From a virus: a stretch of 59,046 nucleotides of DNA. The stretch is taken from IMG/VR virus record IMGVR_UViG_3300030329_000446, positions 1-59,046 of that record. One strand, given 5' to 3'. Under the pieces are notes generated by a model that saw only the letters and a program-made list of their open reading frames with translations, did no database searches and had not been told where the DNA came from. Of the stretch, positions 1-59,046 are shown piece after piece (position 1 is the stretch's first letter; each line of letters begins with the position of its first letter). A program made the position numbers and the translations under genes.

Positions 1-165
1 TTATCCTATATAATACAACAATTAACTAAAAAATTAAAAAGTTTGGATACAAAGTCTACTCCTAAGACTACTCCTAAGACTACTCCTAAAGATGGTGGTT
101 TTAAATCTACTAAGGTTAATGGTACAAAAACACCAATAAAAAAAGCTACACTTAATAAACAACCA
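1..165. repeat. Left copy of terminal direct repeat (genome joint)
   Basis: Bases 1-165 recur at 58894-59046, identical except that this copy holds one extra 12-bp unit (ACTCCTAAGACT) in the TTPK-coding microrepeat. The overlap keeps one reading frame open through the joint. This is how a circular or circularly permuted molecule looks when linearised by assembly. A short physical terminal repeat is the alternative. Confidence 0.9.
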
Positions 166-963
166 GATTCAGGATTTAAATCTACATCAAATCTAAAATC
201 ACCTACACCAAAACCAAAGAAAGTTAGTGGTACTCAACCAAAACCAAAGAAAGTTAGTGGTACTCAACCAAAACCAAAGAAAGTTAGTGGTACTCAACCA
301 AAACCAAAGAAACCTATGTCTCGTACTGAAAAAGTTATAAGATCAACTTTAGGATTAGGTACTACAGCAGGTAGACGTTCAGGACAAGCTATCCGTGATA
401 AAAAAGGAAAAGTTCATGGTGTATCTAAAAGAGATCAAAAACTAGCTAGAAATATACGTAGAGGAGGTGCTGCTGCTGCTGGTCTAGCTGGTATAGGAAC
501 TGCATTATATTATGCTAATAAAGATAAGGAGAAAGATAAAAAGTCTTCTCTAGCTAATGTCACACCTCCTCGTAAACCTAAACGAGGATATAAACCTCCA
601 TTTGAAATGGAAGACCCTACTTTTAGTAAACCTAAACCTCGTGTAGATACTTTTAAGGATATGCCTAAAAAGAAAAAGAAACCTACTAAGACTTCTCAAG
701 AAGCTAAAGAGCGTAAAGATCAAAAGACTGCACAGGGACGCTATCGTTACTATGGTAAACCAGGAGAAACTATAGGTGATCTCTCACGTAAGTTTGAGAT
801 AAAGTATGATACTAAACCTCAAGCAATGTTACCACATGAAGAAGGCTTCCAAGAAAGTAATAAGCGTGGTGGTCAGATTAAAGGCTATAAGAAAGGTGGT
901 AAGGTTTCTCGTCCTCGTGGAGTAGGAGTGGCTCTACGTGGATGGGGTAAAGCTATGAGGTAA
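1..963 (+). CDS. 3' part of joint-spanning Lys/Pro/Thr-rich disordered protein
   Basis: No stop precedes base 1 in this frame, and it continues the open frame that starts at ATG 58414. Once closed the protein is about 480 aa. A TTG at 43 is an internal codon, not the start. The middle is low-complexity and probably disordered: TTPK units, then three perfect KPKKVSGTQP decapeptides. A short Ala/Gly-rich hydrophobic stretch (RGGAAAAGLAGIGTALYY) follows. Near the C-terminus GRYRYYGKPGETIGDLSRKF weakly resembles a LysM unit. The tail carries KRGGQIKGYKKGGK and RPRGVGVALRGWG, motifs shared with the next gene. Function unknown; a basic virion or DNA-associated protein is likely from its late-operon position. 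Confidence 0.75.
   Translation, partial: LSYIIQQLTKKLKSLDTKSTPKTTPKTTPKDGGFKSTKVNGTKTPIKKATLNKQPDSGFKSTSNLKSPTPKPKKVSGTQPKPKKVSGTQPKPKKVSGTQPKPKKPMSRTEKVIRSTLGLGTTAGRRSGQAIRDKKGKVHGVSKRDQKLARNIRRGGAAAAGLAGIGTALYYANKDKEKDKKSSLANVTPPRKPKRGYKPPFEMEDPTFSKPKPRVDTFKDMPKKKKKPTKTSQEAKERKDQKTAQGRYRYYGKPGETIGDLSRKFEIKYDTKPQAMLPHEEGFQESNKRGGQIKGYKKGGKVSRPRGVGVALRGWGKAMR
58..90 (+). repeat. 12-bp coding microrepeat (TTPK units)
   Basis: ACTCCTAAGACT occurs twice in tandem at 58-81, followed by a partial ACTCCTAAA. The right-end copy (58951-58971) has only one full unit plus the partial. The difference is exactly one in-frame unit, so it changes protein length by four residues without a frameshift. Confidence 0.85.
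211..310 (+). repeat. 30-bp coding tandem repeat, three perfect copies plus a partial
   Basis: The 30-bp unit at 211-240 is repeated without a mismatch at 241-270 and 271-300, and its first ten bases recur at 301-310. Each unit encodes KPKKVSGTQP. Perfect identity in third positions indicates recent expansion by slippage or recombination; copy number is likely to vary between relatives. Confidence 0.9.
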
Positions 964-965
964 TT

Positions 966-1469
966 ATGGCTAGAGGAAAACTTTTACAAGCAGGACTAGG
1001 TTTAGGTGCGGGTAGTGCTACTCGTGAAGGAGTTGACCAAGGAGTCATTCCTCAGTCTGCTGTTCATGCTGTAGATGCAGCAGCATTAACGAGTATGGGA
1101 GCACAAGGTCTTAGATGGGCTTATAATAAACTTCCTGAAAGCTATAAAAAGAAAGTTCCTTTTAGAACATTTGCAAAAGCTGCAAGAAAACAAATAAAAG
1201 ATAAATTTACTAGTCCAAAAGCTATAGCTAAAAGAGGAGCAAAGACAGCAGGTTCTTTAGCGGCTGGTCCTTTTGCTCCTCTTATGAGTGTTGGATTTTT
1301 AGGCCATGATATATATGATCTAGGTAAAACATTATATGGTCTAGCAGATCAAAAAATAAGTGGAAAAAAAAGAGGTGGACAGATTAAAAAGACTAAAAGG
1401 AAAGTTCGTGGTAGACCTCGTGGAGTAGGTAAAGCTCTACGTGGTTATGGTGCGGTTTCTAAACGATGA
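966..1469 (+). CDS. Basic Ala/Gly-rich protein with GGQIK and RPRGVG tail
   Basis: 167 aa, ATG two bases after the previous stop. The N-terminal half is Gly/Ala-rich and moderately hydrophobic (LLQAGLGLGAGSAT; AGSLAAGPFAPLMSVGFLGHDIYDLG near 98-123), the rest is Lys/Arg-rich. The C-terminal 30 residues (KKRGGQIKK, then GRPRGVGKALRGYG) match the tail of the upstream gene in order and spacing, so the two tails share an origin although the bodies do not look alike. No enzymatic motif. A minor virion or membrane-active ejection component is possible but unproven. Confidence 0.75.
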   Translation: MARGKLLQAGLGLGAGSATREGVDQGVIPQSAVHAVDAAALTSMGAQGLRWAYNKLPESYKKKVPFRTFAKAARKQIKDKFTSPKAIAKRGAKTAGSLAAGPFAPLMSVGFLGHDIYDLGKTLYGLADQKISGKKRGGQIKKTKRKVRGRPRGVGKALRGYGAVSKR

Positions 1470-1537
1470 TTGATATTATCATTAGTGCTTACCTTATAAA
1501 GTATATAGATATTGTAACTATGGGATTTATTTGTTAG
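1466..1537 (+). CDS. 23-aa hydrophobic micropeptide
   Basis: ATG 1466 overlaps the upstream stop in an ATGA joint, and the TAG at 1535-1537 directly abuts the next ATG at 1538. The peptide (MIDIIISAYLIKYIDIVTMG...) is almost entirely hydrophobic and could span a membrane once. Perfect fit between two genes and the coupling overlap argue for translation, but length alone gives little statistical support. Confidence 0.4.
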   Translation: MIDIIISAYLIKYIDIVTMGFIC

Positions 1538-1672
1538 ATGCCTTTTAAATCTAAAAAGCAACAGGACTTCTTAAAAATAAACCATCCTGAGATTTACAGG
1601 AAGTGGAAAAAGAAGTATGGTACTAAGATTAAAAAGGTAACGAAAAAGAAGACTACTAAGAAGAAGAAGTAA
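1538..1672 (+). CDS. 44-aa very basic small protein (MPFKSKKQQ type)
   Basis: It begins MPFKSKKQQDFLKINHPEI and ends in a Lys/Thr tail (KKKTTKKKK). Small phage proteins opening MPxKSxxQQ or MPFKSxxQ followed by an NHPE-like motif are a familiar uncharacterised type, so the start and frame are credible. The TAA shares a base with the next ATG (TAATG). Charge suggests nucleic-acid binding; role unknown. Confidence 0.7.
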   Translation: MPFKSKKQQDFLKINHPEIYRKWKKKYGTKIKKVTKKKTTKKKK

Positions 1673-2058
1673 TGGCAGAGATTAGTGATCAAACTTCTGT
1701 GGCTATGCCTATACGTAATCTTTTAGCCATTATTTCTAGTGTGGTTATAGGAGCATGGGCGTATTTTGGGGTAGTAGAAAGATTAAATAAAATGGAAACT
1801 AAGATGCAGCTTATGGACGCTGATCTTACAAAGAACAATGAGTTTAGGATTAAAACTCCTCAAAGCCCTACGGATAAAGAACAGTATATGTTAATAGAAC
1901 ATATATCAGGAGAGGTAGAGAAAGTTCAACAACAAATAGAGTCAATGGCTCATAACAAAGTTAATATTAGTAGACTACAAAAAGATGTTGAAAAAACTAT
2001 AGATAATATAGAAAAGTTAAAAGATGGACAAAGAAATTTAAAGTATAATGGAAAATAA
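1672..2058 (+). CDS. Membrane-anchored coiled-coil protein (possible inner spanin)
   Basis: 128 aa. One transmembrane helix at about residues 17-35 (LLAIISSVVIGAWAYFGVV), then a long heptad-like helical region (about 38-125) that would lie outside the membrane. This N-terminal anchor plus periplasmic coiled coil is the plan of an i-spanin (Rz-like), and a lipoprotein is encoded 230 bp downstream. Known spanin genes usually overlap or nest, which these do not, so the call is inference. Other single-TM coiled-coil phage proteins look the same. Confidence 0.7.
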   Translation: MAEISDQTSVAMPIRNLLAIISSVVIGAWAYFGVVERLNKMETKMQLMDADLTKNNEFRIKTPQSPTDKEQYMLIEHISGEVEKVQQQIESMAHNKVNISRLQKDVEKTIDNIEKLKDGQRNLKYNGK

Positions 2059-2060
2059 TA

Positions 2061-2288
2061 ATGGAGTTATTTGTTGGATTTATTTTACACTTATATAATA
2101 GTGTGACAGGACAACTACTAGAGTTTACACCTAGAGATAGTTTATCGGAATGTCTTAAAGTTAAACGAGTAATTGAACGGAGTGATCCACCAAAAGAGAA
2201 TCCACGTTGGGTTTGTAAAAAAGGAAAGTTAAAGTTAAAGAAGATGGGGGATGGAAAATATCATCCAGTAGAAATTATAGAGGATTAG
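2061..2288 (+). CDS. 75-aa hypothetical protein
   Basis: Starts two bases after the preceding stop. The N-terminal 12-15 residues are hydrophobic (MELFVGFILHLYNS), followed by a soluble part with two cysteines (SECLKVK, WVCKKGK) that could form a disulphide if exported. It sits between the coiled-coil membrane protein and the lipoprotein, so it may belong to the same envelope module. No family recognised. Confidence 0.65.
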   Translation: MELFVGFILHLYNSVTGQLLEFTPRDSLSECLKVKRVIERSDPPKENPRWVCKKGKLKLKKMGDGKYHPVEIIED

Positions 2289-2290
2289 TT

Positions 2291-2707
2291 ATGAAAATAT
2301 TAGGAATACTATTAGGTATGTTTATCCTAGTAGGATGTCAAACAACTCCCCCTGTTGAACCTAAAGTAGAAAAAGTTCAGGAGAAGAAAAAAAGTAAAGT
2401 AGGAATAATGACTATATCGTGTGTAGATATAAGTGCTATTCTAGATTTATCAGAAGCAGATAAAATATCTGCTCAAGCAGTACAAGCAAGACTACAACAG
2501 TATATGATGCTAAGTAAGTGTGGAATACATAATCCTAGAATAGCTGTTCCTCTCGAAACCTTAATAGCTGAGTATACAGATTTTATGGGTGTAGAAACTC
2601 AAATATGGAAAGTAAAAAATCTAGACTTATGGACATTAATTGCTAAGAATGTAATACAATATGAACGACAAAAAGAAAAAAAAGACAACGATAAAACATC
2701 TGTCTAA
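2291..2707 (+). CDS. Lipoprotein (possible outer spanin)
   Basis: 138 aa. The N-terminus is a textbook lipoprotein signal: positive start, hydrophobic core (ILGILLGMFI), lipobox LVGC with Cys16, then TTPPVEP. The mature part is mixed-charge with a Lys/Glu-rich linker (KVEKVQEKKKSK) and a C-terminal helix. Lipoproteins in phage late regions are often o-spanins, but this one is longer and less Pro-rich than Rz1. An exclusion lipoprotein is the main alternative. The lipoprotein call is firm, the spanin role is inference. Confidence 0.75.
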   Translation: MKILGILLGMFILVGCQTTPPVEPKVEKVQEKKKSKVGIMTISCVDISAILDLSEADKISAQAVQARLQQYMMLSKCGIHNPRIAVPLETLIAEYTDFMGVETQIWKVKNLDLWTLIAKNVIQYERQKEKKDNDKTSV

Positions 2708-2804
2708 ACCTAAAAGAGAAGACTTTAATACGTTTAAGGAATATATGGATAAACAATGTGACTACCTTATTGAAAAATATAAAGATACATATGTAAAGGA
2801 ATAA
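2661..2804 (+). CDS. 47-aa basic small protein
   Basis: ATG 2661 lies within the 3' end of the lipoprotein gene in the +1 frame (47-bp overlap); TAA 2802-2804 is one base before the next start. Sequence opens MNDKKKKKTTIKHLSKPKRE and continues with an amphipathic acidic/basic helix. It fills an otherwise unassigned 98-bp gap, in keeping with the packing elsewhere. No family recognised. Confidence 0.5.
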   Translation: MNDKKKKKTTIKHLSKPKREDFNTFKEYMDKQCDYLIEKYKDTYVKE

Positions 2805-2805
2805 C

Positions 2806-3480
2806 ATGGCACTCTCAGGTACATATACATTTGACTTAGATATTGATGCTGTTATTCAGGAGGCTACTGAGATGATTGGTGGTGGGGAAATCCTGGGACA
2901 TGAACCTGCATCGGCACGTAGGTCACTTAATTTACTACTAGCAGACTGGCAGAATCAAGGGATACTTCTATGGTCTACAGATGTAAGTACTATTACTGTA
3001 GCCGTAAGTACAACTACGTATGACCTGAGTAGTGCTACTATTGATGTTATGGAAGCTGTCCTTAATAGGGATAATACTGACCTACAGATGACCCGTATAT
3101 CTTTTGAGGAATATCTCAAGATACCAACTAAAGGTCAAACAGGAAGACCTTCTCAATATACTGTTAAACGTAACCAAGATTATCCTACTCTTTATGTATG
3201 GCCTTTACCTGAAAATGCGACAGATGTTATTAAAGTAGAACGTATAGGATTTCTTCAAGATATAAATAAATCTGCTGGTCAAAATGCGGATATACCTCGT
3301 AGATTTTTACCATGTTTAACAACTGGATTAGCTTACTATATGTCAATGAAGAGGCCAGGAGTTGATGCTACTCGTATTGCAATGTTAAAAACAGTTTATG
3401 GAGAACAATTTAAAAATGCTATGGAAGAGGATAAGGAAAGAGCAAGTTTGTATTTTAAACCTAAGTTAGGTTATGTATAA
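2806..3480 (+). CDS. Head-to-tail adaptor / tail accessory factor, P22 gp4-like
   Basis: 224 aa. P22 gp4 and relatives bind under the portal ring and close the DNA-filled head. Features of the family: N-terminal helices with ARRSLNLLLADWQNQGILLW, a beta domain, the VWPLPENATDVIKVERI strand pair, and a C-terminal helical segment (FLPCLTTGLAYYMSMKRPG, then LKTVYGEQFKNAMEEDKER). Length fits the family. It lies directly before the fibre genes. Confidence 0.75.
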   Translation: MALSGTYTFDLDIDAVIQEATEMIGGGEILGHEPASARRSLNLLLADWQNQGILLWSTDVSTITVAVSTTTYDLSSATIDVMEAVLNRDNTDLQMTRISFEEYLKIPTKGQTGRPSQYTVKRNQDYPTLYVWPLPENATDVIKVERIGFLQDINKSAGQNADIPRRFLPCLTTGLAYYMSMKRPGVDATRIAMLKTVYGEQFKNAMEEDKERASLYFKPKLGYV

Positions 3481-3758
3481 TGGCTAATAATAAAAATGCT
3501 TTAGCTATTTGTGATACCTGTGGATTTAGATATCCTCATAGGATAATGAGATTAAATAGTTATGGTATGCTTGTATGTCCTACAGATTGGGATGGTGCAT
3601 TTAACTTAGTTAATAATCCTCAAAATAAATCTCCTGATGTACGTGACGATGAAAACATTCGTAATCCAAGACCAGATGTAAACTTAGTTTTTGATACTGC
3701 TTGGAATACAAATATTAATAATTGGGAAGTTGAACAAAGACGGTGGGATTCAATATGA
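3480..3758 (+). CDS. Small zinc-ribbon-like protein
   Basis: 92 aa, starting at a TAATG overlap with the adaptor gene. CDTCG at about residues 11-15 and VCPTDWDG about 20 residues later suggest a metal-binding knuckle, although only three cysteines are clear. The remainder is Asn/Asp-rich and ends in an amphipathic segment. Similar CxxC...CPxxWDG proteins occur beside phage tail adaptors; function unknown. The stop overlaps the next ATG (ATGA). Confidence 0.7.
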   Translation: MANNKNALAICDTCGFRYPHRIMRLNSYGMLVCPTDWDGAFNLVNNPQNKSPDVRDDENIRNPRPDVNLVFDTAWNTNINNWEVEQRRWDSI

Positions 3759-6043
3759 GCACAAAATTAACAGGTAAACAAATATCCAATACATATAACC
3801 AATTATTAAAGGTTAATGTATCTACAAATACAGGAATTACTTCTGACTTACAAACTATTCAGTCAGGAGATTCTACTAATAGTGCCTTACAACTCTCACA
3901 GGGGGTAGTTAATATTAATGGCACATTTGCTTTAAATGGTACAAATTTAACGGCTGATGCGTCTGCTTTAAATGCTATAACAGACTTATCTGGGGTTACT
4001 GGTATAGTAGCTATGGATAGTGGAACAGCAGCAGGTAGAACTTTAACGGCTGGTACTGGTATTACAATTAGTAATGGTAATGGTGTAGCTTCTAATCCTA
4101 CTATTGCAGTTAGTTTAGCAGGTATTCATGTATCTACTTCTTCTGGTCATTTTACTGGCAATGTTACTGCTGCTGGTTTTTATGGTCCTCTTGTAGGAAA
4201 TGTTACAGGAGATATTGATGGGGCTACAGGAGCTTTTAGTGGTACAGTTAGTGCAACTAATGTTCATTCTGTTAGTATTAATAGCACTCGTTTAGTAGCT
4301 GCTACAGGTAGTTTTACAACTAAAGTATCAGGTGTTGCAGCAGAGTTTAGTGGTAATGTTTCCGTAGGAGCTTCTATTTATGCTGCTGGTGGAGTTTATA
4401 CAGGTACAGTTAGTGCAGCATACTTTGTAGGAGATGGATCAGGATTAACTAATGTCCCTTCAGCAGAAGGTGGAACTGTAAAAACATTAGTAAGTGGTCC
4501 TGGAATGGCCTTTACTGTAGGAGGAGTAGCTGCTACAACTATTGCTGTTAGTGGTGTTATTGGTCTAGCTGCTAATCAGACTTTTGGGACTGTATCCCTG
4601 GGAACGGTAGCTGTTACTACTGGATTATCAGTTCCTTCTGGTAGTGCAGCTACTTTTGGTGTACCTATATCTGGAACATCAGCAGTATTTTCAGGAGATG
4701 TATCAGCAGATAATGTTTATGCTGCTACACAGATGTATGTAGGAGGTGTAGCTGTTCCTGATGGTGCTGCTCTTACATCTATAAATACGGTATTAGCTGC
4801 TACATCCTCTGCATTAGCCACGAGTATAGGTAATAGTAATAGTGCTATAACTTCAATTAACACTGTTATTGGAACTGTTTCCAGTGCGTTAGCTACAAGT
4901 ATAGGGAATAGCAATAGTGCTATAACTTCTATTAATACCGTTATTGGTACGGTATCAGGAGCTTTAGCTACGAGTATAGGAAATAGTAATACTAATATAA
5001 CTACTAATGCTTCTGCTATTACTTCTATTAATGCCGTTTTAGGTGATGGTAGTGGGTTTGTAACAGATAGTGAATTAGCTACTGTATCAGGAGCTTTAGC
5101 AGCGAGTATAGGTAATAGCAATACAAATATAACAAATAATGCATCAGCTATAACCTCTATTAATACTGTAGTAGCTGATACATCATCGGCTCTTGCAACG
5201 AGTATCGGGAATAGTAATAGTGCTATAACTTCGATCAATACGGTTATTGGAACTGTATCAGGAGCTTTAGCTACTAGTATTGCTAATCATCTACCTCTAG
5301 CTGGAGGAACTGTTACAGGAGCTACAAAGTTTGAAGCTAATGTATCTATATTTGATTCTGAATTAGAATTACGTAATGATGATGCAGGTGCTTCTAATGC
5401 TCCTATATTATCATTATTTAGAGATAGTGCTTCTCCACTAGCAGGAGATAATTTAGGAGCTATCTATTTTTATGGTAATGATTCGGCTGGTAATAAAACT
5501 CCGTATAATATTCTGAGGGGAGAATTAGACGATCCTACAAATGGAAGTGAAGATTCTTCAATTTATATATGGAATTTAAGGGGAGGAGGCCAGTATCTTA
5601 CTCAAGTATTTGGAAATAGTGGTACATATTTATATGGGACAGTAAGTGCAGGTGATGTATATGCGGATAATGCTGCTTTTGGAGTAAATACTTTATTAGG
5701 AAAAGATTTACATATTGGAGGAGCAGCCGTAGCTGATTTAGTAAGTTTAACGGATGGGGCTAATATCTCTGTAGATTTTAATTCAGGACAAAACTTTCAT
5801 CTCACTTTAGGTGGGAATAGAACTCTTGATAATCCTACTAATTGTGTTCCAGGGCAGACAGGAAGTATATTTATTGTACAAGATGGAACAGGAAGTAGAA
5901 CATTAGCTTATGGAACTTCATGGGAATTTATAGGGGGTACTGCTCCTACTTTAACTACGGATGCTGATGCAGTAGATCGTTTAGACTATATAGTTCGTAC
6001 CTCAACAGCAGTTCAGTCTATTTTATCACAAGGATATAGTTAA
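3755..6043 (+). CDS. Repeat-rich tail fibre / appendage protein
   Basis: 762 aa from ATG 3755 (ATGA overlap with the upstream stop; an in-frame start four codons earlier would deepen the overlap and has no better RBS). Rich in Ser, Thr, Gly, Ala and Val. Residues about 90-340 hold diverged FSGxVSA / GTVSAxxxYA units typical of trimeric fibres, with YFVGDGSGLTN. About 345-510 is an array of SINTVIGTVSxALATSIGNSNS units, probably a coiled-coil or beta-helical shaft. The last 90 residues (LTLGGNRTLDNPTN ... TGSIFIVQDGTGSRTL) form a C-terminal domain shared with the product of 11506-12639. Probably a receptor-binding or shaft component. Confidence 0.85.
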   Translation: MSTKLTGKQISNTYNQLLKVNVSTNTGITSDLQTIQSGDSTNSALQLSQGVVNINGTFALNGTNLTADASALNAITDLSGVTGIVAMDSGTAAGRTLTAGTGITISNGNGVASNPTIAVSLAGIHVSTSSGHFTGNVTAAGFYGPLVGNVTGDIDGATGAFSGTVSATNVHSVSINSTRLVAATGSFTTKVSGVAAEFSGNVSVGASIYAAGGVYTGTVSAAYFVGDGSGLTNVPSAEGGTVKTLVSGPGMAFTVGGVAATTIAVSGVIGLAANQTFGTVSLGTVAVTTGLSVPSGSAATFGVPISGTSAVFSGDVSADNVYAATQMYVGGVAVPDGAALTSINTVLAATSSALATSIGNSNSAITSINTVIGTVSSALATSIGNSNSAITSINTVIGTVSGALATSIGNSNTNITTNASAITSINAVLGDGSGFVTDSELATVSGALAASIGNSNTNITNNASAITSINTVVADTSSALATSIGNSNSAITSINTVIGTVSGALATSIANHLPLAGGTVTGATKFEANVSIFDSELELRNDDAGASNAPILSLFRDSASPLAGDNLGAIYFYGNDSAGNKTPYNILRGELDDPTNGSEDSSIYIWNLRGGGQYLTQVFGNSGTYLYGTVSAGDVYADNAAFGVNTLLGKDLHIGGAAVADLVSLTDGANISVDFNSGQNFHLTLGGNRTLDNPTNCVPGQTGSIFIVQDGTGSRTLAYGTSWEFIGGTAPTLTTDADAVDRLDYIVRTSTAVQSILSQGYS
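4778..5295 (+). repeat. Imperfect tandem coding repeats in fibre shaft
   Basis: About six imperfect units encode SINTVxxxxSxALATSIGNSNSAIT, some with inserts (TNITTNASAITSIN). The units share protein more than DNA sequence: third positions vary (AGTATAGG / AGTATCGG), so the array is older than the perfect 30-bp repeat at 211-310. It leaves the complementary strand open as a spurious frame. Confidence 0.85.
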
Positions 6044-9000
6044 TGGTATTTAGTAATAATCTTTTAATGGGTGCAGCGGCAGCAGCAGCAAGTGGAGATT
6101 CAGTTTATGTTCCTAAAGGAGCAATTTGGACAAATGGTACTGATGAGTATCTTACACGAACACCATCGTCAACAGGAACTCCAAAAGTACAAACATTTTC
6201 TTTTTGGGCTAAGATCAATGAATTTGGGTCTGGAGCAGGTGGTTCTACTATAGCTGCATGGGCCGATGCCTCAAACCATTCTTATATAGATTTTAATGGT
6301 GGTGGTGCAGGTGCTTTACGGGTAGCTACACAGGTTAGTGGTGGAAATAAACTTGATTTACAAACATCTGTAGTATTTCGTGATCCTACAGCTTGGTATC
6401 ATTGGTGTGTAATATGGGATTTTACAAATGCTGTATCGGGTGAAAGAGGACAAATATATCGAAATGGTGTTAGAGTAAGTTCTTTTGGAACAGAAACTTA
6501 TCCAGCAACTTCTGATGTTCCACAGTGGGCTACATCAGGTACAGCAGAAACTATAGGTCTTATAAATACAGCATATGCAAATATGTATTTCTCTGAATTT
6601 ATTCGGCTTGATGGGTATGCTGGTACTCCTTCAGACTTTGCCCAATATAATTCAAATGGAGTTTGGGTTCCTAAAGACCCAACGGATTTTGTCTCTACAA
6701 ATAAAGGTACAAATGGATTCTGGTTGGACTTTGCTGACTCATCAGATTTAGGTAATGATGTTAGCGGTAATAATAATGACTTTACTCTTAATAATATAGA
6801 TTCATCTAACGCTACAGCAGATCGTCCAGCAGATGAAGCTCAAGATACAGGAAATTTTTCAACATTCAATCCGTTAATACCTCAGTCAGCTTTTGCGTAT
6901 TCTGAAGGTAATTTAAAGACAGTCGGAACCACAAGTGCTTCACATAAAAGCACTTTAACGACAATAGCTGTAACAGGAGGTAAATGGTATTACGAGCATA
7001 CAGTTACTGCCCTGTCTGGCGCACCAGCAGAAGGATATTATGTGGGGGTACAGCCAGCATCAGGGGCTGGTTCATTAACAGAACACCTTGGAGATAACGC
7101 TGATAGCTTTGCCTACACGGATACTGGCGATAAAGTAAATAACAATACTTTTGCAACCTATGGCGATACATTTACGACTAGTGATGTGATTGGGGTTGCT
7201 CTTGATCTTGAGAACGGAAAAATATTCTTTTCTAAGAATGGCACATGGCAAAACTCTGGCGATCCTGCAAATGGAACCAATGCAGCGTATACAACTCTTT
7301 CAACAACTACAGGATATATTCCAGGCTTCTCAGTTTATAACAATGGTACGGCAACATTAAATTTTGGTCAAACAGCTTTTAGTCATACCCCACCAACAGG
7401 CTTTAAAAAAATAAATACCTCTAATATGTCTACGCCTTCTATAGCAAAACCTTCTGATAATTTTAAACCTATAATTTATGAAGGTAATGGTACAGGACAG
7501 CGTGTAGGCCAGTTTATACCCTTTACGGATGATTATGACATTACTCATGCTGCACTCTTTGATAGTACTAGTAGCACTAGTTACTTAACCAAAACCTTTA
7601 GCTCTAATCCTACAGGAGGAGGAGCTAATGGTAATCAGAAATTTACTTTATCATTCTGGCTAAAAATGAATTTGAACAAAGGCATTGGGGGTGCGGCTGG
7701 ACAAGGAAGCGCATTATATGGAAGTGATGTAGATAGTGGGTCAGGGGCTGTACTATGGCAATGGGCTTGGAGTGTTGCCGTAGGTCCAACATTTAACTGG
7801 ACAGATTGGAGTAATGTCAGTGGGGGAGGTAGTAATTGGTTACGGAGGGTATTGGGTAATGCGACTTCTACAGCTGGTCCTCAAGGGGGTCGAGTGCAAT
7901 TAGATTATACTGCTTGGCATCATTACGTCATAGCTGCTGATTGGTCATCAGGTGGAGGATTAGCTGGAACAGATTCTTGTGCTAAAGTATATATTGATGG
8001 TGTTTTGCAGACACTCTTCCTTTATGATGGTTCTTCACTAATAAAAACAAATCCAGCCACCAGTAATTGGTCTAATGTAATGGCTAATGGAGTAGCTAAT
8101 TATATTGGAACATATAATGCGGCTAACGCATCTAGCTATCAGAGTCACTATTATATGGCAGAGGCTATTGGTGTAGATGGACAGCAATTAGCCGCATCTG
8201 TTTTTGGGCAGACTGATACTTCTTCTAATCGGTGGGTTCCTAAAGACCCAACAACCACATTATCTTCAGCATCCGACTTTGGTACTAATGGATTTTATTT
8301 AAAATTTGAAGATGGAACTAATTTAGGCAATGACTCTAGTGGGAATAATAATGATTGGACCATGACTAATATGGATACCACTAACGGGTCTAATCAAATG
8401 TATGATACGCCTTCAAGAAATACAGCAACTATATCAAAAGGAGCGGCTGCTAGTACTGCTGAATTAAGTGGAGGTAATTTAACTATTGGTGGTAGTTCAG
8501 GCGATCCACTTAGTAGTCCTTTCACTATACAAGAAGTTTCTAGTGGTAAATGGTATTTTGAAGGACGGCTTGATGCTATTGATACATCTACGGGTGGTCC
8601 TTCAATGGGATTCGCTCTATCAAGTGCTTTATCTAATTCTACTAATACTGCTGCAAGTCCAGCTAATTATTACACAATGAGAATAAGGGGAGGTCCATCT
8701 ATTCAATGTAATAATGATGGAGTCAGTTGGCAACCCTCTAATGCTCCTACTGTTGCTGTAGGAACAGTATATGGACTTTTTATTGATTGTGATAATGGAA
8801 AGGCATGGGGAGCCGTAGATGGCACTATAATGCAAAACTCAGCAGGAGATTCAGTTGGTAGTCCTAGTGCTGGAACTAATCCTACTTTTCTATTTCCAAA
8901 TAATACCGCTATAACATTTTTTGCAGGGGGTTCAAATGCTGGTGATATAACAATTAATCCTGGATCGTTAAGATATTTTGATGGTGCTGCAACTACATTA

Positions 9001-10011
9001 GACTCTGATGCAGGAGGATATTTTCAATCCACATCAATTCCTACTGGTTTTAAAGCCCTTAATCAAGATAATGTACCTGAAAATACGGCTGGCATTACAG
9101 GCTTTTCATGGATCAAGAACCGTGATGCTGCTGACAATCATATCTTACAAGATCGTGTAAGAGGAATTTATGAATATATTATAAGTAATGATAGTGACGA
9201 TGAGGTTATAGCTAATAATACTGTCAGACGCTTTTTACAACAGGGTGTTCAAATAGGAAATATGGATGCTGTAAATACTGCTAATGAATCATATGTACTT
9301 TGGCAATGGGCAGCTAATGGAACGAGTAATCCTTCTGTTAATACTAATGCAGGATTCAGTATAGCTACTTATACAGGAAATGGCTCTGCTGGAAATACTG
9401 TAACACATTCCTTGGGCGTAATTCCTGAGTTTATTTGTGTTAAGAAGCTAGGGGATGGAGATGATTCTACTAATAGACACTGGGCAGTTTATCATGTCAG
9501 CGAAGGAAATACGAAATACGGGCTGTTAAGTGATACTAATGCTTTTGGTACAAGTTCAGGTTATTGGAATAATACTACACCAGGAACTTCCACCTTTACA
9601 GTAGGAACTGATGATTCAGTTAATGGTAATAATGCACCTTATGTTGCCTATTGTTGGACTGGAGTAGAAGGTTATTCAAAGTTTGGATCATACACAGGGA
9701 ATAACGCTTCTGATGGTTCTTTTGTTTATCTAGGGTTTGAACCCGCATGGCTAATGATCAAGCGTATTGATGCTGGATACGCATGGCATATACATAACTC
9801 AGCTATGTCTCCTTACAATCCTGTGGCTGAAGGACTTAATGCCAATGACACAGGAACAGAAGCAGCAACTACTTTCGGTGACTTTACTGCAACAGGATTT
9901 AAACTACGAACTACTAATGGAGGCTATAATGGCTCGGCAACATATGTTTACGCTGCGTTTTCCGAAAATCCATTTGGGGGTAGTGGCGTAGCACAGGCCA
10001 AGGCACGATGA
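6043..10011 (+). CDS. Large tail protein with duplicated LamG-SPRY modules
   Basis: 1322 aa, TAATG overlap with the upstream gene. Two similar modules in tandem: LamG/concanavalin-like domain (about 28-215, WTNGTDEYLTRT ... FSFWAKI; repeated about 500-730, DSTSSTSYLTKTF ... LSFWLKM), a linker (GNDVSGNNNDFTLNN; repeated as GNDSSGNNNDWTMTN), and a SPRY domain (about 300-460, GGKWYYEHTV; repeated about 820-985, SGKWYFEGRL). The C-terminal 300 residues (GFSWIKNRDAADNHILQD, VLWQWAANG, GVIPEFICVKK) are a separate domain. LamG and SPRY bind carbohydrate or protein, so host-surface recognition is likely. Length and neighbours fit a tail appendage. Confidence 0.85.
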   Translation: MVFSNNLLMGAAAAAASGDSVYVPKGAIWTNGTDEYLTRTPSSTGTPKVQTFSFWAKINEFGSGAGGSTIAAWADASNHSYIDFNGGGAGALRVATQVSGGNKLDLQTSVVFRDPTAWYHWCVIWDFTNAVSGERGQIYRNGVRVSSFGTETYPATSDVPQWATSGTAETIGLINTAYANMYFSEFIRLDGYAGTPSDFAQYNSNGVWVPKDPTDFVSTNKGTNGFWLDFADSSDLGNDVSGNNNDFTLNNIDSSNATADRPADEAQDTGNFSTFNPLIPQSAFAYSEGNLKTVGTTSASHKSTLTTIAVTGGKWYYEHTVTALSGAPAEGYYVGVQPASGAGSLTEHLGDNADSFAYTDTGDKVNNNTFATYGDTFTTSDVIGVALDLENGKIFFSKNGTWQNSGDPANGTNAAYTTLSTTTGYIPGFSVYNNGTATLNFGQTAFSHTPPTGFKKINTSNMSTPSIAKPSDNFKPIIYEGNGTGQRVGQFIPFTDDYDITHAALFDSTSSTSYLTKTFSSNPTGGGANGNQKFTLSFWLKMNLNKGIGGAAGQGSALYGSDVDSGSGAVLWQWAWSVAVGPTFNWTDWSNVSGGGSNWLRRVLGNATSTAGPQGGRVQLDYTAWHHYVIAADWSSGGGLAGTDSCAKVYIDGVLQTLFLYDGSSLIKTNPATSNWSNVMANGVANYIGTYNAANASSYQSHYYMAEAIGVDGQQLAASVFGQTDTSSNRWVPKDPTTTLSSASDFGTNGFYLKFEDGTNLGNDSSGNNNDWTMTNMDTTNGSNQMYDTPSRNTATISKGAAASTAELSGGNLTIGGSSGDPLSSPFTIQEVSSGKWYFEGRLDAIDTSTGGPSMGFALSSALSNSTNTAASPANYYTMRIRGGPSIQCNNDGVSWQPSNAPTVAVGTVYGLFIDCDNGKAWGAVDGTIMQNSAGDSVGSPSAGTNPTFLFPNNTAITFFAGGSNAGDITINPGSLRYFDGAATTLDSDAGGYFQSTSIPTGFKALNQDNVPENTAGITGFSWIKNRDAADNHILQDRVRGIYEYIISNDSDDEVIANNTVRRFLQQGVQIGNMDAVNTANESYVLWQWAANGTSNPSVNTNAGFSIATYTGNGSAGNTVTHSLGVIPEFICVKKLGDGDDSTNRHWAVYHVSEGNTKYGLLSDTNAFGTSSGYWNNTTPGTSTFTVGTDDSVNGNNAPYVAYCWTGVEGYSKFGSYTGNNASDGSFVYLGFEPAWLMIKRIDAGYAWHIHNSAMSPYNPVAEGLNANDTGTEAATTFGDFTATGFKLRTTNGGYNGSATYVYAAFSENPFGGSGVAQAKAR

Positions 10012-10012
10012 T

Positions 10013-10609
10013 ATGGATCCAATTACGATAGGAGCAGCTATTGGAGCAGCCAAAGCTGCTGTAGGAACAGCTAAATCTATCCAGGAATTAAGTCATAGTC
10101 TCCAAGATTTATGGACAGCAGAAACAGATTATAATGAAAAGAAACGGAATAAAAGAAAAAAACCTGTTAAAGCTACGAGTCGGATGCAACAGATACTACG
10201 TAGACGGGCAGGAGAAAGTGAAGAAGCCTATGGAGATGACACAAGTATAGCTAATGTAGCTACAGCTGTATTACAGGAAGAAGAAAATAAAAGACTACTG
10301 GAAGATTTAGCTATTGAAATTGACCATAAATGGGGTAAAGGAACCTGGAATAAAATAAGAGTTGAAAGAAGTAAAAGACTTAAAGCTAACATAGAAGCTA
10401 AAAGAAAAGCAGCGTTAGATGCAAAGATAAAAAAAGCAGAAGATGATGCTTTATTAAAAAAAGTTTTTATGGAAAGTGGTAAAGCAGTATTAATTATTTT
10501 ATTTATTATAAGTTTAATTTATGGTTTAATATGGGCAAAGAATAAAGAAAAGACTAATAGGTTTGCAGTTAATAATATAAAGATAGTAAAAACATGGAAT
10601 TTGGTGTAA
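10013..10609 (+). CDS. Tail-region protein with C-terminal membrane helix
   Basis: 198 aa. It opens MDPITIGAAIGAAKAAVG, a Gly/Ala amphipathic segment, followed by a charged helical middle (RKKPVKATSRMQQILRRRAGE; IEAKRKAALDAKIKKAE) and one transmembrane helix at about 162-180 (AVLIILFIISLIYGLIW). It lies between the LamG/SPRY gene and a second small membrane protein and overlaps the latter by 16 bp. Could assist membrane penetration or lysis. No family firmly recognised. Confidence 0.7.
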   Translation: MDPITIGAAIGAAKAAVGTAKSIQELSHSLQDLWTAETDYNEKKRNKRKKPVKATSRMQQILRRRAGESEEAYGDDTSIANVATAVLQEEENKRLLEDLAIEIDHKWGKGTWNKIRVERSKRLKANIEAKRKAALDAKIKKAEDDALLKKVFMESGKAVLIILFIISLIYGLIWAKNKEKTNRFAVNNIKIVKTWNLV

Positions 10610-10932
10610 GAGAATTAGTTCAATTTGGAACATTACTAGCTTCTTTAGCTGGTGCTTTTGCTGTTGTAAAATCTCAACTAGCTAGAGTAATACAGGATAT
10701 TAGTACTATACAAAAAGAGTTAGCTATTATTAATACTCGTATAGATCAGGCTGATGCGGATCGTGCTGTAATTAAACACCAAAATAAAATATTTGGTGGT
10801 ATCTTATCACCTTCTAATTTAGAGAAATTAAATATAAAGATAGCTGAATTACAAACAGAGATGAAAGTTGTTCATAAAAATTTAGATAAGATTCAAGATA
10901 TGCATAATGGAGCACATCCTAATATCAATTAA
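10594..10932 (+). CDS. Small membrane-anchored coiled-coil protein
   Basis: 112 aa. N-terminal hydrophobic helix (about 9-25, LVQFGTLLASLAGAFAVV), then heptad-rich coiled coil (VIQDISTIQKELAIINTRIDQA; LEKLNIKIAELQTEMKVVHKNL). This is again an i-spanin-like plan, and a second candidate besides 1672-2058. The start lies within the end of the upstream gene. Function undetermined. Confidence 0.7.
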   Translation: MEFGVRELVQFGTLLASLAGAFAVVKSQLARVIQDISTIQKELAIINTRIDQADADRAVIKHQNKIFGGILSPSNLEKLNIKIAELQTEMKVVHKNLDKIQDMHNGAHPNIN

Positions 10933-10943
10933 AGGAGAATAAT

Positions 10944-11495
10944 ATGTTTGCGTTAGTTAAAGCTGGACAGGTAATTAAAGAATTAAACGGAGGATCACCT
11001 TATATTGATGAGGATGGTACTCAATATCCTGCTAATATCTTTTCTGTTTGGTCTGTTGATGAATTAGTTGCTATTAATATTTATCCACTTAATTATACAG
11101 ATAATAACTTAGATGCTAGAACAGAAAAAGAAACTGGTTCTTATGAATATACTATTAATGATAAGTCAGTTTCTAAACTAAAAACTAAGTCAGACTTAGA
11201 TATTGATAAAGTAAAGGCTCGTGAAATTTCTTTAGTAAAGAATACTCAAAATAGTATATTAAGTTCTACGGATTGGTATTATATTAGAAAGACTGATAAG
11301 GGTACAGCTATTCCTACAGATGTACAAAATTATAGAGATGAAGTAAGGACAGCAGGAGATAAAATGGTTACAGATATTACGGCTGTAAGTAATAAAACAG
11401 GATTCCAAGCATTGTATCCTGTATGGAATGAAAATAAAGAAAATACTGGTGGAACACTAGGCATTTGGCCTTATGCAGAAGATTATAATTTATAG
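10944..11495 (+). CDS. Tail fibre assembly-like protein
   Basis: 183 aa with a strong RBS (AAAGGAGAATAAT). The N-terminus (FALVKAGQVIKELNGGSPYIDEDGTQYP) and helical C-terminal half (KVKAREISLVKNTQNSILSSTDWYYIRKTDKGTAIPTDVQNYR) resemble fibre-assembly/chaperone proteins in which a 'sTDWyyir..e.g..iP..v..YR' segment recurs. Position between two fibre genes fits. It may chaperone folding or attachment of the flanking fibres. Confidence 0.65.
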   Translation: MFALVKAGQVIKELNGGSPYIDEDGTQYPANIFSVWSVDELVAINIYPLNYTDNNLDARTEKETGSYEYTINDKSVSKLKTKSDLDIDKVKAREISLVKNTQNSILSSTDWYYIRKTDKGTAIPTDVQNYRDEVRTAGDKMVTDITAVSNKTGFQALYPVWNENKENTGGTLGIWPYAEDYNL

Positions 11496-11505
11496 GAGAT
11501 AGGAA

Positions 11506-12639
11506 ATGTCATCAACTTATACATCACGCATTAAATTAGAGCTACAAGCTGATGGCGAAAATGCTAATACTTGGGGTCAGCGTTTAAATAATAATGTCAT
11601 TCAACTCGTAGATGATGCTGTTGCAGCTTATACAACTATCTCAATAGGTAGTGCAAGCTATACTCTTACAAATAATGATGGTGCAACAGATGAAGCTAGA
11701 AGTGCTATACTAGAATTTACTGGAGTTGTATCTACTTCTATCAATGTTATTATTCCTAGTCAGTCTAAATTTTATTTAGTACGAGATAAAACTACGAGAG
11801 CAAATGATGCATCTTATGTTTTACAAACGGCTGGTAATGCAGGTATAAGTCCTGCTGTAAGTTCTCGTGGGGTTTACTTCTGTGATGGTACAAATATTCA
11901 TACCCTTAATGCTGCTGGATTAGGTTTAGGTACAGTAGCTTCTTTTGATGTAACAGATACTTCTATTGTAGGTAAAGCTGATGTTAATGGTGTTGTATCA
12001 GCAGCTACAGCTATAATAATAGATAATACTTCTACAGGTGGTGGAGCAGCCGTTAGTATTAAAGCTGGCTGGACTGTACATGGTACATCCGTAGAAGCCA
12101 GTACACACGTAGTTACTCGTGATAGTGCTACTCAAATTACGGTTAATACAGCACAGACATTAGCTGATGATACACTTTTAACATTTAAAAAGCCTGTAAG
12201 TGCTACGCAAGTACCTGATGTATCTGCTGCTGATGCTAGATATGTACGGGTATCTACGGCTGATACAATTAGAGGAGCTAAGATATACACCAGTATAGCT
12301 ACCTTTAATGGTCCTGTAGCTACTCCTGCTGTAGCTGTTTCTTATCCTGGGTCATTAACTCTAGACTTTGCTACAGGTAATACGTTTATTGTAAGTCTAT
12401 CAGCTAATAATTGTAGTGTTAATACACCGTCTAATGCTACGGCTGGTCAGTCAGGATCAATATATTTTATTCAAAATGTTTCAGGAGCACATACAGTAGC
12501 CTTTGGAAATGCATGGAGATTTCCAGAAGCTAGTGCTCCTTCTAATAGTACCTCAGTAAGTGCAGTTGATCTCGTAGTGTATAATGTACGATCAGCTACT
12601 ACTATTGATGCAATAATGTTAAAATCTTTTGGAAGATAA
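11506..12639 (+). CDS. Tail fibre protein
   Basis: 377 aa, RBS TAGGAGATAGGAA. The N-terminus (SRIKLELQADGENANTWGQRLNNNVIQLVDDAV) is typical of marine phage fibre proteins, with tandem beta-rich stretches after it. The last 90 residues (NTFIVSLSANNCSVNTPSN ... SGSIYFIQNVSGAHTVAFGNAWRF) align by eye with the C-terminus of the 762-aa protein at 3755-6043, indicating a shared tip or trimerisation domain. Confidence 0.8.
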   Translation: MSSTYTSRIKLELQADGENANTWGQRLNNNVIQLVDDAVAAYTTISIGSASYTLTNNDGATDEARSAILEFTGVVSTSINVIIPSQSKFYLVRDKTTRANDASYVLQTAGNAGISPAVSSRGVYFCDGTNIHTLNAAGLGLGTVASFDVTDTSIVGKADVNGVVSAATAIIIDNTSTGGGAAVSIKAGWTVHGTSVEASTHVVTRDSATQITVNTAQTLADDTLLTFKKPVSATQVPDVSAADARYVRVSTADTIRGAKIYTSIATFNGPVATPAVAVSYPGSLTLDFATGNTFIVSLSANNCSVNTPSNATAGQSGSIYFIQNVSGAHTVAFGNAWRFPEASAPSNSTSVSAVDLVVYNVRSATTIDAIMLKSFGR

Positions 12640-12642
12640 TAT

Positions 12643-14793
12643 ATGTCATCTATGAATTCCAAATATGTGAAGTTAAACTTCAGGCCAGGGTTTCATAGGG
12701 AAACTACGCAGTATGCTGAAGAAGGTGCGTGGTATGATGGAGATCGTGTGCGTTTTAGAGCAGGTAGGCCAGAAAATTTAAGAGGTTACTCACAGAAAAG
12801 TGATACAGCTTTCTTAGGTAATGCCAGAGATTTACTTACTTGGTCTGATAATGATACTCTAAGGCATATGGTTTTTGGTACAGACAAAAAACTATATACC
12901 TATTATACGGATGATACAATCTATGATATAACTCCTATTGTGAGTACCGTAGTTGTAGGAGCAGGAAAGATTGGTTCAACATCAGGATCAGTTATTGTTT
13001 CTGTATCTCAGGCTGCACATAATTTAAGTGAAGGAGATTATGTATTATTTACTTCTGTTTCTGATGGTAGTGGTGGAGATATTGGTGGTTTAAGTTTAGA
13101 TAATAATAACTATCCTGTATCTTTAGTTAATGTAAATAAATTTACTATTACTGCATCAGCAACAGCTACAGGAACAGATACAGGAATTGGTACACTTAAC
13201 TATCTATTACCCACTGGCACATCATCAGCTATTCAGGGGTTAGGATATGGTGCTGGTGTATATAATGCAGCATCGGCTGGAACAGCAGGGTATACAAGTG
13301 TAGCATTTTCTAATGCATTTAGTGTAGTAGGTTCTAATACAAATGTGAGTGTAGCAGAGACAGGACATAGCCACGTAGTAGGAAACTTTGTAGAATTTTA
13401 TGATGCTACAACGATTGGTGGTAATGTAGTCTTATCTTCTACGGCTCAAGGTGGACCTATATTCCAGATAACGAGTGTACAAACTAATGCTTTTAGTTTT
13501 ACCTTATCTTCTGTAGCTAATGCTACCAGTGCAGCAACAGGAACAGCTACAGGATTTTTCTTACCTGTATCTATTACGACAACAGTAGGATATAGAGCAT
13601 GGGGAGAAGAAGCTGATCAGAGTGGTATAACATTTGAAATATCACAGTGGAGTCTGGATAATTGGGGTGAAGATATAGTTGCTAATCGTAGGGGTAATGG
13701 TATATACTATTATAATGTAGATGCAAGTTCTACACCACAGAGAGCAGTATGGGTAACAGCAGGAGATGCACCTACAAATGTTAGGACTATCTTACTAGGA
13801 CCAAAGAGACAATTAATTGCATTTGGTTGTAGTGTCTATGGTGGAGATTATAGTCCAATGGCTGTACGATGGGCTGATAGTGAAGATTATAATGATTGGA
13901 CACCTGCTAGTGATAATACATCAGGAGATAACATACTTACAGATGGTACAGAAATTATAGGGGCAGTTAGATCACGTAATGCTATTAATGTATGGACAGA
14001 TAATTCTCTATGGTTAATGACATTTATTGGTGGTAATGATGTCTTTGGTTTTAAACAAATGGGTACTAACTGTGGATTGATTGCTACTCATGCAGCCGTA
14101 GACTTTGATGGTAGAACTTTCTGGATGGGAGAAGATAACTTCTATGCCTTTGATGGACAGGTTAGAAATCTAGATTGCACCGTTAAGAGATACATCTTTG
14201 ATAGGATTAATAAGACTAATAAGGATAAGATTTATGCTGGTATTAACTCAGAGTTTAAAGAAATTGTGTGGTTATATCCTTCAACAGGGCAGGATGAGTG
14301 CGATAGTTATGTTGTATTTAATCCAGTGGAAAACTATTGGGTATACGGAACAGGTTTCTGGACTACTTACTCAGATAAAAATGTCTATAATAATACCATT
14401 ACTACTGGTACATCAAGCTCTGGTAATTCTTATCTTTATGATAATGAGCCAGTAAGTATTTATACAGGGACTAATAATACAGCATTGACTTCTTACCTAG
14501 AATCTGCTACATTTGAAATAGATGATGGTTCTAGAATTATGTTTATGGATCGTATGATCCCTGACTTTACTATGGATAATAGTGGTACACTTCAGTTTAG
14601 TATTACTACTAAGCAATATCCAGCTAATACCTCAGTTACAAAAGGACCGTTTGAAATTACCCCTACAACACAAAAAGTCGATTTGAGAGCGAGAGGGAGG
14701 GAGGCTGCTGTAAGAGTATCATGTGATACGGCTGGTACTTCTTGGAGATACGGTTCTCTTCGATTAGCAGTTCAACCAGATGGGATGCGATAA
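12643..14793 (+). CDS. Tail hub / DNA stabilisation protein, P22 gp10-like
   Basis: 716 aa. The opening (KLNFRPGFHRETTQYAEEGAWYDGDRVRFRAGRPENLRGY) is characteristic of the large beta-propeller-like tail proteins of short-tailed phages related to P22 gp10, which close the portal channel. Later motifs fit: RNAINVWTDNSLWLM, GTNCGLIATHAAVDFDGRTFWMGEDNFYAFDGQVR, EIVWLYPS. Overlaps the following gene by one base. Confidence 0.75.
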   Translation: MSSMNSKYVKLNFRPGFHRETTQYAEEGAWYDGDRVRFRAGRPENLRGYSQKSDTAFLGNARDLLTWSDNDTLRHMVFGTDKKLYTYYTDDTIYDITPIVSTVVVGAGKIGSTSGSVIVSVSQAAHNLSEGDYVLFTSVSDGSGGDIGGLSLDNNNYPVSLVNVNKFTITASATATGTDTGIGTLNYLLPTGTSSAIQGLGYGAGVYNAASAGTAGYTSVAFSNAFSVVGSNTNVSVAETGHSHVVGNFVEFYDATTIGGNVVLSSTAQGGPIFQITSVQTNAFSFTLSSVANATSAATGTATGFFLPVSITTTVGYRAWGEEADQSGITFEISQWSLDNWGEDIVANRRGNGIYYYNVDASSTPQRAVWVTAGDAPTNVRTILLGPKRQLIAFGCSVYGGDYSPMAVRWADSEDYNDWTPASDNTSGDNILTDGTEIIGAVRSRNAINVWTDNSLWLMTFIGGNDVFGFKQMGTNCGLIATHAAVDFDGRTFWMGEDNFYAFDGQVRNLDCTVKRYIFDRINKTNKDKIYAGINSEFKEIVWLYPSTGQDECDSYVVFNPVENYWVYGTGFWTTYSDKNVYNNTITTGTSSSGNSYLYDNEPVSIYTGTNNTALTSYLESATFEIDDGSRIMFMDRMIPDFTMDNSGTLQFSITTKQYPANTSVTKGPFEITPTTQKVDLRARGREAAVRVSCDTAGTSWRYGSLRLAVQPDGMR

Positions 14794-15068
14794 TGGCAAG
14801 GTATCCAGAAGTCTCAACATTTATAATGGTTGATCTGTCCAATGAAGAGAGCCGTTCAGTCTATAATGAATTACAGCTATGGAGTGGAGCTTTAATTAAT
14901 GAATTAGATACTCGTGACACAGAAGTAGATGCAGCACCAGCTACCACCGTATTAGCTGTAACAACTGTTACAAATATTGGTGCTCCTATTGCAGGTAATA
15001 TAGCTTTCTCTACTGGCGAAAGTAAATTTAAAGGATATGATGGAACTAACTGGCAGGATTTACACTAA
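14793..15068 (+). CDS. Small tail-region protein
   Basis: 91 aa from ATG 14793 (TAATG joint); an upstream in-frame start at 14742 is less likely. It begins MARYPEVSTFIMVDLSNEESRSVYNEL and ends in a beta segment (GAPIAGNIAFSTGESKFKGYDGTNWQDL) that resembles the C-terminal piece of phage fibre or collar proteins. Role unknown. Confidence 0.65.
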   Translation: MARYPEVSTFIMVDLSNEESRSVYNELQLWSGALINELDTRDTEVDAAPATTVLAVTTVTNIGAPIAGNIAFSTGESKFKGYDGTNWQDLH

Positions 15069-15286
15069 TGGATATGAATGAATTTTATAAATTTTTAAAT
15101 GAAAGTACTTATATTAATAATGTAAATACTGGACAGGCTATGGTTCCTAATATGTTCCAGGGTCAACAATCATTTCAACCAATGAAATCAGGTGGAAAGA
15201 TAGATACAAATGTTTATGCTAATAGTACCAAAGCACAGTCTAATTATATGAATCCTCAGAAGTTAAAGGATAAGTCATGGCAATGA
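15068..15286 (+). CDS. 72-aa hypothetical protein with GGKI motif
   Basis: TAATG start. Asn/Gln/Met-rich and probably disordered, with MKSGGKIDTNVYANSTKAQ in the middle, one instance of the Gly-Gly-x-Ile/Val motif repeated across this genome. The stop overlaps the next gene by 10 bp. No known family. Confidence 0.6.
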   Translation: MDMNEFYKFLNESTYINNVNTGQAMVPNMFQGQQSFQPMKSGGKIDTNVYANSTKAQSNYMNPQKLKDKSWQ

Positions 15287-15933
15287 TGAAGATGCCTCCG
15301 CTAGGGAGAATAGGACAAACAATGGGGCGTATGGGTCGTATGGGAGATACAACTCTGGTACATATGAATCCCCAAGAAATTCAAGGATTAGCTACACTTG
15401 GTAGACTAACCTATAATCCTATTACTGGTTTACCTGAAGCCTTTAACTTTAGTGAAGTAATTGAAGAAGCAGTAGAAGAAAAAGAAACAGACAGAGGTAA
15501 GCAATATTTTGTAGACTTGGTAGAAAAAATACATGAAACATTTGTTGATCCTAAACCTACAGGAATTGCAGGAGCAGTACCTCCTAGTATGCCTATACCT
15601 CAACAACCTCCAGTACCAATGCCACAACCACCTATGCCTATGCCTCAACCTCCTATGCCTCAAGGAATGGCTGGTGGTGGATATGTTGAAGGTGAAGGAC
15701 ATGGTATGGAGGACAATCAGATGTTTCCTATTCATGGAGGAGGATTAGCTGCATTATCTCCTAAAGAATATGTAGTTCCTGCTGATGTAATGGCTGGACT
15801 AGGTAATGGTAATCCTGACGATGGTGCGGAAAAGATGGATGATTTTATTTCTGACTTCCGTAAAGAAAAATATGGCAGAGATAAACAACCACCTGAGATG
15901 GATGGGAGACAACAATTAGAGAAACTTGCTTAA
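15277..15933 (+). CDS. Structural protein with Pro/Met repeats and EYVVPADV motif
   Basis: 218 aa. Residues about 100-130 are PQPPMPMPQ-type repeats. It then carries GGGYVEGEGHGMEDNQMFPIHGGG, followed by LSPKEYVVPADVMAGLGNGNPDDGAEKMDDF. This last motif (E-[FY]-V-[VI]-P-A-D-V ... LGNG) is common in marine phage virion-associated proteins. Role unknown; clustering with ejection-protein genes suggests a tail or internal component. Confidence 0.7.
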   Translation: MAMMKMPPLGRIGQTMGRMGRMGDTTLVHMNPQEIQGLATLGRLTYNPITGLPEAFNFSEVIEEAVEEKETDRGKQYFVDLVEKIHETFVDPKPTGIAGAVPPSMPIPQQPPVPMPQPPMPMPQPPMPQGMAGGGYVEGEGHGMEDNQMFPIHGGGLAALSPKEYVVPADVMAGLGNGNPDDGAEKMDDFISDFRKEKYGRDKQPPEMDGRQQLEKLA

Positions 15934-16412
15934 TGGTTATTAGGGAAGCACAATTAGCTGATATATTTGAAATTACAAATATTTTAATAGAAGAGATGTA
16001 TACAGAGGTAGGAATTGGAGAACCTTCACGATCAAAAGTATTAGACTATATTACTTTTTTATTTAATGATGGAGCATTATATGTAGCTCAGAGTAATATA
16101 GTTAAGAAAGATGGGAGTGGAACAGAGTTAGCAGGAATGACAGGTGGACATATAAGTGAGTGGTGGTGGTCGGATCAAGAATTTTTATCAGAAGATTTTA
16201 CATTTGTACGTAAACAATTTAGAAAGGGTAGACTAGCCTTAAATTTAATGAAGAAGTTAGATACCCATGCAAAGAAATTAAACATACCACTAGTAACTGG
16301 TGTATTTAATGATATAGAACATGAACGAAAAAACAAACTCTTTTCTAAATTATATAAACATTTTGGATATATTTATTTAGGTGGAGACTTAACGATGATA
16401 GGGAGAAGTTAA
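15933..16412 (+). CDS. GNAT-family N-acetyltransferase-like protein
   Basis: 159 aa, TAATG start. The N-terminus MVIREAQLADIFEITNILIEEMY is the typical first strand and helix of GNAT folds. VRKQFRKGRLALNLMKKLDTHAKKLNIP matches the acetyl-CoA pyrophosphate loop and following helix (QxxGx[GA]-like, here QFRKGRLA), and LYKHFGYIYLGGDLTMIGR the last strands. Similar GNAT proteins occur among podovirus internal virion genes. Substrate unknown. Confidence 0.75.
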   Translation: MVIREAQLADIFEITNILIEEMYTEVGIGEPSRSKVLDYITFLFNDGALYVAQSNIVKKDGSGTELAGMTGGHISEWWWSDQEFLSEDFTFVRKQFRKGRLALNLMKKLDTHAKKLNIPLVTGVFNDIEHERKNKLFSKLYKHFGYIYLGGDLTMIGRS

Positions 16413-18278
16413 ATGTGTTTTGGTGGTGGTAGAAGTAAGCCTCAAGTTGTCTCAACAGGAACTCAACAGATAACTGACAAGAGTTGGGAGACACTAGAGC
16501 CATATATAAAGAATGTTCTAGAATCATCTAGGTCACGCTTTGAGGATCAACTAGCTGAAGGCTATCAGGCATTTCCTGGTGGATATGAGGGACGCTATGA
16601 AGGTCCATCAACAGAAGAACTAGCAGCTAGAGAGGGTATCCTTCAACAGGGATTATCTGGCATAGCTGGTACTGGTATGTCTTCTGCTCGTCCCTATTAT
16701 GAGTCAGGACTATCAGCCCTTACATCTTCTATGGATCAGTTTGGCCCACAACAAGCACAGCAGTACATGAATCCCTATCAACAGGCTGTGGTTGATGTAG
16801 CTAAACGTGAAGCAGTAAGACAGGCACAACCTACCTTTAGGGGTATTGGAGATCGTGCTGAAGCTGTAGGAGCTTTCGGTGGTAGTAGACAGGCAATAGC
16901 AGAAGCAGAAGCTAATCGTAATCTCCAACAGCAACTAGGTGATATTCAGACACGAGGGATGCAGTCAGCCTTTGAACAGGGACGCTCTGCTTTTGAGGCA
17001 CAGAAAGCTAGGGAAGCTGCTGGTGCTCAACGTATGTTTGCTCAAGCTCCTCAAGCATGGCAACAGGGATTACGTGAGTTAGGAGCAGTAGAAGAAGTAG
17101 GTAGGGCTAGACGAGGAGATGAACAGGCTAAGAAAGATTTTCTCTACGAACAGTTTGAGGCAGAGAAAGTATTTCCATCACAGGTATATGGTGAACATCT
17201 AGGTCATGTACGTGGGTTTCCTTATCAACCATCTATGTATAAGACTACTACTAATATGCAGCCTCGCCCTAGTATGGGAAGACAGTTACTAGGTGCTGGT
17301 ATGGGTCTTGCTAGTATGGGTAAGAATTTAGGTTTCTTTCAAAGTGGTGGACAAATTCAGGGTGGTCTTAGTGGTCTTGTTCAACGACACCAGAATAATG
17401 CTGCTATAGACTATGATAGTTTAGATGAATACCAACAACAATTATATGATATTGGTGGTTCTCCTTATATGGCTACTGAAACTGAAACACAGACAGTAAG
17501 AGAGCAACCTGCTACACCTAAACCTACTATTCCTACAAGAAGTGGTACAGATTATGATGCAATGTATCTGGCAAATTTAGATAAAGCAGGTAGTTTATAT
17601 GATGTATTAAGAGAAAAAGTTGAAAAAAGAAATGCTCCTGCTTATAAAGAAAAAAGAAAAGCTGAACTTGCTCAAGCAAGAAAAGATGCAGCATGGGATC
17701 AAGTGGGTAGGATAGGTGCAGCTATAATGGCTGCTCCTGGACATATGGATATGTTACAGTCAGCAGGACACGCCTTAAAAGAAACAGGAGCTATAGATAA
17801 ATTAGGTGAAGCGAGAAAAGAAGAAAGAAAAGGTATTAGAGAATTAGAAGATCAAGACTTAAAAACTACTAAAGAGTTAGCTGCACTTGATCTCAATACT
17901 TTAAAAATAGAAAATGAAATTATAAAAGCTGCTCAAGCTGGTGACTTAAAGAAAGCAGAACTCTTATCTAAGAGGTTTGAAAGTCAATTAAAATATGCTA
18001 ACTTTGAATTAAATAAAGCTAAATATAATAATGATATAGCTAAACTTTTAGCATCTGATCAACTGACTGCTGTGTTAGGTAGTGGAGATAAGAAACGTAT
18101 AAGAGCAATTCTTGAGCAAAATGTAGGAAAGTATGGATTATCTTCTCAAGATGTTGAAAAGATTATGAGTGAAGCAGATGAACATATTGCTTCTGCTAGA
18201 GCACTATTACCTTCTCTTCAAAGAGGAGGAACTGCTACAGGTGGAGTAGACTCTTTAGATGAACATGAGTGGAAATAA
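16413..18278 (+). CDS. Internal virion / ejection protein candidate (MCFGGG start)
   Basis: 621 aa. Opens MCFGGGRSKPQVVSTGTQQ. Gln/Ala-rich helices fill the first 250 residues (FGGSRQAIAEAEANRNLQQQ), FFQSGGQIQGGLSGLVQRH at about 310 carries the Gly-Gly motif, and the C-terminal third is a long charged coiled coil (AELAQARKDAAWDQVG; LKIENEIIKAAQAGDLKKAE). The plan and position before a 1250-aa protein match small core/ejection proteins of T7-like phages, but no domain is firmly identifiable. Confidence 0.7.
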   Translation: MCFGGGRSKPQVVSTGTQQITDKSWETLEPYIKNVLESSRSRFEDQLAEGYQAFPGGYEGRYEGPSTEELAAREGILQQGLSGIAGTGMSSARPYYESGLSALTSSMDQFGPQQAQQYMNPYQQAVVDVAKREAVRQAQPTFRGIGDRAEAVGAFGGSRQAIAEAEANRNLQQQLGDIQTRGMQSAFEQGRSAFEAQKAREAAGAQRMFAQAPQAWQQGLRELGAVEEVGRARRGDEQAKKDFLYEQFEAEKVFPSQVYGEHLGHVRGFPYQPSMYKTTTNMQPRPSMGRQLLGAGMGLASMGKNLGFFQSGGQIQGGLSGLVQRHQNNAAIDYDSLDEYQQQLYDIGGSPYMATETETQTVREQPATPKPTIPTRSGTDYDAMYLANLDKAGSLYDVLREKVEKRNAPAYKEKRKAELAQARKDAAWDQVGRIGAAIMAAPGHMDMLQSAGHALKETGAIDKLGEARKEERKGIRELEDQDLKTTKELAALDLNTLKIENEIIKAAQAGDLKKAELLSKRFESQLKYANFELNKAKYNNDIAKLLASDQLTAVLGSGDKKRIRAILEQNVGKYGLSSQDVEKIMSEADEHIASARALLPSLQRGGTATGGVDSLDEHEWK

Positions 18279-18292
18279 AGGTACTATAATAT

Positions 18293-21200
18293 ATGGCTAT
18301 AAAAACTCCTACTTACGAATCACTTCAGAATGATCCTAAGTTTTTGTCAGCAGCACATCATACGCTGAACGCTCTTAGTATCCCTACTTCTGAAAATCCA
18401 CAAGAGATTGTAGATAATTTCTTAACACATCGTAGGTATTTTAATACAAATCTTGGGTCTACTATTAAACAGGGTTCACGTATTATGGACTTACCTGATC
18501 AGTATAAACAAGCCTATGCTTATGCTACAGATCAGATAGACAAGATGCCTGACTTTGGTGAGGGGTCTGCACCTCTTATGGATGGTGTATTAGATTATAG
18601 TATTGCTGGAGTAACAGACCCTACTAATTTAGTATCTATTTTAGCAGGAGCTTTTACAGCAGGGGCAGGAGGTGTGGCAGGATTTGCTGCTAAAGAGGCT
18701 GCTAAAAAAGGAATAATAAACCGTTTAAAAACAGCATTTACTAAAAATGCATTAAAGGCATATGCAGTTGAGGGTACTATTGCTGGAGCAGGAGGAGCAG
18801 CACAGGCTGCAAGAGGACAGGAAGTAGATATAGATATTGGTAGGCGTAAGGATTATGATCCCACACAGATAGCACTTCAGGGATTGGCTGAAGGAATAGT
18901 AAGTCCTGTAGCTGGTGGATTAATATCAGTAGTAGGAGGAGCTACTAAGGATGCGGTAGGTGGTTTAGCTAAAACAGTAGGGGATAATGAAGCCGTAGGT
19001 AATGCAGGACGGTGGATAAAGAATAGAATTTTACCTACTTCTTCTTTAGATGAAATCAGTCAACGTATTGTAGAGCGTAGTACAGGTGAGATGCGTCCTA
19101 TTCAGAAGGCTGCTGAAAAATTATCAATGGATATTGATGATACTTTTAAAACAGACTTTAAACCTGATGAACATACAGACTTATTGAACCTAGCTTTAGA
19201 AGGAGATACGGCAGCATTAAAAGAAGTTAAAGATATAAGCCCTAAGATGCACCAACATATTACTGACCTATGGGATTATGTAAAACAGGCACAAGAAATT
19301 GCAGGTACAGCTAAGTATGGTTCTAATTATGTTAAAGGAATTTATAAACATAATCCTAATAAGCCCTACATTAGAGATATCTTTGAAAAGTTTACGGCTA
19401 TCAATAGAGAACCCTTTGAAGAATTTATAAAGAAGTCAGAGAATAGTGGGGTATTAGATGAGTTAAGAACTTTAATTGTTAATAATAAAGATATTGCTAA
19501 ACAGGCAGGGTTTCTAGATCAGAAGGGAGAATGGATAGACTTATCTCCTGAACGTAGTGAAGAATTAATTGAGAAATTTGCTAGGCAATTATATGATCCT
19601 ATTGGTTCTGCTAAACGTAGAAAACTAGGAGTGTTAAAAAAGAAAGAGGATATTCCAGAAGTTATGCGTAAGTTATTTGGGTATAACTATGAACCTGGGG
19701 TTAGAGCTATGGAAACAGTACGAGGTATTGTTGACTCCTCTTCTAGATTTAGAATGGCTTCTTCTTTAGTAGATAGTTTACTTACCAGAGGTCAAGCAGT
19801 AAAAGCTAGAAATGCGTTAGAAGCTGAAAGTATAACAGGAGAAACAATGGTTCCCTATATTACTTCTCGTAATCCTGCTGGTGAAGCCTTTGATGAAAAT
19901 GCTGTATTTGCTATCTCTTCTAGTCCTGATGGAAAGCAAGGACTTTTAGCTCCAGAATTAAATCAAATATATGTTACAAAGTCTGAAGCTGAAAAATTAA
20001 AGATGCTTACTGATGAGTTTAATCAACCAGATTGGGGATGGTTCAAACCTTTAATAGATGTAATGGCTCCTGTGCAAGGATATTTAAAGAAGGCTAAAAC
20101 TGTTTATAATCCGTTAGCTCACATAAGAAACTTTTTAGGAATGACAGGATATACTATAGGGTCAGGTAACTATAGAGGTCTTATAGATGGAATAAAATTT
20201 CTTGGAAAGAATTGGAATGATCCTGTTAAAAGAAGAGAGATTATAGATAATATTGATAAGTTAGGATTAACGGGTAGTCAAGTAGAACTAAATCAAATCT
20301 TAAATCGTATTAATGATTTTAATAGAGTTAAAGACCCTAGTAAATTACAGAGTGGTATTGTAAATGCTATGACAGGAGGACTTCCTTGGCTTGAAAAAGC
20401 AATATCTAGAAATAAACTAGGTCGTAAGGTAGTACGTGGTGCTCAAGATATCTATGGGGGTACAGATGACTTAGGAAAGATTATGACTTTCTTTAGAGAA
20501 CAGAAACGATCTCAAGATATTTGGGATCAAATGTCTCCTGAAAGACGTAATCAATTACGTAAAGATTATGCTAATAACTTTCAAGAAAAACTTAGAGTTG
20601 AAGGAGATAATCCTAAATTACTAAAAGACTTTGATGATAAAGTTATAAGTGAAATGGCTGTTGAAAAAACAATGAATATTGTACCTGTCTATTCTCGTAT
20701 TCCTAAAATACTAGAACGTATGAGAGGTGTTCCAATAATAGGTTCCTTTACTGCCTTTCCTGCTGAGAACCTGAGAAATAAATATAAACTATTTCAATTA
20801 GCTGGTAATGAAATTAGAGAAGGAATGGATACAGGTAATAAAGCTCTGGTAAAAGCAGGAACTAATAGATTAGTATCTCAACTAGGAGTCGCATCTGCTC
20901 CTTCTATTATAGCTGCTACCTATAACTCGTTAAATGGTACTGAGGGTGTAGCTGATGCTATGGCTACGAGTTTACCTGATTGGGAAAAAGATCATGCTAT
21001 TGTAGTACGTAAGGATAAGGATGGTAATTTTAAATATACTGATTTAAGTTATAACAATCCTGATCAATATGTACTTGATTTTATTATGCCTTTTATGCAT
21101 GAGGTAGCCAGTGGTAGAGATGTGAAAGAATCACTTGATGAAAAGTTTATGGAAATTTTAAGAAGGCAAGCCAAAGTTTTTGCTGACCCATCATTAGCTA

Positions 21201-22045
21201 CTAAACAAATTTTTGATACGGTTGGTGGTAATCTTCTTAAAAGTTTTATGGGAAGTCCAGAAGAACAGGGTGATGCTTTAGTTGATTGGTATAAACTTCA
21301 GGAAACTGGTCTAGGTAAGATGGCAAGAGAAACTCTTCAAGACTTAGGAGCACCTGAATTAATAGATGAAATTACCAAACCTTTAGGTATGGGTACACCA
21401 GCTAGTAAATTTGAGTCTGAACTTAATAAGTTATATTATGGTGATCAACGATATAGGTTTAATGATACTGAAGAATTATCAGACTTCTTTGCTAAACAAG
21501 GGCTTAATACTAAGCATGGGTTAGCTGCTGCACCTTTTACACTAGCTGCCAAAGAAAGAACTTTTAATCCACGTAAACAATTTGCTTTTACTTTAAAAGG
21601 ATTACTTAGACCTACAAATAAAAATAGACAGGATTTAATGCAAGAGATAACTAATAGTTTATCTGAAGTTAATCCTACTATGTCTCCACAAGAATTAGTA
21701 AAAGATTATGATGATCAGTTACGTACAGATTTTGAAGCACAAAGAGGTATATATGATTTAATTCAGTCTTATCGGAGGTTTATTCCTCCTTCTACATTAA
21801 ATAAGTTTATTATGCAGGATAAAGATGTTACAGGAACACTCTCTAAAAAACAATTAATAGGATTAATTAGAGGACAATTTATTCCTAAACAACTTAGTAC
21901 TAATAATAAATTTTTAATGAGGATAAAAAAGAATAACCCTACTATAAATATAGGTAAGTTAAGAACTTTATTAGCGCAGATTGAAAAAAGATATATGAAC
22001 GCAGATATAAGATTAGATGTAGAAAAAGTTGAAGTAGGAGATTAG
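18293..22045 (+). CDS. Large internal virion / ejection protein
   Basis: 1250 aa, the largest helical protein in the window. The N-terminal region has Gly/Ala-rich hydrophobic stretches (ILAGAFTAGAGGVAGFAA, about 116-133; AVEGTIAGAGGAAQAARG, about 162-179) suited to membrane insertion; the rest is mixed helical. Size and position match T7 gp15/gp16-type internal core proteins that form the DNA-ejection conduit. I see no lytic transglycosylase motif, unlike T7 gp16. Confidence 0.75.
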   Translation: MAIKTPTYESLQNDPKFLSAAHHTLNALSIPTSENPQEIVDNFLTHRRYFNTNLGSTIKQGSRIMDLPDQYKQAYAYATDQIDKMPDFGEGSAPLMDGVLDYSIAGVTDPTNLVSILAGAFTAGAGGVAGFAAKEAAKKGIINRLKTAFTKNALKAYAVEGTIAGAGGAAQAARGQEVDIDIGRRKDYDPTQIALQGLAEGIVSPVAGGLISVVGGATKDAVGGLAKTVGDNEAVGNAGRWIKNRILPTSSLDEISQRIVERSTGEMRPIQKAAEKLSMDIDDTFKTDFKPDEHTDLLNLALEGDTAALKEVKDISPKMHQHITDLWDYVKQAQEIAGTAKYGSNYVKGIYKHNPNKPYIRDIFEKFTAINREPFEEFIKKSENSGVLDELRTLIVNNKDIAKQAGFLDQKGEWIDLSPERSEELIEKFARQLYDPIGSAKRRKLGVLKKKEDIPEVMRKLFGYNYEPGVRAMETVRGIVDSSSRFRMASSLVDSLLTRGQAVKARNALEAESITGETMVPYITSRNPAGEAFDENAVFAISSSPDGKQGLLAPELNQIYVTKSEAEKLKMLTDEFNQPDWGWFKPLIDVMAPVQGYLKKAKTVYNPLAHIRNFLGMTGYTIGSGNYRGLIDGIKFLGKNWNDPVKRREIIDNIDKLGLTGSQVELNQILNRINDFNRVKDPSKLQSGIVNAMTGGLPWLEKAISRNKLGRKVVRGAQDIYGGTDDLGKIMTFFREQKRSQDIWDQMSPERRNQLRKDYANNFQEKLRVEGDNPKLLKDFDDKVISEMAVEKTMNIVPVYSRIPKILERMRGVPIIGSFTAFPAENLRNKYKLFQLAGNEIREGMDTGNKALVKAGTNRLVSQLGVASAPSIIAATYNSLNGTEGVADAMATSLPDWEKDHAIVVRKDKDGNFKYTDLSYNNPDQYVLDFIMPFMHEVASGRDVKESLDEKFMEILRRQAKVFADPSLATKQIFDTVGGNLLKSFMGSPEEQGDALVDWYKLQETGLGKMARETLQDLGAPELIDEITKPLGMGTPASKFESELNKLYYGDQRYRFNDTEELSDFFAKQGLNTKHGLAAAPFTLAAKERTFNPRKQFAFTLKGLLRPTNKNRQDLMQEITNSLSEVNPTMSPQELVKDYDDQLRTDFEAQRGIYDLIQSYRRFIPPSTLNKFIMQDKDVTGTLSKKQLIGLIRGQFIPKQLSTNNKFLMRIKKNNPTINIGKLRTLLAQIEKRYMNADIRLDVEKVEVGD

Positions 22046-22046
22046 A

Positions 22047-23594
22047 ATGTGTTTCGGTGATGGTAATAAAAAACTTCAGGCTACGATTGATATTGATACA
22101 TCAAGTCTGGGAGGTTTAACAGATATATTAAATAAACAACCTACCGATGAAGAGGTAGCAGCAGAAGAAACTGTAGAGGCTACAGAAGAAACTACTGCAC
22201 CTAATCTTCTGAATCAACCTGTGCTTGACAAACTAGAAAAGATGTCAGAGAATTTACCTGAAAGAACTACAGGTGAAACTATGAGAGCTATGATGCCAGC
22301 TATACAGCATAGTGATCAGATGATGCATCATATGAATAGAGATCAGATGCGTATGTTAGAAAGAATTATGCAGCGTACAGGACGTAGACCTTTTAATCCT
22401 AGACATCCAAGAGGCGGTTCCTTTGGTAAAGGAGGAGGTCATAGTGATCCTAGAGTACCTAGACCTAGATATCAAACTTTAGGAGCTAATCCACAAGTAG
22501 CAGGACTAGCAGGATTGTTTGGTAGACCTCACCAACACGCAGGAATTAGAGGTAAAGGGATTAATCCAGAACAAATAATGGCTACTCCTACACAATTACC
22601 TAACTTTCCCAAACAACAAATGGCTACACCTATGCAACCAGAAGTAGTAGAGGAACAACAACAGATGGAGATACTAGGTCAACCTAAACAGTTTGCTGGT
22701 GGTGGTCTTGTTAATGCTCTGATGGCTACACCTGTGGGACAGGCTGCAATAAAACAATATGCAGAGGGTGGTGATATAAAATTTGGTGATTATGTTTTTG
22801 ATTATAAATTAACTGACGATGATCCACTAGATATACTACGAGGCAGGATATATGATGATGGAAGAAAAGCTAGGTTCTTTTCTTCTGAGGCTCATATGAA
22901 AGACCCTTCTGAACCTGTAGTGAAGTGGAGAAAACCAGATGTTGTAAAAGAGATTACAGAAGACCTTAAACCTGTACGTAGGAAGAAAAAGAAAGGGGAA
23001 CCCCATGAAGGTGATAGTCAAGTTCCTGGGGGTGCTCCATCGGACAGAACAGCAGCAAATAACTGGGGATATATAGGTCATAAAGGACGAGGACTTATGA
23101 GTGTATTAGGTGCAGCAACTGGTCTACCATTAGGACTTCTAGGAGCACTTAATGATTATCAGGCTATGAATATGGGACGTACTGGGTGGAGTACCCAATT
23201 TAGTCCTAGTTTCTGGGATACATTAACTATGGGTCTTTTTGATAGTAGTGGTATGTATGATAAGACTGTAGAAAATATGGAAAATAGAAATATTGCTGGT
23301 CGTGAAGGATTACTTGGTGATCCTAACTCACCGTTAGGTCAAGCTAAACTTATGGATTATACTCATAAGTATGGTACTGAAGAACCTATAACTGAACAGG
23401 AAGAAAAAGACTATAGAGACTTAGTAGGCCAAGTAGAGGCTTTAGACCCTAGTGATTGGGACGTAGATGAGGCGGGAGAAGAAGGTCCAAGTGATCCTAG
23501 TGGAGGGGATATGGGGCATGGTATGGATAACAGTGCTCAAGACAGTACCCCAAGTGATGAGGCTGAAGAAACTGGTTCAGAATCAGCATGGTAA
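22047..23594 (+). CDS. Third internal/tail protein candidate (MCFGDG start)
   Basis: 515 aa, RBS AGGAGATTAG. It opens MCFGDGNKKLQ, echoing the MCFGGG start of the 621-aa protein two genes upstream. Met/Gln/Pro-rich and probably disordered in the middle (MATPTQLPNFPKQQMATPMQP). FAGGGLVNALMATP and YAEGGDIKFGDYVF carry the Gly-Gly motif. The C-terminus is very acidic with Asp/Glu/Ser/Gly. Role unknown; position suggests a virion component. Confidence 0.65.
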   Translation: MCFGDGNKKLQATIDIDTSSLGGLTDILNKQPTDEEVAAEETVEATEETTAPNLLNQPVLDKLEKMSENLPERTTGETMRAMMPAIQHSDQMMHHMNRDQMRMLERIMQRTGRRPFNPRHPRGGSFGKGGGHSDPRVPRPRYQTLGANPQVAGLAGLFGRPHQHAGIRGKGINPEQIMATPTQLPNFPKQQMATPMQPEVVEEQQQMEILGQPKQFAGGGLVNALMATPVGQAAIKQYAEGGDIKFGDYVFDYKLTDDDPLDILRGRIYDDGRKARFFSSEAHMKDPSEPVVKWRKPDVVKEITEDLKPVRRKKKKGEPHEGDSQVPGGAPSDRTAANNWGYIGHKGRGLMSVLGAATGLPLGLLGALNDYQAMNMGRTGWSTQFSPSFWDTLTMGLFDSSGMYDKTVENMENRNIAGREGLLGDPNSPLGQAKLMDYTHKYGTEEPITEQEEKDYRDLVGQVEALDPSDWDVDEAGEEGPSDPSGGDMGHGMDNSAQDSTPSDEAEETGSESAW

Positions 23595-23618
23595 AAAATC
23601 TTAGGAGGATAATTTAAA

Positions 23619-23999
23619 ATGGATTGGCAGTACTTTACTGAAGAAGAGATGGCCTGTAAGGGTACAGGTGAATGTGAGATGGAACCAGAGTTTATGGATA
23701 AGTTAATAGCTATCCGTGAACAAATAGGAAAGCCTATGATTATTACATCTGGTTACAGACATCTAGCTCATAACTCCACTATTGGAGGAGCAAAGAACTC
23801 ACCACATCTCTACGGTAGGGCAGTAGATGTAAAGGTAGCAGGTGGAGATGCTTTAGAATTGATAGAGGTAGCACTTCACTATGGTATGACAGGGATTGGT
23901 GTAAAGCAGAGAGGGCCACATGACAGCAGGTTTATACATATTGATGATATGCCTAACTCCGATGACCATCCTAGACCTTGGATATGGAGTTATAAATAA
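23619..23999 (+). CDS. Endolysin: M15-type zinc D-Ala-D-Ala carboxypeptidase
   Basis: 126 aa, RBS TTAGGAGGATAATTT. The single domain is Peptidase M15 (type 3). Zinc ligands in the expected order are His63 and Asp70 (SPHLYGRAVDV) and His107 (FIHIDDM), with SGYR at 44-47. It would cleave peptide cross-links of peptidoglycan at lysis. No signal sequence, so export would need the holin (25314-25724). The TAATG joint couples it to the Fe-S gene behind it. Confidence 0.9.
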   Translation: MDWQYFTEEEMACKGTGECEMEPEFMDKLIAIREQIGKPMIITSGYRHLAHNSTIGGAKNSPHLYGRAVDVKVAGGDALELIEVALHYGMTGIGVKQRGPHDSRFIHIDDMPNSDDHPRPWIWSYK

Positions 24000-24265
24000 T
24001 GACAATGTTTGCTAAGATAGAAGATGTCTTAGCAGATAAGATAGCACCCTATATGATAATGCATGGAGGTACTATAAAGTTATTAGACTATGATGAAGAT
24101 GTAAAGAATGTTCATGTGGAATTAGGAGGAGCTTGTGCTGGTTGTGCATCCTCTACCATCACATTAAAATTAGGAGTGGAAAATATGTTGAAGCATGAGT
24201 TTCCAGAAGATATAAAAACTGTAACTCATGTGGAGACAGAAGTAACTAACCCCTTCTATGTATAG
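23999..24265 (+). CDS. NifU C-terminal-like Fe-S scaffold/carrier
   Basis: 88 aa, one Nfu/NifU C-terminal domain: MHGGTIKLLDYDED, then ELGGACAGCASSTITLKLGVE with the CxxC pair Cys46/Cys49 that bridges a [4Fe-4S] cluster between two subunits in this family. Such carriers hand clusters to apo-proteins. Last rightward late gene; it ends 2 bp from the stop of the convergent gene. An A-type carrier lies 660 bp away on the other strand, and an Fe-S nuclease is encoded at 32695-33555. Confidence 0.88.
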   Translation: MTMFAKIEDVLADKIAPYMIMHGGTIKLLDYDEDVKNVHVELGGACAGCASSTITLKLGVENMLKHEFPEDIKTVTHVETEVTNPFYV

Positions 24266-24267
24266 AA

Positions 24268-24540
24268 CTAAGAGAAGAAGTAGGAAAAGATACCGCTTAG
24301 AAAGATAGATATTCCTACGGCATTAACTACTATGAGTGCTCGATCATTCCAGATCAGTGCGACTAAGAGCCAGCCAATTAATCCAATAAGCTCTAGGAAT
24401 AAGTTATAAGGGTATATGTTTTGAGCAGTAGCAACTGTGCCTATAATAATAAAAAAAGTAGCTCCCCATTTTATATACCAATCTTTAGTATGTAAGGGAG
24501 TTTGTTTTGTAACAGTAATCTTATCCTTTACTGTTCCCAT
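24268..24540 (-). CDS. Small membrane protein
   Basis: 90 aa. Three likely membrane helices (about 29-45 GATFFIIIGTVATAQNI; 47-65 YNLFLELIGLIGWLLVALIW; 69-88 LIVVNAVGISIFLSGIFSYF). Last gene of the leftward region, starting inside the upstream gene (13-bp overlap). Small three-helix proteins of this look are common in marine phages without known function; a holin-like or transport role is possible. Confidence 0.7.
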   Translation of the reverse strand: MGTVKDKITVTKQTPLHTKDWYIKWGATFFIIIGTVATAQNIYPYNLFLELIGLIGWLLVALIWNDRALIVVNAVGISIFLSGIFSYFFS

Positions 24541-24938
24541 TTACAAGTCTTCATTAGCTTCTTCATTTCTTCTTTACCAATGACCTTCATAGCAGATTGA
24601 ATATCAGATACAATCTTATCTACATTAAGAATGTCATCGTCACTTGTCTTATTCCCACGTACTCGTGATAGAATTTCTAATGCCTTAATAGCACTGTTAG
24701 TATGTCCATGTCCTTTAGCATAGCTATACTGGTTTTCTAATTCTTCAATAACATTTACATCTGTAGTCATTTCCTGTTCTGCATCATAGATACGTTGTTG
24801 TATCTCTTCTTCTTGCAGTAACCTATGTCCCTGATTACGTGCAGAGCGTTCACTATAACCAGCTAATCGTGCAGCCTCAGATGCATTACGACTAAGAATA
24901 TAATGCTGTACAAAAGCCTCTTGTTTTTCATTTAGCAT
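24528..24938 (-). CDS. Terminase small subunit candidate (Terminase_2-like)
   Basis: 136 aa. The N-terminus (LNEKQEAFVQHYILSRNASEAARLAGYSERSARNQGHRLLQ) is the classical Terminase_2 helix-turn-helix: 'LT.kQ..Fv..Yl...nat.AA..AGYs...a...g..LL'. It would bind the packaging site and load the large subunit. Unusually it lies on the opposite strand and about 22 kb from the large subunit gene at 47290, in a leftward transcript otherwise holding holin and Fe-S genes. A host-type DNA-binding role is the alternative. Confidence 0.75.
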   Translation of the reverse strand: MLNEKQEAFVQHYILSRNASEAARLAGYSERSARNQGHRLLQEEEIQQRIYDAEQEMTTDVNVIEELENQYSYAKGHGHTNSAIKALEILSRVRGNKTSDDDILNVDKIVSDIQSAMKVIGKEEMKKLMKTCKWEQ

Positions 24939-25317
24939 TTACAGTTAAGTCCATATCTGTTGGATCATAAGGGCCAGATGTAAAGACTATATCTTTAGGA
25001 TGGAAGCTCTCCCCACACCCACACATAGATTGGACATTAGGATTTTCTATAAATAATCTTTGTCCAAAAATATCTTTCTTGTAGTCTACTTCCATACCAG
25101 CAAGGTACATAACGGATGTACCATCTACTACAAGTTTACCTACATCCAGGTCTAATTCCAAGTCTGTTACTTTGGTTTGCAGTTTCTCCAATGGTTGCCA
25201 ATCATAATTGAAACCAGAGCAGCCTCCTCCCTTTACTGCTAAGAGGATACCTTCAAGGTTATTCTCAGCAATAATAGAGGAGAGGTGTATATCTGCTGCT
25301 TCAGTTATGTTTATCAT
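24928..25317 (-). CDS. A-type Fe-S cluster carrier (IscA/ErpA/HesB family)
   Basis: 129 aa. The family signature is complete: GGGCSGFNY with Cys33 and CGCGESF with Cys99 and Cys101, the three cluster-binding cysteines. Length is usual for ErpA/IscA. Such proteins pass [2Fe-2S] or [4Fe-4S] clusters to targets. Overlaps the holin gene by 4 bp and the terminase-like gene by 11 bp. HesB-like genes are known auxiliary genes in marine phages; with the Nfu-type gene this phage has two separate Fe-S delivery proteins. Confidence 0.9.
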   Translation of the reverse strand: MINITEAADIHLSSIIAENNLEGILLAVKGGGCSGFNYDWQPLEKLQTKVTDLELDLDVGKLVVDGTSVMYLAGMEVDYKKDIFGQRLFIENPNVQSMCGCGESFHPKDIVFTSGPYDPTDMDLTVNAK

Positions 25318-25724
25318 CTACTCTTTCTCATATTTTCTCTGGCTACACCCTTGAATTTTTCTGCTGATCGCATACCACCTAGTCCTAGTAATGATAAGGT
25401 AAGGGTCATTAACCCCTCAGTAGGGATAATAGGAATAGCTATGTCTGCACCAGAGATTGCTATACCCCATACAAATACAGGTTGAAATACATACTGCCAA
25501 CCTAAACCAAAGGCACATATCCACATGATAGCTGGTCTACTACCACTGACAAAGATAGAGGGATGCTTTGCTTGTTCTACGTTAGCCTGTGCTTGAGCAA
25601 GGTCAAGGCTAACCATCTGTTGTTTAAGTTCAGCATTAAGTTTAGTCTTTAAATCCTTATCTTCAACGAACTTATCTAAGACCTTACCTGCTACACCAAC
25701 AACACTCTCAGCTAACCCAAGCAT
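25314..25724 (-). CDS. Holin of the GTA/3-TM type
   Basis: 136 aa. N-terminal amphipathic and coiled-coil segment (LNAELKQQMVSLDLAQAQANVEQAKHPS), then the family signature SGSRPAIMWICAFGLGWQYVF and two or three membrane helices (about 63-80, 83-103, 106-121), ending with a basic tail (GVARENMRKSR). It matches the 3-TM holin family of GTA-like elements and marine phages by pattern. It would open the inner membrane to the M15 endolysin. Confidence 0.85.
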   Translation of the reverse strand: MLGLAESVVGVAGKVLDKFVEDKDLKTKLNAELKQQMVSLDLAQAQANVEQAKHPSIFVSGSRPAIMWICAFGLGWQYVFQPVFVWGIAISGADIAIPIIPTEGLMTLTLSLLGLGGMRSAEKFKGVARENMRKSR

Positions 25725-25954
25725 TATATCTTAGCCTGTATTAGTTGATTAGGATCATCATCTTCTTGAGGATAGTGATCTTCTATGGTGCGTATCTTCT
25801 CGTCATTCTCTGCAATAATAGCTATTTGTTTATCTACTTCCTGAACAATATCAGAGTGTTCTCCTATTCCTACTGAATGATTAAGGTACACTTCTATATT
25901 AGCTTTCGCTATAGCTATCTCTCCTTGGTATTTAGATATTAAGGCATCTAACAT
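25724..25954 (-). CDS. Small acidic helical protein next to holin
   Basis: 76 aa: helical N-terminal half (ISKYQGEIAIAKANIEVYLN), an acidic second half (EDHYPQEDDDPNQ). No membrane helix. The stop shares a base with the holin start, and its start is within the end of the glycosyltransferase fusion gene (7-bp overlap), so co-translation with the holin is likely. Possible holin regulator; that is inference only. Confidence 0.65.
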   Translation of the reverse strand: MLDALISKYQGEIAIAKANIEVYLNHSVGIGEHSDIVQEVDKQIAIIAENDEKIRTIEDHYPQEDDDPNQLIQAKI

Positions 25955-28233
25955 GGTAGGAACTCCTTATAATGTTTAGTCTTACTTATACGTGAATTAT
26001 TCCACAAGGTCTTTACGAGGGTATTCTCTCCATGAACAGTGATCTCCATATCTACATCGTCACGTTCAAAGAGTTTCTCACAGTCCTGTGCCATAGCAAG
26101 TAGCTCACCTGTAGTCCAGAACTTATGATCATCTACGGTAACATTCATATACTTAGGTCTACCATCTCTCTCTTTCTTTTTCTTATCTTTATCTGATGGC
26201 TCTGGTATAATACAGTCATAACCAAACAAGTCAAAGGTTCTAAATCCCAGGATGTGCATCATTCCTATAGCTCTCATAGCCGCACACGTTCCTCCTGTAA
26301 TGAAGGTAGTGTCTGGTGGTATATCAAACTCTTCAGAAACTTGTATTGTATTATCTCTCACAGGTTTATTCTTATCTGTAGCTGCACGTAAAGTCTCTGA
26401 AAAAGCATGCCATCCCCACAGATTAGCTCCCTGTTTCTTGAGAAGCCTTGTTACTGAAGGATTGGTCATAGATGCAAGAAAGAATATAGTATCTTTATCT
26501 ACCTTATTAAATAAAGTCTTACGGATAATACCATGTGTAGACTTACCGCTTAGTGGTCTTGGGTCTAGTATAACACATCCCCACGGTTGTATGCCATGTT
26601 TTAAAAGATGGGGGTATGAATGTTTCACACAGACCACACGAGTATGATCTTTCCGACTAAGTTCTTTTACATGGTTCCAGTCTGTGCTATCTCCACCTGA
26701 TACAATGATAACTCTATCCGAATGTGCTCTGCCTTTCTCTAACCAGTTGTCCATAAGTTTAATATTCTTTTTAATATTACTTACAAGGTTCTGATCAGGT
26801 ACACAGTCTTTAGGAGTGACATGAATAGGAACTTGCATAACCTTATTCGTTAAGTCAGGCAGGTTATCATCAATCAGGACTACAGCTAAGTGAGTATGTC
26901 CTCCTTCTCGTACTCCATCACTGGATGGTAACACCTGTTTACGGTGGGTAACTTCTTCTATAATTCTATTTACTTCTCTAAACTCTTCATCGACACAGTT
27001 ACCCTGTGCATCTGCTGTAAAGAAGTCATCAAAAACCAGAATAGGAATATGCTTTAACTTGTCATAGTCATTACGTACTGTTTTGGTACTATGTCCACCA
27101 TCAATATAAGCTAAGTCTGCTTCGATACCAGCTTCTAAAGTTTCGTTAGTGTCTCCTTTTGTTAGGGTAAAGGTGAAGGTCTTATTCCTTTCTTCCTTCA
27201 TCTTCTTTTTAAACTTGTTTAAATGTTCTGTTATTTCATCTATTGAAACAATCCTCTTAGCATTAAGTTCTTTAATACTAAGTTCTTCGTTACCTTCCTC
27301 AAATAAATCATAACCAATATATTCAAAGTCGTCCCTATTTTCAAAGGAAGCTAGGGCCATTTCAATCGCACGTTGTCCTATCCATGTCCCTGTCTCTACT
27401 ACTTTAGCTGGTTGATACTGTCGTATAATATCAGCAAGTTGTTTATATCTTTGTGCTGGTGGAATAGGTTTACTTTCTACTGTACCTTTACGATCTCCTT
27501 TAAGATGTTCCATAAACTCACTAAGAGGGAAGGACTCAAAGGCTTGCTTACCTTTTACAAGGTCTGTTATATCTAAGTGACCAGTGAAGTCTTGTACTCT
27601 CATGCCATGAGCACGATAGATAGTCAGTAGTCTTTCAAAGATAAAACCATCATGCCACTCACGATAGTTGACTACTTCACCAGAGTTGTAGGCTCCACGT
27701 AGATCACCTAGTAAATCTAAAGCTCCACGATATTTAAGATTAAATGCCATGAAGGATGTTTCACTGTAGTCAAAATGCTTCCTTCCCAAGAAAGCTAACT
27801 CTGCTTTAGGATTAAGAAAGTTATCTAAGTCTTTGGAAGTAAAGTCTTTCTTAGTAAATGTATCAGCATCTAACCAGATACACCAGCCTGGATCACGACT
27901 GTCATCAGATAATTCAAATGCAAACTCTGTAAGAGCAAAGACTTTATGACAGAATTTTACTGCGTCTAACCTAAAGTTATATTGTAACTGTCCTCCCTCC
28001 GTACCATTATGTTTCTGGAATGTCTCTCTGAAAGCTGTCATTTCTGTGAGAAGGTTAAGATTACGATACTCTATATGATTAGGACGAGGTACATCATGCT
28101 TGTCTATATCAAAGTCATGGTAGTAGACAGTAAGTTTGAGTGGCTCTTTCCAGTGTCGGGCAGCAGTCTCCAGCATTTTCATGCCATAAAGTTTTAATCC
28201 TTCTTCATTCATAGAGGTAACAAAGTTATACAT
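25948..28233 (-). CDS. Glycosyltransferase - methyltransferase - DUF115-like fusion
   Basis: 761 aa with three parts. About 1-245: nucleotide-sugar glycosyltransferase-like, with the metal-binding DxD in WCIWLDADTFTKKDF. About 270-460: class I SAM methyltransferase-like (VVETGTWIGQRAIEMAL, then LAYIDGGHSTKTVRNDY and ILVFDDFF). About 480-745: DUF115-like domain (RVIIVSGGDSTDWNHV, TFITGGTCAAMRAIGMMHILGFRTFDLFGYDC), a fold found in flagellin/LPS glycosylation proteins. Together with the next gene (8-bp overlap) it could modify a surface glycan or virion protein. Substrates are unknown; codon use matches the neighbours. Confidence 0.8.
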   Translation of the reverse strand: MYNFVTSMNEEGLKLYGMKMLETAARHWKEPLKLTVYYHDFDIDKHDVPRPNHIEYRNLNLLTEMTAFRETFQKHNGTEGGQLQYNFRLDAVKFCHKVFALTEFAFELSDDSRDPGWCIWLDADTFTKKDFTSKDLDNFLNPKAELAFLGRKHFDYSETSFMAFNLKYRGALDLLGDLRGAYNSGEVVNYREWHDGFIFERLLTIYRAHGMRVQDFTGHLDITDLVKGKQAFESFPLSEFMEHLKGDRKGTVESKPIPPAQRYKQLADIIRQYQPAKVVETGTWIGQRAIEMALASFENRDDFEYIGYDLFEEGNEELSIKELNAKRIVSIDEITEHLNKFKKKMKEERNKTFTFTLTKGDTNETLEAGIEADLAYIDGGHSTKTVRNDYDKLKHIPILVFDDFFTADAQGNCVDEEFREVNRIIEEVTHRKQVLPSSDGVREGGHTHLAVVLIDDNLPDLTNKVMQVPIHVTPKDCVPDQNLVSNIKKNIKLMDNWLEKGRAHSDRVIIVSGGDSTDWNHVKELSRKDHTRVVCVKHSYPHLLKHGIQPWGCVILDPRPLSGKSTHGIIRKTLFNKVDKDTIFFLASMTNPSVTRLLKKQGANLWGWHAFSETLRAATDKNKPVRDNTIQVSEEFDIPPDTTFITGGTCAAMRAIGMMHILGFRTFDLFGYDCIIPEPSDKDKKKKERDGRPKYMNVTVDDHKFWTTGELLAMAQDCEKLFERDDVDMEITVHGENTLVKTLWNNSRISKTKHYKEFLPC

Positions 28234-29020
28234 TAGATAGTCCTTCTTCTATTATTATCTTATCTTTCAGTTCATTCCATTCTGTAGCATACTTTATATC
28301 TACATCACGAGAAGCTGACCAGTTCTCGAACCAAGGTCCACCTGTAGTAAAGTGTACATTCTTAGGCTCTAGAGTTTCAGATGAATGATGGTCTAACCAG
28401 TTCCACTCCTCTTCAATTTTTCCCATAGGAAATTGTGTCATCCTTCCATGCTCCCAACCATCTAACCACTTAAAGTTATGAAGCCAATAACCAGACTTAG
28501 TATTAACATCATCTACAGTAAGATTAAGATTAGCTTTATGTCCACAATTCCAAAGCATAAAGCTAGACCAATTTTTTCTGGAGTAAGCCTCTTGTATTTG
28601 ATTGTCCATCTTAGTTTCATTATTAGGTTGATATTTATGCCACACACAAGATACCGCATGAACATCATTAGAGTATCTATGAAATACTTCCATGATGTCT
28701 GAACGTACCATCATATCACAATCCATAAAGATTGCGTAACCATCGTATTGATTAAGGTGGGGGATTAAGAACCTAGTAAAGCTGAAATCAGTAGAAAAGG
28801 GTTTACCATCAGAGAGATCAACCTTTTGTTTCTTGTTATCAGGACTGATAGACCATGCTCTACGGTATAATCCAGCAGCCCTTAGTGCGTGTTGATCTAG
28901 TTTTATAATGTTTAAGTCTTTAACTGAGGATGTTAATTCAATAGACTTAACTAAAGTTTCAAATGCCAGATGTTCTCTTTCATCGTAGCCAATATAAATT
29001 GTTGGTTGTCTCTGATACAT
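28226..29020 (-). CDS. Glycosyltransferase, GT8-like
   Basis: 264 aa. IYIGYDEREHLAFETLVKSI is the first Rossmann element and DGYAIFMDCDMMV (about 93-105) carries the DxD motif that holds Mn-nucleotide-sugar. YRRAWSI, FSFTRFLIPHL and the late GPWFENW with basic and aromatic residues fit GT8/GT-A transferases. Cytosolic, no membrane segment. It immediately precedes the glycosyltransferase-methyltransferase fusion, so both probably act on one glycan. Confidence 0.82.
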   Translation of the reverse strand: MYQRQPTIYIGYDEREHLAFETLVKSIELTSSVKDLNIIKLDQHALRAAGLYRRAWSISPDNKKQKVDLSDGKPFSTDFSFTRFLIPHLNQYDGYAIFMDCDMMVRSDIMEVFHRYSNDVHAVSCVWHKYQPNNETKMDNQIQEAYSRKNWSSFMLWNCGHKANLNLTVDDVNTKSGYWLHNFKWLDGWEHGRMTQFPMGKIEEEWNWLDHHSSETLEPKNVHFTTGGPWFENWSASRDVDIKYATEWNELKDKIIIEEGLSNV

Positions 29021-29038
29021 AAACCCTCTCTACTCCTC

Positions 29039-29284
29039 CTATTTTTTAGATTCAAGTTGTGGTAGTGAATCTTCAACAGACTTACGATAAGTCTGGAGTT
29101 CTTCTATTCTGTCATCAATAGATTGAAGAGTTTGTTTTTGTTTTTTCTGTTCCAACTCTTTCATTCTTTCTTCTGATACTACATAAACAGTAGGATGTAC
29201 ATACCTACTTGGAAGTCCACGCCTCATAACAAATAAATCATCAAACATAGCGTTAATAAAATCACCATAAATACTAGTATACAT
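29039..29284 (-). CDS. 81-aa hypothetical protein
   Basis: Start chosen at ATG 29284 because AAGGAGATAAAG lies just ahead; an in-frame start eight codons upstream lacks an RBS. The first half is MYTSIYGDFINAMFDDLFVMRRGLPSRYVHPTVYVV, the second a charged coiled coil (ERMKELEQKKQKQTLQSIDDRIEELQ). First gene behind the promoter at 29357-29385. No family recognised. Confidence 0.7.
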   Translation of the reverse strand: MYTSIYGDFINAMFDDLFVMRRGLPSRYVHPTVYVVSEERMKELEQKKQKQTLQSIDDRIEELQTYRKSVEDSLPQLESKK

Positions 29285-29311
29285 CTTTATCTCCTTTTGT
29301 TTAAGCAAGAA

Positions 29312-29343
29312 GGGGAACTATCCTATGATAGCAATAATTCCCC
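29312..29343 (-). promoter_or_regulatory. 5'-leader hairpin and CCTATGATA direct repeats
   Basis: GGGGAA (29312-29317) pairs with TTCCCC (29338-29343), and inside it CTATC (29318-29322) pairs with GATAG (29327-29331). In addition CCTATGATA occurs at 29322-29330 and again at 29342-29350, 20 bp apart, or about two helical turns. Both structures lie between the promoter at 29357-29385 and the RBS of 29039-29284. The repeats suggest a repressor site; the hairpin suggests an attenuator or mRNA stabiliser. Confidence 0.5.
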
Positions 29344-29356
29344 TATGATACTATAT

Positions 29357-29385
29357 ATTGTATCAAAGTATCTTACTTATGTCAA
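29357..29385 (-). promoter_or_regulatory. Sigma-70 promoter for the glycosylation-lysis block
   Basis: Read on the minus strand: TTGACA (29380-29385), 17-bp spacer, TACAAT (29357-29362). Perfect -35, five of six in -10. It sits in a 108-bp gap and points at 29039-29284 and the glycosyltransferase, holin and A-type carrier genes that follow without further gaps. Confidence 0.75.
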
Positions 29386-29392
29386 GCACTTT

Positions 29393-29470
29393 CTACATTA
29401 ATTTAATTACGTGTAAAGCTAGAGGAACTACTTGAATTACCATGGCAGCTATAAATAATCCTGTTAGCAT
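29393..29470 (-). CDS. 25-aa membrane micropeptide
   Basis: ATG 29470 directly abuts the stop of the Na/phosphate transporter-like gene (29471) and has a strong RBS, GGGAGG seven bases ahead, lying inside the end of that gene. The peptide MLTGLFIAAMVIQVVPLALH... is a single hydrophobic helix ending in Lys-Leu-Met. Position and RBS suggest co-translation with the transporter, perhaps as an accessory subunit. Too short for homology-based support. Confidence 0.55.
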   Translation of the reverse strand: MLTGLFIAAMVIQVVPLALHVIKLM

Positions 29471-29914
29471 TTAAAACCTCCCTATAAATCTTGCGATATG
29501 ATTGACCCATGGCAGTAACATTAATGCCATTAATAGATTAGCTCCTGTATGAGCTATAGCTATTCTTAATGTGTCTCCTTTAGGAAACCCATCAGATACA
29601 AATAATCCTGCCAACCAGATAGTACCTGTAGTCCCTATATTAGCCCCTAGAACAGCAGCTATAGCACTAGGTAAGGGTAAGAACCCACTGGCTACTAAGG
29701 CTATGATAGCTGTAGTACTTAAAGAACTGGATTGCCATGCTAATGTACATACAATCCCACCTAAGAACATCCAGTATGGGTTAGTAATAAACCACTCTAG
29801 ATGTTCCACATTTCCTAAAGACTTCATACCTCCAGCAAACATTTTCAGACCAAAGTAAAATACAACCAGCCCTATACCTATCTGTACTATAGGCATATCC
29901 CAATATTTAATCAT
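29471..29914 (-). CDS. Half-size Na+/phosphate cotransporter (NptA-like), auxiliary metabolic gene
   Basis: 147 aa, start at ATG 29914 in a TAATG joint (an in-frame ATG at 29929 lacks an RBS). Contains the Na/Pi-cotransporter signature QSSSLSTTA (Gln61-Ser64) followed by VLGANIGTTGT (90-96), and about four membrane helices (8-24, 46-60, 66-105 region, 117-142). Cellular NptA proteins carry two such QSSS repeats and are at least twice as long, so this is one repeat; it could act as a dimer. It would raise phosphate uptake in the infected cell, useful for DNA synthesis in phosphate-poor water. It lies just behind the RNR operon. Confidence 0.82.
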   Translation of the reverse strand: MIKYWDMPIVQIGIGLVVFYFGLKMFAGGMKSLGNVEHLEWFITNPYWMFLGGIVCTLAWQSSSLSTTAIIALVASGFLPLPSAIAAVLGANIGTTGTIWLAGLFVSDGFPKGDTLRIAIAHTGANLLMALMLLPWVNHIARFIGRF

Positions 29915-30087
29915 TAATGTTTTCTCCATGAGTTTTTAAATTCTAACTCATCTACTATTTCTTGTAAGACTTGAGCAGCCGTATTAAACCTACCTCCATC
30001 GTGATCCATACGCTCATACTTTTCCTTTATTAATTGTATCTCTGTCTTTAAGACTTCTATTCTTTCATCTAGACTACGATATACCAT
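29914..30087 (-). CDS. 57-aa helical protein between RNR and transporter
   Basis: ATG 30087 shares a base with the RNR stop (TAATG). The sequence is mostly one charged amphipathic helix (SLDERIEVLKTEIQLIKEKYERM; VLQEIVDELEFK), probably coiled-coil forming. No family recognised. Its tight coupling implies co-expression with the reductase. Confidence 0.6.
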   Translation of the reverse strand: MVYRSLDERIEVLKTEIQLIKEKYERMDHDGGRFNTAAQVLQEIVDELEFKNSWRKH

Positions 30088-31781
30088 TAGCCACACTCCT
30101 TCTGTCCAGTTGCAGGATCAATGAAGCAAGCTGCTCCCTCATCTTCTTTAGTAGCTGGTTCACTCTTATTAAGAATACCATACCTCTTACCAGCTAGTCT
30201 AAACGTAGTAACTCCTTTTAACTTTCCTTTCCAGCCCTGAAGATAAACATCTTTAAATTCTTCAAAGGTTACATTATCTCCTACATTAATAGTCTTGGAT
30301 ACAGCACTATCAATATAAGGTTGAATAGCTACCTGCATTTTCAGGTGCTCTTCCACTGACAGGTCTTCAGTTGTCTCTGCCTTTTCATTAAAATGAGCAT
30401 AGACATAATCCTGTAATTTAACTATCTGTGGTCCTTCCTCTGTGATAACAGTACGATCTACCTCATGCATAAAGACAGGCTCTATTCCACTACTAATATT
30501 ATCAGCCGTGAAACTAATCGTTCCTGTCGGAGCAATACTGGTTAAGTGGCTATTACGAATACCACACTTGGCTATCTTTTCTTGTAAGTCTGGTGGTAGT
30601 TTCTTTACATATCCACTCTGTAAGTACTGAGGATCATAGAGAGGAAACGATCCCTTCTCTTTAGCTAGGTCACAACTGGCTGAGATAGCTGTATAAGCTA
30701 AAGACCTACCTATCTTTCTAGTAAAGCGTACAGCCTCATCTGATCCATACCGTAGCCCTACCATAGTCAGACAGTTAGCTAGACCAGTAATACCTAACCC
30801 CATCCTCCTTTTATTCTTTGCTTCAGTCTCTTGATCTGGTAGTGGATAACGAGTACGGTCAATAACATTGTCCATTGCCTGTACCACTCTATGAATATCT
30901 TCTTCAAATAATTCAAAGTCAAAGACTCCACCTACAGTTTTCACATACTTAACTAAGTTAAAGCTACCTAGTAGACACGCTCCAAAGGGAGGTAGTGGTT
31001 GTTCCCCACAGGGATTGGTAGCTTCGATAGTCTCACAATACCAGAGAGGATTGTCTTGATTTATCCTATCAATAAATAAGACTCCAGGTTCAGCCCACTC
31101 CCAATTAGCTCTCATAATTTCATCCCATAAAGCTACAGCATTTATTTCTTTGTAGACTGTATCATTAAACTTTAATTGGAATGGGGTGTTACGTATAACA
31201 GCTTGCATAAACTCATCAGTAACACCTACTGATATATTAAAGTTAGTAAGTTTATCTTGGTTCTGTTTGGCCCTGATAAATTGTTCTATGTCTGGATGGT
31301 CTACACGTAAGACCCCCATCATCGCACCACGCCTATGACCAGCAGAGACTATCGTTCTACACACCGCATCAAATATGTGCATAAAAGATACAGGCCCACT
31401 AGCGGAACTATCAAGGCTAACAATCCTGTCACCATCAGGACGTATGCGAGAAAAGTCATACCCAATTCCCCCACCTCTCCGCATCGTTTCAGCAGCTTCA
31501 GTAGCCCTTGCCATAATGGATTCCATACTATCCTCAATGACTCCTGATACAAAGCAGTTATAGGCTGTAACATCCCTTGGACTCCCCATTGCTGACTGAA
31601 CTCTACCTGCTGGCATAAACCTTTGATTTAAAAAGATTTCTTTTATTTCTTGCCTATGATCTTCATCGTCTGACATAGCAGACGCATTACGATTAGCTGC
31701 TTCTTCAAAGCTCTCGTTTGGTAAACGATATTTAGTGGCGTGTAACTCCTCACATGCTGCAACTTGTGGACCGTATTCCAT
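30087..31781 (-). CDS. nrdJ: Class II (B12-dependent) ribonucleotide reductase
   Basis: 564 aa. Converts ribonucleotides to deoxyribonucleotides with adenosylcobalamin. Residue layout fits class II: Cys76 in TAYNCFVSG, the NPCGE active-site motif with Asn256, Cys258 (thiyl site) and Glu260, and Cys269 exactly eleven residues on (GACLLGSFNL), matching the redox Cys pair of known NrdJ. C-terminal Cys552 and Cys563 could be the reshuttling pair. No N-terminal ATP cone is apparent. No small subunit (NrdB) or NrdG-type activase is in the genome, which supports class II. ThyX, DUF3310 and polymerase genes share the strand. Confidence 0.88.
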   Translation of the reverse strand: MEYGPQVAACEELHATKYRLPNESFEEAANRNASAMSDDEDHRQEIKEIFLNQRFMPAGRVQSAMGSPRDVTAYNCFVSGVIEDSMESIMARATEAAETMRRGGGIGYDFSRIRPDGDRIVSLDSSASGPVSFMHIFDAVCRTIVSAGHRRGAMMGVLRVDHPDIEQFIRAKQNQDKLTNFNISVGVTDEFMQAVIRNTPFQLKFNDTVYKEINAVALWDEIMRANWEWAEPGVLFIDRINQDNPLWYCETIEATNPCGEQPLPPFGACLLGSFNLVKYVKTVGGVFDFELFEEDIHRVVQAMDNVIDRTRYPLPDQETEAKNKRRMGLGITGLANCLTMVGLRYGSDEAVRFTRKIGRSLAYTAISASCDLAKEKGSFPLYDPQYLQSGYVKKLPPDLQEKIAKCGIRNSHLTSIAPTGTISFTADNISSGIEPVFMHEVDRTVITEEGPQIVKLQDYVYAHFNEKAETTEDLSVEEHLKMQVAIQPYIDSAVSKTINVGDNVTFEEFKDVYLQGWKGKLKGVTTFRLAGKRYGILNKSEPATKEDEGAACFIDPATGQKECG

Positions 31782-32137
31782 TACTTCTTCTCCTTTAACT
31801 CTATAAGTTTTTTATTATACCATTCGGCTTTCTTTAAATCTTCCGCACCATTTTTATACCTATATCTCCATAGGTATTTCATAATATTTCCCTGTAGATA
31901 ATACTCAAAGCCTTCATCTAATGCTGCTTCAATAGCATCAATACATTCTATACCAGCTTGATTATAATGTACAGGATTATTTACGTTATCTTGATCGGAA
32001 GGTCTTTTCTTAGTATGAGGTTTATCTTCTGTCGGACTTTCCTCTTGTGTTTGGATTGTATTAATTGTTGGGCGAACACTCTTGTATCTGAATAATCTAT
32101 TCCAGCGTGATCGCATACCGTTATATAATCTTTGCAT
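31781..32137 (-). CDS. DUF3310 protein
   Basis: 118 aa. Residues about 53-116 are a good DUF3310 domain: NPVHYNQAGIECIDAIEAAL, then YYLQGNIMKYLWRYRYKNGAEDLKKAEWYNKKLIEL. The family is widespread in phages next to nucleotide-metabolism genes; biochemical role unproven. The N-terminal 50 residues are basic and disordered and are encoded in a 157-bp overlap with 31981-32352. ATG 32137 has GGGGG five bases ahead, and there is no later in-frame start before the domain. Confidence 0.8.
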   Translation of the reverse strand: MQRLYNGMRSRWNRLFRYKSVRPTINTIQTQEESPTEDKPHTKKRPSDQDNVNNPVHYNQAGIECIDAIEAALDEGFEYYLQGNIMKYLWRYRYKNGAEDLKKAEWYNKKLIELKEKK

Positions 32138-32352
32138 GTTACCCCCACACTAGCAAAGAACCATGCCCTTGCTCTCTCTCTATTTTCAGTTATCGTATCA
32201 GTCTCAGTTTCAAACTTAGGTTTACTAGCATCAAGTAAAGCCTGTAACACAACAGCAATAAACAGGCATTGTTCTGGCCTGTCCCGTTGTAGTTTCTTTT
32301 CTATCGTGTATAGAAGATTTGTTCTTTTATTTTTTTTAGTAATAATCTTCAT
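31981..32352 (-). CDS. 123-aa phage protein overlapping DUF3310 gene
   Basis: Basic N-terminus, helical middle (CLFIAVVLQALLDASKP), then ENRERARAWFFASVGVTCKDYITVCDHAGIDYSDTRVFAQQLI, which resembles a small helical DNA-associated domain found in phage genomes. The last 52 residues (KHKRKVRQKINLILRK) are overprinted with the N-terminus of the DUF3310 protein. Start overlaps the upstream gene by 17 bp. Function unknown. Confidence 0.65.
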   Translation of the reverse strand: MKIITKKNKRTNLLYTIEKKLQRDRPEQCLFIAVVLQALLDASKPKFETETDTITENRERARAWFFASVGVTCKDYITVCDHAGIDYSDTRVFAQQLIQSKHKRKVRQKINLILRKDLPIKIT

Positions 32353-32695
32353 AAAAATAATCTTCTAAGAATTGTTCTGCATCTAATACTACCAAGGGCT
32401 TCCTCCTGTTCATCTTAATAAAAAGAATAGGTGGTAAATCACTATGACTTTGTGCTTGATCTAACATATTATAGATACCAGTAAACTTTTCTTGGTTCTT
32501 ACACTCAATAGAGAAGGGGAACAGATGTTCGCAAGCACTACTGAGTTTAACATCTGCCCCATTCTCTCCCATGATAGCTGTAGTAATCTCTTTATCTAGC
32601 TCATGGGTATGATCTTCATCCAAATACTCTATGAGTTTACTCCTCACCCAATCTTGTAACTTACGTCCTTTAGCTTTGGCTGAAGATGTTTTCAT
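32336..32695 (-). CDS. PD-(D/E)XK nuclease-like protein
   Basis: 119 aa. Pattern of a small Holliday-junction resolvase/endonuclease fold: AKGRKLQDWVRSKL at the start, Asp48 in GENGADVKL, and the ExK pair Glu64-Lys66 in PFSIECKNQEKF, then an alpha/beta end (PPILFIKMNRRKPLVVLDAEQF). Could resolve or trim replication intermediates. TAATG-type joint with the upstream RecB-like exonuclease suggests they work together. Confidence 0.75.
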   Translation of the reverse strand: MKTSSAKAKGRKLQDWVRSKLIEYLDEDHTHELDKEITTAIMGENGADVKLSSACEHLFPFSIECKNQEKFTGIYNMLDQAQSHSDLPPILFIKMNRRKPLVVLDAEQFLEDYFYEDYY

Positions 32696-33555
32696 TAGTT
32701 TATCCTAACTTCTGGTACATCTGGAACTTTACTAACACGAGTTAGATATACTCTCCCTCGCTTATAATCAAAAGCTCGTAGTCCTACACCTCCATTCACA
32801 TCAGACCAACAATCCTTTTTAAAAGCACAATAAGAACAGTTGACATTCAGTTTATAATTACCTGACTTACCCTCTGGTATATCAGAATAACATCTATCAG
32901 GTGGGGTATCGGACTTAATCATTCCTTTTAAATATTTAATCCTTTCTTCTGTGTTAGTTATCTCAAGCTCATTTAATTCCATGAAGCATAACTCACCTGA
33001 TAGTTTATTCATTACTAGAAAGCCAGCTTCATCTGCCTTCTCTGCCGTAGCATAAGAAGATAGTTGATCTATATAACCAAATGGATCGTCACTATATAAT
33101 ACCTTATCTTCAAACTTTCTAAAACTCATAGGTGATGCTGACTTAACATCAACCAAGATATTATCTATGCGTCCATCTATATGTCCTTTAATTCCTCCTA
33201 GATTAGTTTCCTTCTGTCTATCTCTTACCTTATGCCCTGCTAATTCTGCAAAGCAGAAGACTAATTCCTCAATGATATGACCATACAGGAATTTAATAGG
33301 ATCATTATCTCGTAGCCTTTCTCCTTCTACATTTTGAAATTGATACCATAGTTGTCTATCAGGATATCCAACATTAGACATTCTAAGTCTAGCTTCATCC
33401 TTATCCTTTCCCATAATAGAAGTAGTAAGTTGTTTACGAATGTTTTCCACACACGTATCAATAATCTTATCTCGTTTACTATCCGATAGTTTACATCCCT
33501 TATCTTCTTTAAAGAGATTGTATATATCTTTAATCAAGGAAGTTATTTTTTTCAT
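32695..33555 (-). CDS. RecB/Cas4-like exonuclease with Fe-S cysteines
   Basis: 286 aa. PD-(D/E)XK core in RecB-like order: GHIIEEL (His92), GHIDGRIDNILVDVKSA (Asp127, Asp136-x-Lys138) and the QLSSY motif (Gln164-Tyr168). Four late cysteines, Cys222, Cys240, Cys243 and Cys249 (CSYC-x5-C), resemble the [4Fe-4S] knot of Cas4/AddB nucleases, though here all four lie C-terminal. Likely the 5'-3' exonuclease that recycles host DNA or recombines phage DNA, in place of T7 gp6. ATG 33555 has no clear Shine-Dalgarno and follows the hairpin at 33557-33600. Confidence 0.85.
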   Translation of the reverse strand: MKKITSLIKDIYNLFKEDKGCKLSDSKRDKIIDTCVENIRKQLTTSIMGKDKDEARLRMSNVGYPDRQLWYQFQNVEGERLRDNDPIKFLYGHIIEELVFCFAELAGHKVRDRQKETNLGGIKGHIDGRIDNILVDVKSASPMSFRKFEDKVLYSDDPFGYIDQLSSYATAEKADEAGFLVMNKLSGELCFMELNELEITNTEERIKYLKGMIKSDTPPDRCYSDIPEGKSGNYKLNVNCSYCAFKKDCWSDVNGGVGLRAFDYKRGRVYLTRVSKVPDVPEVRIN

Positions 33556-33556
33556 A

Positions 33557-33600
33557 ATAAAAAGTGGGGAGGATATACGTAACTTTATATACCCTCCCCC
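33557..33600 (-). terminator. Rho-independent terminator/attenuator behind SSB
   Basis: On the minus strand GGGGAGG pairs with CCTCCCC, and the stem continues through GTATAT/GTATAT with two G-U pairs: about 13 bp. It is followed by ACTTTTTATT. It lies between the SSB stop and the exonuclease start, so SSB transcripts should mostly end here and the nuclease-RNR genes would need read-through. Confidence 0.85.
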
Positions 33601-33613
33601 TCCAAGTTAAAGG

Positions 33614-34087
33614 TTAAGCTGAAAAGGGGATGTCTTCAGCTTCATCGGAAGTAAAACCGTCAGGGACTACATCAAACGCATCGTCCTCTTCGGTTGAGTA
33701 CGGCACTAATTCGGTCACTTGTACCGCACGTAGATCGGCAGAAACACCAGTCTTCCCACCGAAATTCCATTCAAACGGCTCATAAAGTACATTAACTTTA
33801 GAACCATTACCAATCATCGTATCAGTAACCAGACGCTTGTTAGCATCCACTACATTAGGCTGACGATTAAGATTACCTTTATTGTTACGAACCTTACGCT
33901 TGATCGTAACAAAGTCTTCCTTCTCATCACCCTTGTTCTTAACAGTCAGCCCATCCTTCTGAGCTTTCTTTTTGTTAAGATCGTCAAGGTTTCCGACATC
34001 AATCGTCCATACACCATCCGAATCAAACTTGGTGTTAGGAGTGATAACGGAAGCCCAATAAGCCGTACCTGCAATTACTTTACTCAT
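33614..34087 (-). CDS. Single-stranded DNA-binding protein, T7 gp2.5-like
   Basis: 157 aa, strong RBS (AAGGAGATAAAG). Beta-rich OB-type body (GTAYWASVITPNTKFDSDGVWTIDVG; GSKVNVLYEPFEWNFGGKTGVSADLRAVQV) and an acidic C-terminal tail ending DEAEDIPFSA, with an aromatic near the end, as in SSBs that recruit polymerase and primase. Own promoter, own terminator, and C-ending codons (AAC, AAG, GTC, ATC) unlike adjacent genes, all indicating high expression. Confidence 0.8.
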   Translation of the reverse strand: MSKVIAGTAYWASVITPNTKFDSDGVWTIDVGNLDDLNKKKAQKDGLTVKNKGDEKEDFVTIKRKVRNNKGNLNRQPNVVDANKRLVTDTMIGNGSKVNVLYEPFEWNFGGKTGVSADLRAVQVTELVPYSTEEDDAFDVVPDGFTSDEAEDIPFSA

Positions 34088-34123
34088 TCTTTATCTCCTT
34101 CATATGAGGTTTGTTAATGATAC

Positions 34124-34152
34124 ATAATAACAAATTAGAATTATAAAGTCAA
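34124..34152 (-). promoter_or_regulatory. Sigma-70 promoter for SSB
   Basis: Minus strand: TTGACT (34147-34152), 17-bp spacer, TATTAT (34124-34129). It occupies the 84-bp gap between polymerase and SSB genes. Confidence 0.72.
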
Positions 34153-34171
34153 GTTTTATTTTCTCCTTTCT

Positions 34172-35809
34172 TTAATGAGTGTCAGCCCATGTTTGTCCCA
34201 CCTTGTATTCATTATCAAGGGGGCATTTAATATTAAAGATTTCTTCTGTCTCTTTCATAGCCTTCTTAGTTATATCACAAAATTCTTTTGTGTCTTTGTT
34301 ATGTACTTCAAATTGATACTCATCATGGATAGATGCTACCAACTTTACATCTAGGTTCTTTGCATGATCCATCATCTGCACCAACCACTGTTTACAGATG
34401 ACTGCACCTGCTCCCTGTATGAGGGTATTTAAGGCACTGTGATAACTTCTTATGTGTAGTTTCCTACCATCTAAACCAGTGATCAGTTTCTTTTTAGAAG
34501 CTATGTCTACTCGTGATCGTAGCTTCTGTAATGCTGGAACATTACGTAAGAAGTTATCAATAAGTTTCTGTCCTTCAGATGAATTAACACCAGCTACCTT
34601 ACCTATCTTAGCAGGGCCAGCACCATAAATCAGGGCATACAGGAATGTCTTTGCCTGATCTCTAGTCTCTAGGTTAGCAGCCTTCTGATTAGCTGTATGT
34701 ACGTCACCCTCTAGAACTTCCTTAATGTAATCCTTATCTCCCATGTAGTGAGCTAGTGCTCGTATCTCTAGACCAGAAGCATCTGTACCTACCAGACTAT
34801 AATTCTCTGGATCAGAGACAGTCCAACAGTCACGGCACTCCTTACCATACGGTGAGTAGACTGCTGGAACCTGTGCCATGTTAGGACTATTGTGAGCCAT
34901 ACGTCCTGTAATAGTTCGTAAGGTCATTACCCTACCATGTACACGCCCCGTTAAATCTACGGCTTCTATCCACTGTTTAATCTGTGATACTCTCTTTTGT
35001 AACAAGAGATACCGTGACATTAACTTAGCTTCAGGTATATCCAGACTATCTAGTATCTCATCACTAACAGCTATGTTACCCTTGTCTGTCTTTAACTTAG
35101 GCTTCCATCCCTTTGCCATTAACCTTTCAGCTATCTGCTTACGAGAAGCAGGATTAAAAGGAATAGATTTAGTCTTAGTCTTTAGCTCAACAATCGTAGG
35201 AGGAAACACCTCCTGTAATTGACCTTCTATTTGAGTAGCCTCATCTTGAAACCTACTCATTAGGATCATAGCACGTTGCTCATCTAGATAAAATCCATTC
35301 TCCTCTTGTTGGTTAATCAAGTGTCGTATCTTATGTTCTAGTTTAATAGACTGACTAGAGAAGTCAGACCCCTCATGCACTAGCCGCTTCAATAACTTAT
35401 AAGTTACATCAACATCACGATTACAGTAGTCTAACATAGCAGGGGTATAGAGTGAGAAGTCTTCTGGTGGATTACCTTTTGGAAATCCTAGTCTCTCACC
35501 CCATGCTGATAATGAATGTCCCTTCTCTCGCATAGGATTAAATAACTGTGATAAGATCAGAGTATCCACAATATTAGACATAGGAATGTTAGCATCAGTA
35601 AGTTTATTAATAACTCTCCCATCAAATGATACTCCATTATGCATATAAAATTTATCTACTTCCTTAGACCACTGAGGAAAGATAGTATAACACTCATCCT
35701 GTACAAACTCCTTTACTTCATCAGTCTTTACATCTCTTGTTACTATACAATGTATCTTACTTGCATCAAGAGCATCTGTCTCTATGTCCAGTACTATTCC
35801 CTTGCTCAT
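34172..35809 (-). CDS. polA: DNA polymerase, family A (T7-like)
   Basis: 545 aa. 3'-5' exonuclease: Exo I VLDIETDAL (Asp8, Glu10), Exo II HNGVSFDGR, Exo III YCNRDVDVTYK. Polymerase: motif A GTDASGLEIRALA (Asp343), motif B RDQAKTFLYALIYGAG (Arg383, Lys387, Tyr391), motif C SIHDEYQFEV (His495, Asp496). Tyr391 is the position of E. coli Phe762/T7 Tyr526, so this is a Tyr-type enzyme. It is about 160 aa shorter than T7 gp5, and no thioredoxin gene is present, so a T7-type thioredoxin-binding insert is probably absent. Start overlaps the HNH gene by 44 bp. Confidence 0.93.
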   Translation of the reverse strand: MSKGIVLDIETDALDASKIHCIVTRDVKTDEVKEFVQDECYTIFPQWSKEVDKFYMHNGVSFDGRVINKLTDANIPMSNIVDTLILSQLFNPMREKGHSLSAWGERLGFPKGNPPEDFSLYTPAMLDYCNRDVDVTYKLLKRLVHEGSDFSSQSIKLEHKIRHLINQQEENGFYLDEQRAMILMSRFQDEATQIEGQLQEVFPPTIVELKTKTKSIPFNPASRKQIAERLMAKGWKPKLKTDKGNIAVSDEILDSLDIPEAKLMSRYLLLQKRVSQIKQWIEAVDLTGRVHGRVMTLRTITGRMAHNSPNMAQVPAVYSPYGKECRDCWTVSDPENYSLVGTDASGLEIRALAHYMGDKDYIKEVLEGDVHTANQKAANLETRDQAKTFLYALIYGAGPAKIGKVAGVNSSEGQKLIDNFLRNVPALQKLRSRVDIASKKKLITGLDGRKLHIRSYHSALNTLIQGAGAVICKQWLVQMMDHAKNLDVKLVASIHDEYQFEVHNKDTKEFCDITKKAMKETEEIFNIKCPLDNEYKVGQTWADTH

Positions 35810-36173
35810 CTAACTCTCCTCTCAGTCGAGCGTGCTCTATGCGGTGACAATTAGCACATAGCATTAAACATTTATCTAATTCTTTTAGTATTTCTTTGCT
35901 GTTAAATAACTCATCTACATTTCTATCTAGTGAATCACTAATTTCAAAATCTTTTTTATTCGGATCAGTATGGTGAAACTCATATACCCCATCATAAGGA
36001 TATGAGACACTACAATGTTCACACTTTCCTCCTTTGTATAAAATTAAAGCAGCTTTCGATTGTTGTCTACGTTTTCTCCTAGCTTCATTCTGTTGTTTAC
36101 GATATCTCTTATGGTATTTTTTATAGTGTTCTCTTTGATACTGTCTTTGCTTTTCTTTATCTTTATAAGGCAT
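35766..36173 (-). CDS. HNH endonuclease
   Basis: 135 aa from ATG 36173 (AGGGGATT ahead, 2 bp after the ThyX stop). A very basic N-terminal helix (KEKQRQYQREHYKKYHKRYRKQQNEARRKRRQQ) for DNA contact, then a zinc HNH core: CEHC, EFHHTDPNKKDF, CANCHRIEH. Position against the polymerase gene suggests a free-standing homing nuclease. Its 3' end overlaps the polymerase start by 44 bp. Confidence 0.85.
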   Translation of the reverse strand: MPYKDKEKQRQYQREHYKKYHKRYRKQQNEARRKRRQQSKAALILYKGGKCEHCSVSYPYDGVYEFHHTDPNKKDFEISDSLDRNVDELFNSKEILKELDKCLMLCANCHRIEHARLRGELDEQGNSTGHRDRCS

Positions 36174-36175
36174 CG

Positions 36176-36832
36176 TCAATCCCCTGTAGTTAAACATTCC
36201 CAAGAGGTAGGGAAGTGTTCCCTAGCTAATGACGATATATCATGGGCTATAAACCTAGTCTCAAGTTGAGTATCTTTTTTACATCGTAAGTTACATACCC
36301 TAGCAAAAGCAGCAAGACTACCACTCCAATACCATTCAGTATACATAGCTTGAGGTAGTACCATACGTGCCTGTTCAGGACAGATACCTTTGTTTAACAT
36401 ATTCTCATAACACTGAGTAACATATTCAATTAAAGGTTTCATATCATACTCAATAGAGGATAGTGGATCACTACCCTGCTTCTTATTCTCTGCTCTCCCT
36501 CTAAATAATTGAGGGTCAAAGAACTCTGGCTTGCTGTCCACATACCTACGTGATACCTCATTCCAGACTAATCCTACTTGATGTTTAGCTAATTGTCTAG
36601 CAATAAATATTGGAGCCTTGATATGGAACTGTAAGTAACAGTGACCAAAGGGAGTCCAATGATTATGTTTAGCTAGATACTTTATCAGGTTTTCATCTTC
36701 TATTTTTAAATAGTTTCCTACTACCCCGTCATCAGCAATAACATTCCATTCAGAAACTTTATCAAAGGATACACGGGCAGCATTAACCACAGTTAAATCA
36801 CTACCCATATGGTCAATCAGTTTTACTTCCAT
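36176..36832 (-). CDS. thyX: Flavin-dependent thymidylate synthase
   Basis: 218 aa, methylates dUMP to dTMP using FAD, NADPH and methylene-THF. HNHWTPFGHCYLQFHI and the ThyX core RQLAKHQVGLVWNEVSRRYVD, in which Ser94 is the expected substrate-contact serine and KHQ replaces the canonical RHR. The late QLETRFIAHDISSLARE fits the family C-terminus. Length is normal. It lets the phage make dTTP independently of the host ThyA, in line with the RNR gene. Confidence 0.92.
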   Translation of the reverse strand: MEVKLIDHMGSDLTVVNAARVSFDKVSEWNVIADDGVVGNYLKIEDENLIKYLAKHNHWTPFGHCYLQFHIKAPIFIARQLAKHQVGLVWNEVSRRYVDSKPEFFDPQLFRGRAENKKQGSDPLSSIEYDMKPLIEYVTQCYENMLNKGICPEQARMVLPQAMYTEWYWSGSLAAFARVCNLRCKKDTQLETRFIAHDISSLAREHFPTSWECLTTGD

Positions 36833-37316
36833 CCTTAACTCCTAAATCTATAAGTTCAGCCTTATCTACTGGTACTTTAAAAAAGTATTCTCCTTTTCTA
36901 ACGGCCCGATTAGGAACCTCAACTACAGGTGAATCCTTAACTATAGTAGCATCCATTCTCCATGCTACTTTACAGTCTCCTCTTATTATATAGAAATAAA
37001 AGTTAGCATCTTGATCTTTATCATAGACTTTCCTAAGTAACCTCTGTTTCCTAAAAGGAATATGAATATCCTTCCATGCTGTAGGCCACTCTCCTTCCCA
37101 CATATGCTTCATTTCTACTTCATGGTAGTGTTCATGGAGTATTCCTCCATCCCAATACGTACTCTGTAAGTCTACCCCATAGTCTTCTTCTGGTGGAAGA
37201 ACATCATGGCCTACTCTTTCTAGGTATTTAGTAATACACTCCTTGGCTAGACCGTCTGACTTCTTATAGGCTACGGGATCAAACCGTTTTCGTTTAGACT
37301 TAGAAGGGTATATCAT
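36813..37316 (-). CDS. PD-(D/E)XK endonuclease-like protein
   Basis: 167 aa from ATG 37316 (RBS AGAGGAATAT). GLAKECITKYLERVGHDVLPPEEDYGVDLQ gives Asp49, and HEVEMKHMWEG gives Glu68-x-Lys70. PFRKQRLLRKVYDKDQDANFYFYIIRGD follows as the next strand-helix. The pattern fits a phage endonuclease that may act on host DNA or branched DNA. Nested by 17 bp with primase-helicase and by 20 bp with ThyX. Confidence 0.72.
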   Translation of the reverse strand: MIYPSKSKRKRFDPVAYKKSDGLAKECITKYLERVGHDVLPPEEDYGVDLQSTYWDGGILHEHYHEVEMKHMWEGEWPTAWKDIHIPFRKQRLLRKVYDKDQDANFYFYIIRGDCKVAWRMDATIVKDSPVVEVPNRAVRKGEYFFKVPVDKAELIDLGVKDGSKTD

Positions 37317-38961
37317 TTTTATATTCCTCTTCAGTTGGTTCACGTTCGGGATCGAATGGGTTATCAATAGATGCCATCCTTCCCGTATCCTTATCATAGT
37401 AGAGGTGAGCCGCTACACCAGTGTCACCTGTATATCTATTCTTTAGAATACGAATGACTGTAGTGTTAGCTTCAGTCTCATCCTCACTCTGTTGGTTACG
37501 TTCCAAGGCTATGACCGCATCACTAAGATGCCCAATAGATGCTGACCCTCGCAAGTGAGAGAGTGTTACTTCTTTACCTTCTTCAAATCCCTTATCACCT
37601 CCACGCCTACGTAAGTGAGACACTAGGAGTAGTCCTATCCCTGTCTCCTCTACGAGGGAACGTAGCTTGGTCATTAGAATATCAATAGACTTACGTTCAT
37701 CTCCCATATCCTCCTGACCTGACACTAGAATAGACAGGTGATCTAACATGATCCACTTACAGTCTAAAGCTCGTGCCATGTACCGTACCCTGCCTAGTAT
37801 CTCATCGTTAGAGATAGAACCAAAGTGGTCAAAGGCAAACAGCCTACCCGTTCCAAGCGTAGATTTTTCCCACTCGTTTAACTGTTCACGATTATACTGA
37901 TCACGTATTTCTTTAATGTATAACCTAGCGTTAGCTTCCACTGACATGATATTGAAGGCAGTATTCCTCACGTTTTCTTCCAGAGCCAGGATACCTATGT
38001 TATCTTCCGTACTCTTGAGGATATGGTGCATCAATTCCCGTATGATACTAGACTTACCCATGCCAGAACCAGAAGTAAAACAGACTAGCTCTCCCGTTCT
38101 CATGCCATACAACTTCTCGTTCATACCTTCCCAAGGATAGAGACAGGTTTCACAGAAGTCTTCCTCATATAAGGCAGACCCTATATCCCGTAGGTTTATT
38201 ATACCAGCAGGGGTATGAGGTGAAGCAGCCCACCATGCTCGTATAAAATCCTCACGCTTTCCTACCTTGAGATACTCGTTAGCATCCTTGAAGTCTAGCT
38301 TTACTATCTTAGCTTTATTAGGCTCAAATAATTCAGCTACTCTTGCACTGGCCTTACGTCCAGCATCATCGTTATCAAAGCAGATAATTATATTATCAAA
38401 TGAATTAAGATACTCCAAGTTTGCTTTACAATCCCGTACTGCACTACCAGCACCAGACTTAATAGACACAGAAGGGAACCGTGATCCATTCATTTCAAAG
38501 ACAGACATAGCATCTATCTCTCCCTCACATAGGGTAAGATACTTGGCACTTCCAGCAGGGAAGAGACGTTGCCCAAACAGTTGTCCAGAACCTAGATCAC
38601 CTTCCGTAAAAAAGTTCTTAGGATCAGTCTGCCTTACCTTGTTCGCTACATGGCAGTCATCCTTATCAAAGTAGGGATAGATATGTTTATTAATCTTAGC
38701 TGTAACTCCATATTTTTTAGCTGTATCTAAGGATATACTACGGCTCTTTAATTCCATGCTCTCTCCTCGTGAGAGAACATTATTTATTACACCCTTAATA
38801 GGTGCAGTATTTTGTTGGCTCATGGGATAATCCCCTTTCTCTCTGCCATAAGTTTCACACTTAAAACAATACCAATGACCATCAGCATACAATACCCTAG
38901 CCATTTCTGCCCCACACTCATCATGGGGTAGACGGTCTGCAACAATATCATTATCTTCCAT
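37300..38961 (-). CDS. Primase-helicase, T7 gp4-like
   Basis: 553 aa. Zinc motif with ligands His13, Cys16, Cys32, Cys35 (HDEC ... CFKC), a His replacing the first Cys of T7 gp4. TOPRIM primase: LCEGEIDAMS (Glu146) and CFDNDDAGR (Asp196, Asp198). Ring helicase: Walker A SGSGMGKSS (298-304), Walker B WIMLDHLSIL, motif H4 HLRGSASIGHLSDAVIALERNQ. Unwinds and primes at the fork with the family A polymerase. Opens the replication block under the promoter at 38985-39013. Confidence 0.93.
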   Translation of the reverse strand: MEDNDIVADRLPHDECGAEMARVLYADGHWYCFKCETYGREKGDYPMSQQNTAPIKGVINNVLSRGESMELKSRSISLDTAKKYGVTAKINKHIYPYFDKDDCHVANKVRQTDPKNFFTEGDLGSGQLFGQRLFPAGSAKYLTLCEGEIDAMSVFEMNGSRFPSVSIKSGAGSAVRDCKANLEYLNSFDNIIICFDNDDAGRKASARVAELFEPNKAKIVKLDFKDANEYLKVGKREDFIRAWWAASPHTPAGIINLRDIGSALYEEDFCETCLYPWEGMNEKLYGMRTGELVCFTSGSGMGKSSIIRELMHHILKSTEDNIGILALEENVRNTAFNIMSVEANARLYIKEIRDQYNREQLNEWEKSTLGTGRLFAFDHFGSISNDEILGRVRYMARALDCKWIMLDHLSILVSGQEDMGDERKSIDILMTKLRSLVEETGIGLLLVSHLRRRGGDKGFEEGKEVTLSHLRGSASIGHLSDAVIALERNQQSEDETEANTTVIRILKNRYTGDTGVAAHLYYDKDTGRMASIDNPFDPEREPTEEEYKNDIPF

Positions 38962-38984
38962 ACTAACCTCTCAACTCTGAGAAG

Positions 38985-39013
38985 AGTTTACCATAAGTAA
39001 AAAGATATGTCAA
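38985..39013 (-). promoter_or_regulatory. Sigma-70 promoter for the replication block
   Basis: Minus strand: TTGACA (39008-39013), 17-bp spacer, TAAACT (38985-38990). An inverted repeat AACTC/GAGTT (38973-38977, 38984-38988) covers the expected transcription start and may be an operator. Confidence 0.65.
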
Positions 39014-39016
39014 TAA

Positions 39017-39202
39017 TTATCTATCACTATAAGATTTATTCACCACATCATCAATGAAGTCTAGTCCATCGGTCATAATTTCTTCTGTCTCCTGTCTAGC
39101 TAAACGTCTAGCTTCTCTTCGGGAATATCCCTCATTTAAATAATCTGTTGTTAAACTTCTAAATAAAGATTCTCTATCTTTTTCCCATAGATTTTTACTC
39201 AT
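39017..39202 (-). CDS. 61-aa basic-acidic helical protein
   Basis: Sequence MSKNLWEKDRESLFRSLTTDYLNEGYSRREARRLARQETEEIM looks like a compact helix bundle, with a pattern (GYSRREARRLARQE) reminiscent of DNA-binding helices. Its ATG overlaps the stop of the next upstream gene by 8 bp (ATGAGTAA). No family recognised. Confidence 0.65.
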   Translation of the reverse strand: MSKNLWEKDRESLFRSLTTDYLNEGYSRREARRLARQETEEIMTDGLDFIDDVVNKSYSDR

Positions 39203-39356
39203 AACCTATTGTTCCTTTGCTTGATAATACTTTAATTCTTTTATATGCTTCTTGTAATTGTCCTTGTAATGTATAAATATTTTCTTCTAATATTCTAATT
39301 CTTTCTTTTAACTTTTCTATCTCTTCCATATTTTTTATCCAATCATAACTGGGCAT
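39195..39356 (-). CDS. 53-aa coiled-coil protein
   Basis: From ATG 39356: MPSYDWIKNMEEIEKLKERI, then a continuous heptad pattern (LKERIRILEENIYTLQGQLQEAYKRIK). It exactly fills the gap between the SleB-like gene and 39017-39202. Function unknown; an oligomerising small protein. Confidence 0.65.
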   Translation of the reverse strand: MPSYDWIKNMEEIEKLKERIRILEENIYTLQGQLQEAYKRIKVLSSKGTIGYE

Positions 39357-39360
39357 TTTA

Positions 39361-39885
39361 TTATTCTCCACCGTAATAATAAAATAAATGTTTACCTACC
39401 TTTGTTATAAATTCTAATTCTTTTATCCAATACGGATCAACATAAGACGCATGATAGAATGTTGCACCTTGAGTTTCTTCATAGATAACACCATCAATAG
39501 CCATATTAGCTACATTCTGTGCAGTTTTAAGTGCTTGTTTATCCTTCATAATTTCTGGTTTACCATCACACCAATAAGAAAAAGCACATCTATTTCTTAT
39601 AGGATTTCCTTCCCAATATCTTCCAGCATGTACAACTTCACAGACAGTTGGTGGAAACCTACTGTCTCTAACTCTCTCTAATATTACATTCGCTACTGCT
39701 AATTGTCCAACAAAAGTTTCACCTCTTGCCTCAAAATATATTGCTTCAGTTAAACATTCTTGTTCAGTTGGTTTAGCTTCTGCTTTATTAATAGCTATAT
39801 AAGATACTAAATATAATGCAAAAGTTATTATAAATACAAACATTAATTTAAATGATTTAGTAAATTTCATGTACGACTTATCCAT
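39361..39885 (-). CDS. Membrane-anchored SleB-type cell wall hydrolase
   Basis: 174 aa. N-terminal signal anchor at about 13-30 (LMFVFIITFALYLVSYIAI), then a Hydrolase_2/SleB domain: CLTEAIYFEARGE (probable catalytic Glu), GQLAVANVILERVRDSRFP, CAFSYWCDGKPE, ATFYHASYVDP. Cleaves peptidoglycan glycan strands in spore-cortex homologues. Found with early genes and not with the M15 endolysin and holin, so it may act at entry, in exclusion or in lysis. Start at 39885 or 39870. Confidence 0.85.
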   Translation of the reverse strand: MDKSYMKFTKSFKLMFVFIITFALYLVSYIAINKAEAKPTEQECLTEAIYFEARGETFVGQLAVANVILERVRDSRFPPTVCEVVHAGRYWEGNPIRNRCAFSYWCDGKPEIMKDKQALKTAQNVANMAIDGVIYEETQGATFYHASYVDPYWIKELEFITKVGKHLFYYYGGE

Positions 39886-40169
39886 ATTACTTTCCCTTCT
39901 TGATCTCGACCATAGAAATTATCTATCCAGTCTCCATGCTTGAGGTAGTGCCTCATGTGTTTGATGTAACCTTCACATGAAGCCCGTTTAGCAATCGCTC
40001 CCTTTATATTCTGTCTCTCCTGTTTACGATACTCACTCACTAAAGATTGATTGTGGGTTATCCACTCCATCACTTTCAAGTAGTGGATAGGATGATCCTT
40101 TGACATTTTTCTTAGTGACGGGTGTATCCCCTTTAGCGATACCTTCTTCCCTTTCTTTTTGCCACGCAT
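39867..40169 (-). CDS. 100-aa basic protein overprinted at its 5' end
   Basis: ATG 40169 has a good RBS (AAAGGAGTTAG), so the 137-bp overlap with 40033-40401 seems real. Lys/Arg-rich N-terminus (MRGKKKGKKVSLKGIHPSLRKMSK), and a second half KGAIAKRASCEGYIKHMRHYLKHGDWIDNFYGRDQEGK resembling a recurring phage motif of unknown role. Probably nucleic-acid binding. Confidence 0.65.
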   Translation of the reverse strand: MRGKKKGKKVSLKGIHPSLRKMSKDHPIHYLKVMEWITHNQSLVSEYRKQERQNIKGAIAKRASCEGYIKHMRHYLKHGDWIDNFYGRDQEGKVIWISRT

Positions 40170-40401
40170 CTTCTAACTCCTTTATCTTCTTATCATCATA
40201 TCCCAGGATATCTACAGTTAAGATACCCCACGCTATGTCTGTTTCAGCAGGAGTTAATTGTTGTTCCTCAACAATCTCTGCCAGCATCTTACGCCCATCC
40301 CATCCCCTTAACTTAGATGCCTTACCTTCAGCCATCTTCTCTAGGAAGATAGTTTTTACTCCCTCCATGAAAGGGATATAATCTGTTTTATTTAAGTCCA
40401 T
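40033..40401 (-). CDS. 122-aa hypothetical protein
   Basis: Helical body (YIPFMEGVKTIFLEKMAEGKASKL; DGRKMLAEIVEEQQLTPAETDIAWGILTVDIL), then a disordered C-terminal tail (KGDTPVTKKNVKGSSYPLLES) encoded entirely in the overlap with 39867-40169. The tail was therefore probably the overprinted, less constrained side. No family recognised. Confidence 0.65.
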   Translation of the reverse strand: MDLNKTDYIPFMEGVKTIFLEKMAEGKASKLRGWDGRKMLAEIVEEQQLTPAETDIAWGILTVDILGYDDKKIKELEDAWQKEREEGIAKGDTPVTKKNVKGSSYPLLESDGVDNPQSIFSE

Positions 40402-40633
40402 CTAAACTCTCCACTTTATCCGTATCTACTAATAGTAGATCATAAGTTACTGTGTCATTTGTATTAGGGCAATGACCTGTTAAGTTTTCTATCTTAACCA
40501 TAGTATTACTAGTTATATAATTATCAAAATCTTCTTTACTCATTCCCCCATCTTCCCTCGTTACACATAGATTATCTTTTTCGTAATCAGGATCATCAAC
40601 TTTATGAACATTATATTCTATAATAAGTTGCAT
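40388..40633 (-). CDS. 81-aa acidic hypothetical protein
   Basis: Start at ATG 40633, with the RBS GAGGAG ahead in the tail of the upstream gene; GTG codons just upstream are less likely. Acidic (NVHKVDDPDYEKDNLCVTREDGG; LLLVDTDKVESLDGL). Overlaps the next gene by 14 bp. Function unknown. Confidence 0.62.
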   Translation of the reverse strand: MQLIIEYNVHKVDDPDYEKDNLCVTREDGGMSKEDFDNYITSNTMVKIENLTGHCPNTNDTVTYDLLLVDTDKVESLDGLK

Positions 40634-40635
40634 TA

Positions 40636-40854
40636 TCACCACTCCTCTACATCATTTGATACATCATTCAAGTCACCATCTTTATCTATCTCAAAGACAG
40701 CATCTATTTTAAAGTCTCCTGACCAACCATCATCTTCAATCCAATCCTCTCCTTCCATCCATTCCGCTTTATCTTTAGCTTCCGTAGGATTATCTGCTTC
40801 CACATCCATATGTACATCCGTATATATTGTGGCTGTTACTCTATACTTTGGCAT
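40636..40854 (-). CDS. 72-aa acidic protein
   Basis: ATG 40854 with RBS CAGGAGATT. Sequence MPKYRVTATIYTDVHMDVEADNPTEAKDKAEWMEG is a beta-strand plus helix pattern often seen in small phage 'xYxVxVxxxVxxxVeAeseeeAxexA' proteins; the rest is strongly acidic (DWIEDDGWSGDFKIDAVFEIDKDGD). Could mimic DNA or bind a host protein; unproven. Confidence 0.65.
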   Translation of the reverse strand: MPKYRVTATIYTDVHMDVEADNPTEAKDKAEWMEGEDWIEDDGWSGDFKIDAVFEIDKDGDLNDVSNDVEEW

Positions 40855-41017
40855 AATAATCTCCTGTAAATTCATCCTGTTTTTCTCTAAAGATACGGTT
40901 ATAATCATAGAACATTATGTACCTACGATTACGTTCAAAGCTAGTCACCTTCGTTTCCATGTATGGATTTATAGGGTATAGCTTTTCTTTTTCTTTGTCA
41001 AGTTTATAATAATTCAT
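40841..41017 (-). CDS. 58-aa hypothetical protein
   Basis: ATG 41017 overlaps the previous stop (ATGA). Rich in Tyr, Lys and Glu (MNYYKLDKEKEKLYPINPYMETKVTSFERNRRYIMFYDYNRIF). No domain recognised; overlaps the next gene by 14 bp. Confidence 0.6.
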   Translation of the reverse strand: MNYYKLDKEKEKLYPINPYMETKVTSFERNRRYIMFYDYNRIFREKQDEFTGDYYAKV

Positions 41018-41199
41018 ACAGTGTATCTCCAAGTCCAAGGTTCAACTTCCTCATATTCTTCCTCAACAAATTCTAATACTTTGATAGGTATGTTATATTT
41101 TTTGAGTAGATTTATCAGGTGATCAGGATGCATGTCAAAGACACACATCCATTTACCTTTACTCTCTGAGTAGTAGAGAGGATACTTTTTACTAGGCAT
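41014..41199 (-). CDS. 61-aa hypothetical protein
   Basis: RBS GGAGATTAG, lying in the stop of the upstream gene. Sequence MPSKKYPLYYSESKGKWMCVFDMHPDHLINLLKKYNIPIKVLEF, then acidic EEEYEEVEPW. Compact alpha/beta pattern; function unknown. Confidence 0.62.
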   Translation of the reverse strand: MPSKKYPLYYSESKGKWMCVFDMHPDHLINLLKKYNIPIKVLEFVEEEYEEVEPWTWRYTV

Positions 41200-41201
41200 T
41201 T

Positions 41202-41375
41202 CTAATCTCCAAATATAATATTAAAACCTTTGTTAGCAATAAATTCTAAAGCACTATGCTCTGTCTCATCAGCATTGATAGCTGACCAAGGCTGAAAGTC
41301 TGGGTCAATCCAACCCAAACTCTCAGCATCTTCTATGGTTTCACCATAAGATTTATACCGATATTCTTTCTGCAT
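41202..41375 (-). CDS. 57-aa acidic hypothetical protein
   Basis: ATG 41375 shares a base with the stop of the DUF932 gene (TAATG), and its TAG lies 2 bp before the next ATG. Sequence MQKEYRYKSYGETIEDAESLGWIDPDFQPWSAINADE. It fills the only gap in this stretch. No family recognised. Confidence 0.65.
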   Translation of the reverse strand: MQKEYRYKSYGETIEDAESLGWIDPDFQPWSAINADETEHSALEFIANKGFNIIFGD

Positions 41376-42361
41376 TACACCTCTCCAGTTTCTTCGTAGT
41401 AATCAATCGCCAAGGGCTTTGCCCACTCTTTAGATCGGAGCATCTTACGCACTCGTTCCTCACGCATAACTCTTACATTCTGTAAGTTCTCTGATCGTGC
41501 TTTAGCTTGGCCTCTGGTTGTATGTGTAGACCAGTGTGTAGCCGCTTGGTAAGCAGTCCACAGGCTACCTACATCCTGCTTATTCTTTCCTTCATACAAA
41601 GCCTTGCCGTGACAGTGACGGTTCTCCTGATCAAAGATATTCATCAGGTGAGAGAGAATAACTTTGTTATGTTTATTCTTACGGGTCACATTATCCATAC
41701 GCTTGGCTAGTGTAGCCTTGAATAATTTTACTGCATCGTCACGGTGTAAGGGAGTGTTAAACCATTCCTTCATTTCTTTGATGGCATCCCCTCTAATATA
41801 TTCCCCTGCATTTTTTATCTTCGCAGTAAAAGCAGGGAGGTTAAAGCCTTTGGTATGCCTACCATAGACATAAGCCAGCTTGTTACCAGACACTAGACTA
41901 TTAAAGCATGAGCTTCTCCATAGTCCCATCATTCCATTGTTAGCCCACGTTCCATCCTGACTGGTACGAAACTTGAACTCTGGTTTTACCACACCCACTC
42001 CATCTATGCTTGTCTCATGGGCAGGGAAGTCTGCAATTAATTCTAATTGTGCTCCCCCTTTATAGACGTTAGTTACAAACCTAGCATCAGTCAGGTCCAT
42101 ACCAGAATTTGTGATAGCAGTTTCTATATCTTGTACTGTAGTCTTATACTGCATCACTTCGTATCTATCTTTAACTACAGCAAAAGGTTTCTTGTTATCC
42201 TTTCTTCGCAGCAATGAACCTACATCTGATGCTAGTTCTGAATAGTGCTCACCATACAAAGGACGACTACCATCGTAATAACAATCACTTACTGCACTCT
42301 GATACAGTGGAACTTTCTCTACTTCAAAGTCTATTAGATCGTGGTTAAACATCGTTGTCAT
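41375..42361 (-). CDS. DUF932 phage/plasmid-like protein
   Basis: 328 aa from ATG 42361 (RBS GAGGAATGG; an in-frame ATG at 42382 is poorer). Pattern of the DUF932/phage-plasmid TIGR03299 family: YSELASDVGSLLRRKDNKKPFAVVKDRYEVMQY, GAQLELIADFPAHETSIDGVG, SSCFNSLVSGNKLAYVYGRHTKGF. Widespread on phages and plasmids near replication genes; role unproven. Largest protein in the early small-gene region. Confidence 0.82.
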   Translation of the reverse strand: MTTMFNHDLIDFEVEKVPLYQSAVSDCYYDGSRPLYGEHYSELASDVGSLLRRKDNKKPFAVVKDRYEVMQYKTTVQDIETAITNSGMDLTDARFVTNVYKGGAQLELIADFPAHETSIDGVGVVKPEFKFRTSQDGTWANNGMMGLWRSSCFNSLVSGNKLAYVYGRHTKGFNLPAFTAKIKNAGEYIRGDAIKEMKEWFNTPLHRDDAVKLFKATLAKRMDNVTRKNKHNKVILSHLMNIFDQENRHCHGKALYEGKNKQDVGSLWTAYQAATHWSTHTTRGQAKARSENLQNVRVMREERVRKMLRSKEWAKPLAIDYYEETGEV

Positions 42362-42509
42362 AATACCATTCCTCTTGCTCATTTAAAAACTCATTAATGT
42401 CATCCATATCTAGATGACCTACATCCTCAACACCACTAACAGTTATTATATAATCATATAATGTTAGTGGCAAGTCTCTTACGTTTCGGTAGTTGAAAGG
42501 CTTATCCAT
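42345..42509 (-). CDS. 54-aa acidic hypothetical protein
   Basis: ATG 42509 with RBS GAGGAATAAT. Sequence MDKPFNYRNVRDLPLTLYDYIITVSGVEDVGHLDMDDINEFLNEQ, acidic towards the end. Overlaps DUF932 by 17 bp. Role unknown. Confidence 0.6.
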   Translation of the reverse strand: MDKPFNYRNVRDLPLTLYDYIITVSGVEDVGHLDMDDINEFLNEQEEWYYDNDV

Positions 42510-42513
42510 ATTA

Positions 42514-42714
42514 TTATTCCTCAACATATTGGTTTATCATAGGTTCTTCCTCCATCTGTTCTGTAATAGTAGCCATAGCTAAACATATTTCAGACCATTC
42601 ATCAGCATACTCCATGCTGTCTTCATCTTGTCCTATCTTGTTTCCTAAAGAATCTTCAGCATAAGAATGTAATATATTCCATATGTGATCTAATGCTTGT
42701 TCACCAGTCATCAT
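42514..42714 (-). CDS. 66-aa acidic helical protein
   Basis: ATG 42714 overlaps the previous stop by 4 bp. Sequence MMTGEQALDHIWNILHSYAEDSLGNKIGQDEDSMEYADEWSEICLAMATITEQMEEE: two acidic helices. Role unknown. Confidence 0.62.
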   Translation of the reverse strand: MMTGEQALDHIWNILHSYAEDSLGNKIGQDEDSMEYADEWSEICLAMATITEQMEEEPMINQYVEE

Positions 42715-42911
42715 CTCACTACTCCTACAGTTTCTAACTCAACATTCCGTACCCCAAAGCAATCTATACTTTGTTGTTCACCATCAGGTGATGTAACCTC
42801 TATGTTTACAACTTCATAGAAGTTTTCACTATCTTCAGCTAGGCTCAATTTATTTATTTTAACTTCAATCTTTGAAGCCTCGTGAAAATATATGTTAGTC
42901 TTACCTACCAT
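42711..42911 (-). CDS. 66-aa hypothetical protein
   Basis: ATG 42911 with a strong RBS (AAAGGAGAAGTAAA). Beta-rich: MVGKTNIYFHEASKIEVKINKLSLAEDSENFYEVVNIEVTSPDGEQQSIDCFGV. Small beta-fold protein; function unknown. First gene after the candidate promoter at 42942-42970. Confidence 0.65.
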   Translation of the reverse strand: MVGKTNIYFHEASKIEVKINKLSLAEDSENFYEVVNIEVTSPDGEQQSIDCFGVRNVELETVGVVR

Positions 42912-42928
42912 TTTACTTCTCCTTTTTT

Positions 42929-43033
42929 TTACCATACATACATACTAAAACTTAATAAGATAAAGGTCAAGACAAATAATAAATAATCTTTAATCTTATT
43001 AAGACACCTATCTCTCTTATAATAATCATCCAT
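42929..43033 (-). CDS. 34-aa single-TM micropeptide, overlapping a candidate promoter
   Basis: ATG 43033 with AGGTG five to six bases ahead; sequence MDDYYKRDRCLNKIKDYLLFVLTF... has a charged N-terminus and one hydrophobic helix. The same DNA holds TTGACC (42965-42970), 17 bp, TAGTAT (42942-42947) on the minus strand, so the segment may be a promoter and not a gene. Both cannot be fully optimised; I cannot decide between them from sequence. Confidence 0.35.
   Translation of the reverse strand: MDDYYKRDRCLNKIKDYLLFVLTFILLSFSMYVW
42942..42970 (-). promoter_or_regulatory. Candidate promoter with 11-bp inverted repeat
   Basis: TTGACC-17-TAGTAT on the minus strand, pointing at 42711-42911. CTTAATAAGAT (42951-42961) and its exact complement ATCTTATTAAG (42993-43003) flank the -35, with AAAG/CTTT extending the stem after one bulge. 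One arm lies in the promoter spacer, as an operator or transcript hairpin would. Confidence 0.5.
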
Positions 43034-43076
43034 ATCCACACCTATCATAGATTATAATACATTACTAACCCTTTTT

Positions 43077-43262
43077 TTAATACTCCCCATCCATGTACGC
43101 TCCCATGATACATCCTATTCCTATTGGAACAGAACCTAACATACACGCTAGATACATTTCACCTACACTCTTACCTACTATAACTAATACTATCATCATA
43201 AAGATAAAAGTAAAGATAGATAACACACCAGTAATTAACGAAACAAATCTAATCGGGGTCAT
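43077..43262 (-). CDS. Small two-helix membrane protein
   Basis: 61 aa. Helices at about 8-30 (SLITGVLSIFTFIFMMIVLVIVG) and 36-56 (MYLACMLGSVPIGIGCIMGAYM), ending DGEY. The start overlaps the upstream stop by 4 bp. Could be an early envelope-modifying or exclusion protein; role unproven. Confidence 0.68.
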   Translation of the reverse strand: MTPIRFVSLITGVLSIFTFIFMMIVLVIVGKSVGEMYLACMLGSVPIGIGCIMGAYMDGEY

Positions 43263-43444
43263 AACTTATCCTTCCAATTCTTTTGGACTAAATCAAGATA
43301 CATAGTTTCATCTATGATCTTTAGGTTCATAGCATCATCCTTGCCTGTAGATCGGACAGTTACACAAGGCATTACTCTCAGATCAAACTTATAAGTTATA
43401 TCTTCCATCACTAGTTCTTCTAGTGGTGACATTATGTAATCCAT
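43259..43444 (-). CDS. 61-aa hypothetical protein
   Basis: ATG 43444 shares a base with the previous stop (TAATG). Sequence MDYIMSPLEELVMEDITYKFDLRVMPCVTVRSTGKDDAMNLKIIDET, alpha/beta. No family recognised. Confidence 0.62.
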   Translation of the reverse strand: MDYIMSPLEELVMEDITYKFDLRVMPCVTVRSTGKDDAMNLKIIDETMYLDLVQKNWKDKL

Positions 43445-43599
43445 TACAATTTCTCCCATGCTCCATCTATAGGTAAGTTGAGCTTGTCTTTTTCTTCTTG
43501 GGTAAACACCTCACAGGTAGAGTAGTCTACCCATCCGATCTTATTGCTCCAAAAGCTATCGTCTTTCATGTTACGAATTAGCCAATTATAATCTTCCAT
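43444..43599 (-). CDS. 51-aa hypothetical protein
   Basis: Reads from ATG 43599 to TAA 43444 with TAATG joints on both sides, so it fits exactly between its neighbours. Sequence MEDYNWLIRNMKDDSFWSNKIGWVDYSTCEVFTQEEKDKLNLPIDG; the WSNKIGWVDxSxCxVFTxEEK stretch looks like a compact motif common in small phage early proteins. Role unknown. Confidence 0.68.
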   Translation of the reverse strand: MEDYNWLIRNMKDDSFWSNKIGWVDYSTCEVFTQEEKDKLNLPIDGAWEKL

Positions 43600-43826
43600 T
43601 ATGGTTTCTCCAATACACAACTAACCGTATAGCTTCCATCTTTGTTCTGTTTCTTAAAGACTATGTAAGGTTTATATCCTTCAACTTGAGCAGGGTATAC
43701 CCTAGCTTTTGTCTGCTCGACAACTCCTACTTGGTTACACTCATGCTTACCTACATACTGCCAGTTATTTTCTTTGAAATTATAGGCAGTTAAGATTGTT
43801 ACGACAGCTAATACAAATCCAATCAT
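43599..43826 (-). CDS. Signal-anchored small protein
   Basis: 75 aa: N-terminal hydrophobic helix (MIGFVLAVVTILTAYNF), then a probably exported beta-rich part with two cysteines (KHECNQVG, YTVSCVLEKP). Possibly periplasmic or membrane anchored; role unknown. Coupled to its neighbour by TAATG. Confidence 0.65.
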   Translation of the reverse strand: MIGFVLAVVTILTAYNFKENNWQYVGKHECNQVGVVEQTKARVYPAQVEGYKPYIVFKKQNKDGSYTVSCVLEKP

Positions 43827-43835
43827 TTTCTTTTC

Positions 43836-43997
43836 CTATACTTCTATGGATACTAAATGTTTTTGTTTACGAACGTATGCCCCTTTACCTTTCTTTGATT
43901 TCTCCACACCAGCTTTACGTTTTCTAGCATGAACCGCAAAAGGATTACGAGGTTTCTTATAATTGGTTGGTGTCTTACTTACTGGTGTTACTTTCAT
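43836..43997 (-). CDS. 53-aa very basic protein
   Basis: ATG 43997 with RBS GGAGATTAAT, inside the end of the upstream gene. Sequence MKVTPVSKTPTNYKKPRNPFAVHARKRKAGVEKSKKGKGAYVRKQ has about one-third Lys/Arg. Likely nucleic-acid or polymerase binding. Confidence 0.65.
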   Translation of the reverse strand: MKVTPVSKTPTNYKKPRNPFAVHARKRKAGVEKSKKGKGAYVRKQKHLVSIEV

Positions 43998-44187
43998 TAT
44001 TAATCTCCACTTCAAAGTCTTTATCAAATAGAGGATCAACCCAACGTAAATCCCAGGTTAGGGTTGACCTAACAAATAATTTTTGTGGTTGTAATTCAGA
44101 AGCATGATCTATTACTTCCCACTTGTTTCCATTCTCTCTCACTCTATTCTTACCGTGGTTAGTTTTACCTGTTAGTGTAACAAACAT
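43975..44187 (-). CDS. 70-aa hypothetical protein
   Basis: RBS ATAGGAGAAATAAA. Sequence MFVTLTGKTNHGKNRVRENGNKWEVIDHASELQPQKLFVRSTLTWDLRWVD is a beta-rich, SH3-like size protein; a similar 'tltGktnhGknrv.e.G..w.v' opening recurs among small phage early proteins. Overlaps the next gene by 23 bp. Confidence 0.66.
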   Translation of the reverse strand: MFVTLTGKTNHGKNRVRENGNKWEVIDHASELQPQKLFVRSTLTWDLRWVDPLFDKDFEVEINNESNTSK

Positions 44188-44197
44188 TTTATTTCTC

Positions 44198-44389
44198 CTA
44201 TCTAAAAGTATTAATCCATTCTTCAGGTGTTACACCTGTCATTAAAAATTCTCTGTCATCAACAGAGACATTAGGCATAGCATCTTGAATAAGAGCACCA
44301 TTTGCCCAATCATCAATCTGTGATTGAGTAACAGGAATATCCATTGTATTCCACTCGCCACTAAAAATACTTTTCTTTGTAATAAGCAT
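44198..44389 (-). CDS. 63-aa small early protein (WxxGxLIQxAxPxxS type)
   Basis: RBS AAAGGAGAAAGCT. Sequence includes MDIPVTQSQIDDWANGALIQDAMPNVSVDDREFLMTGVTPEEWINTF. This pattern, with LIQdAmPnvs..dREFl.tG.T.eEW, is a recurring small phage protein with no assigned function. Last gene before the hairpin at 44429-44451. Confidence 0.75.
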   Translation of the reverse strand: MLITKKSIFSGEWNTMDIPVTQSQIDDWANGALIQDAMPNVSVDDREFLMTGVTPEEWINTFR

Positions 44390-44428
44390 AGCTTTCTCCT
44401 TTGTTAAAGTTAAATCTTCTTATGTGAA

Positions 44429-44451
44429 GCAGATACCCCGTTGATATCTGC
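44429..44451 (-). terminator. Hairpin behind 64-aa early gene
   Basis: GCAGATA (44429-44435) pairs with TATCTGC (44445-44451), loop 9 nt, about 13 bp past the stop of 44464-44658. There is no T-run on the minus strand, so it is more likely an mRNA 3'-end stabiliser or partial terminator. Confidence 0.5.
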
Positions 44452-44463
44452 CCCATAAAAAGA

Positions 44464-44658
44464 CTATGCTACAGTGACCACACCCTTGCGGTCTACGATA
44501 GACTTAATATTCCAGAAGGTTCCCTTGTCCATCTTGTAGATAACAAGTTTACCCAACTGAACCCGAATGGATTTATCCAAACGATCTACAGCCCACTCAC
44601 TCTTTTTTGAGCGTACACGATAGATGAATTCCATTCCGAAAATGTTAAGCTTATTCAT
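44464..44658 (-). CDS. 64-aa early protein, probably strongly expressed
   Basis: Sequence MNKLNIFGMEFIYRVRSKKSEWAVDRLDKSIRVQLGKLVIYKMDKG, a small basic beta-type protein with no family I recognise. It has its own consensus promoter (44690-44718), RBS TAGGAGACTTACT, a hairpin behind it, and codons ending in C/G (AAC, AAG, TTC, ATC, CGC) unlike neighbouring genes. These are the signs of an abundant early product, perhaps a host-takeover or DNA-binding factor. Confidence 0.75.
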   Translation of the reverse strand: MNKLNIFGMEFIYRVRSKKSEWAVDRLDKSIRVQLGKLVIYKMDKGTFWNIKSIVDRKGVVTVA

Positions 44659-44689
44659 AGTAAGTCTCCTATGGTTGGTTGATGATTAG

Positions 44690-44718
44690 ATTGTAGTTTA
44701 ATTAGTTTATCTTGTCAA
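44690..44718 (-). promoter_or_regulatory. Consensus sigma-70 early promoter
   Basis: Minus strand: TTGACA (44713-44718), 17-bp spacer, TACAAT (44690-44695). The -35 overlaps the stop region of 44715-45314. Same hexamers as the promoter at 29357-29385. Confidence 0.8.
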
Positions 44719-45314
44719 CTTATATTATGTATTCTACGCCAGACTACCCAAGTTATAGCCTGTATCTCAAATGCTTTCAATGATCTCCCTTGCACCCTCA
44801 CTTTCTTTCCAGCGTCCACGTAGGCTTGTGATATTTCTTGGTATTCTTTCTTGCCTACATTCGATTTATCGTCTGTCAGACCATGCCTCACACCATAGTA
44901 GATATTCTTAGCATGCCCATCTACGGTGCAGGTATCATGTCCCATAATATTCCTGTAAAATGCTGTTATCTTTTGACCGTTAAGTATCGTTATCACTCCC
45001 TCATTATCAGGCATCGCTTCCAGAATTGACCATGCTTTCTTTTTCATAGTATGGTAGGTGCTAACCTTGATATTGTCAGCGTGTTCCCCATTCAAAAATC
45101 CCTGTATTAAATCCCTTGCATTAACTACATTTCTATCCCATTTGTTATTCGGGGATAGAGAGGCAACTACACCTACGACAATGTTAATTGGCACGTTTAA
45201 GTCCACTGCTATACGTTTGCAGTCTGCATAAGCATTAACATACCAGACAATACCATCACGCTTTTCCTCAGGCGTTGCCATCCGATATATACTGATAATG
45301 TTTTCTACTGACAT
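44715..45314 (-). CDS. HhH-GPD-like (DNA glycosylase-fold) protein
   Basis: 199 aa, all helical. ILNGQKITAFYRNIMG (about 110-125) sits where glycosylases have the helix-hairpin-helix LPGVGxxTA, and TCTVDGHAKNIYYG (129-141) matches the VDTHVxR segment with the catalytic Asp (Asp132). VVGVVASLSPNNKWDRNVVNARDLI resembles the first core helices. No Fe-S Cys cluster. It could excise or bind modified bases; key hairpin glycines are partly lost, so activity is doubtful. RBS AAGGGGTAAT. Confidence 0.6.
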   Translation of the reverse strand: MSVENIISIYRMATPEEKRDGIVWYVNAYADCKRIAVDLNVPINIVVGVVASLSPNNKWDRNVVNARDLIQGFLNGEHADNIKVSTYHTMKKKAWSILEAMPDNEGVITILNGQKITAFYRNIMGHDTCTVDGHAKNIYYGVRHGLTDDKSNVGKKEYQEISQAYVDAGKKVRVQGRSLKAFEIQAITWVVWRRIHNIS

Positions 45315-45318
45315 CGTA

Positions 45319-45576
45319 TTACCCCTTCAATAGATTGTTAAATATCTTCTCTGCTTCTAAGTAGAGTATACCATTATCAAATTCATAGTCAATATAATTC
45401 TCTGATATAGCATCCTCTAAGTGTTTGGTGATAAAGATAATCTTCACATCTTCATCATCATTTTGTTCTACTCTTAACATATCCTCTCGCAGAGGTTTAA
45501 TGTTCATGTAAAAGCTATCGAGGATACCATCAAAAGCATCCTCGATCATGGATTGATAATAACTAGGTAATGACAT
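45319..45576 (-). CDS. 85-aa acidic protein
   Basis: RBS AAAGGAGAATAA, its ATG immediately after the upstream TAA. Sequence MSLPSYYQSMIEDAFDGILDSFYMNIKPLREDMLRVEQNDDEDVKIIFITKHLEDAI, alpha/beta and acidic. Role unknown. Confidence 0.65.
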   Translation of the reverse strand: MSLPSYYQSMIEDAFDGILDSFYMNIKPLREDMLRVEQNDDEDVKIIFITKHLEDAISENYIDYEFDNGILYLEAEKIFNNLLKG

Positions 45577-45687
45577 TTATTCTCCTTTCGGTTCTAGTAT
45601 TTCTAATTCTGCGATATGTTCTGCACTTTCTGTATCGTATCCCATATCTTCATAATATGCAACAATTTCGTCATAATCTTTTCTCAT
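45577..45687 (-). CDS. 36-aa acidic micropeptide
   Basis: ATG 45687 to TAA 45577, directly joined to the next ATG at 45576 (TAAATG). Sequence MRKDYDEIVAYYEDMGYDTESAEHIAELEILEP is a helical acidic peptide; RBS AAAGGATAAG. It fits the gap exactly. Function unknown. Confidence 0.55.
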   Translation of the reverse strand: MRKDYDEIVAYYEDMGYDTESAEHIAELEILEPKGE

Positions 45688-45691
45688 TATC

Positions 45692-45946
45692 TTATCCTTT
45701 CTCGTTTAGGTTTTCAATTAGACCATACAGATTAACGGTATCTCCAGCTTCATCATAGACTATCCCAAAATCTGGGTCAAATACGTGAAGGATTGAATAG
45801 TTAATCTGTGGGTTTTCATTCCTTCTCGCTACGTTATACCAATAATCATCTGTTATTGCGTCATTGTCAATAAAATAATTTCTCTCAATCAATTCTCCCT
45901 CATGTTTACCAGTTAGGTAATATCTTTGTTCAATAACTGTTTTCAT
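45692..45946 (-). CDS. 84-aa hypothetical protein
   Basis: ATG 45946, RBS AAGGAAAAAT. Beta-rich and acidic: MKTVIEQRYYLTGKHEGELIERNYFIDNDAITDDYWYNVARRNENPQ. No family recognised. Confidence 0.62.
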   Translation of the reverse strand: MKTVIEQRYYLTGKHEGELIERNYFIDNDAITDDYWYNVARRNENPQINYSILHVFDPDFGIVYDEAGDTVNLYGLIENLNEKG

Positions 45947-45957
45947 TATTTTTCCTT

Positions 45958-46056
45958 TCAATTTTTAAAGATACAGTAGTAACAAGGACAATTCAAGTTT
46001 AATTTACACTTAATTAAAAGATATAAATCTTTTACCTTAGATATAAACATTTTCAT
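45958..46056 (-). CDS. 32-aa Cys-rich micropeptide or promoter region
   Basis: ATG 46056 follows the upstream stop by one base, RBS TAGGAGAATAAG. Sequence MKMFISKVKDLYLLIKCKLN, then CPCYYC near the end (a possible metal knuckle). The same DNA contains TTGAAT-17-TATCTT (45968-45996, minus), a moderate promoter for 45692-45946. Either reading is possible. Confidence 0.4.
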   Translation of the reverse strand: MKMFISKVKDLYLLIKCKLNLNCPCYYCIFKN

Positions 46057-46057
46057 A

Positions 46058-46243
46058 TTATCTTATTCTCCTATGACAGGCCATTGCTACGTCAGCTTTG
46101 GTTGCTGGTTTTTTCATCCAGAATTCACACTGTTCATATTCACGATTAAACATACCATGGTTTTTAATACCTTTCAAACCCTTTCTATAAACATTGTTGT
46201 AGTGTCCCGCTTTATCTAGCTCAATCAGTTGTTTAATGTTCAT
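46058..46243 (-). CDS. 61-aa basic hypothetical protein
   Basis: ATG 46243 with AAAGG seven bases ahead. Sequence MNIKQLIELDKAGHYNNVYRKGLKGIKNHGMFNREYEQCEFWMKKPATKADVAMACHRR. Helical, basic. Lies just behind the terminator at 46257-46291, so it needs read-through or another promoter. Confidence 0.62.
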   Translation of the reverse strand: MNIKQLIELDKAGHYNNVYRKGLKGIKNHGMFNREYEQCEFWMKKPATKADVAMACHRRIR

Positions 46244-46256
46244 TATTATACCTTTC

Positions 46257-46291
46257 AAAAAGAAAGAGAGAGAGAAGTTAATCTCTCTCTC
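46257..46291 (-). terminator. Rho-independent terminator behind first early gene
   Basis: On the minus strand a perfect 10-bp stem GAGAGAGAGA/TCTCTCTCTC with a 6-nt loop is followed by TTTCTTTTT. It starts 9 bp past the stop of 46300-46482. Confidence 0.85.
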
Positions 46292-46299
46292 GATAGTGT

Positions 46300-46482
46300 T
46301 TAAGCAGTGCGAAGGATGTCACCGAATTCTGTGAAGATGCGGTGGATGTTTGCCGCTTCCTCTGCGTCTGCTTTAGTGCGATATGGTCCATCGAATTGAG
46401 ATGTGCCATTTGGGAAAGCAACTTGGACTTTCCAAGGATATTTGGAATTAAAAGTATCCTTGATTACAAATACAGTATCCAT
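46300..46482 (-). CDS. 60-aa first early protein, probably strongly expressed
   Basis: Sequence MDTVFVIKDTFNSKYPWKVQVAFPNGTSQFDGPYRTKADAEEAANIHRIFTEFGDI: a strand-strand-helix fold of small size. First gene of the leftward region, with a consensus promoter (46547-46574), RBS TGGAGACAC, its own terminator, and codons strongly biased to C-ending and CGC forms. No family recognised; candidate for an abundant immediate-early host-takeover protein. Confidence 0.78.
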   Translation of the reverse strand: MDTVFVIKDTFNSKYPWKVQVAFPNGTSQFDGPYRTKADAEEAANIHRIFTEFGDILRTA

Positions 46483-46546
46483 AATGTGTCTCCATTAATG
46501 TTATGTATTGTCGTCATTAATCATATGATCACGTGACGTAATGATG

Positions 46547-46574
46547 ATAGTATCTGATTATTAGATAATGTCAA
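46547..46574 (-). promoter_or_regulatory. Leftward early promoter
   Basis: Minus strand: TTGACA (46569-46574), 16-bp spacer, TACTAT (46547-46552). It points at the first early gene. The leader contains short palindromes (TCATATGA, TGATCA, CACGTG at about 46521-46536), possible regulator sites. Confidence 0.75.
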
Positions 46575-46981
46575 ATAAATAATAAAACACCAATGAATTC
46601 AATAGGTTAGGTATTATCTGGATAGTCTACCAATGAGAGAAAATGTATTAAATAGATAACCTTCCCCTAACATTTAATAGATATGTAATGATCTACACTA
46701 ATTGAGGGAAGGTATTTGAGGGAAGGATATAGCTAAGTAATTGATATTAAAGGATAAAAGATAGTTATCTCAGAATAAAAAGATATGATGTTATCTATGA
46801 AGACGGGGGAAGGAAAAAAACACTGGCTGTTATATAATATATATATGGGGGTGACATATATTGAGCTAAAAACTAGGGGTCTATATTTTTTTAAATCCGT
46901 AAATATCAGATATTTTAAGCCAGTGATAGATATGGTATTACCCCCTAGACTACATAGACATTATAGCATAGATTTTTCTAC
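46575..46981. promoter_or_regulatory. Central intergenic region with GGGAAGG repeats
   Basis: About 400 bp without a credible gene, the largest gap in the window and the point where leftward and rightward transcription diverge. TTGAGGGAAGG occurs at 46702-46712 and 46716-46726 (14 bp apart), GGGGGAAGG at 46805-46813 and the inverse CCTTCCCC at 46660-46667. An AT-run (TATATAATATATATAT, 46831-46846) follows. Iteron-like repeats plus AT-rich DNA would suit a replication origin or a packaging site; the sequence alone does not decide. Confidence 0.45.
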
Positions 46982-47010
46982 TTGGCAACCCCTAAAAAGT
47001 ATGTTATTAT
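46982..47010 (+). promoter_or_regulatory. Rightward late promoter
   Basis: TTGGCA (46982-46987), 17-bp spacer, TATTAT (47005-47010), 30 bp ahead of the first rightward start codon. Diverges from the early promoter at 46547-46574. Confidence 0.72.
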
Positions 47011-47039
47011 AGTATAGTGAAAATTAATTGGAGGTGTAT

Positions 47040-47327
47040 ATGGAAAATGATCCTTTAAGAAATATGGAGATACAACTAGGCTTAGAAGAAGGAGAACTAC
47101 AAAACTTTATTCAACTGGATTCTATCTCTTGTTGTAAAGTACTATCTTATATTATGAAAGATATTACTACAGGTCTTGCTGTTTCTCCTGCTGCTTTGAA
47201 GCGTACTCGTAGAGGAGAAGCTATTAGAGATTATGTTACCAGTATGGTAGGGATTATAGGTGAACTTAGAGAATTATTTGTAGAGGACCATGAACAGAAT
47301 GAATTTAGAAGAGAACATTTCAATTAA
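47040..47327 (+). CDS. 95-aa protein preceding large terminase
   Basis: ATG 47040 with GGAGG five bases ahead (an in-frame TTG at 47028 lies before the RBS and is rejected). Helical: MENDPLRNMEIQLGLEEGELQNFIQLDSISCCKVLSYIM, then AALKRTRRGEAIRDYVTSMVGIIGELRELF. Its 3' end overlaps the terminase gene by 38 bp. Position would suit a terminase small subunit, but it lacks the usual HTH signature, which is instead found in 24528-24938. Confidence 0.68.
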   Translation: MENDPLRNMEIQLGLEEGELQNFIQLDSISCCKVLSYIMKDITTGLAVSPAALKRTRRGEAIRDYVTSMVGIIGELRELFVEDHEQNEFRREHFN

Positions 47328-48855
47328 CTATGAACAGATAGAAAGTTTATTATCTTTAAGGGACTCCCTTAATACTTATAAACAATCTAAAGCTCATACT
47401 AACTTCCTGTCTTTTGTTAAGATGATGGCTCCTACTCTGGTATCTGACTGGGAGATGGGTAAACATATAGAAGTCATCTCTGATAAACTACAGGAGATAC
47501 AGGATGGTACACTCAAGAGGTTGATGGTCTTCCTACCACCACGTAGTTCCAAGTCTGTTATCTGTTCCAAGTTATTCCCTGCATGGTATATAGGACAAAA
47601 TCCTAACCATGAGATACTGACGGTATCCCACAGTGATCAGTTATCTTCTGACTTTGGTAGGTCAGTTAGGGATATAGTGAACAGTGAAGACTTTCAGAAT
47701 ATCTTTACGGGGGTACAATTAAGACAGGATGTACGGGCTGCTGGTAAGTGGCAGACTAATCAGAAGGGATCATACTATGCTGCTGGTGTACGGTCACAGA
47801 TAGCTGGTCGTGGTGCTCACATAGCTATACTGGATGATGTAATGTCTGAAGAGGATTCCTTCAGTGCGGCAGGTAGACGGTATGTTAAGGAGTGGTGGCC
47901 CTCTGGTCTACGTACTCGTATCATGCCTAATGGTTCCATTGTTATTATTAATACCAGATACCATCACGATGACCTGTGTGGTTGGTTACTAAAGCAGGAA
48001 CAGGAAATGCATGACTATGGTACAATACCCTGGGAGGTAATTAAGATACCTGCATGGGTAGACGAGGATACATCAGAACTCTTAGACCTGCCTGTAGGAT
48101 CATCTTACTTTCCTGAGTGGAAACCAGATGAACTTCTCAAGATAGATGAAGAAGAGATCAAGGCTACCAATGGTACAAAGTATTGGGAGTCACTGTATAT
48201 GCAGAACCCCACACCAGAAGAGGGAGGTCTTATTAAAAAGAAGTGGATTGAGTGGTGGCCCTACGATGAACCTCCAGGTTGTGACTTTATTATTCAGACA
48301 TACGATACAGCTTTCTCAACCAAGACTACGGCTGACTATAGTGTAATCCAGACCTGGGGTATCTTCTATGCACCTGAACAAACCCATGACGGTATGGAGA
48401 GTGCAGAGGCACAGCTTATACTCTTGGGTAATCTACGTGGGAGATATGAGTATCCTGAATTAAGACGGATGGCTCAGATGTCTTTTGATGAACATAGACC
48501 TGACGTATGTATCATAGAAAAGAAAGCTAGTGGTCAATCCTTGATACAGGATATGAGAAGGAGTGGTCTACCTGTACTGGAGTATATGCCTGACAGGGAT
48601 AAGGTATCCAGAGTATATGCTGCTACTCCATCAATGGAAGCTGGTCGTGTATGGTTTCCTAAAGGAAGAAAGTGGGCAGAAGAACTTGTAGATGAATTAA
48701 TTACCTTCCCTAATGGAGCACACGATGACCAAGTGGATGCTATGACAATGGCTATTCACTACATGAAAGAGTCATGGAATCTGCTACATCCAGATGATCC
48801 TGACTGGGAAGATGCTCCACCTACGAAAAAAAGAGTTGCATACTGGAACTTTTAA
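47290..48855 (+). CDS. terL: Terminase large subunit
   Basis: 521 aa. ATPase: Walker A variant PPRSSKSV (about 83-90), then GRGAHIAILDDVMSEED with the Walker B aspartates, coupling motif INTRYHHDD. RNase H-like nuclease: IIQTYDTAFS (Asp, first metal ligand), VCIIEKKASG, and GAHDDQVDAMTMA with the late aspartates. Drives DNA into the head and cuts it. Length fits. Ends at the promoter for the next gene. Confidence 0.92.
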   Translation: MNRMNLEENISINYEQIESLLSLRDSLNTYKQSKAHTNFLSFVKMMAPTLVSDWEMGKHIEVISDKLQEIQDGTLKRLMVFLPPRSSKSVICSKLFPAWYIGQNPNHEILTVSHSDQLSSDFGRSVRDIVNSEDFQNIFTGVQLRQDVRAAGKWQTNQKGSYYAAGVRSQIAGRGAHIAILDDVMSEEDSFSAAGRRYVKEWWPSGLRTRIMPNGSIVIINTRYHHDDLCGWLLKQEQEMHDYGTIPWEVIKIPAWVDEDTSELLDLPVGSSYFPEWKPDELLKIDEEEIKATNGTKYWESLYMQNPTPEEGGLIKKKWIEWWPYDEPPGCDFIIQTYDTAFSTKTTADYSVIQTWGIFYAPEQTHDGMESAEAQLILLGNLRGRYEYPELRRMAQMSFDEHRPDVCIIEKKASGQSLIQDMRRSGLPVLEYMPDRDKVSRVYAATPSMEAGRVWFPKGRKWAEELVDELITFPNGAHDDQVDAMTMAIHYMKESWNLLHPDDPDWEDAPPTKKRVAYWNF

Positions 48856-48864
48856 GTGTATAAT
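48836..48864 (+). promoter_or_regulatory. Late promoter ahead of portal block
   Basis: TTGCAT (48836-48841), 17-bp spacer, TATAAT (48859-48864, perfect). The -35 is inside the end of the terminase gene. The context AGTGTATAATAT recurs in the promoter at 53451-53480. Confidence 0.75.
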
Positions 48865-48890
48865 ATATAGTGTAGAGTGGAGGATATTAT

Positions 48891-49964
48891 ATGGCAGGTT
48901 TATCTACAGTATTAAAGATGGTAAATATGGCTATAGAGGCTGGAGGAAAAGCAGCACCTAAAGTTATGTCTGTAGATAATAAAGGACTTAAAAATTTATT
49001 ACAGTCTGATGATAAAATAGAGGAGTTTCAAAAAGTATGGAAGTCTTCCCCTGAAAATAAATTTGATCAAAGACAGATACAAGACGTGGATGTTAGAGAA
49101 GCTGTAGAACAATTTGACAAGGGTGAACTTACAGGAAAGAAATTAAGAAATATTATTAAAGAAAAGTTACCGATGGAAATGATAAATAGTGTTCAAAAAA
49201 TTCCTAGCTTTTCAGATATGATTGGAGCCTTAAATAAAAGTCAAGTTAAGGCTGGTATTGTAGGATTAAATAAAAGTCTAAAGGGACAACGAGTAGCAAC
49301 AAGATTAGATATACCAGCATATAATCGCCATGATAAATGGATTGTAAGTATACATGATGGTATGAAGGGTAAAGCTATTGGTTATGGAAAAACTGCAAGA
49401 CTTAAAAATGTAGAGTTTGGAAGTCAACCTAGAATAGCAATGGATATTGCACAAGAAAAATTAAAGCCAGATTCTAAAAAAATGAAACAAGCGAAAGAAG
49501 AATTTTTTCTTACAAATAAAAGAAAACCTAATACAGATGAAATTAAACAAATGAGAGCCGACCCATCTAATATGAGTAAGACAGATAAATCTACTATTGC
49601 AAGAATGGAAGGAGACTGGACAGAAACTCCTGATAGTGATACCATCTCTTTTGCAGAAAATTTATTTAAACGACAGAAGGATGGAAAGTTTTTTGATGAA
49701 GCAGGTGAAGAATGGATACAGGTAGGAATGAACCCGTATAGAGGAAGTAATTTTTATGATAAAGCTACAGGCCAAGCCCTACAAGTAGCCGATGAAGTAA
49801 TACAAGTTGGTCCTCTTGTATTTGCAAAAGGAGCACGTAAACCTACTTTATCTGAGTATAAGAAGAATTTTACATTTAAAGATACCCAAGGAAAAACAAA
49901 AGTATTTAATAGGGGTGGTATAGTAGCACGTAATCCCTACCCTGAAGCGAGAGGAATATATTAA
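48891..49964 (+). CDS. 357-aa phage structural protein candidate
   Basis: RBS GTGGAGGATATTAT. No known domain. Basic, alpha/beta: MAGLSTVLKMVNMAIEAGGKAAPKV at the start, KWIVSIHDGMKGKAIGYGKTARLKNVEFG in the middle, and GEEWIQVGMNPYRGSNFYDKATGQAL. The last 20 residues (FNRGGIVARNPYPEARGIY) carry the Gly-Gly-Ile motif found in many other virion genes here. Lies between terminase and portal, joined to portal by TAATG. Confidence 0.7.
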   Translation: MAGLSTVLKMVNMAIEAGGKAAPKVMSVDNKGLKNLLQSDDKIEEFQKVWKSSPENKFDQRQIQDVDVREAVEQFDKGELTGKKLRNIIKEKLPMEMINSVQKIPSFSDMIGALNKSQVKAGIVGLNKSLKGQRVATRLDIPAYNRHDKWIVSIHDGMKGKAIGYGKTARLKNVEFGSQPRIAMDIAQEKLKPDSKKMKQAKEEFFLTNKRKPNTDEIKQMRADPSNMSKTDKSTIARMEGDWTETPDSDTISFAENLFKRQKDGKFFDEAGEEWIQVGMNPYRGSNFYDKATGQALQVADEVIQVGPLVFAKGARKPTLSEYKKNFTFKDTQGKTKVFNRGGIVARNPYPEARGIY

Positions 49965-52498
49965 TGGCTGTTGAGAAAAATCCTTATGATGTGTTAAAGT
50001 CTAATGTTATTCCTATGGATATAGGAATAGAGGAAGAGTCTGCTGCATCTATTGAAGTAGATGATGATGGAGGAGTAATTGTAGACTTTGGTATGGAAGA
50101 GGAAATAACGGAAGAAGATGCGATTGGTTTAGGAGAATGGTATGACGATCTCTGTGGAGAGATTGATGAAGATGAATTAAGCGATATTGCCAATCAAGTT
50201 TATAATAATTATCAGAGTGACAAGGACTCTCGTGGTGAGTGGGAGGATATGTTTGAACGTGGCTTTGATCTTCTTGGCCTTAAACTTCAGGATGCAACAG
50301 AACCATTTGAGGGAGCCTGTACGGCTGTTCACCCTCTACTTATTGAGTCTGCCGTAAAATTTCAATCAAAAGCCTCGCAGGAATTATTCCCTGCTGGAGG
50401 TCCAGTCAAGACACAGATTATAGGAAAGCAAACTCCTGACAAGGAGATGCAAGCTAATCGTGTTAAAGACTTTATGAATTATCAATTAACAGAGCAGATG
50501 TCTGAATACTTCGATGAGTTTGAACGGATGTTGTTCCATCTGCCACTTATAGGATCAGCTTTCAAAAAGATATATTATGATGCAAATCTTAAACGCCCTG
50601 TTTCAGAGTTTGTGCCTATTGACCAGTTTTACGTGTCTTATTTCGCTAGTGATTTGCGTAGGGCTGATAGGTATACTCATGTCATCTACCGTAGTCCTAA
50701 TGATCTTAAAAGGGATATCGCTGCTGGAGTCTATGTTGATATAGAATTACCCCAAGCAGGTACTCCTGAACAGAGTGCTATGGAAGAAAAAATGAATACT
50801 ATTCTAGGGTTTTCACCATCCAGTGATAATGACCCTCAGTATGTATTACTTGAACAACATTGTTATCTAGATTTACCTGCTCCATTTAATGATCCAGATG
50901 GTGTGGCTCTTCCCTATATCGTAACCATAGAAGAAAAGTCTAAGCAGGTTTTAAGTATTCGTAGAAACTACAACCAAGACGATCCCAATAAACAGAAAAA
51001 GTTACACTTTACACATTATAGATTCGTTCCAGGGTTCGGTTTCTATGGATTTGGCCTAATGCATTTCTTAGGTAATCTCACGATGACTGCTACAGCAGCT
51101 ATGAGAGCCTTGGTTGATGCAGGTCAATTTGCGAACTTACCAGGAGGTTTTAAAGCAAAGGGTGTACGGGTAGTTGGTGACAATGATCCTATTGCTCCTG
51201 GTGAATTTAAGGAAGTGGAGTCAACTGGTATGGACCTCTCAAAGGCTATTGTTCCCTTGCCATACAAGGAGCCTTCCTCAACTCTCTACCAGATGCTCCA
51301 GTTTGTATCAGCAGCAGGACAGAAGTTTGCCGATAGTTCTGAACAGATCATTTCGGATAACTCCTCCTATGGTCCTGTTGGAACGACAATGGCTCTACTT
51401 GAAGCATCAAGTAAGTTCTTTAGTGCAGTCCACAAGAGACTCCACAAATCTCAGAAAGATGAGTTTAGATTGTTAGCTACGATTGATTATGAGTATCTAC
51501 CCTCTAAATATCCATATGAGATTCCTAGTGCTAATCAGCACGTATTTAGGAGAGACTTTGATGGTCGAGTAGATGTTCTTCCTGTCAGTGATCCAAACAT
51601 TCCTTCAAATGCACACAGGATGATGATGGCTCAAATGGCACTTCAACTTGCTCAGAACTCGCCTCCTGGTATGTTCAACTTAGAAGCACTTAACAGAACA
51701 ATTCTTAATTCTGCTAATATGCCTAATATTGAGGAGATACTCCCACCTAAACAACAACCACAGAAACTTGATCCTGTATCTGATATTATGGCTGCAACTA
51801 AGGGATTACCTATTGCAGCATTTCCAGGGCAGGATCACGATGCTCATATACAGGTAAAGATGGCTTATCTTCAAGACCCTATGAATGGAGCAAATCCAAT
51901 TATGGAACGTATTGCTCCTGTAATACAGGCTAATATACAGGAACATTCTGTAATGAAGTATCAGGAACAGATGAGTGGTATGACTCAACAATTAGCACAG
52001 GGAGCGCAAGACCCTGCTGTTATTGAACAGGCTATGGCTCAAGCTGCTCAACAGGTTATGCAAGCTAATCAAATGGCTGCACAGGGTATGGGACAGTCGA
52101 TTGAACAACAGACTATACAACTTCAACAGGGTCAGCTTATGTTAGAGAAAGAAAAACTTACGGCTGATACTATGAAAGATAGTGCAGAAATGGCTCTCAA
52201 GAATAGAGAACTAAATCTCAAGGAAGACCAACTTAAAGTTCAGGCTTATAAAGATGGAGCTTCAGCTATTATGAAGGCAGAAGAAAAAGAGAAGGATCGT
52301 GTTGCTAAAGAAAGTATGCAAGCAGTAGAATTAATGTCTAAGATGGCTGAACAGGAAATGATAGATGATACTAAGCGTGACCTGAAGTTAGCTGATATAA
52401 AAGCTGACATGGCTAAAGAAGAAGACCGTACTGCTCGTGATATGGAATTATCTAATATTCAAACCCATAGAGATGAAAGACTAGAAGGAGAGGAGTAA
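49964..52498 (+). CDS. Portal protein, P22-like
   Basis: 844 aa. Forms the DNA entry ring of the head. Sequence after an acidic disordered N-terminus (EEESAASIEVDDDGGV) fits the large portal of short-tailed phages: FERMLFHLPLIGSAFKKIYYD, FVPIDQFYVSYFASDLRRADRYTHV, FVPGFGFYGFGLMHFLG, FANLPGGFKAKGVRV. The C-terminal 200 residues are Gln/Met/Lys-rich helices (MAQAAQQVMQANQMAAQGMGQ), matching the coiled-coil barrel of P22-type portals. Confidence 0.88.
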   Translation: MAVEKNPYDVLKSNVIPMDIGIEEESAASIEVDDDGGVIVDFGMEEEITEEDAIGLGEWYDDLCGEIDEDELSDIANQVYNNYQSDKDSRGEWEDMFERGFDLLGLKLQDATEPFEGACTAVHPLLIESAVKFQSKASQELFPAGGPVKTQIIGKQTPDKEMQANRVKDFMNYQLTEQMSEYFDEFERMLFHLPLIGSAFKKIYYDANLKRPVSEFVPIDQFYVSYFASDLRRADRYTHVIYRSPNDLKRDIAAGVYVDIELPQAGTPEQSAMEEKMNTILGFSPSSDNDPQYVLLEQHCYLDLPAPFNDPDGVALPYIVTIEEKSKQVLSIRRNYNQDDPNKQKKLHFTHYRFVPGFGFYGFGLMHFLGNLTMTATAAMRALVDAGQFANLPGGFKAKGVRVVGDNDPIAPGEFKEVESTGMDLSKAIVPLPYKEPSSTLYQMLQFVSAAGQKFADSSEQIISDNSSYGPVGTTMALLEASSKFFSAVHKRLHKSQKDEFRLLATIDYEYLPSKYPYEIPSANQHVFRRDFDGRVDVLPVSDPNIPSNAHRMMMAQMALQLAQNSPPGMFNLEALNRTILNSANMPNIEEILPPKQQPQKLDPVSDIMAATKGLPIAAFPGQDHDAHIQVKMAYLQDPMNGANPIMERIAPVIQANIQEHSVMKYQEQMSGMTQQLAQGAQDPAVIEQAMAQAAQQVMQANQMAAQGMGQSIEQQTIQLQQGQLMLEKEKLTADTMKDSAEMALKNRELNLKEDQLKVQAYKDGASAIMKAEEKEKDRVAKESMQAVELMSKMAEQEMIDDTKRDLKLADIKADMAKEEDRTARDMELSNIQTHRDERLEGEE

Positions 52499-52501
52499 AT
52501 T

Positions 52502-52693
52502 ATGAAGTATATGAACCAAGGCAGCATCGGCAATAATGATTCCAATCGCTCAGTAGGTGATTGGGATGATGTCGATTATTCTAGCTGGAGTGTTAGGGCT
52601 AAGAAGGGTATTACAGAAGAGTTCCCACCTGATACTTATAAAGTTCCTAATCCCAAACGGAGCACTCGTGAAACTAAGGGACCAGGATTATAA
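52502..52693 (+). CDS. 63-aa hypothetical protein
   Basis: RBS GGAGAGGAGTAAATT. Hydrophilic and probably disordered: MKYMNQGSIGNNDSNRSVGDWDDVDYSSWSVRAKKGITEEFPPDTYKVPNPKRSTRETKG. Located behind the portal. No family recognised. Confidence 0.62.
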   Translation: MKYMNQGSIGNNDSNRSVGDWDDVDYSSWSVRAKKGITEEFPPDTYKVPNPKRSTRETKGPGL

Positions 52694-52705
52694 GAGGAGA
52701 TTCCC

Positions 52706-52828
52706 ATGAAGGACTGGTTAAACGAGAAAATTAAAAAAATTACTTGTAAGTGTGGACTATCCTGTAAGGGGATGTGGATAGCTTTAGCATTATTTATAAT
52801 TTTAATAATGATGGTATCTGCAATATAA
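52706..52828 (+). CDS. 40-aa membrane micropeptide with Cys motif
   Basis: RBS AGAGGAGATTCCC. From ATG 52706: MKDWLNEKIKKITCKCGLSCKG, then one hydrophobic helix (MWIALALFIILIMMVSAI). Three cysteines (CKC, SCK) precede the helix. TAATG joint with the next gene supports translation. Function unknown. Confidence 0.65.
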   Translation: MKDWLNEKIKKITCKCGLSCKGMWIALALFIILIMMVSAI

Positions 52829-53025
52829 TGGATATTTGGGATGACGTTATTCAATCCTATAATAAAGAAATGGAGAATTTAAAAAATTCTCTTGCATCTG
52901 GAGGTATAGAAGACTATGCACATTATAGACAACTTGTTGGGTCTATTAATGGTATAGAATGGTCACGACAACAATTAAGTGAAATTCTTAAACGTAGACA
53001 ACATCTAGATGAAGAGGATTTTTAA
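52828..53025 (+). CDS. 65-aa helical protein
   Basis: ATG 52828 shares a base with the upstream stop. Sequence MDIWDDVIQSYNKEMENLKNSLASGGIEDYAHYRQLVGSINGIEWSRQQLSEILKRRQHLDEED; 'Gg.edyaeYr.lvG.i.Gl..a...i..l..r' small proteins accompany many marine phage portals. Role unknown, likely head assembly. Confidence 0.75.
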   Translation: MDIWDDVIQSYNKEMENLKNSLASGGIEDYAHYRQLVGSINGIEWSRQQLSEILKRRQHLDEEDF

Positions 53026-53445
53026 ATGAGACACGTTGACTTATCTAATGCTATCAAGAACGATGAATGGATTGATGCAGTAGATGGAGAAGTAACTGTG
53101 GATGAGCTTCCCGAAATTCCTGGGTATCATGTATTGGTACGCCCTTTCTCAGTAAAGGAGAAAACTAAGAGTGGTATATTTATTCCAGATTCCATTAAAG
53201 ATGATATTGCCTATCTTACAACAGTAGGACAGGTTATCGTAGTTGGAGACTTAGCTTATGAAGATGTAAATAAGTTTCCTAAAGGTCCGTGGTGTGCAGA
53301 AGGTGATTTTGTCTGTTATGGTAAACATACAGGGACTAAACTCTTTTATCAGGGACAAAGATTTATACTATTATTTGATGACCAGATTATTATGAAGGTA
53401 AAGTCTCCTAGTCATTTAGACCCTACTTTTAATTTAAGTCATTAA
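53026..53445 (+). CDS. GroES-like co-chaperonin
   Basis: 139 aa. Cpn10 fold by pattern: PGYHVLVRPFSVKEKTKSGIFIPDSIKDDIAYLTTVGQVIVVGDLAY, with the mobile-loop region in the GIFIPDSIK...AYLTT part, then GDFVCYGKHTGTKLFYQGQRFILLFDDQIIMKV. Longer than GroES (about 97 aa) by N- and C-terminal arms. Might dock on host GroEL to fold the capsid protein, as T4 gp31 does, and sits in the head-assembly block. No phage GroEL present. Confidence 0.85.
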   Translation: MRHVDLSNAIKNDEWIDAVDGEVTVDELPEIPGYHVLVRPFSVKEKTKSGIFIPDSIKDDIAYLTTVGQVIVVGDLAYEDVNKFPKGPWCAEGDFVCYGKHTGTKLFYQGQRFILLFDDQIIMKVKSPSHLDPTFNLSH

Positions 53446-53450
53446 AAAAG

Positions 53451-53480
53451 TTGCGTACCCCCTATATAATAGTGTATAAT
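53451..53480 (+). promoter_or_regulatory. Late promoter ahead of scaffold-capsid block
   Basis: TTGCGT (53451-53456), 18-bp spacer, TATAAT (53475-53480), with a second TATAAT at 53465-53470. AGTGTATAATAT matches the context of the promoter at 48836-48864. It would boost scaffold and capsid expression. Confidence 0.7.
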
Positions 53481-53529
53481 ATTATTATTGGACGTAAATA
53501 CGTTTGAGTCGTCAACAACGGAGAATATT

Positions 53530-54528
53530 ATGGCAGAAGAAAGAGAAATTGAAGTAGAAGAACAGGATGATGGTGGATGGAATCAGATTACTATCCCTGA
53601 ACATGAGGAATTACAAGTAGAAGTAGAGGAAGAAGTTCAGGCTGTTCAAGAAGAAAAAGAAACACCAGAACCTAATCCTCCTCCTTTAAAACCTGATGAA
53701 CCTGAATTAGATGGAATTCAAACTCAGGGAGCAGAAAAAAGAATTCGTAAATTAATTCGTCAACGTAAAGAACGTGATGAAGAAATTGAAAAGTTAATGA
53801 GGCATAATAGTGAGCTTCAGTCTAAACTAAGTAATAAAGAAACAGAAGTTGCTACAAATGTTAAACAGAATATTGAACTAAGTTCCAAACAGGTTGATGA
53901 TAAAATTGAATTAGCTAGGACTGCATATCTTAATGCCTTTGATGGTGGAGATAAGGAACAGCTTCTTTCGGCACAGGAAATTTTAAATCAGGCTCAGTTT
54001 GAAAAACAACGGATTGAAGATGCTAGGACTGCTCTTGATCAATATGAGACAGCACAAGAGAACCAACAGACGGTTCAGGAGCAGCAACAAGAATTTAAAC
54101 CTGATCCTAAAGCTATGAGGTGGGCATCTGAAAATGACTGGTTTGGTCAGGATCAGATAATGACTTACGGAGCTTTAGAGATTGATAAACAATTAAAAGA
54201 AGAGGGATATGATCCCTCAGAAGATGAGTTCTATGTAGAAGTGAATAGGAGACTTCAGGAGACTTTTCCTAATAAATTTACAGGAGAACCTGAAGTACAG
54301 AATTCACAACCCCGTCAGCAGGAAACGTCACCTGCTCAAGTGGTCGCTGGTACATCACGCTCACCTAGCACTGCCAGTAACCGTAAGGTTAAGCTAAGTC
54401 CAGAAGACATTCGACTGGCTAATAAATGGCAGATACCACTTGAAGTATATGCGGCAGAGAAGCTAAAAGTTGATAAAGCTGAAGGCGAATATACTAATGT
54501 TGTAACTAATAAGCGTGGAGGACAATAA
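53530..54528 (+). CDS. Scaffolding protein candidate
   Basis: 332 aa from ATG 53530 (RBS CGGAGAATATT; an in-frame TTG at 53488 is rejected). Strongly acidic N-terminus (REIEVEEQDDGGWNQ; VEVEEEVQAVQEEKE), a long charged coiled coil (EKRIRKLIRQRKERDEEIEKLMRHNSELQSK), a Gln-rich middle and a basic C-terminal helix. Composition, length and position before the capsid gene fit a phage scaffold; homology is not detectable by eye. Confidence 0.72.
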   Translation: MAEEREIEVEEQDDGGWNQITIPEHEELQVEVEEEVQAVQEEKETPEPNPPPLKPDEPELDGIQTQGAEKRIRKLIRQRKERDEEIEKLMRHNSELQSKLSNKETEVATNVKQNIELSSKQVDDKIELARTAYLNAFDGGDKEQLLSAQEILNQAQFEKQRIEDARTALDQYETAQENQQTVQEQQQEFKPDPKAMRWASENDWFGQDQIMTYGALEIDKQLKEEGYDPSEDEFYVEVNRRLQETFPNKFTGEPEVQNSQPRQQETSPAQVVAGTSRSPSTASNRKVKLSPEDIRLANKWQIPLEVYAAEKLKVDKAEGEYTNVVTNKRGGQ

Positions 54529-54530
54529 TT

Positions 54531-55019
54531 ATGGCACGGACAGAATCACGTAGTTCACAAGAAAGGGAAAGTCAAACCAGAGAAGAAGTATATACATTTG
54601 AGGAGGAAGATGCTTTAGCAATACCTGAAGAGGTAAAGGAAAGATTTCTAAATCAAGGTATGGTTCTTCGTTGGATACGAATTCAGATCAGAGGCAATGA
54701 CGATTATCAAAATGTCGGAAAGCGTCAACGAGATGGATGGGTGTTCGTAGCACCAGATGAAGTACCCGAATTGTCAACAAGCTCCATCGTGAAGGAGAAT
54801 GGTCGCTATGCAGGTACAGTGGTTAGAGGGGATGTAGCTCTAGCAAAAATGCCTGAAGGTCGTGCAATAGCGAGAAGAGAGCATTATGAGAATAAGGCTA
54901 ACGAATTAATGAACGCTGTAAATAGCCAATTAATGAGTAATAGTGATTCTCGTATGCCCATTTATAATAATAGTAAGTCAACCGTGACTAGGGGAAAAAG
55001 TCCTAAATTTCAAGACTGA
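54531..55019 (+). CDS. 162-aa head-region protein
   Basis: ATG 54531 after TAATT. Acidic N-terminus (RSSQERESQTREEVYTFEEEDALAIPEEVKERF), then a beta-rich middle (MVLRWIRIQIRGNDDYQNVGKRQRDGWVFVAPDEVP) and a helical tail. Similar small proteins between scaffold and capsid genes in marine podoviruses are uncharacterised. Possibly a minor head or assembly protein. Confidence 0.72.
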   Translation: MARTESRSSQERESQTREEVYTFEEEDALAIPEEVKERFLNQGMVLRWIRIQIRGNDDYQNVGKRQRDGWVFVAPDEVPELSTSSIVKENGRYAGTVVRGDVALAKMPEGRAIARREHYENKANELMNAVNSQLMSNSDSRMPIYNNSKSTVTRGKSPKFQD

Positions 55020-55053
55020 TTTCCTAGTGTGATTATGGAAGGAGAAAACTAAA

Positions 55054-55647
55054 ATGGATACTAAAGTTTCCGTCTTAGGTGGATTCCGTCCTGCACGTAA
55101 TTATGGCTCTACGGCTAATAGTACGGGTATGAAGATATTACCTATTGCTTCAGGAGATTCTCGTGATATTTTTAAGGGTGATCTCGTTAAAGTAAGTCTT
55201 GGTAATATCGAACCAGTTAGTGCCGCTGCGGATTATGCAGTTGGTGTATTCCAGGGTGTATACTATGAAGCAGATGGTGTACCGACTTGGAAAAAATACT
55301 GGCCAGCTAATACATCGGCTACGAATATTCAAGCCAATGTAATTGCTGACCCTGATATGACGTACAACATTATGGCTGATGCCTCGTGTAGTTCGGGAGA
55401 TATTTACTTAAACTTTGAACTGACCCTTGGTGCTGGTAATACCGCTACAGGTATTTCAGGCTTTGGGTTGAAAGCATCAACACGGACTGCTGCTACGGCT
55501 CCTGTAAAGGCTGTCGGAGTAGAAGACATCCCTGGTAATGACATTGATGTGGCTACGGAACGTGCGTTCCCCATTATGGCAGTTAAGATACTCCGTAATG
55601 AAGTAGCTATGTATGATGTAGCATCCAGTGTTGTTGGTCCGATTTAA
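55054..55647 (+). CDS. 197-aa head decoration/structural protein candidate
   Basis: RBS GAAGGAGAAAACTAA. Beta-rich, no membrane segment: GGFRPARNYGSTANSTGMKILPIASGDSRDIFKGDLVKVSLGNIEPVSAAADYAVGVFQGVYYEA. Codons favour C-ending forms, as in the adjacent capsid gene, suggesting high expression. Position just before the major capsid gene suits a decoration or stabilising protein. Unproven. Confidence 0.72.
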   Translation: MDTKVSVLGGFRPARNYGSTANSTGMKILPIASGDSRDIFKGDLVKVSLGNIEPVSAAADYAVGVFQGVYYEADGVPTWKKYWPANTSATNIQANVIADPDMTYNIMADASCSSGDIYLNFELTLGAGNTATGISGFGLKASTRTAATAPVKAVGVEDIPGNDIDVATERAFPIMAVKILRNEVAMYDVASSVVGPI

Positions 55648-55663
55648 TAGGGGAGGATAGAAA

Positions 55664-56602
55664 ATGGCTATTTCAAGAGCTAGTATCGCCAAAGAACTTC
55701 TCCCTGGTCTTAATGCCGTATTCGGTCTTGAGTACGGGGAAGTCAACAACGAACATGAGGCACTCTTTGAAGTCGAGAATTCTGATCGTGCTTTTGAAGA
55801 GGAAGTAATGTTCACTGGCTTTGCAACTGCACCTGTAAAAGGGGAAGGTTCAGCAGTCAGTTATGATACGGCACAAGAAACGTATGTTTCTCGTTACACC
55901 AATGAAACGATTGCCCTCGCATTTGCAATCACAGAAGAAGCTATGGAAGATAATCTTTATGATACGTTCTCCAAACTTCGTGCTCGTGGTCTTGCTCGTG
56001 CAATGGCAAACACCAAGCAAGTGAAGGCTGCTGACGTTTTCAATAACGGCTTCAGTACTGCTGCTGCTTACATTGGTGGTGATGGAGCAGCTTTCTTCAG
56101 TGCCGCCCACCCAACCGTATCAGACGGTGTACAGTCTAACCTAGCTGCCGCTTCCGACCTTTCTGAAGCTGCACTAGAAACTGTTATCACGAGTATCCAG
56201 AAGATCAAAGATGATCGGGGTATTCTTATCGGTGCTAATGCGGTATCATTGCATATCCCACCTGATCTATGGTCAACTGCTGATCAGATTCTCCACTCGC
56301 CAGGAACTACGGTTGCTGGTGGAAGTGGTGATGGAACCTATGCTCAGAACAACATCAATGCTGTTCGTCACATGGGTATGATTCCAGAAGGCTTCATGGT
56401 GAATCGCAGGTTTACGGATACCAATGCGTACTTCATTAAAACTGATGTACCGAATGGTGCTAAAATGTTTGTACGTGTTCCGCTACAAACTAAGATGGAA
56501 CCTGACTTCGACACAGGTAATCTTCGCTTTAAGGCTCGTGAGCGTTATAGCTTCGGGTTCTCTGACTGGCGTAGTTACTTTGGGTCGGCTGGCTCCAGCT
56601 AA
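55664..56602 (+). CDS. Major capsid protein, HK97 fold
   Basis: 312 aa, RBS GGGGAGGATAGAA. Begins AISRASIAKELLPGLNAVFGLEYGE, then the E-loop/N-arm region and HK97-type core: ITEEAMEDNLYDTFSKLRARGLARAMANTKQVKAADVFNNGF, AAFFSAAHPTVSDG, ILIGANAVSLHIPPDLWSTADQIL, ending with FKARERYSFGFSDWRSYFGS. Resembles Mu-like/marine podovirus capsid proteins. Codon use strongly favours C-ending codons, in line with the most abundant protein, and a strong hairpin follows. Confidence 0.9.
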   Translation: MAISRASIAKELLPGLNAVFGLEYGEVNNEHEALFEVENSDRAFEEEVMFTGFATAPVKGEGSAVSYDTAQETYVSRYTNETIALAFAITEEAMEDNLYDTFSKLRARGLARAMANTKQVKAADVFNNGFSTAAAYIGGDGAAFFSAAHPTVSDGVQSNLAAASDLSEAALETVITSIQKIKDDRGILIGANAVSLHIPPDLWSTADQILHSPGTTVAGGSGDGTYAQNNINAVRHMGMIPEGFMVNRRFTDTNAYFIKTDVPNGAKMFVRVPLQTKMEPDFDTGNLRFKARERYSFGFSDWRSYFGSAGSS

Positions 56603-56610
56603 GACCTGTA

Positions 56611-56649
56611 AGAGAGGAGGGGGTGTAATAACCCTCTCCACTCTATTTT
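56611..56649 (+). terminator. Strong hairpin terminator behind capsid gene
   Basis: GGAGGGGGT (56616-56624) pairs with ACCCTCTCC (56631-56639) with one G-U pair, and AGAG (56611-56614)/CTCT (56641-56644) extends the stem past one A-A mismatch. Loop GTAATA; ATTTTG follows. It sits 9 bp past the capsid stop. The short T-run would let some polymerase through to the tail genes. Confidence 0.8.
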
Positions 56650-56664
56650 GATGAAGGGAACAAC

Positions 56665-56991
56665 ATGGCTACAAATATTAAAACAGCAACAGTTACAGGA
56701 AGTGGACAGCTTATAGATTATTCGACTTCAACTGTTCCAACTACAGCTACAGGTGGAATGGGAGATGTTATTGCAGTTGGTACTCGTATACTGGGTATTA
56801 CGGCTGCTGTTACAGGAACCTGCAATATTACTGATACTTTTACTTCTGTTAATACAAGCAAAACTTTGACTCGCATTAAATTTGCTGGTAATAGAGATAC
56901 GTACTTTGGTGAACAGGGTGTAAAATTTAAAGGTAAGATTATGGTATCTGCACCAACTTCTGCTTCTGTTGTTATGGTATTCTATGGTTAA
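56665..56991 (+). CDS. 108-aa structural protein candidate
   Basis: RBS AAGGGAACAAC. Beta-rich and Thr-rich: MATNIKTATVTGSGQLIDYSTSTVPTTATGGMGDVIAVGTRILGITAAVTGTCNITDTFTSVNTSKTLTR. Could be a head fibre, decoration or neck protein. No family recognised. Confidence 0.68.
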   Translation: MATNIKTATVTGSGQLIDYSTSTVPTTATGGMGDVIAVGTRILGITAAVTGTCNITDTFTSVNTSKTLTRIKFAGNRDTYFGEQGVKFKGKIMVSAPTSASVVMVFYG

Positions 56992-56993
56992 TT

Positions 56994-57653
56994 ATGCCTG
57001 ATTATGATTATTTAATCACGGATGTAAAAAATACGGCAGAAAATGATGGGACAGAATTTGCAGCACAATTACCCAAGATTGTAAATAAAGCAGAAAATAA
57101 ACTTACGACTGATCTAGACGATCATGGCTTAACCGTATATACATCTATAGCGATTACATCAGGAAAGGCTGTTGTTACAATTCCTAGTGGTACTCGTATC
57201 GTTAGGAATTTTTCCATGACTCAAAACGGGTCACGGAAGAATATGCTATTGCGTACAATGGAATTTGTTAATGACTTCTGGCCTGTTAGTGCCAGTACCA
57301 GTGCTCCAATCTATTATGCTTATAGAGGTAATACAGAGATAAGAGTTGCTCCCACTCCAGCATCTACCCATAACGGTGAGATTATGACAGTGGTTAGACC
57401 AACCACTCTTACCTCTACAGGTACAACTTCAAATTACTTTACGGATTTTTGTTACGATGCTTTATTTACTGCCTGTATGGTAGAAGCATCTTTATTTATG
57501 AAAGACTCTACAGCTTCTCAATTATGGGAGAGTCAATATCAATATCATATTAATGCACTACGTAATCAGGCACGTAGAACGAGACAGGATGATATGGCTG
57601 TTAATGCCAGCCCTGCTGGTGGACCTGATACTCTTATTAAAGGTTCAAGTTAA
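56994..57653 (+). CDS. Head-tail adaptor-like protein
   Basis: 219 aa. Helical N-terminus (LITDVKNTAENDGTEFAAQLPKIVNKAENKLTTDLDDHGLTVYTSI), beta core (YYAYRGNTEIRVAPTPASTHNGEIMTVVRPTTLTSTGTTSNYFTDFCYDALFTACMVEAS) and a C-terminal helix (LWESQYQYHINALRNQARRTRQDDM). The layout matches podovirus adaptor/gp4-like proteins that sit beneath the portal; a second one is at 2806-3480. Confidence 0.72.
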   Translation: MPDYDYLITDVKNTAENDGTEFAAQLPKIVNKAENKLTTDLDDHGLTVYTSIAITSGKAVVTIPSGTRIVRNFSMTQNGSRKNMLLRTMEFVNDFWPVSASTSAPIYYAYRGNTEIRVAPTPASTHNGEIMTVVRPTTLTSTGTTSNYFTDFCYDALFTACMVEASLFMKDSTASQLWESQYQYHINALRNQARRTRQDDMAVNASPAGGPDTLIKGSS

Positions 57654-57889
57654 TGTCTATTAGTAGAGCTAATATAGGAAAGGAAATTAAAATGGCCCCA
57701 TCAAAAAAGAAACTTAATATTAAGAAAGCGATTAAAAAACCTGGAGCTTTACGGGCAGCGTTAGGAGTTAAAAAAGGTCAAAAGATTCCTGCTTCTAAAT
57801 TAAATGCTGCTGCTAAACAAAAAGGTAAGATGGGACAAAGAGCGAGGTTTGCTAAAACACTTAGAAAGTTAAATCGGAGGAAAGCATAA
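57653..57889 (+). CDS. Small Lys-rich protein
   Basis: 78 aa, TAATG start (an internal ATG at 57692 with AGGAAATT is the alternative). It opens MSISRANIGKEIKMAPSKKKLNIKKAIKKPG, echoing the first residues of the capsid protein (AISRASIAKEL). Remainder LRAALGVKKGQKIPASKLNAAAKQKGKMGQRARFAKTLRKL is strongly basic. Probably DNA-binding or a minor head component. Confidence 0.72.
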   Translation: MSISRANIGKEIKMAPSKKKLNIKKAIKKPGALRAALGVKKGQKIPASKLNAAAKQKGKMGQRARFAKTLRKLNRRKA

Positions 57890-58080
57890 TGGCTACTAAG
57901 GAAGCATTATATAAAGATTCTAAAATACCTGTGGCTAAACCAACAGGACAGGGATTTGGGGCTGCTAAGAAGGGTCCAGCCGTTCACGGCCCTATTCATG
58001 CAATCTGTGATTATGACTATCCACAGGGTAAAAGTTTCCCCATAGATCATAACACTACTTATACAAGAGAGGGGAATTAA
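57889..58080 (+). CDS. 63-aa hypothetical protein
   Basis: TAATG start. Gly/Pro/Lys-rich: MATKEALYKDSKIPVAKPTGQGFGAAKKGPAVHGPIHAICDYDYPQGKSFPIDHNTTYTREGN. Probably disordered; one of four consecutive small basic late proteins. Function unknown. Confidence 0.65.
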   Translation: MATKEALYKDSKIPVAKPTGQGFGAAKKGPAVHGPIHAICDYDYPQGKSFPIDHNTTYTREGN

Positions 58081-58081
58081 A

Positions 58082-58402
58082 ATGGCTAAAATGTCACATA
58101 TAGGTTTATATCCTGCTGAAGAAGCTCGTTCTGGTACGATGTCTGAAATGGAACGTGCCAAACATATGAAGAAGGGTGGTCAGGTTAAAAAGAAAAAGAA
58201 AAAACAGGGCTACAAAGATCGTAAGGATGAGTCTATTGCAATGCGTGTAAAGAAGAAGCGCACTAAGAAGCAGTTAAAGGCTAGTCGTGATGAGTCCTAC
58301 GGTAAGTGGGGTAGCGCAGCTAAGAAGCGTGGTAAGATTAATCGTTCCTCCAGTAAGGGATGGGATGGTAATCGTGAAGTCTCACGCCACTATGATTCGT
58401 AA
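58082..58402 (+). CDS. 106-aa very basic protein with KKGGQVKKKKKK
   Basis: Start 58082 follows the previous stop by one base with GAGGGGAATTAA ahead. MAKMSHIGLYPAEEARSGTMSEMERAKHM, then KKGGQVKKKKKKQGYKDRKDESIAMRVKKKRTKKQLKASRDESYGKW. Over one-third Lys/Arg. Carries the Gly-Gly-x-Val motif. Probably a DNA-condensing or RNA-binding virion component. Confidence 0.72.
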   Translation: MAKMSHIGLYPAEEARSGTMSEMERAKHMKKGGQVKKKKKKQGYKDRKDESIAMRVKKKRTKKQLKASRDESYGKWGSAAKKRGKINRSSSKGWDGNREVSRHYDS

Positions 58403-58413
58403 GGAGAAGAAAG

Positions 58414-59046
58414 ATGGCTATGAGTAAAGCAGAATCACGTAAATTAGTTTCAGAAGCATTAAGAGAGTTTGAAGAAAAAGGTGGAAAAATAGAAAAGGTT
58501 AGACCAGGAAGAGCAAAAGGTTTAAAACCTCAAGTAACTGAGCCAGGACGTAGAGGATCACCAGGAGTACGAGTAAGTTTACGGGGTGGAAATGTAATTA
58601 GTATTGATGGTCCTCCATTAACTGATACAGAAAAAAAACAACGAAAAAATAAAACTAAAACTCCTACTCCTAAACCTCCGACTACTACTACTAAACCTAC
58701 GAATACATCAAAGAAAACTAAAATTACTGGTCACTCTAAGACTCCAGGTAGATTTGTTGATAGAAAAACAGGTAAAGATGTTACTCAACCAATACCAAAG
58801 AAAGGTAGTAGTACTATACGTAAAGAAGCAAATAAAAATAAACCAAAATCTCGTGTAAAACCTATTAAAAAAATTCCAAGTAAAACACAAGGTTTATCCT
58901 ATATAATACAACAATTAACTAAAAAATTAAAAAGTTTGGATACAAAGTCTACTCCTAAGACTACTCCTAAAGATGGTGGTTTTAAATCTACTAAGGTTAA
59001 TGGTACAAAAACACCAATAAAAAAAGCTACACTTAATAAACAACCA
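58414..59046 (+). CDS. 5' part of joint-spanning Lys/Pro/Thr-rich protein
   Basis: ATG 58414, RBS AAGGAGAAGAAAG. The frame stays open to the last base and is in phase with the frame that ends at 963, so this is the N-terminal half of that protein. Residues 1-50 (MAMSKAESRKLVSEALREFEEKGGKIEKVRPG) look folded, with one GGKIEK motif; a later segment is Pro/Thr/Lys-rich (KTKTPTPKPPTTTTKPTNTSKKTKI). Its copy of the TTPK repeat is one unit shorter than at the left end. Confidence 0.78.
   Translation, partial: MAMSKAESRKLVSEALREFEEKGGKIEKVRPGRAKGLKPQVTEPGRRGSPGVRVSLRGGNVISIDGPPLTDTEKKQRKNKTKTPTPKPPTTTTKPTNTSKKTKITGHSKTPGRFVDRKTGKDVTQPIPKKGSSTIRKEANKNKPKSRVKPIKKIPSKTQGLSYIIQQLTKKLKSLDTKSTPKTTPKDGGFKSTKVNGTKTPIKKATLNKQP
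58894..59046. repeat. Right copy of terminal direct repeat
   Basis: Matches 1-165 with a single 12-bp in-frame deletion in the TTPK microrepeat. Counting the duplicated part once gives a circle of about 58.89 kb with this copy, or 12 bp more with the other. Confidence 0.9.

Follow-up and report, generated by a model that had tools for sequence, protein, structure and literature searches.

Podovirus ejection proteins, such as those of the P22, T7 and PhiM1 types, are late products that travel in the head and pass into the cell. Encapsulins, host compartments with an HK97-fold shell, load unrelated cargo by means of short flexible C-terminal peptides that bind the inner face of the shell. In bacteriophage T4, the internal proteins IPI, IPII and IPIII are basic and divergent and share a targeting peptide, the capsid targeting sequence (CTS), with which they enter the core; this peptide is N-terminal, comprises 10–19 residues and is cut by the protease gp21 (PMC9026906).

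Here we describe a short C-terminal tail on late proteins of marine podoviruses. Like the T4 CTS, it is a short terminal peptide common to unrelated proteins of the head module (29 body clusters in an adaptor slot), and its carriers are small, basic and poorly conserved, with bodies that vary between close relatives. Since the T4 peptide is N-terminal and this tag is C-terminal, the tag is not a member of the CTS family; it is also unrelated to it in sequence, no protease was recognised here, and the phages are podovirus-like with another capsid protein family. The tag shares with the encapsulin peptides its short, flexible, C-terminal nature on unrelated proteins, but it is Arg/Gly-rich, different in sequence and located in a viral structural operon. 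The phage also encodes a protein that resembles a DNA ejection protein (gene 16413), from which the tagged proteins differ in being small, hypervariable and basic and in lying apart from the ejection gene block at 15–22 kb.

The window, that is, the whole stretch analysed, is a virus record of 59,046 bases with an overlap of about 150 bases between its ends: positions 58894–59046 repeat the sequence from position 1 (to about 165). One copy is 12 bases longer than the other, owing to a short tandem repeat with a 12-base unit (TPKT units). Because of this overlap, gene 58414 runs on into position 1 and encodes a single 480-aa protein, termed the joint protein (Table 1). The gene also contains three 30-base repeats at 207–312 (KPKKVSGTQP) and is intact in another contig, L001 (487 aa, 98% identical). 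Open reading frames (ORFs) were called mechanically throughout. Rightward genes encode the terminase, portal (phrog_1216), GroES (Cpn10), capsid protein (phrog_371, Mu gpT-like), an SU10-type adaptor (PF24175), tail proteins and the DNA-ejection-like protein; ribonucleotide reductase and ThyX are among the leftward gene products. By capsid protein (48–55% identity), the nearest named phages are DSL-LC04, 023Pt_psg01, the pelagiphages HTVC023P and HTVC027P, MinM2 and its relatives, and the roseophages CRP-901/902; the right third of the window has no DNA-level match among named phages. The tag occurs in a large, uncultured group of short-tailed marine podoviruses that are relatives of pelagiphage HTVC023P.

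Several other genes of the window deserve mention. The GroES-like co-chaperonin gene (53026–53445, +) lies directly 5′ of the putative scaffold and capsid genes and is kept across the lineage as well as in HTVC023P, HTVC027P, CRP-901 and DSL-LC04. A NifU-like gene (23999–24265, +; E = 3e-23) is found close to an Fe-S biosynthesis gene of the IscA/HesB type (24928–25317, −; E = 3e-16). The 152-aa product of 29471–29929 (−) matches a Na+/Pi-cotransporter domain (E = 7e-17) and is possibly a phosphate-uptake accessory protein. A 761-aa protein (25948–28233, −) combines an MptE-like domain (E = 1e-14) with a methyltransferase domain; the glycosyltransferase-like gene beside it (28226–29020) was assigned by eye, without a Pfam hit.

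Table 1. Gly-Gly motifs, tagged genes and bordering adaptor genes in the window.
Feature	Position	Strand	Basis or remark
Joint gene, 5′ part (residues 1–211)	58414..59046	+	coding continues at position 1
KGGKIEK, N-terminal in joint protein	58477–58497	+	sequence
Joint gene, 3′ part (body of first tagged protein)	1..963	+	480 aa in all, pI 11.2
Joint protein, C-terminal tag KRGGQIKGYKKGGKVSRPRGVGVALRGWGKAMR	859..960	+	two GGx[IV] units and RGxGxAxRG core; sequence, profile in 30-tail alignment A1
Second tagged protein (966), 167 aa, pI 11.5	966..1469	+	sequence
966 protein, C-terminal tag KKRGGQIKKTKRKVRGRPRGVGKALRGYGAVSKR	1365..1466	+	sequence
48891 protein, C-terminal tail NRGGIVARNPYPEARGIY	49908..49961	+	second ending type, GGx[IV].RNPY..(x)PRAI
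KKGGQVK in basic 106-aa 58082 protein, not C-terminal	58169..58189	+	YGGKVKK at this site in G009 homologue
KSGGKID in 72-aa 15068 protein, 30 residues from end	15185..15205	+	sequence
NKRGGQ, C-terminus of acidic putative scaffold 53488 (pI 4.2)	54508..54525	+	phrog_28737, function unknown
GGGYVEG in 15277, then ...LSPKEYVVPADV	15673..15693	+	internal motif
QSGGQIQG inside 16413 (DNA-ejection-protein-like)	17340..17363	+	internal, patchily conserved; phrog_4287, E = 1.2e-7
FAGGGLV and AEGGDIK inside 22047	22692..22781	+	internal, patchily conserved
SU10-type adaptor, left border of tagged-gene slot in relatives	56994..57653	+	PF24175, E = 1.5e-20
Putative second adaptor, right border of tagged-gene slot	2806..3480	+	phrog_12985, function unknown

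The original prediction held that a GGx[IV] motif of one kind recurs in at least nine unrelated late proteins and had not been seen in early enzymes. All motif strings it listed are found in the window, in eight proteins rather than nine, since the contig ends split a single gene into 58414 and the remainder of the joint protein, which had been counted twice. Late proteins of the window (n = 41) contain 25 GGx[IV] motifs compared with 10.8 ± 3.4 in within-protein shuffles, a number reached by two of 1000 shuffles (0.2%); early proteins (n = 45) contain two, compared with 3.7. The stricter form [KRSQ]GG[KQ][IV], picked after viewing the data, occurs seven times versus 0.21 in shuffles. Because GGx[IV] had been read off the window, it was tested on ten near-complete independent relatives, with "late" defined as the same strand as the capsid gene. 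The excess over composition-matched shuffles was again confined to late proteins (177 vs. 110 ± 10, reached by none of 200 shuffles; early proteins, 29 vs. 24 ± 5). The stricter form is weak in these relatives (7 vs. 2.6 ± 1.5, shuffle maximum 9) and is therefore not to be over-read. Mere glycine richness is rejected as the source of the excess: plain GG is not significantly enriched (104 vs. 95), and the spacing control GGxx[IV] is flat in the ten relatives (102 vs. 109).

The listed motifs are not all one element. The tails of the joint, 966 and 48891 proteins are C-terminal tags conserved as such. For 58082 and 15068, the homologues of some relatives have a GG motif at the corresponding site (for 15068, the aligned site is MGGQVNI in G009, and the homologues in G010 and G001 have no motif). 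The internal, patchily conserved motifs of 15277, 16413 and 22047 do not represent the C-terminal tag. The 48891 gene sits between terminase and portal; its type of ending is also carried by proteins of L131, L153, L172, L181, L186, L188 and L200, some with bodies homologous to 48891.

The RPRGVGxALRG[WY]G tail noted at the C-terminus of two adjacent proteins was confirmed in the joint and 966 proteins (910–960 and 1413–1466), where each copy reaches its stop codon. AlphaFold models of both proteins are of low confidence (mean pLDDT 51 and 50) and offer no clue to function, and the 966 tail has no predicted secondary structure in its low-confidence model. RPRGVGxALRG is the clearest version of a more general form, K..GGx[IV]...(R/K)GxGxAx(R/K)Gx. 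A degenerate DNA pattern for PxGVGxAxxG retrieved at least 119 stretches from a viral contig collection. Among the matches listed (111 viral contigs), the RPRGVG-type pattern lies 25 residues or fewer from the C-terminus in 147 of 152 ORFs, and the five non-terminal cases look like chance matches. Also among the matches listed, 106 contigs have a C-terminal tag, with one tagged gene in 70, two in 31 and three in five, and 128 distinct tagged proteins fall into the 29 BLAST body clusters. Each genome has one to three adjacent tagged genes, with the tag 15–25 residues from the stop codon, and at least 29 bodies unrelated in sequence carry it. When 30 tails are aligned (A1), the consensus is K.GG.V....KPRGVG.ALRGYGKAMK, in which G-G, G, A and G are invariant.

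The same position emerges from a sample chosen blind to the tag, the best 80 loci by capsid protein. In these loci, GGx[IVLM] is most frequent 15–30 residues before the C-terminal end (118 motifs; shuffled, 26 ± 5), with a density of 7.3 per 1000 aa at the peak and 1.1–2.3 beyond 30 residues. In 38 ORFs from 29 loci, the final 40 residues contain the core RGxGxAx(R/K)G (43 kaa of tails), compared with two occurrences in 185 kaa outside tails and none on the opposite strand. In the ten near-complete relatives, 22 of the 453 late-strand ORFs are tagged, compared with none of the 370 early-strand ORFs. The reversed core has no match in 15 records, where the forward core has 24, several of them from the 57889 family. 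When bacterial and archaeal genomes were scanned for the tag, only two MAG contigs were retrieved, one of which (28,021 bases) resembles the contig behind L089. Searching the tail peptides against named phages by tblastn returned nothing useful, the K/G-rich tails probably having been filtered, and a PDB profile search with the tag gave chance-level hits only and no solved structure carrying it.

Other recurrent sequences were noticed in the same region. The small conserved 57889 protein (57889–58080), whose family was found in 35 of 104 tagged contigs, has an internal (R/K)PTGQG(F/Y)GAA(R/K)KGPxV that resembles the GxGxAxR core and is not C-terminal. The ending ...GGxVVxxSYD or GGTLLVASxYD recurs on different basic proteins (L131, L138, L141, L144, L148, L156 and others), mostly on the first gene after the SU10-type adaptor, and ...(H/P)NRLY ends small basic proteins of the tagged-gene region (L137, L164, L165, L168, L169, L170 and L171). 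In the 80 capsid-chosen loci, the SYD-type, RNPYxYxPRAI and (H/P)NRLY endings are all preceded by a GGx[IV] lead.

Tagged genes have a fixed place in the genome. In contigs that hold both borders, 43 of 43 lie between the SU10-type adaptor and the homologue of the 2806 adaptor, and late-gene markers of the window are present in 100 of 104 tagged contigs. Body exchange was assessed in 111 locus pairs with capsid proteins at least 84% identical and tags in both loci; species in the loci overlap, so that pair counts are not independent events. Among 165 tagged proteins compared, 54 have a full and eight a partial body homologue in the partner; the 103 without one are an upper estimate because some loci are short fragments whose missing homologues may be off the contig. 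Flanking genes in these pairs are mostly 75–100% identical. L129, for example, is 95% identical to the window in the capsid protein and 96% in the 2806 adaptor, and it matches the joint and 966 proteins in the tail alone (for 966, residues 134–165). The joint protein body was likewise not found in L130 and mostly not in L002, where again the match is confined to the tail. Basic proteins beside the capsid genes thus change fast, and the same short C-terminal tail survives complete replacement of the body.

Such exchange would also be expected if the tag were, as the original prediction had allowed, a mobile coding cassette, its DNA providing homologous 3′ ends for recombination between bodies and its peptide doing little. 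Tag pairs within a contig do share more codons at synonymous-choice sites than codon usage predicts (185 of 362 vs. 130 ± 9; window pair, 7 of 9 vs. 3.2). However, only one of nine codons matches in several other contigs in which the peptide is intact, and sharing between contigs is close to expectation (0.37 vs. 0.30). Few shared codons with an intact peptide indicate that selection acts on the peptide and that the amino acids are the part that is kept, which makes the recombination explanation very improbable; a mere recent DNA duplication is rejected by the same low codon match. The cassette claim survives to the extent that tags are copied at times from one neighbouring gene to another and, over longer times, persist as peptides.

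Tagged bodies are strongly basic, Lys-rich and partly disordered. Their median pI (type A) is 10.95, whereas that of untagged proteins on the same strand is 4.65 (net charge, p = 2e-17). The capsid protein (pI 4.6), portal (4.4) and putative scaffold of the window are acidic; the last is called putative because it was assigned from position. The main rival to an address function is that the tail is a flexible Lys/Arg/Gly element that binds nucleic acid by charge, condensing or coating DNA or binding RNA, in the infected cell or in the head, without a specific protein partner. Non-specific binding of this kind could account for the charge of tag and bodies alike, and the RG-rich composition is compatible with AT-hook or RGG types; no Pfam DNA-binding tail was reported in 35 tagged proteins. 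Charge would fix neither the RGxGxAxRG spacing, the invariant A and G positions in A1 nor the distance from the stop codon, and on these grounds we consider this explanation unlikely.

Domain content is sparse. A scan of 35 tagged proteins found LysM in three (best E = 1e-14) and recognised no catalytic Pfam domain, including lysis domains; in a second set, two of 24 have LysM. Some bodies have hydrophobic segments. A DxxGDGx[VI] (Ca-loop) motif is present in 21 of 126 tagged proteins versus eight of 1127 ORFs, the tagged set including mutual relatives. The LysM domains would fit an envelope or lysis role as well, and together with the adjoining adaptor genes they might suggest that the tail anchors proteins outside the head or neck as decoration, displaying LysM and similar domains to the host envelope. 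Most bodies, however, are basic, partly disordered and devoid of a recognisable surface domain, and no decoration-protein homology was found in the tagged proteins scanned, so that we regard decoration as improbable. We give as little credence to a tail that, late in infection, routes proteins to a host target, be it membrane, cell wall, nucleoid or a chaperone, and so serves lysis or control of the host instead of assembly. LysM, the hydrophobic segments and the phage-encoded GroES of the same module speak for such targeting; against it, the scanned proteins lack a recognised lysis domain and the tagged genes keep to an adaptor slot within a single capsid lineage.

We propose instead, with a probability of roughly one half, that the shared tail is a C-terminal address signal that loads hypervariable accessory proteins into the virion. 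The sorting or assembly tag of the original prediction is its best-supported part, as the tag is C-terminal, restricted to late structural genes, attached to unrelated bodies and more lasting than they are. One to three genes with quickly replaced bodies lie between the head–tail adaptor genes, and each body ends in a flexible basic tail consisting of one or more K..GGx[IV] units followed by (R/K)GxGxAx(R/K)G(Y/F/W)G near the stop codon. By analogy with the T4 capsid targeting sequence, we infer that the tail would bind a conserved, probably acidic, part of the assembling head, such as the putative scaffold, the inner capsid surface or the portal region. Any carrier of the tail would then end up inside the particle, to be delivered or to act at entry.

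The T4 precedent, in which targeting propeptides are cleaved (PMC9026906), and the Gly-Gly positions raise the further question of whether the tail is itself a propeptide or, as the original prediction also allowed, a protease-recognition signal that is cut off as the head matures. Scanning of the capsid-module genes with Pfam and PHROGs recognised no prohead protease, and cleavage at the GG would throw away the most conserved part, which lies downstream of it; we therefore consider removal of the tail highly improbable. More tentatively, the address signal proposed here may be one word of a general C-terminal loading code of this abundant lineage, in which RGxGxAxRG, GGxVVxxSYD, GGx[IV]xRNPYxxxPRAI and HNRLY would each direct rapidly exchanged accessory proteins to a separate, defined place in the particle. 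Cargo for entry or for use against the host could then be swapped with the capsid unchanged.

A similar tail exists in an isolated phage. HTVC023P, whose capsid protein is 53% identical to that of the window, was isolated on Pelagibacter HTCC1062, and its 245-aa gp32 (QGZ17661.1) has the C-terminus ...DGIRGVGAAIRGHKFIGVK (ending IRGVGAAIRGHKFIGVK) with the same core as the tag. Different from the tagged genes described above, gp32 lies directly after the putative portal gene and lacks the PRGVG/YGKA flanks; it was recognised by reading tails, the first regular expression having failed to match it. Literature searches found no phage paper for the motif strings and no description of the tag, and neither the HTVC023P-group paper (C-termini, proteomics) nor the CRP-901 paper (C-termini, mass spectrometry) mentions these subjects.

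Should the tail prove to be an address label, it would mark cargo among the many unknown late proteins of common ocean phages, so that the tail by itself would suffice to collect such accessory proteins. It would also extend the idea of capsid-targeting peptides, known from T4, to C-terminal signals and to an unrelated podovirus lineage. Since HTVC023P is an isolated relative with a known host, the question is open to experiment, and the tail would offer a short peptide whose ability to bring proteins into a phage shell can be examined.
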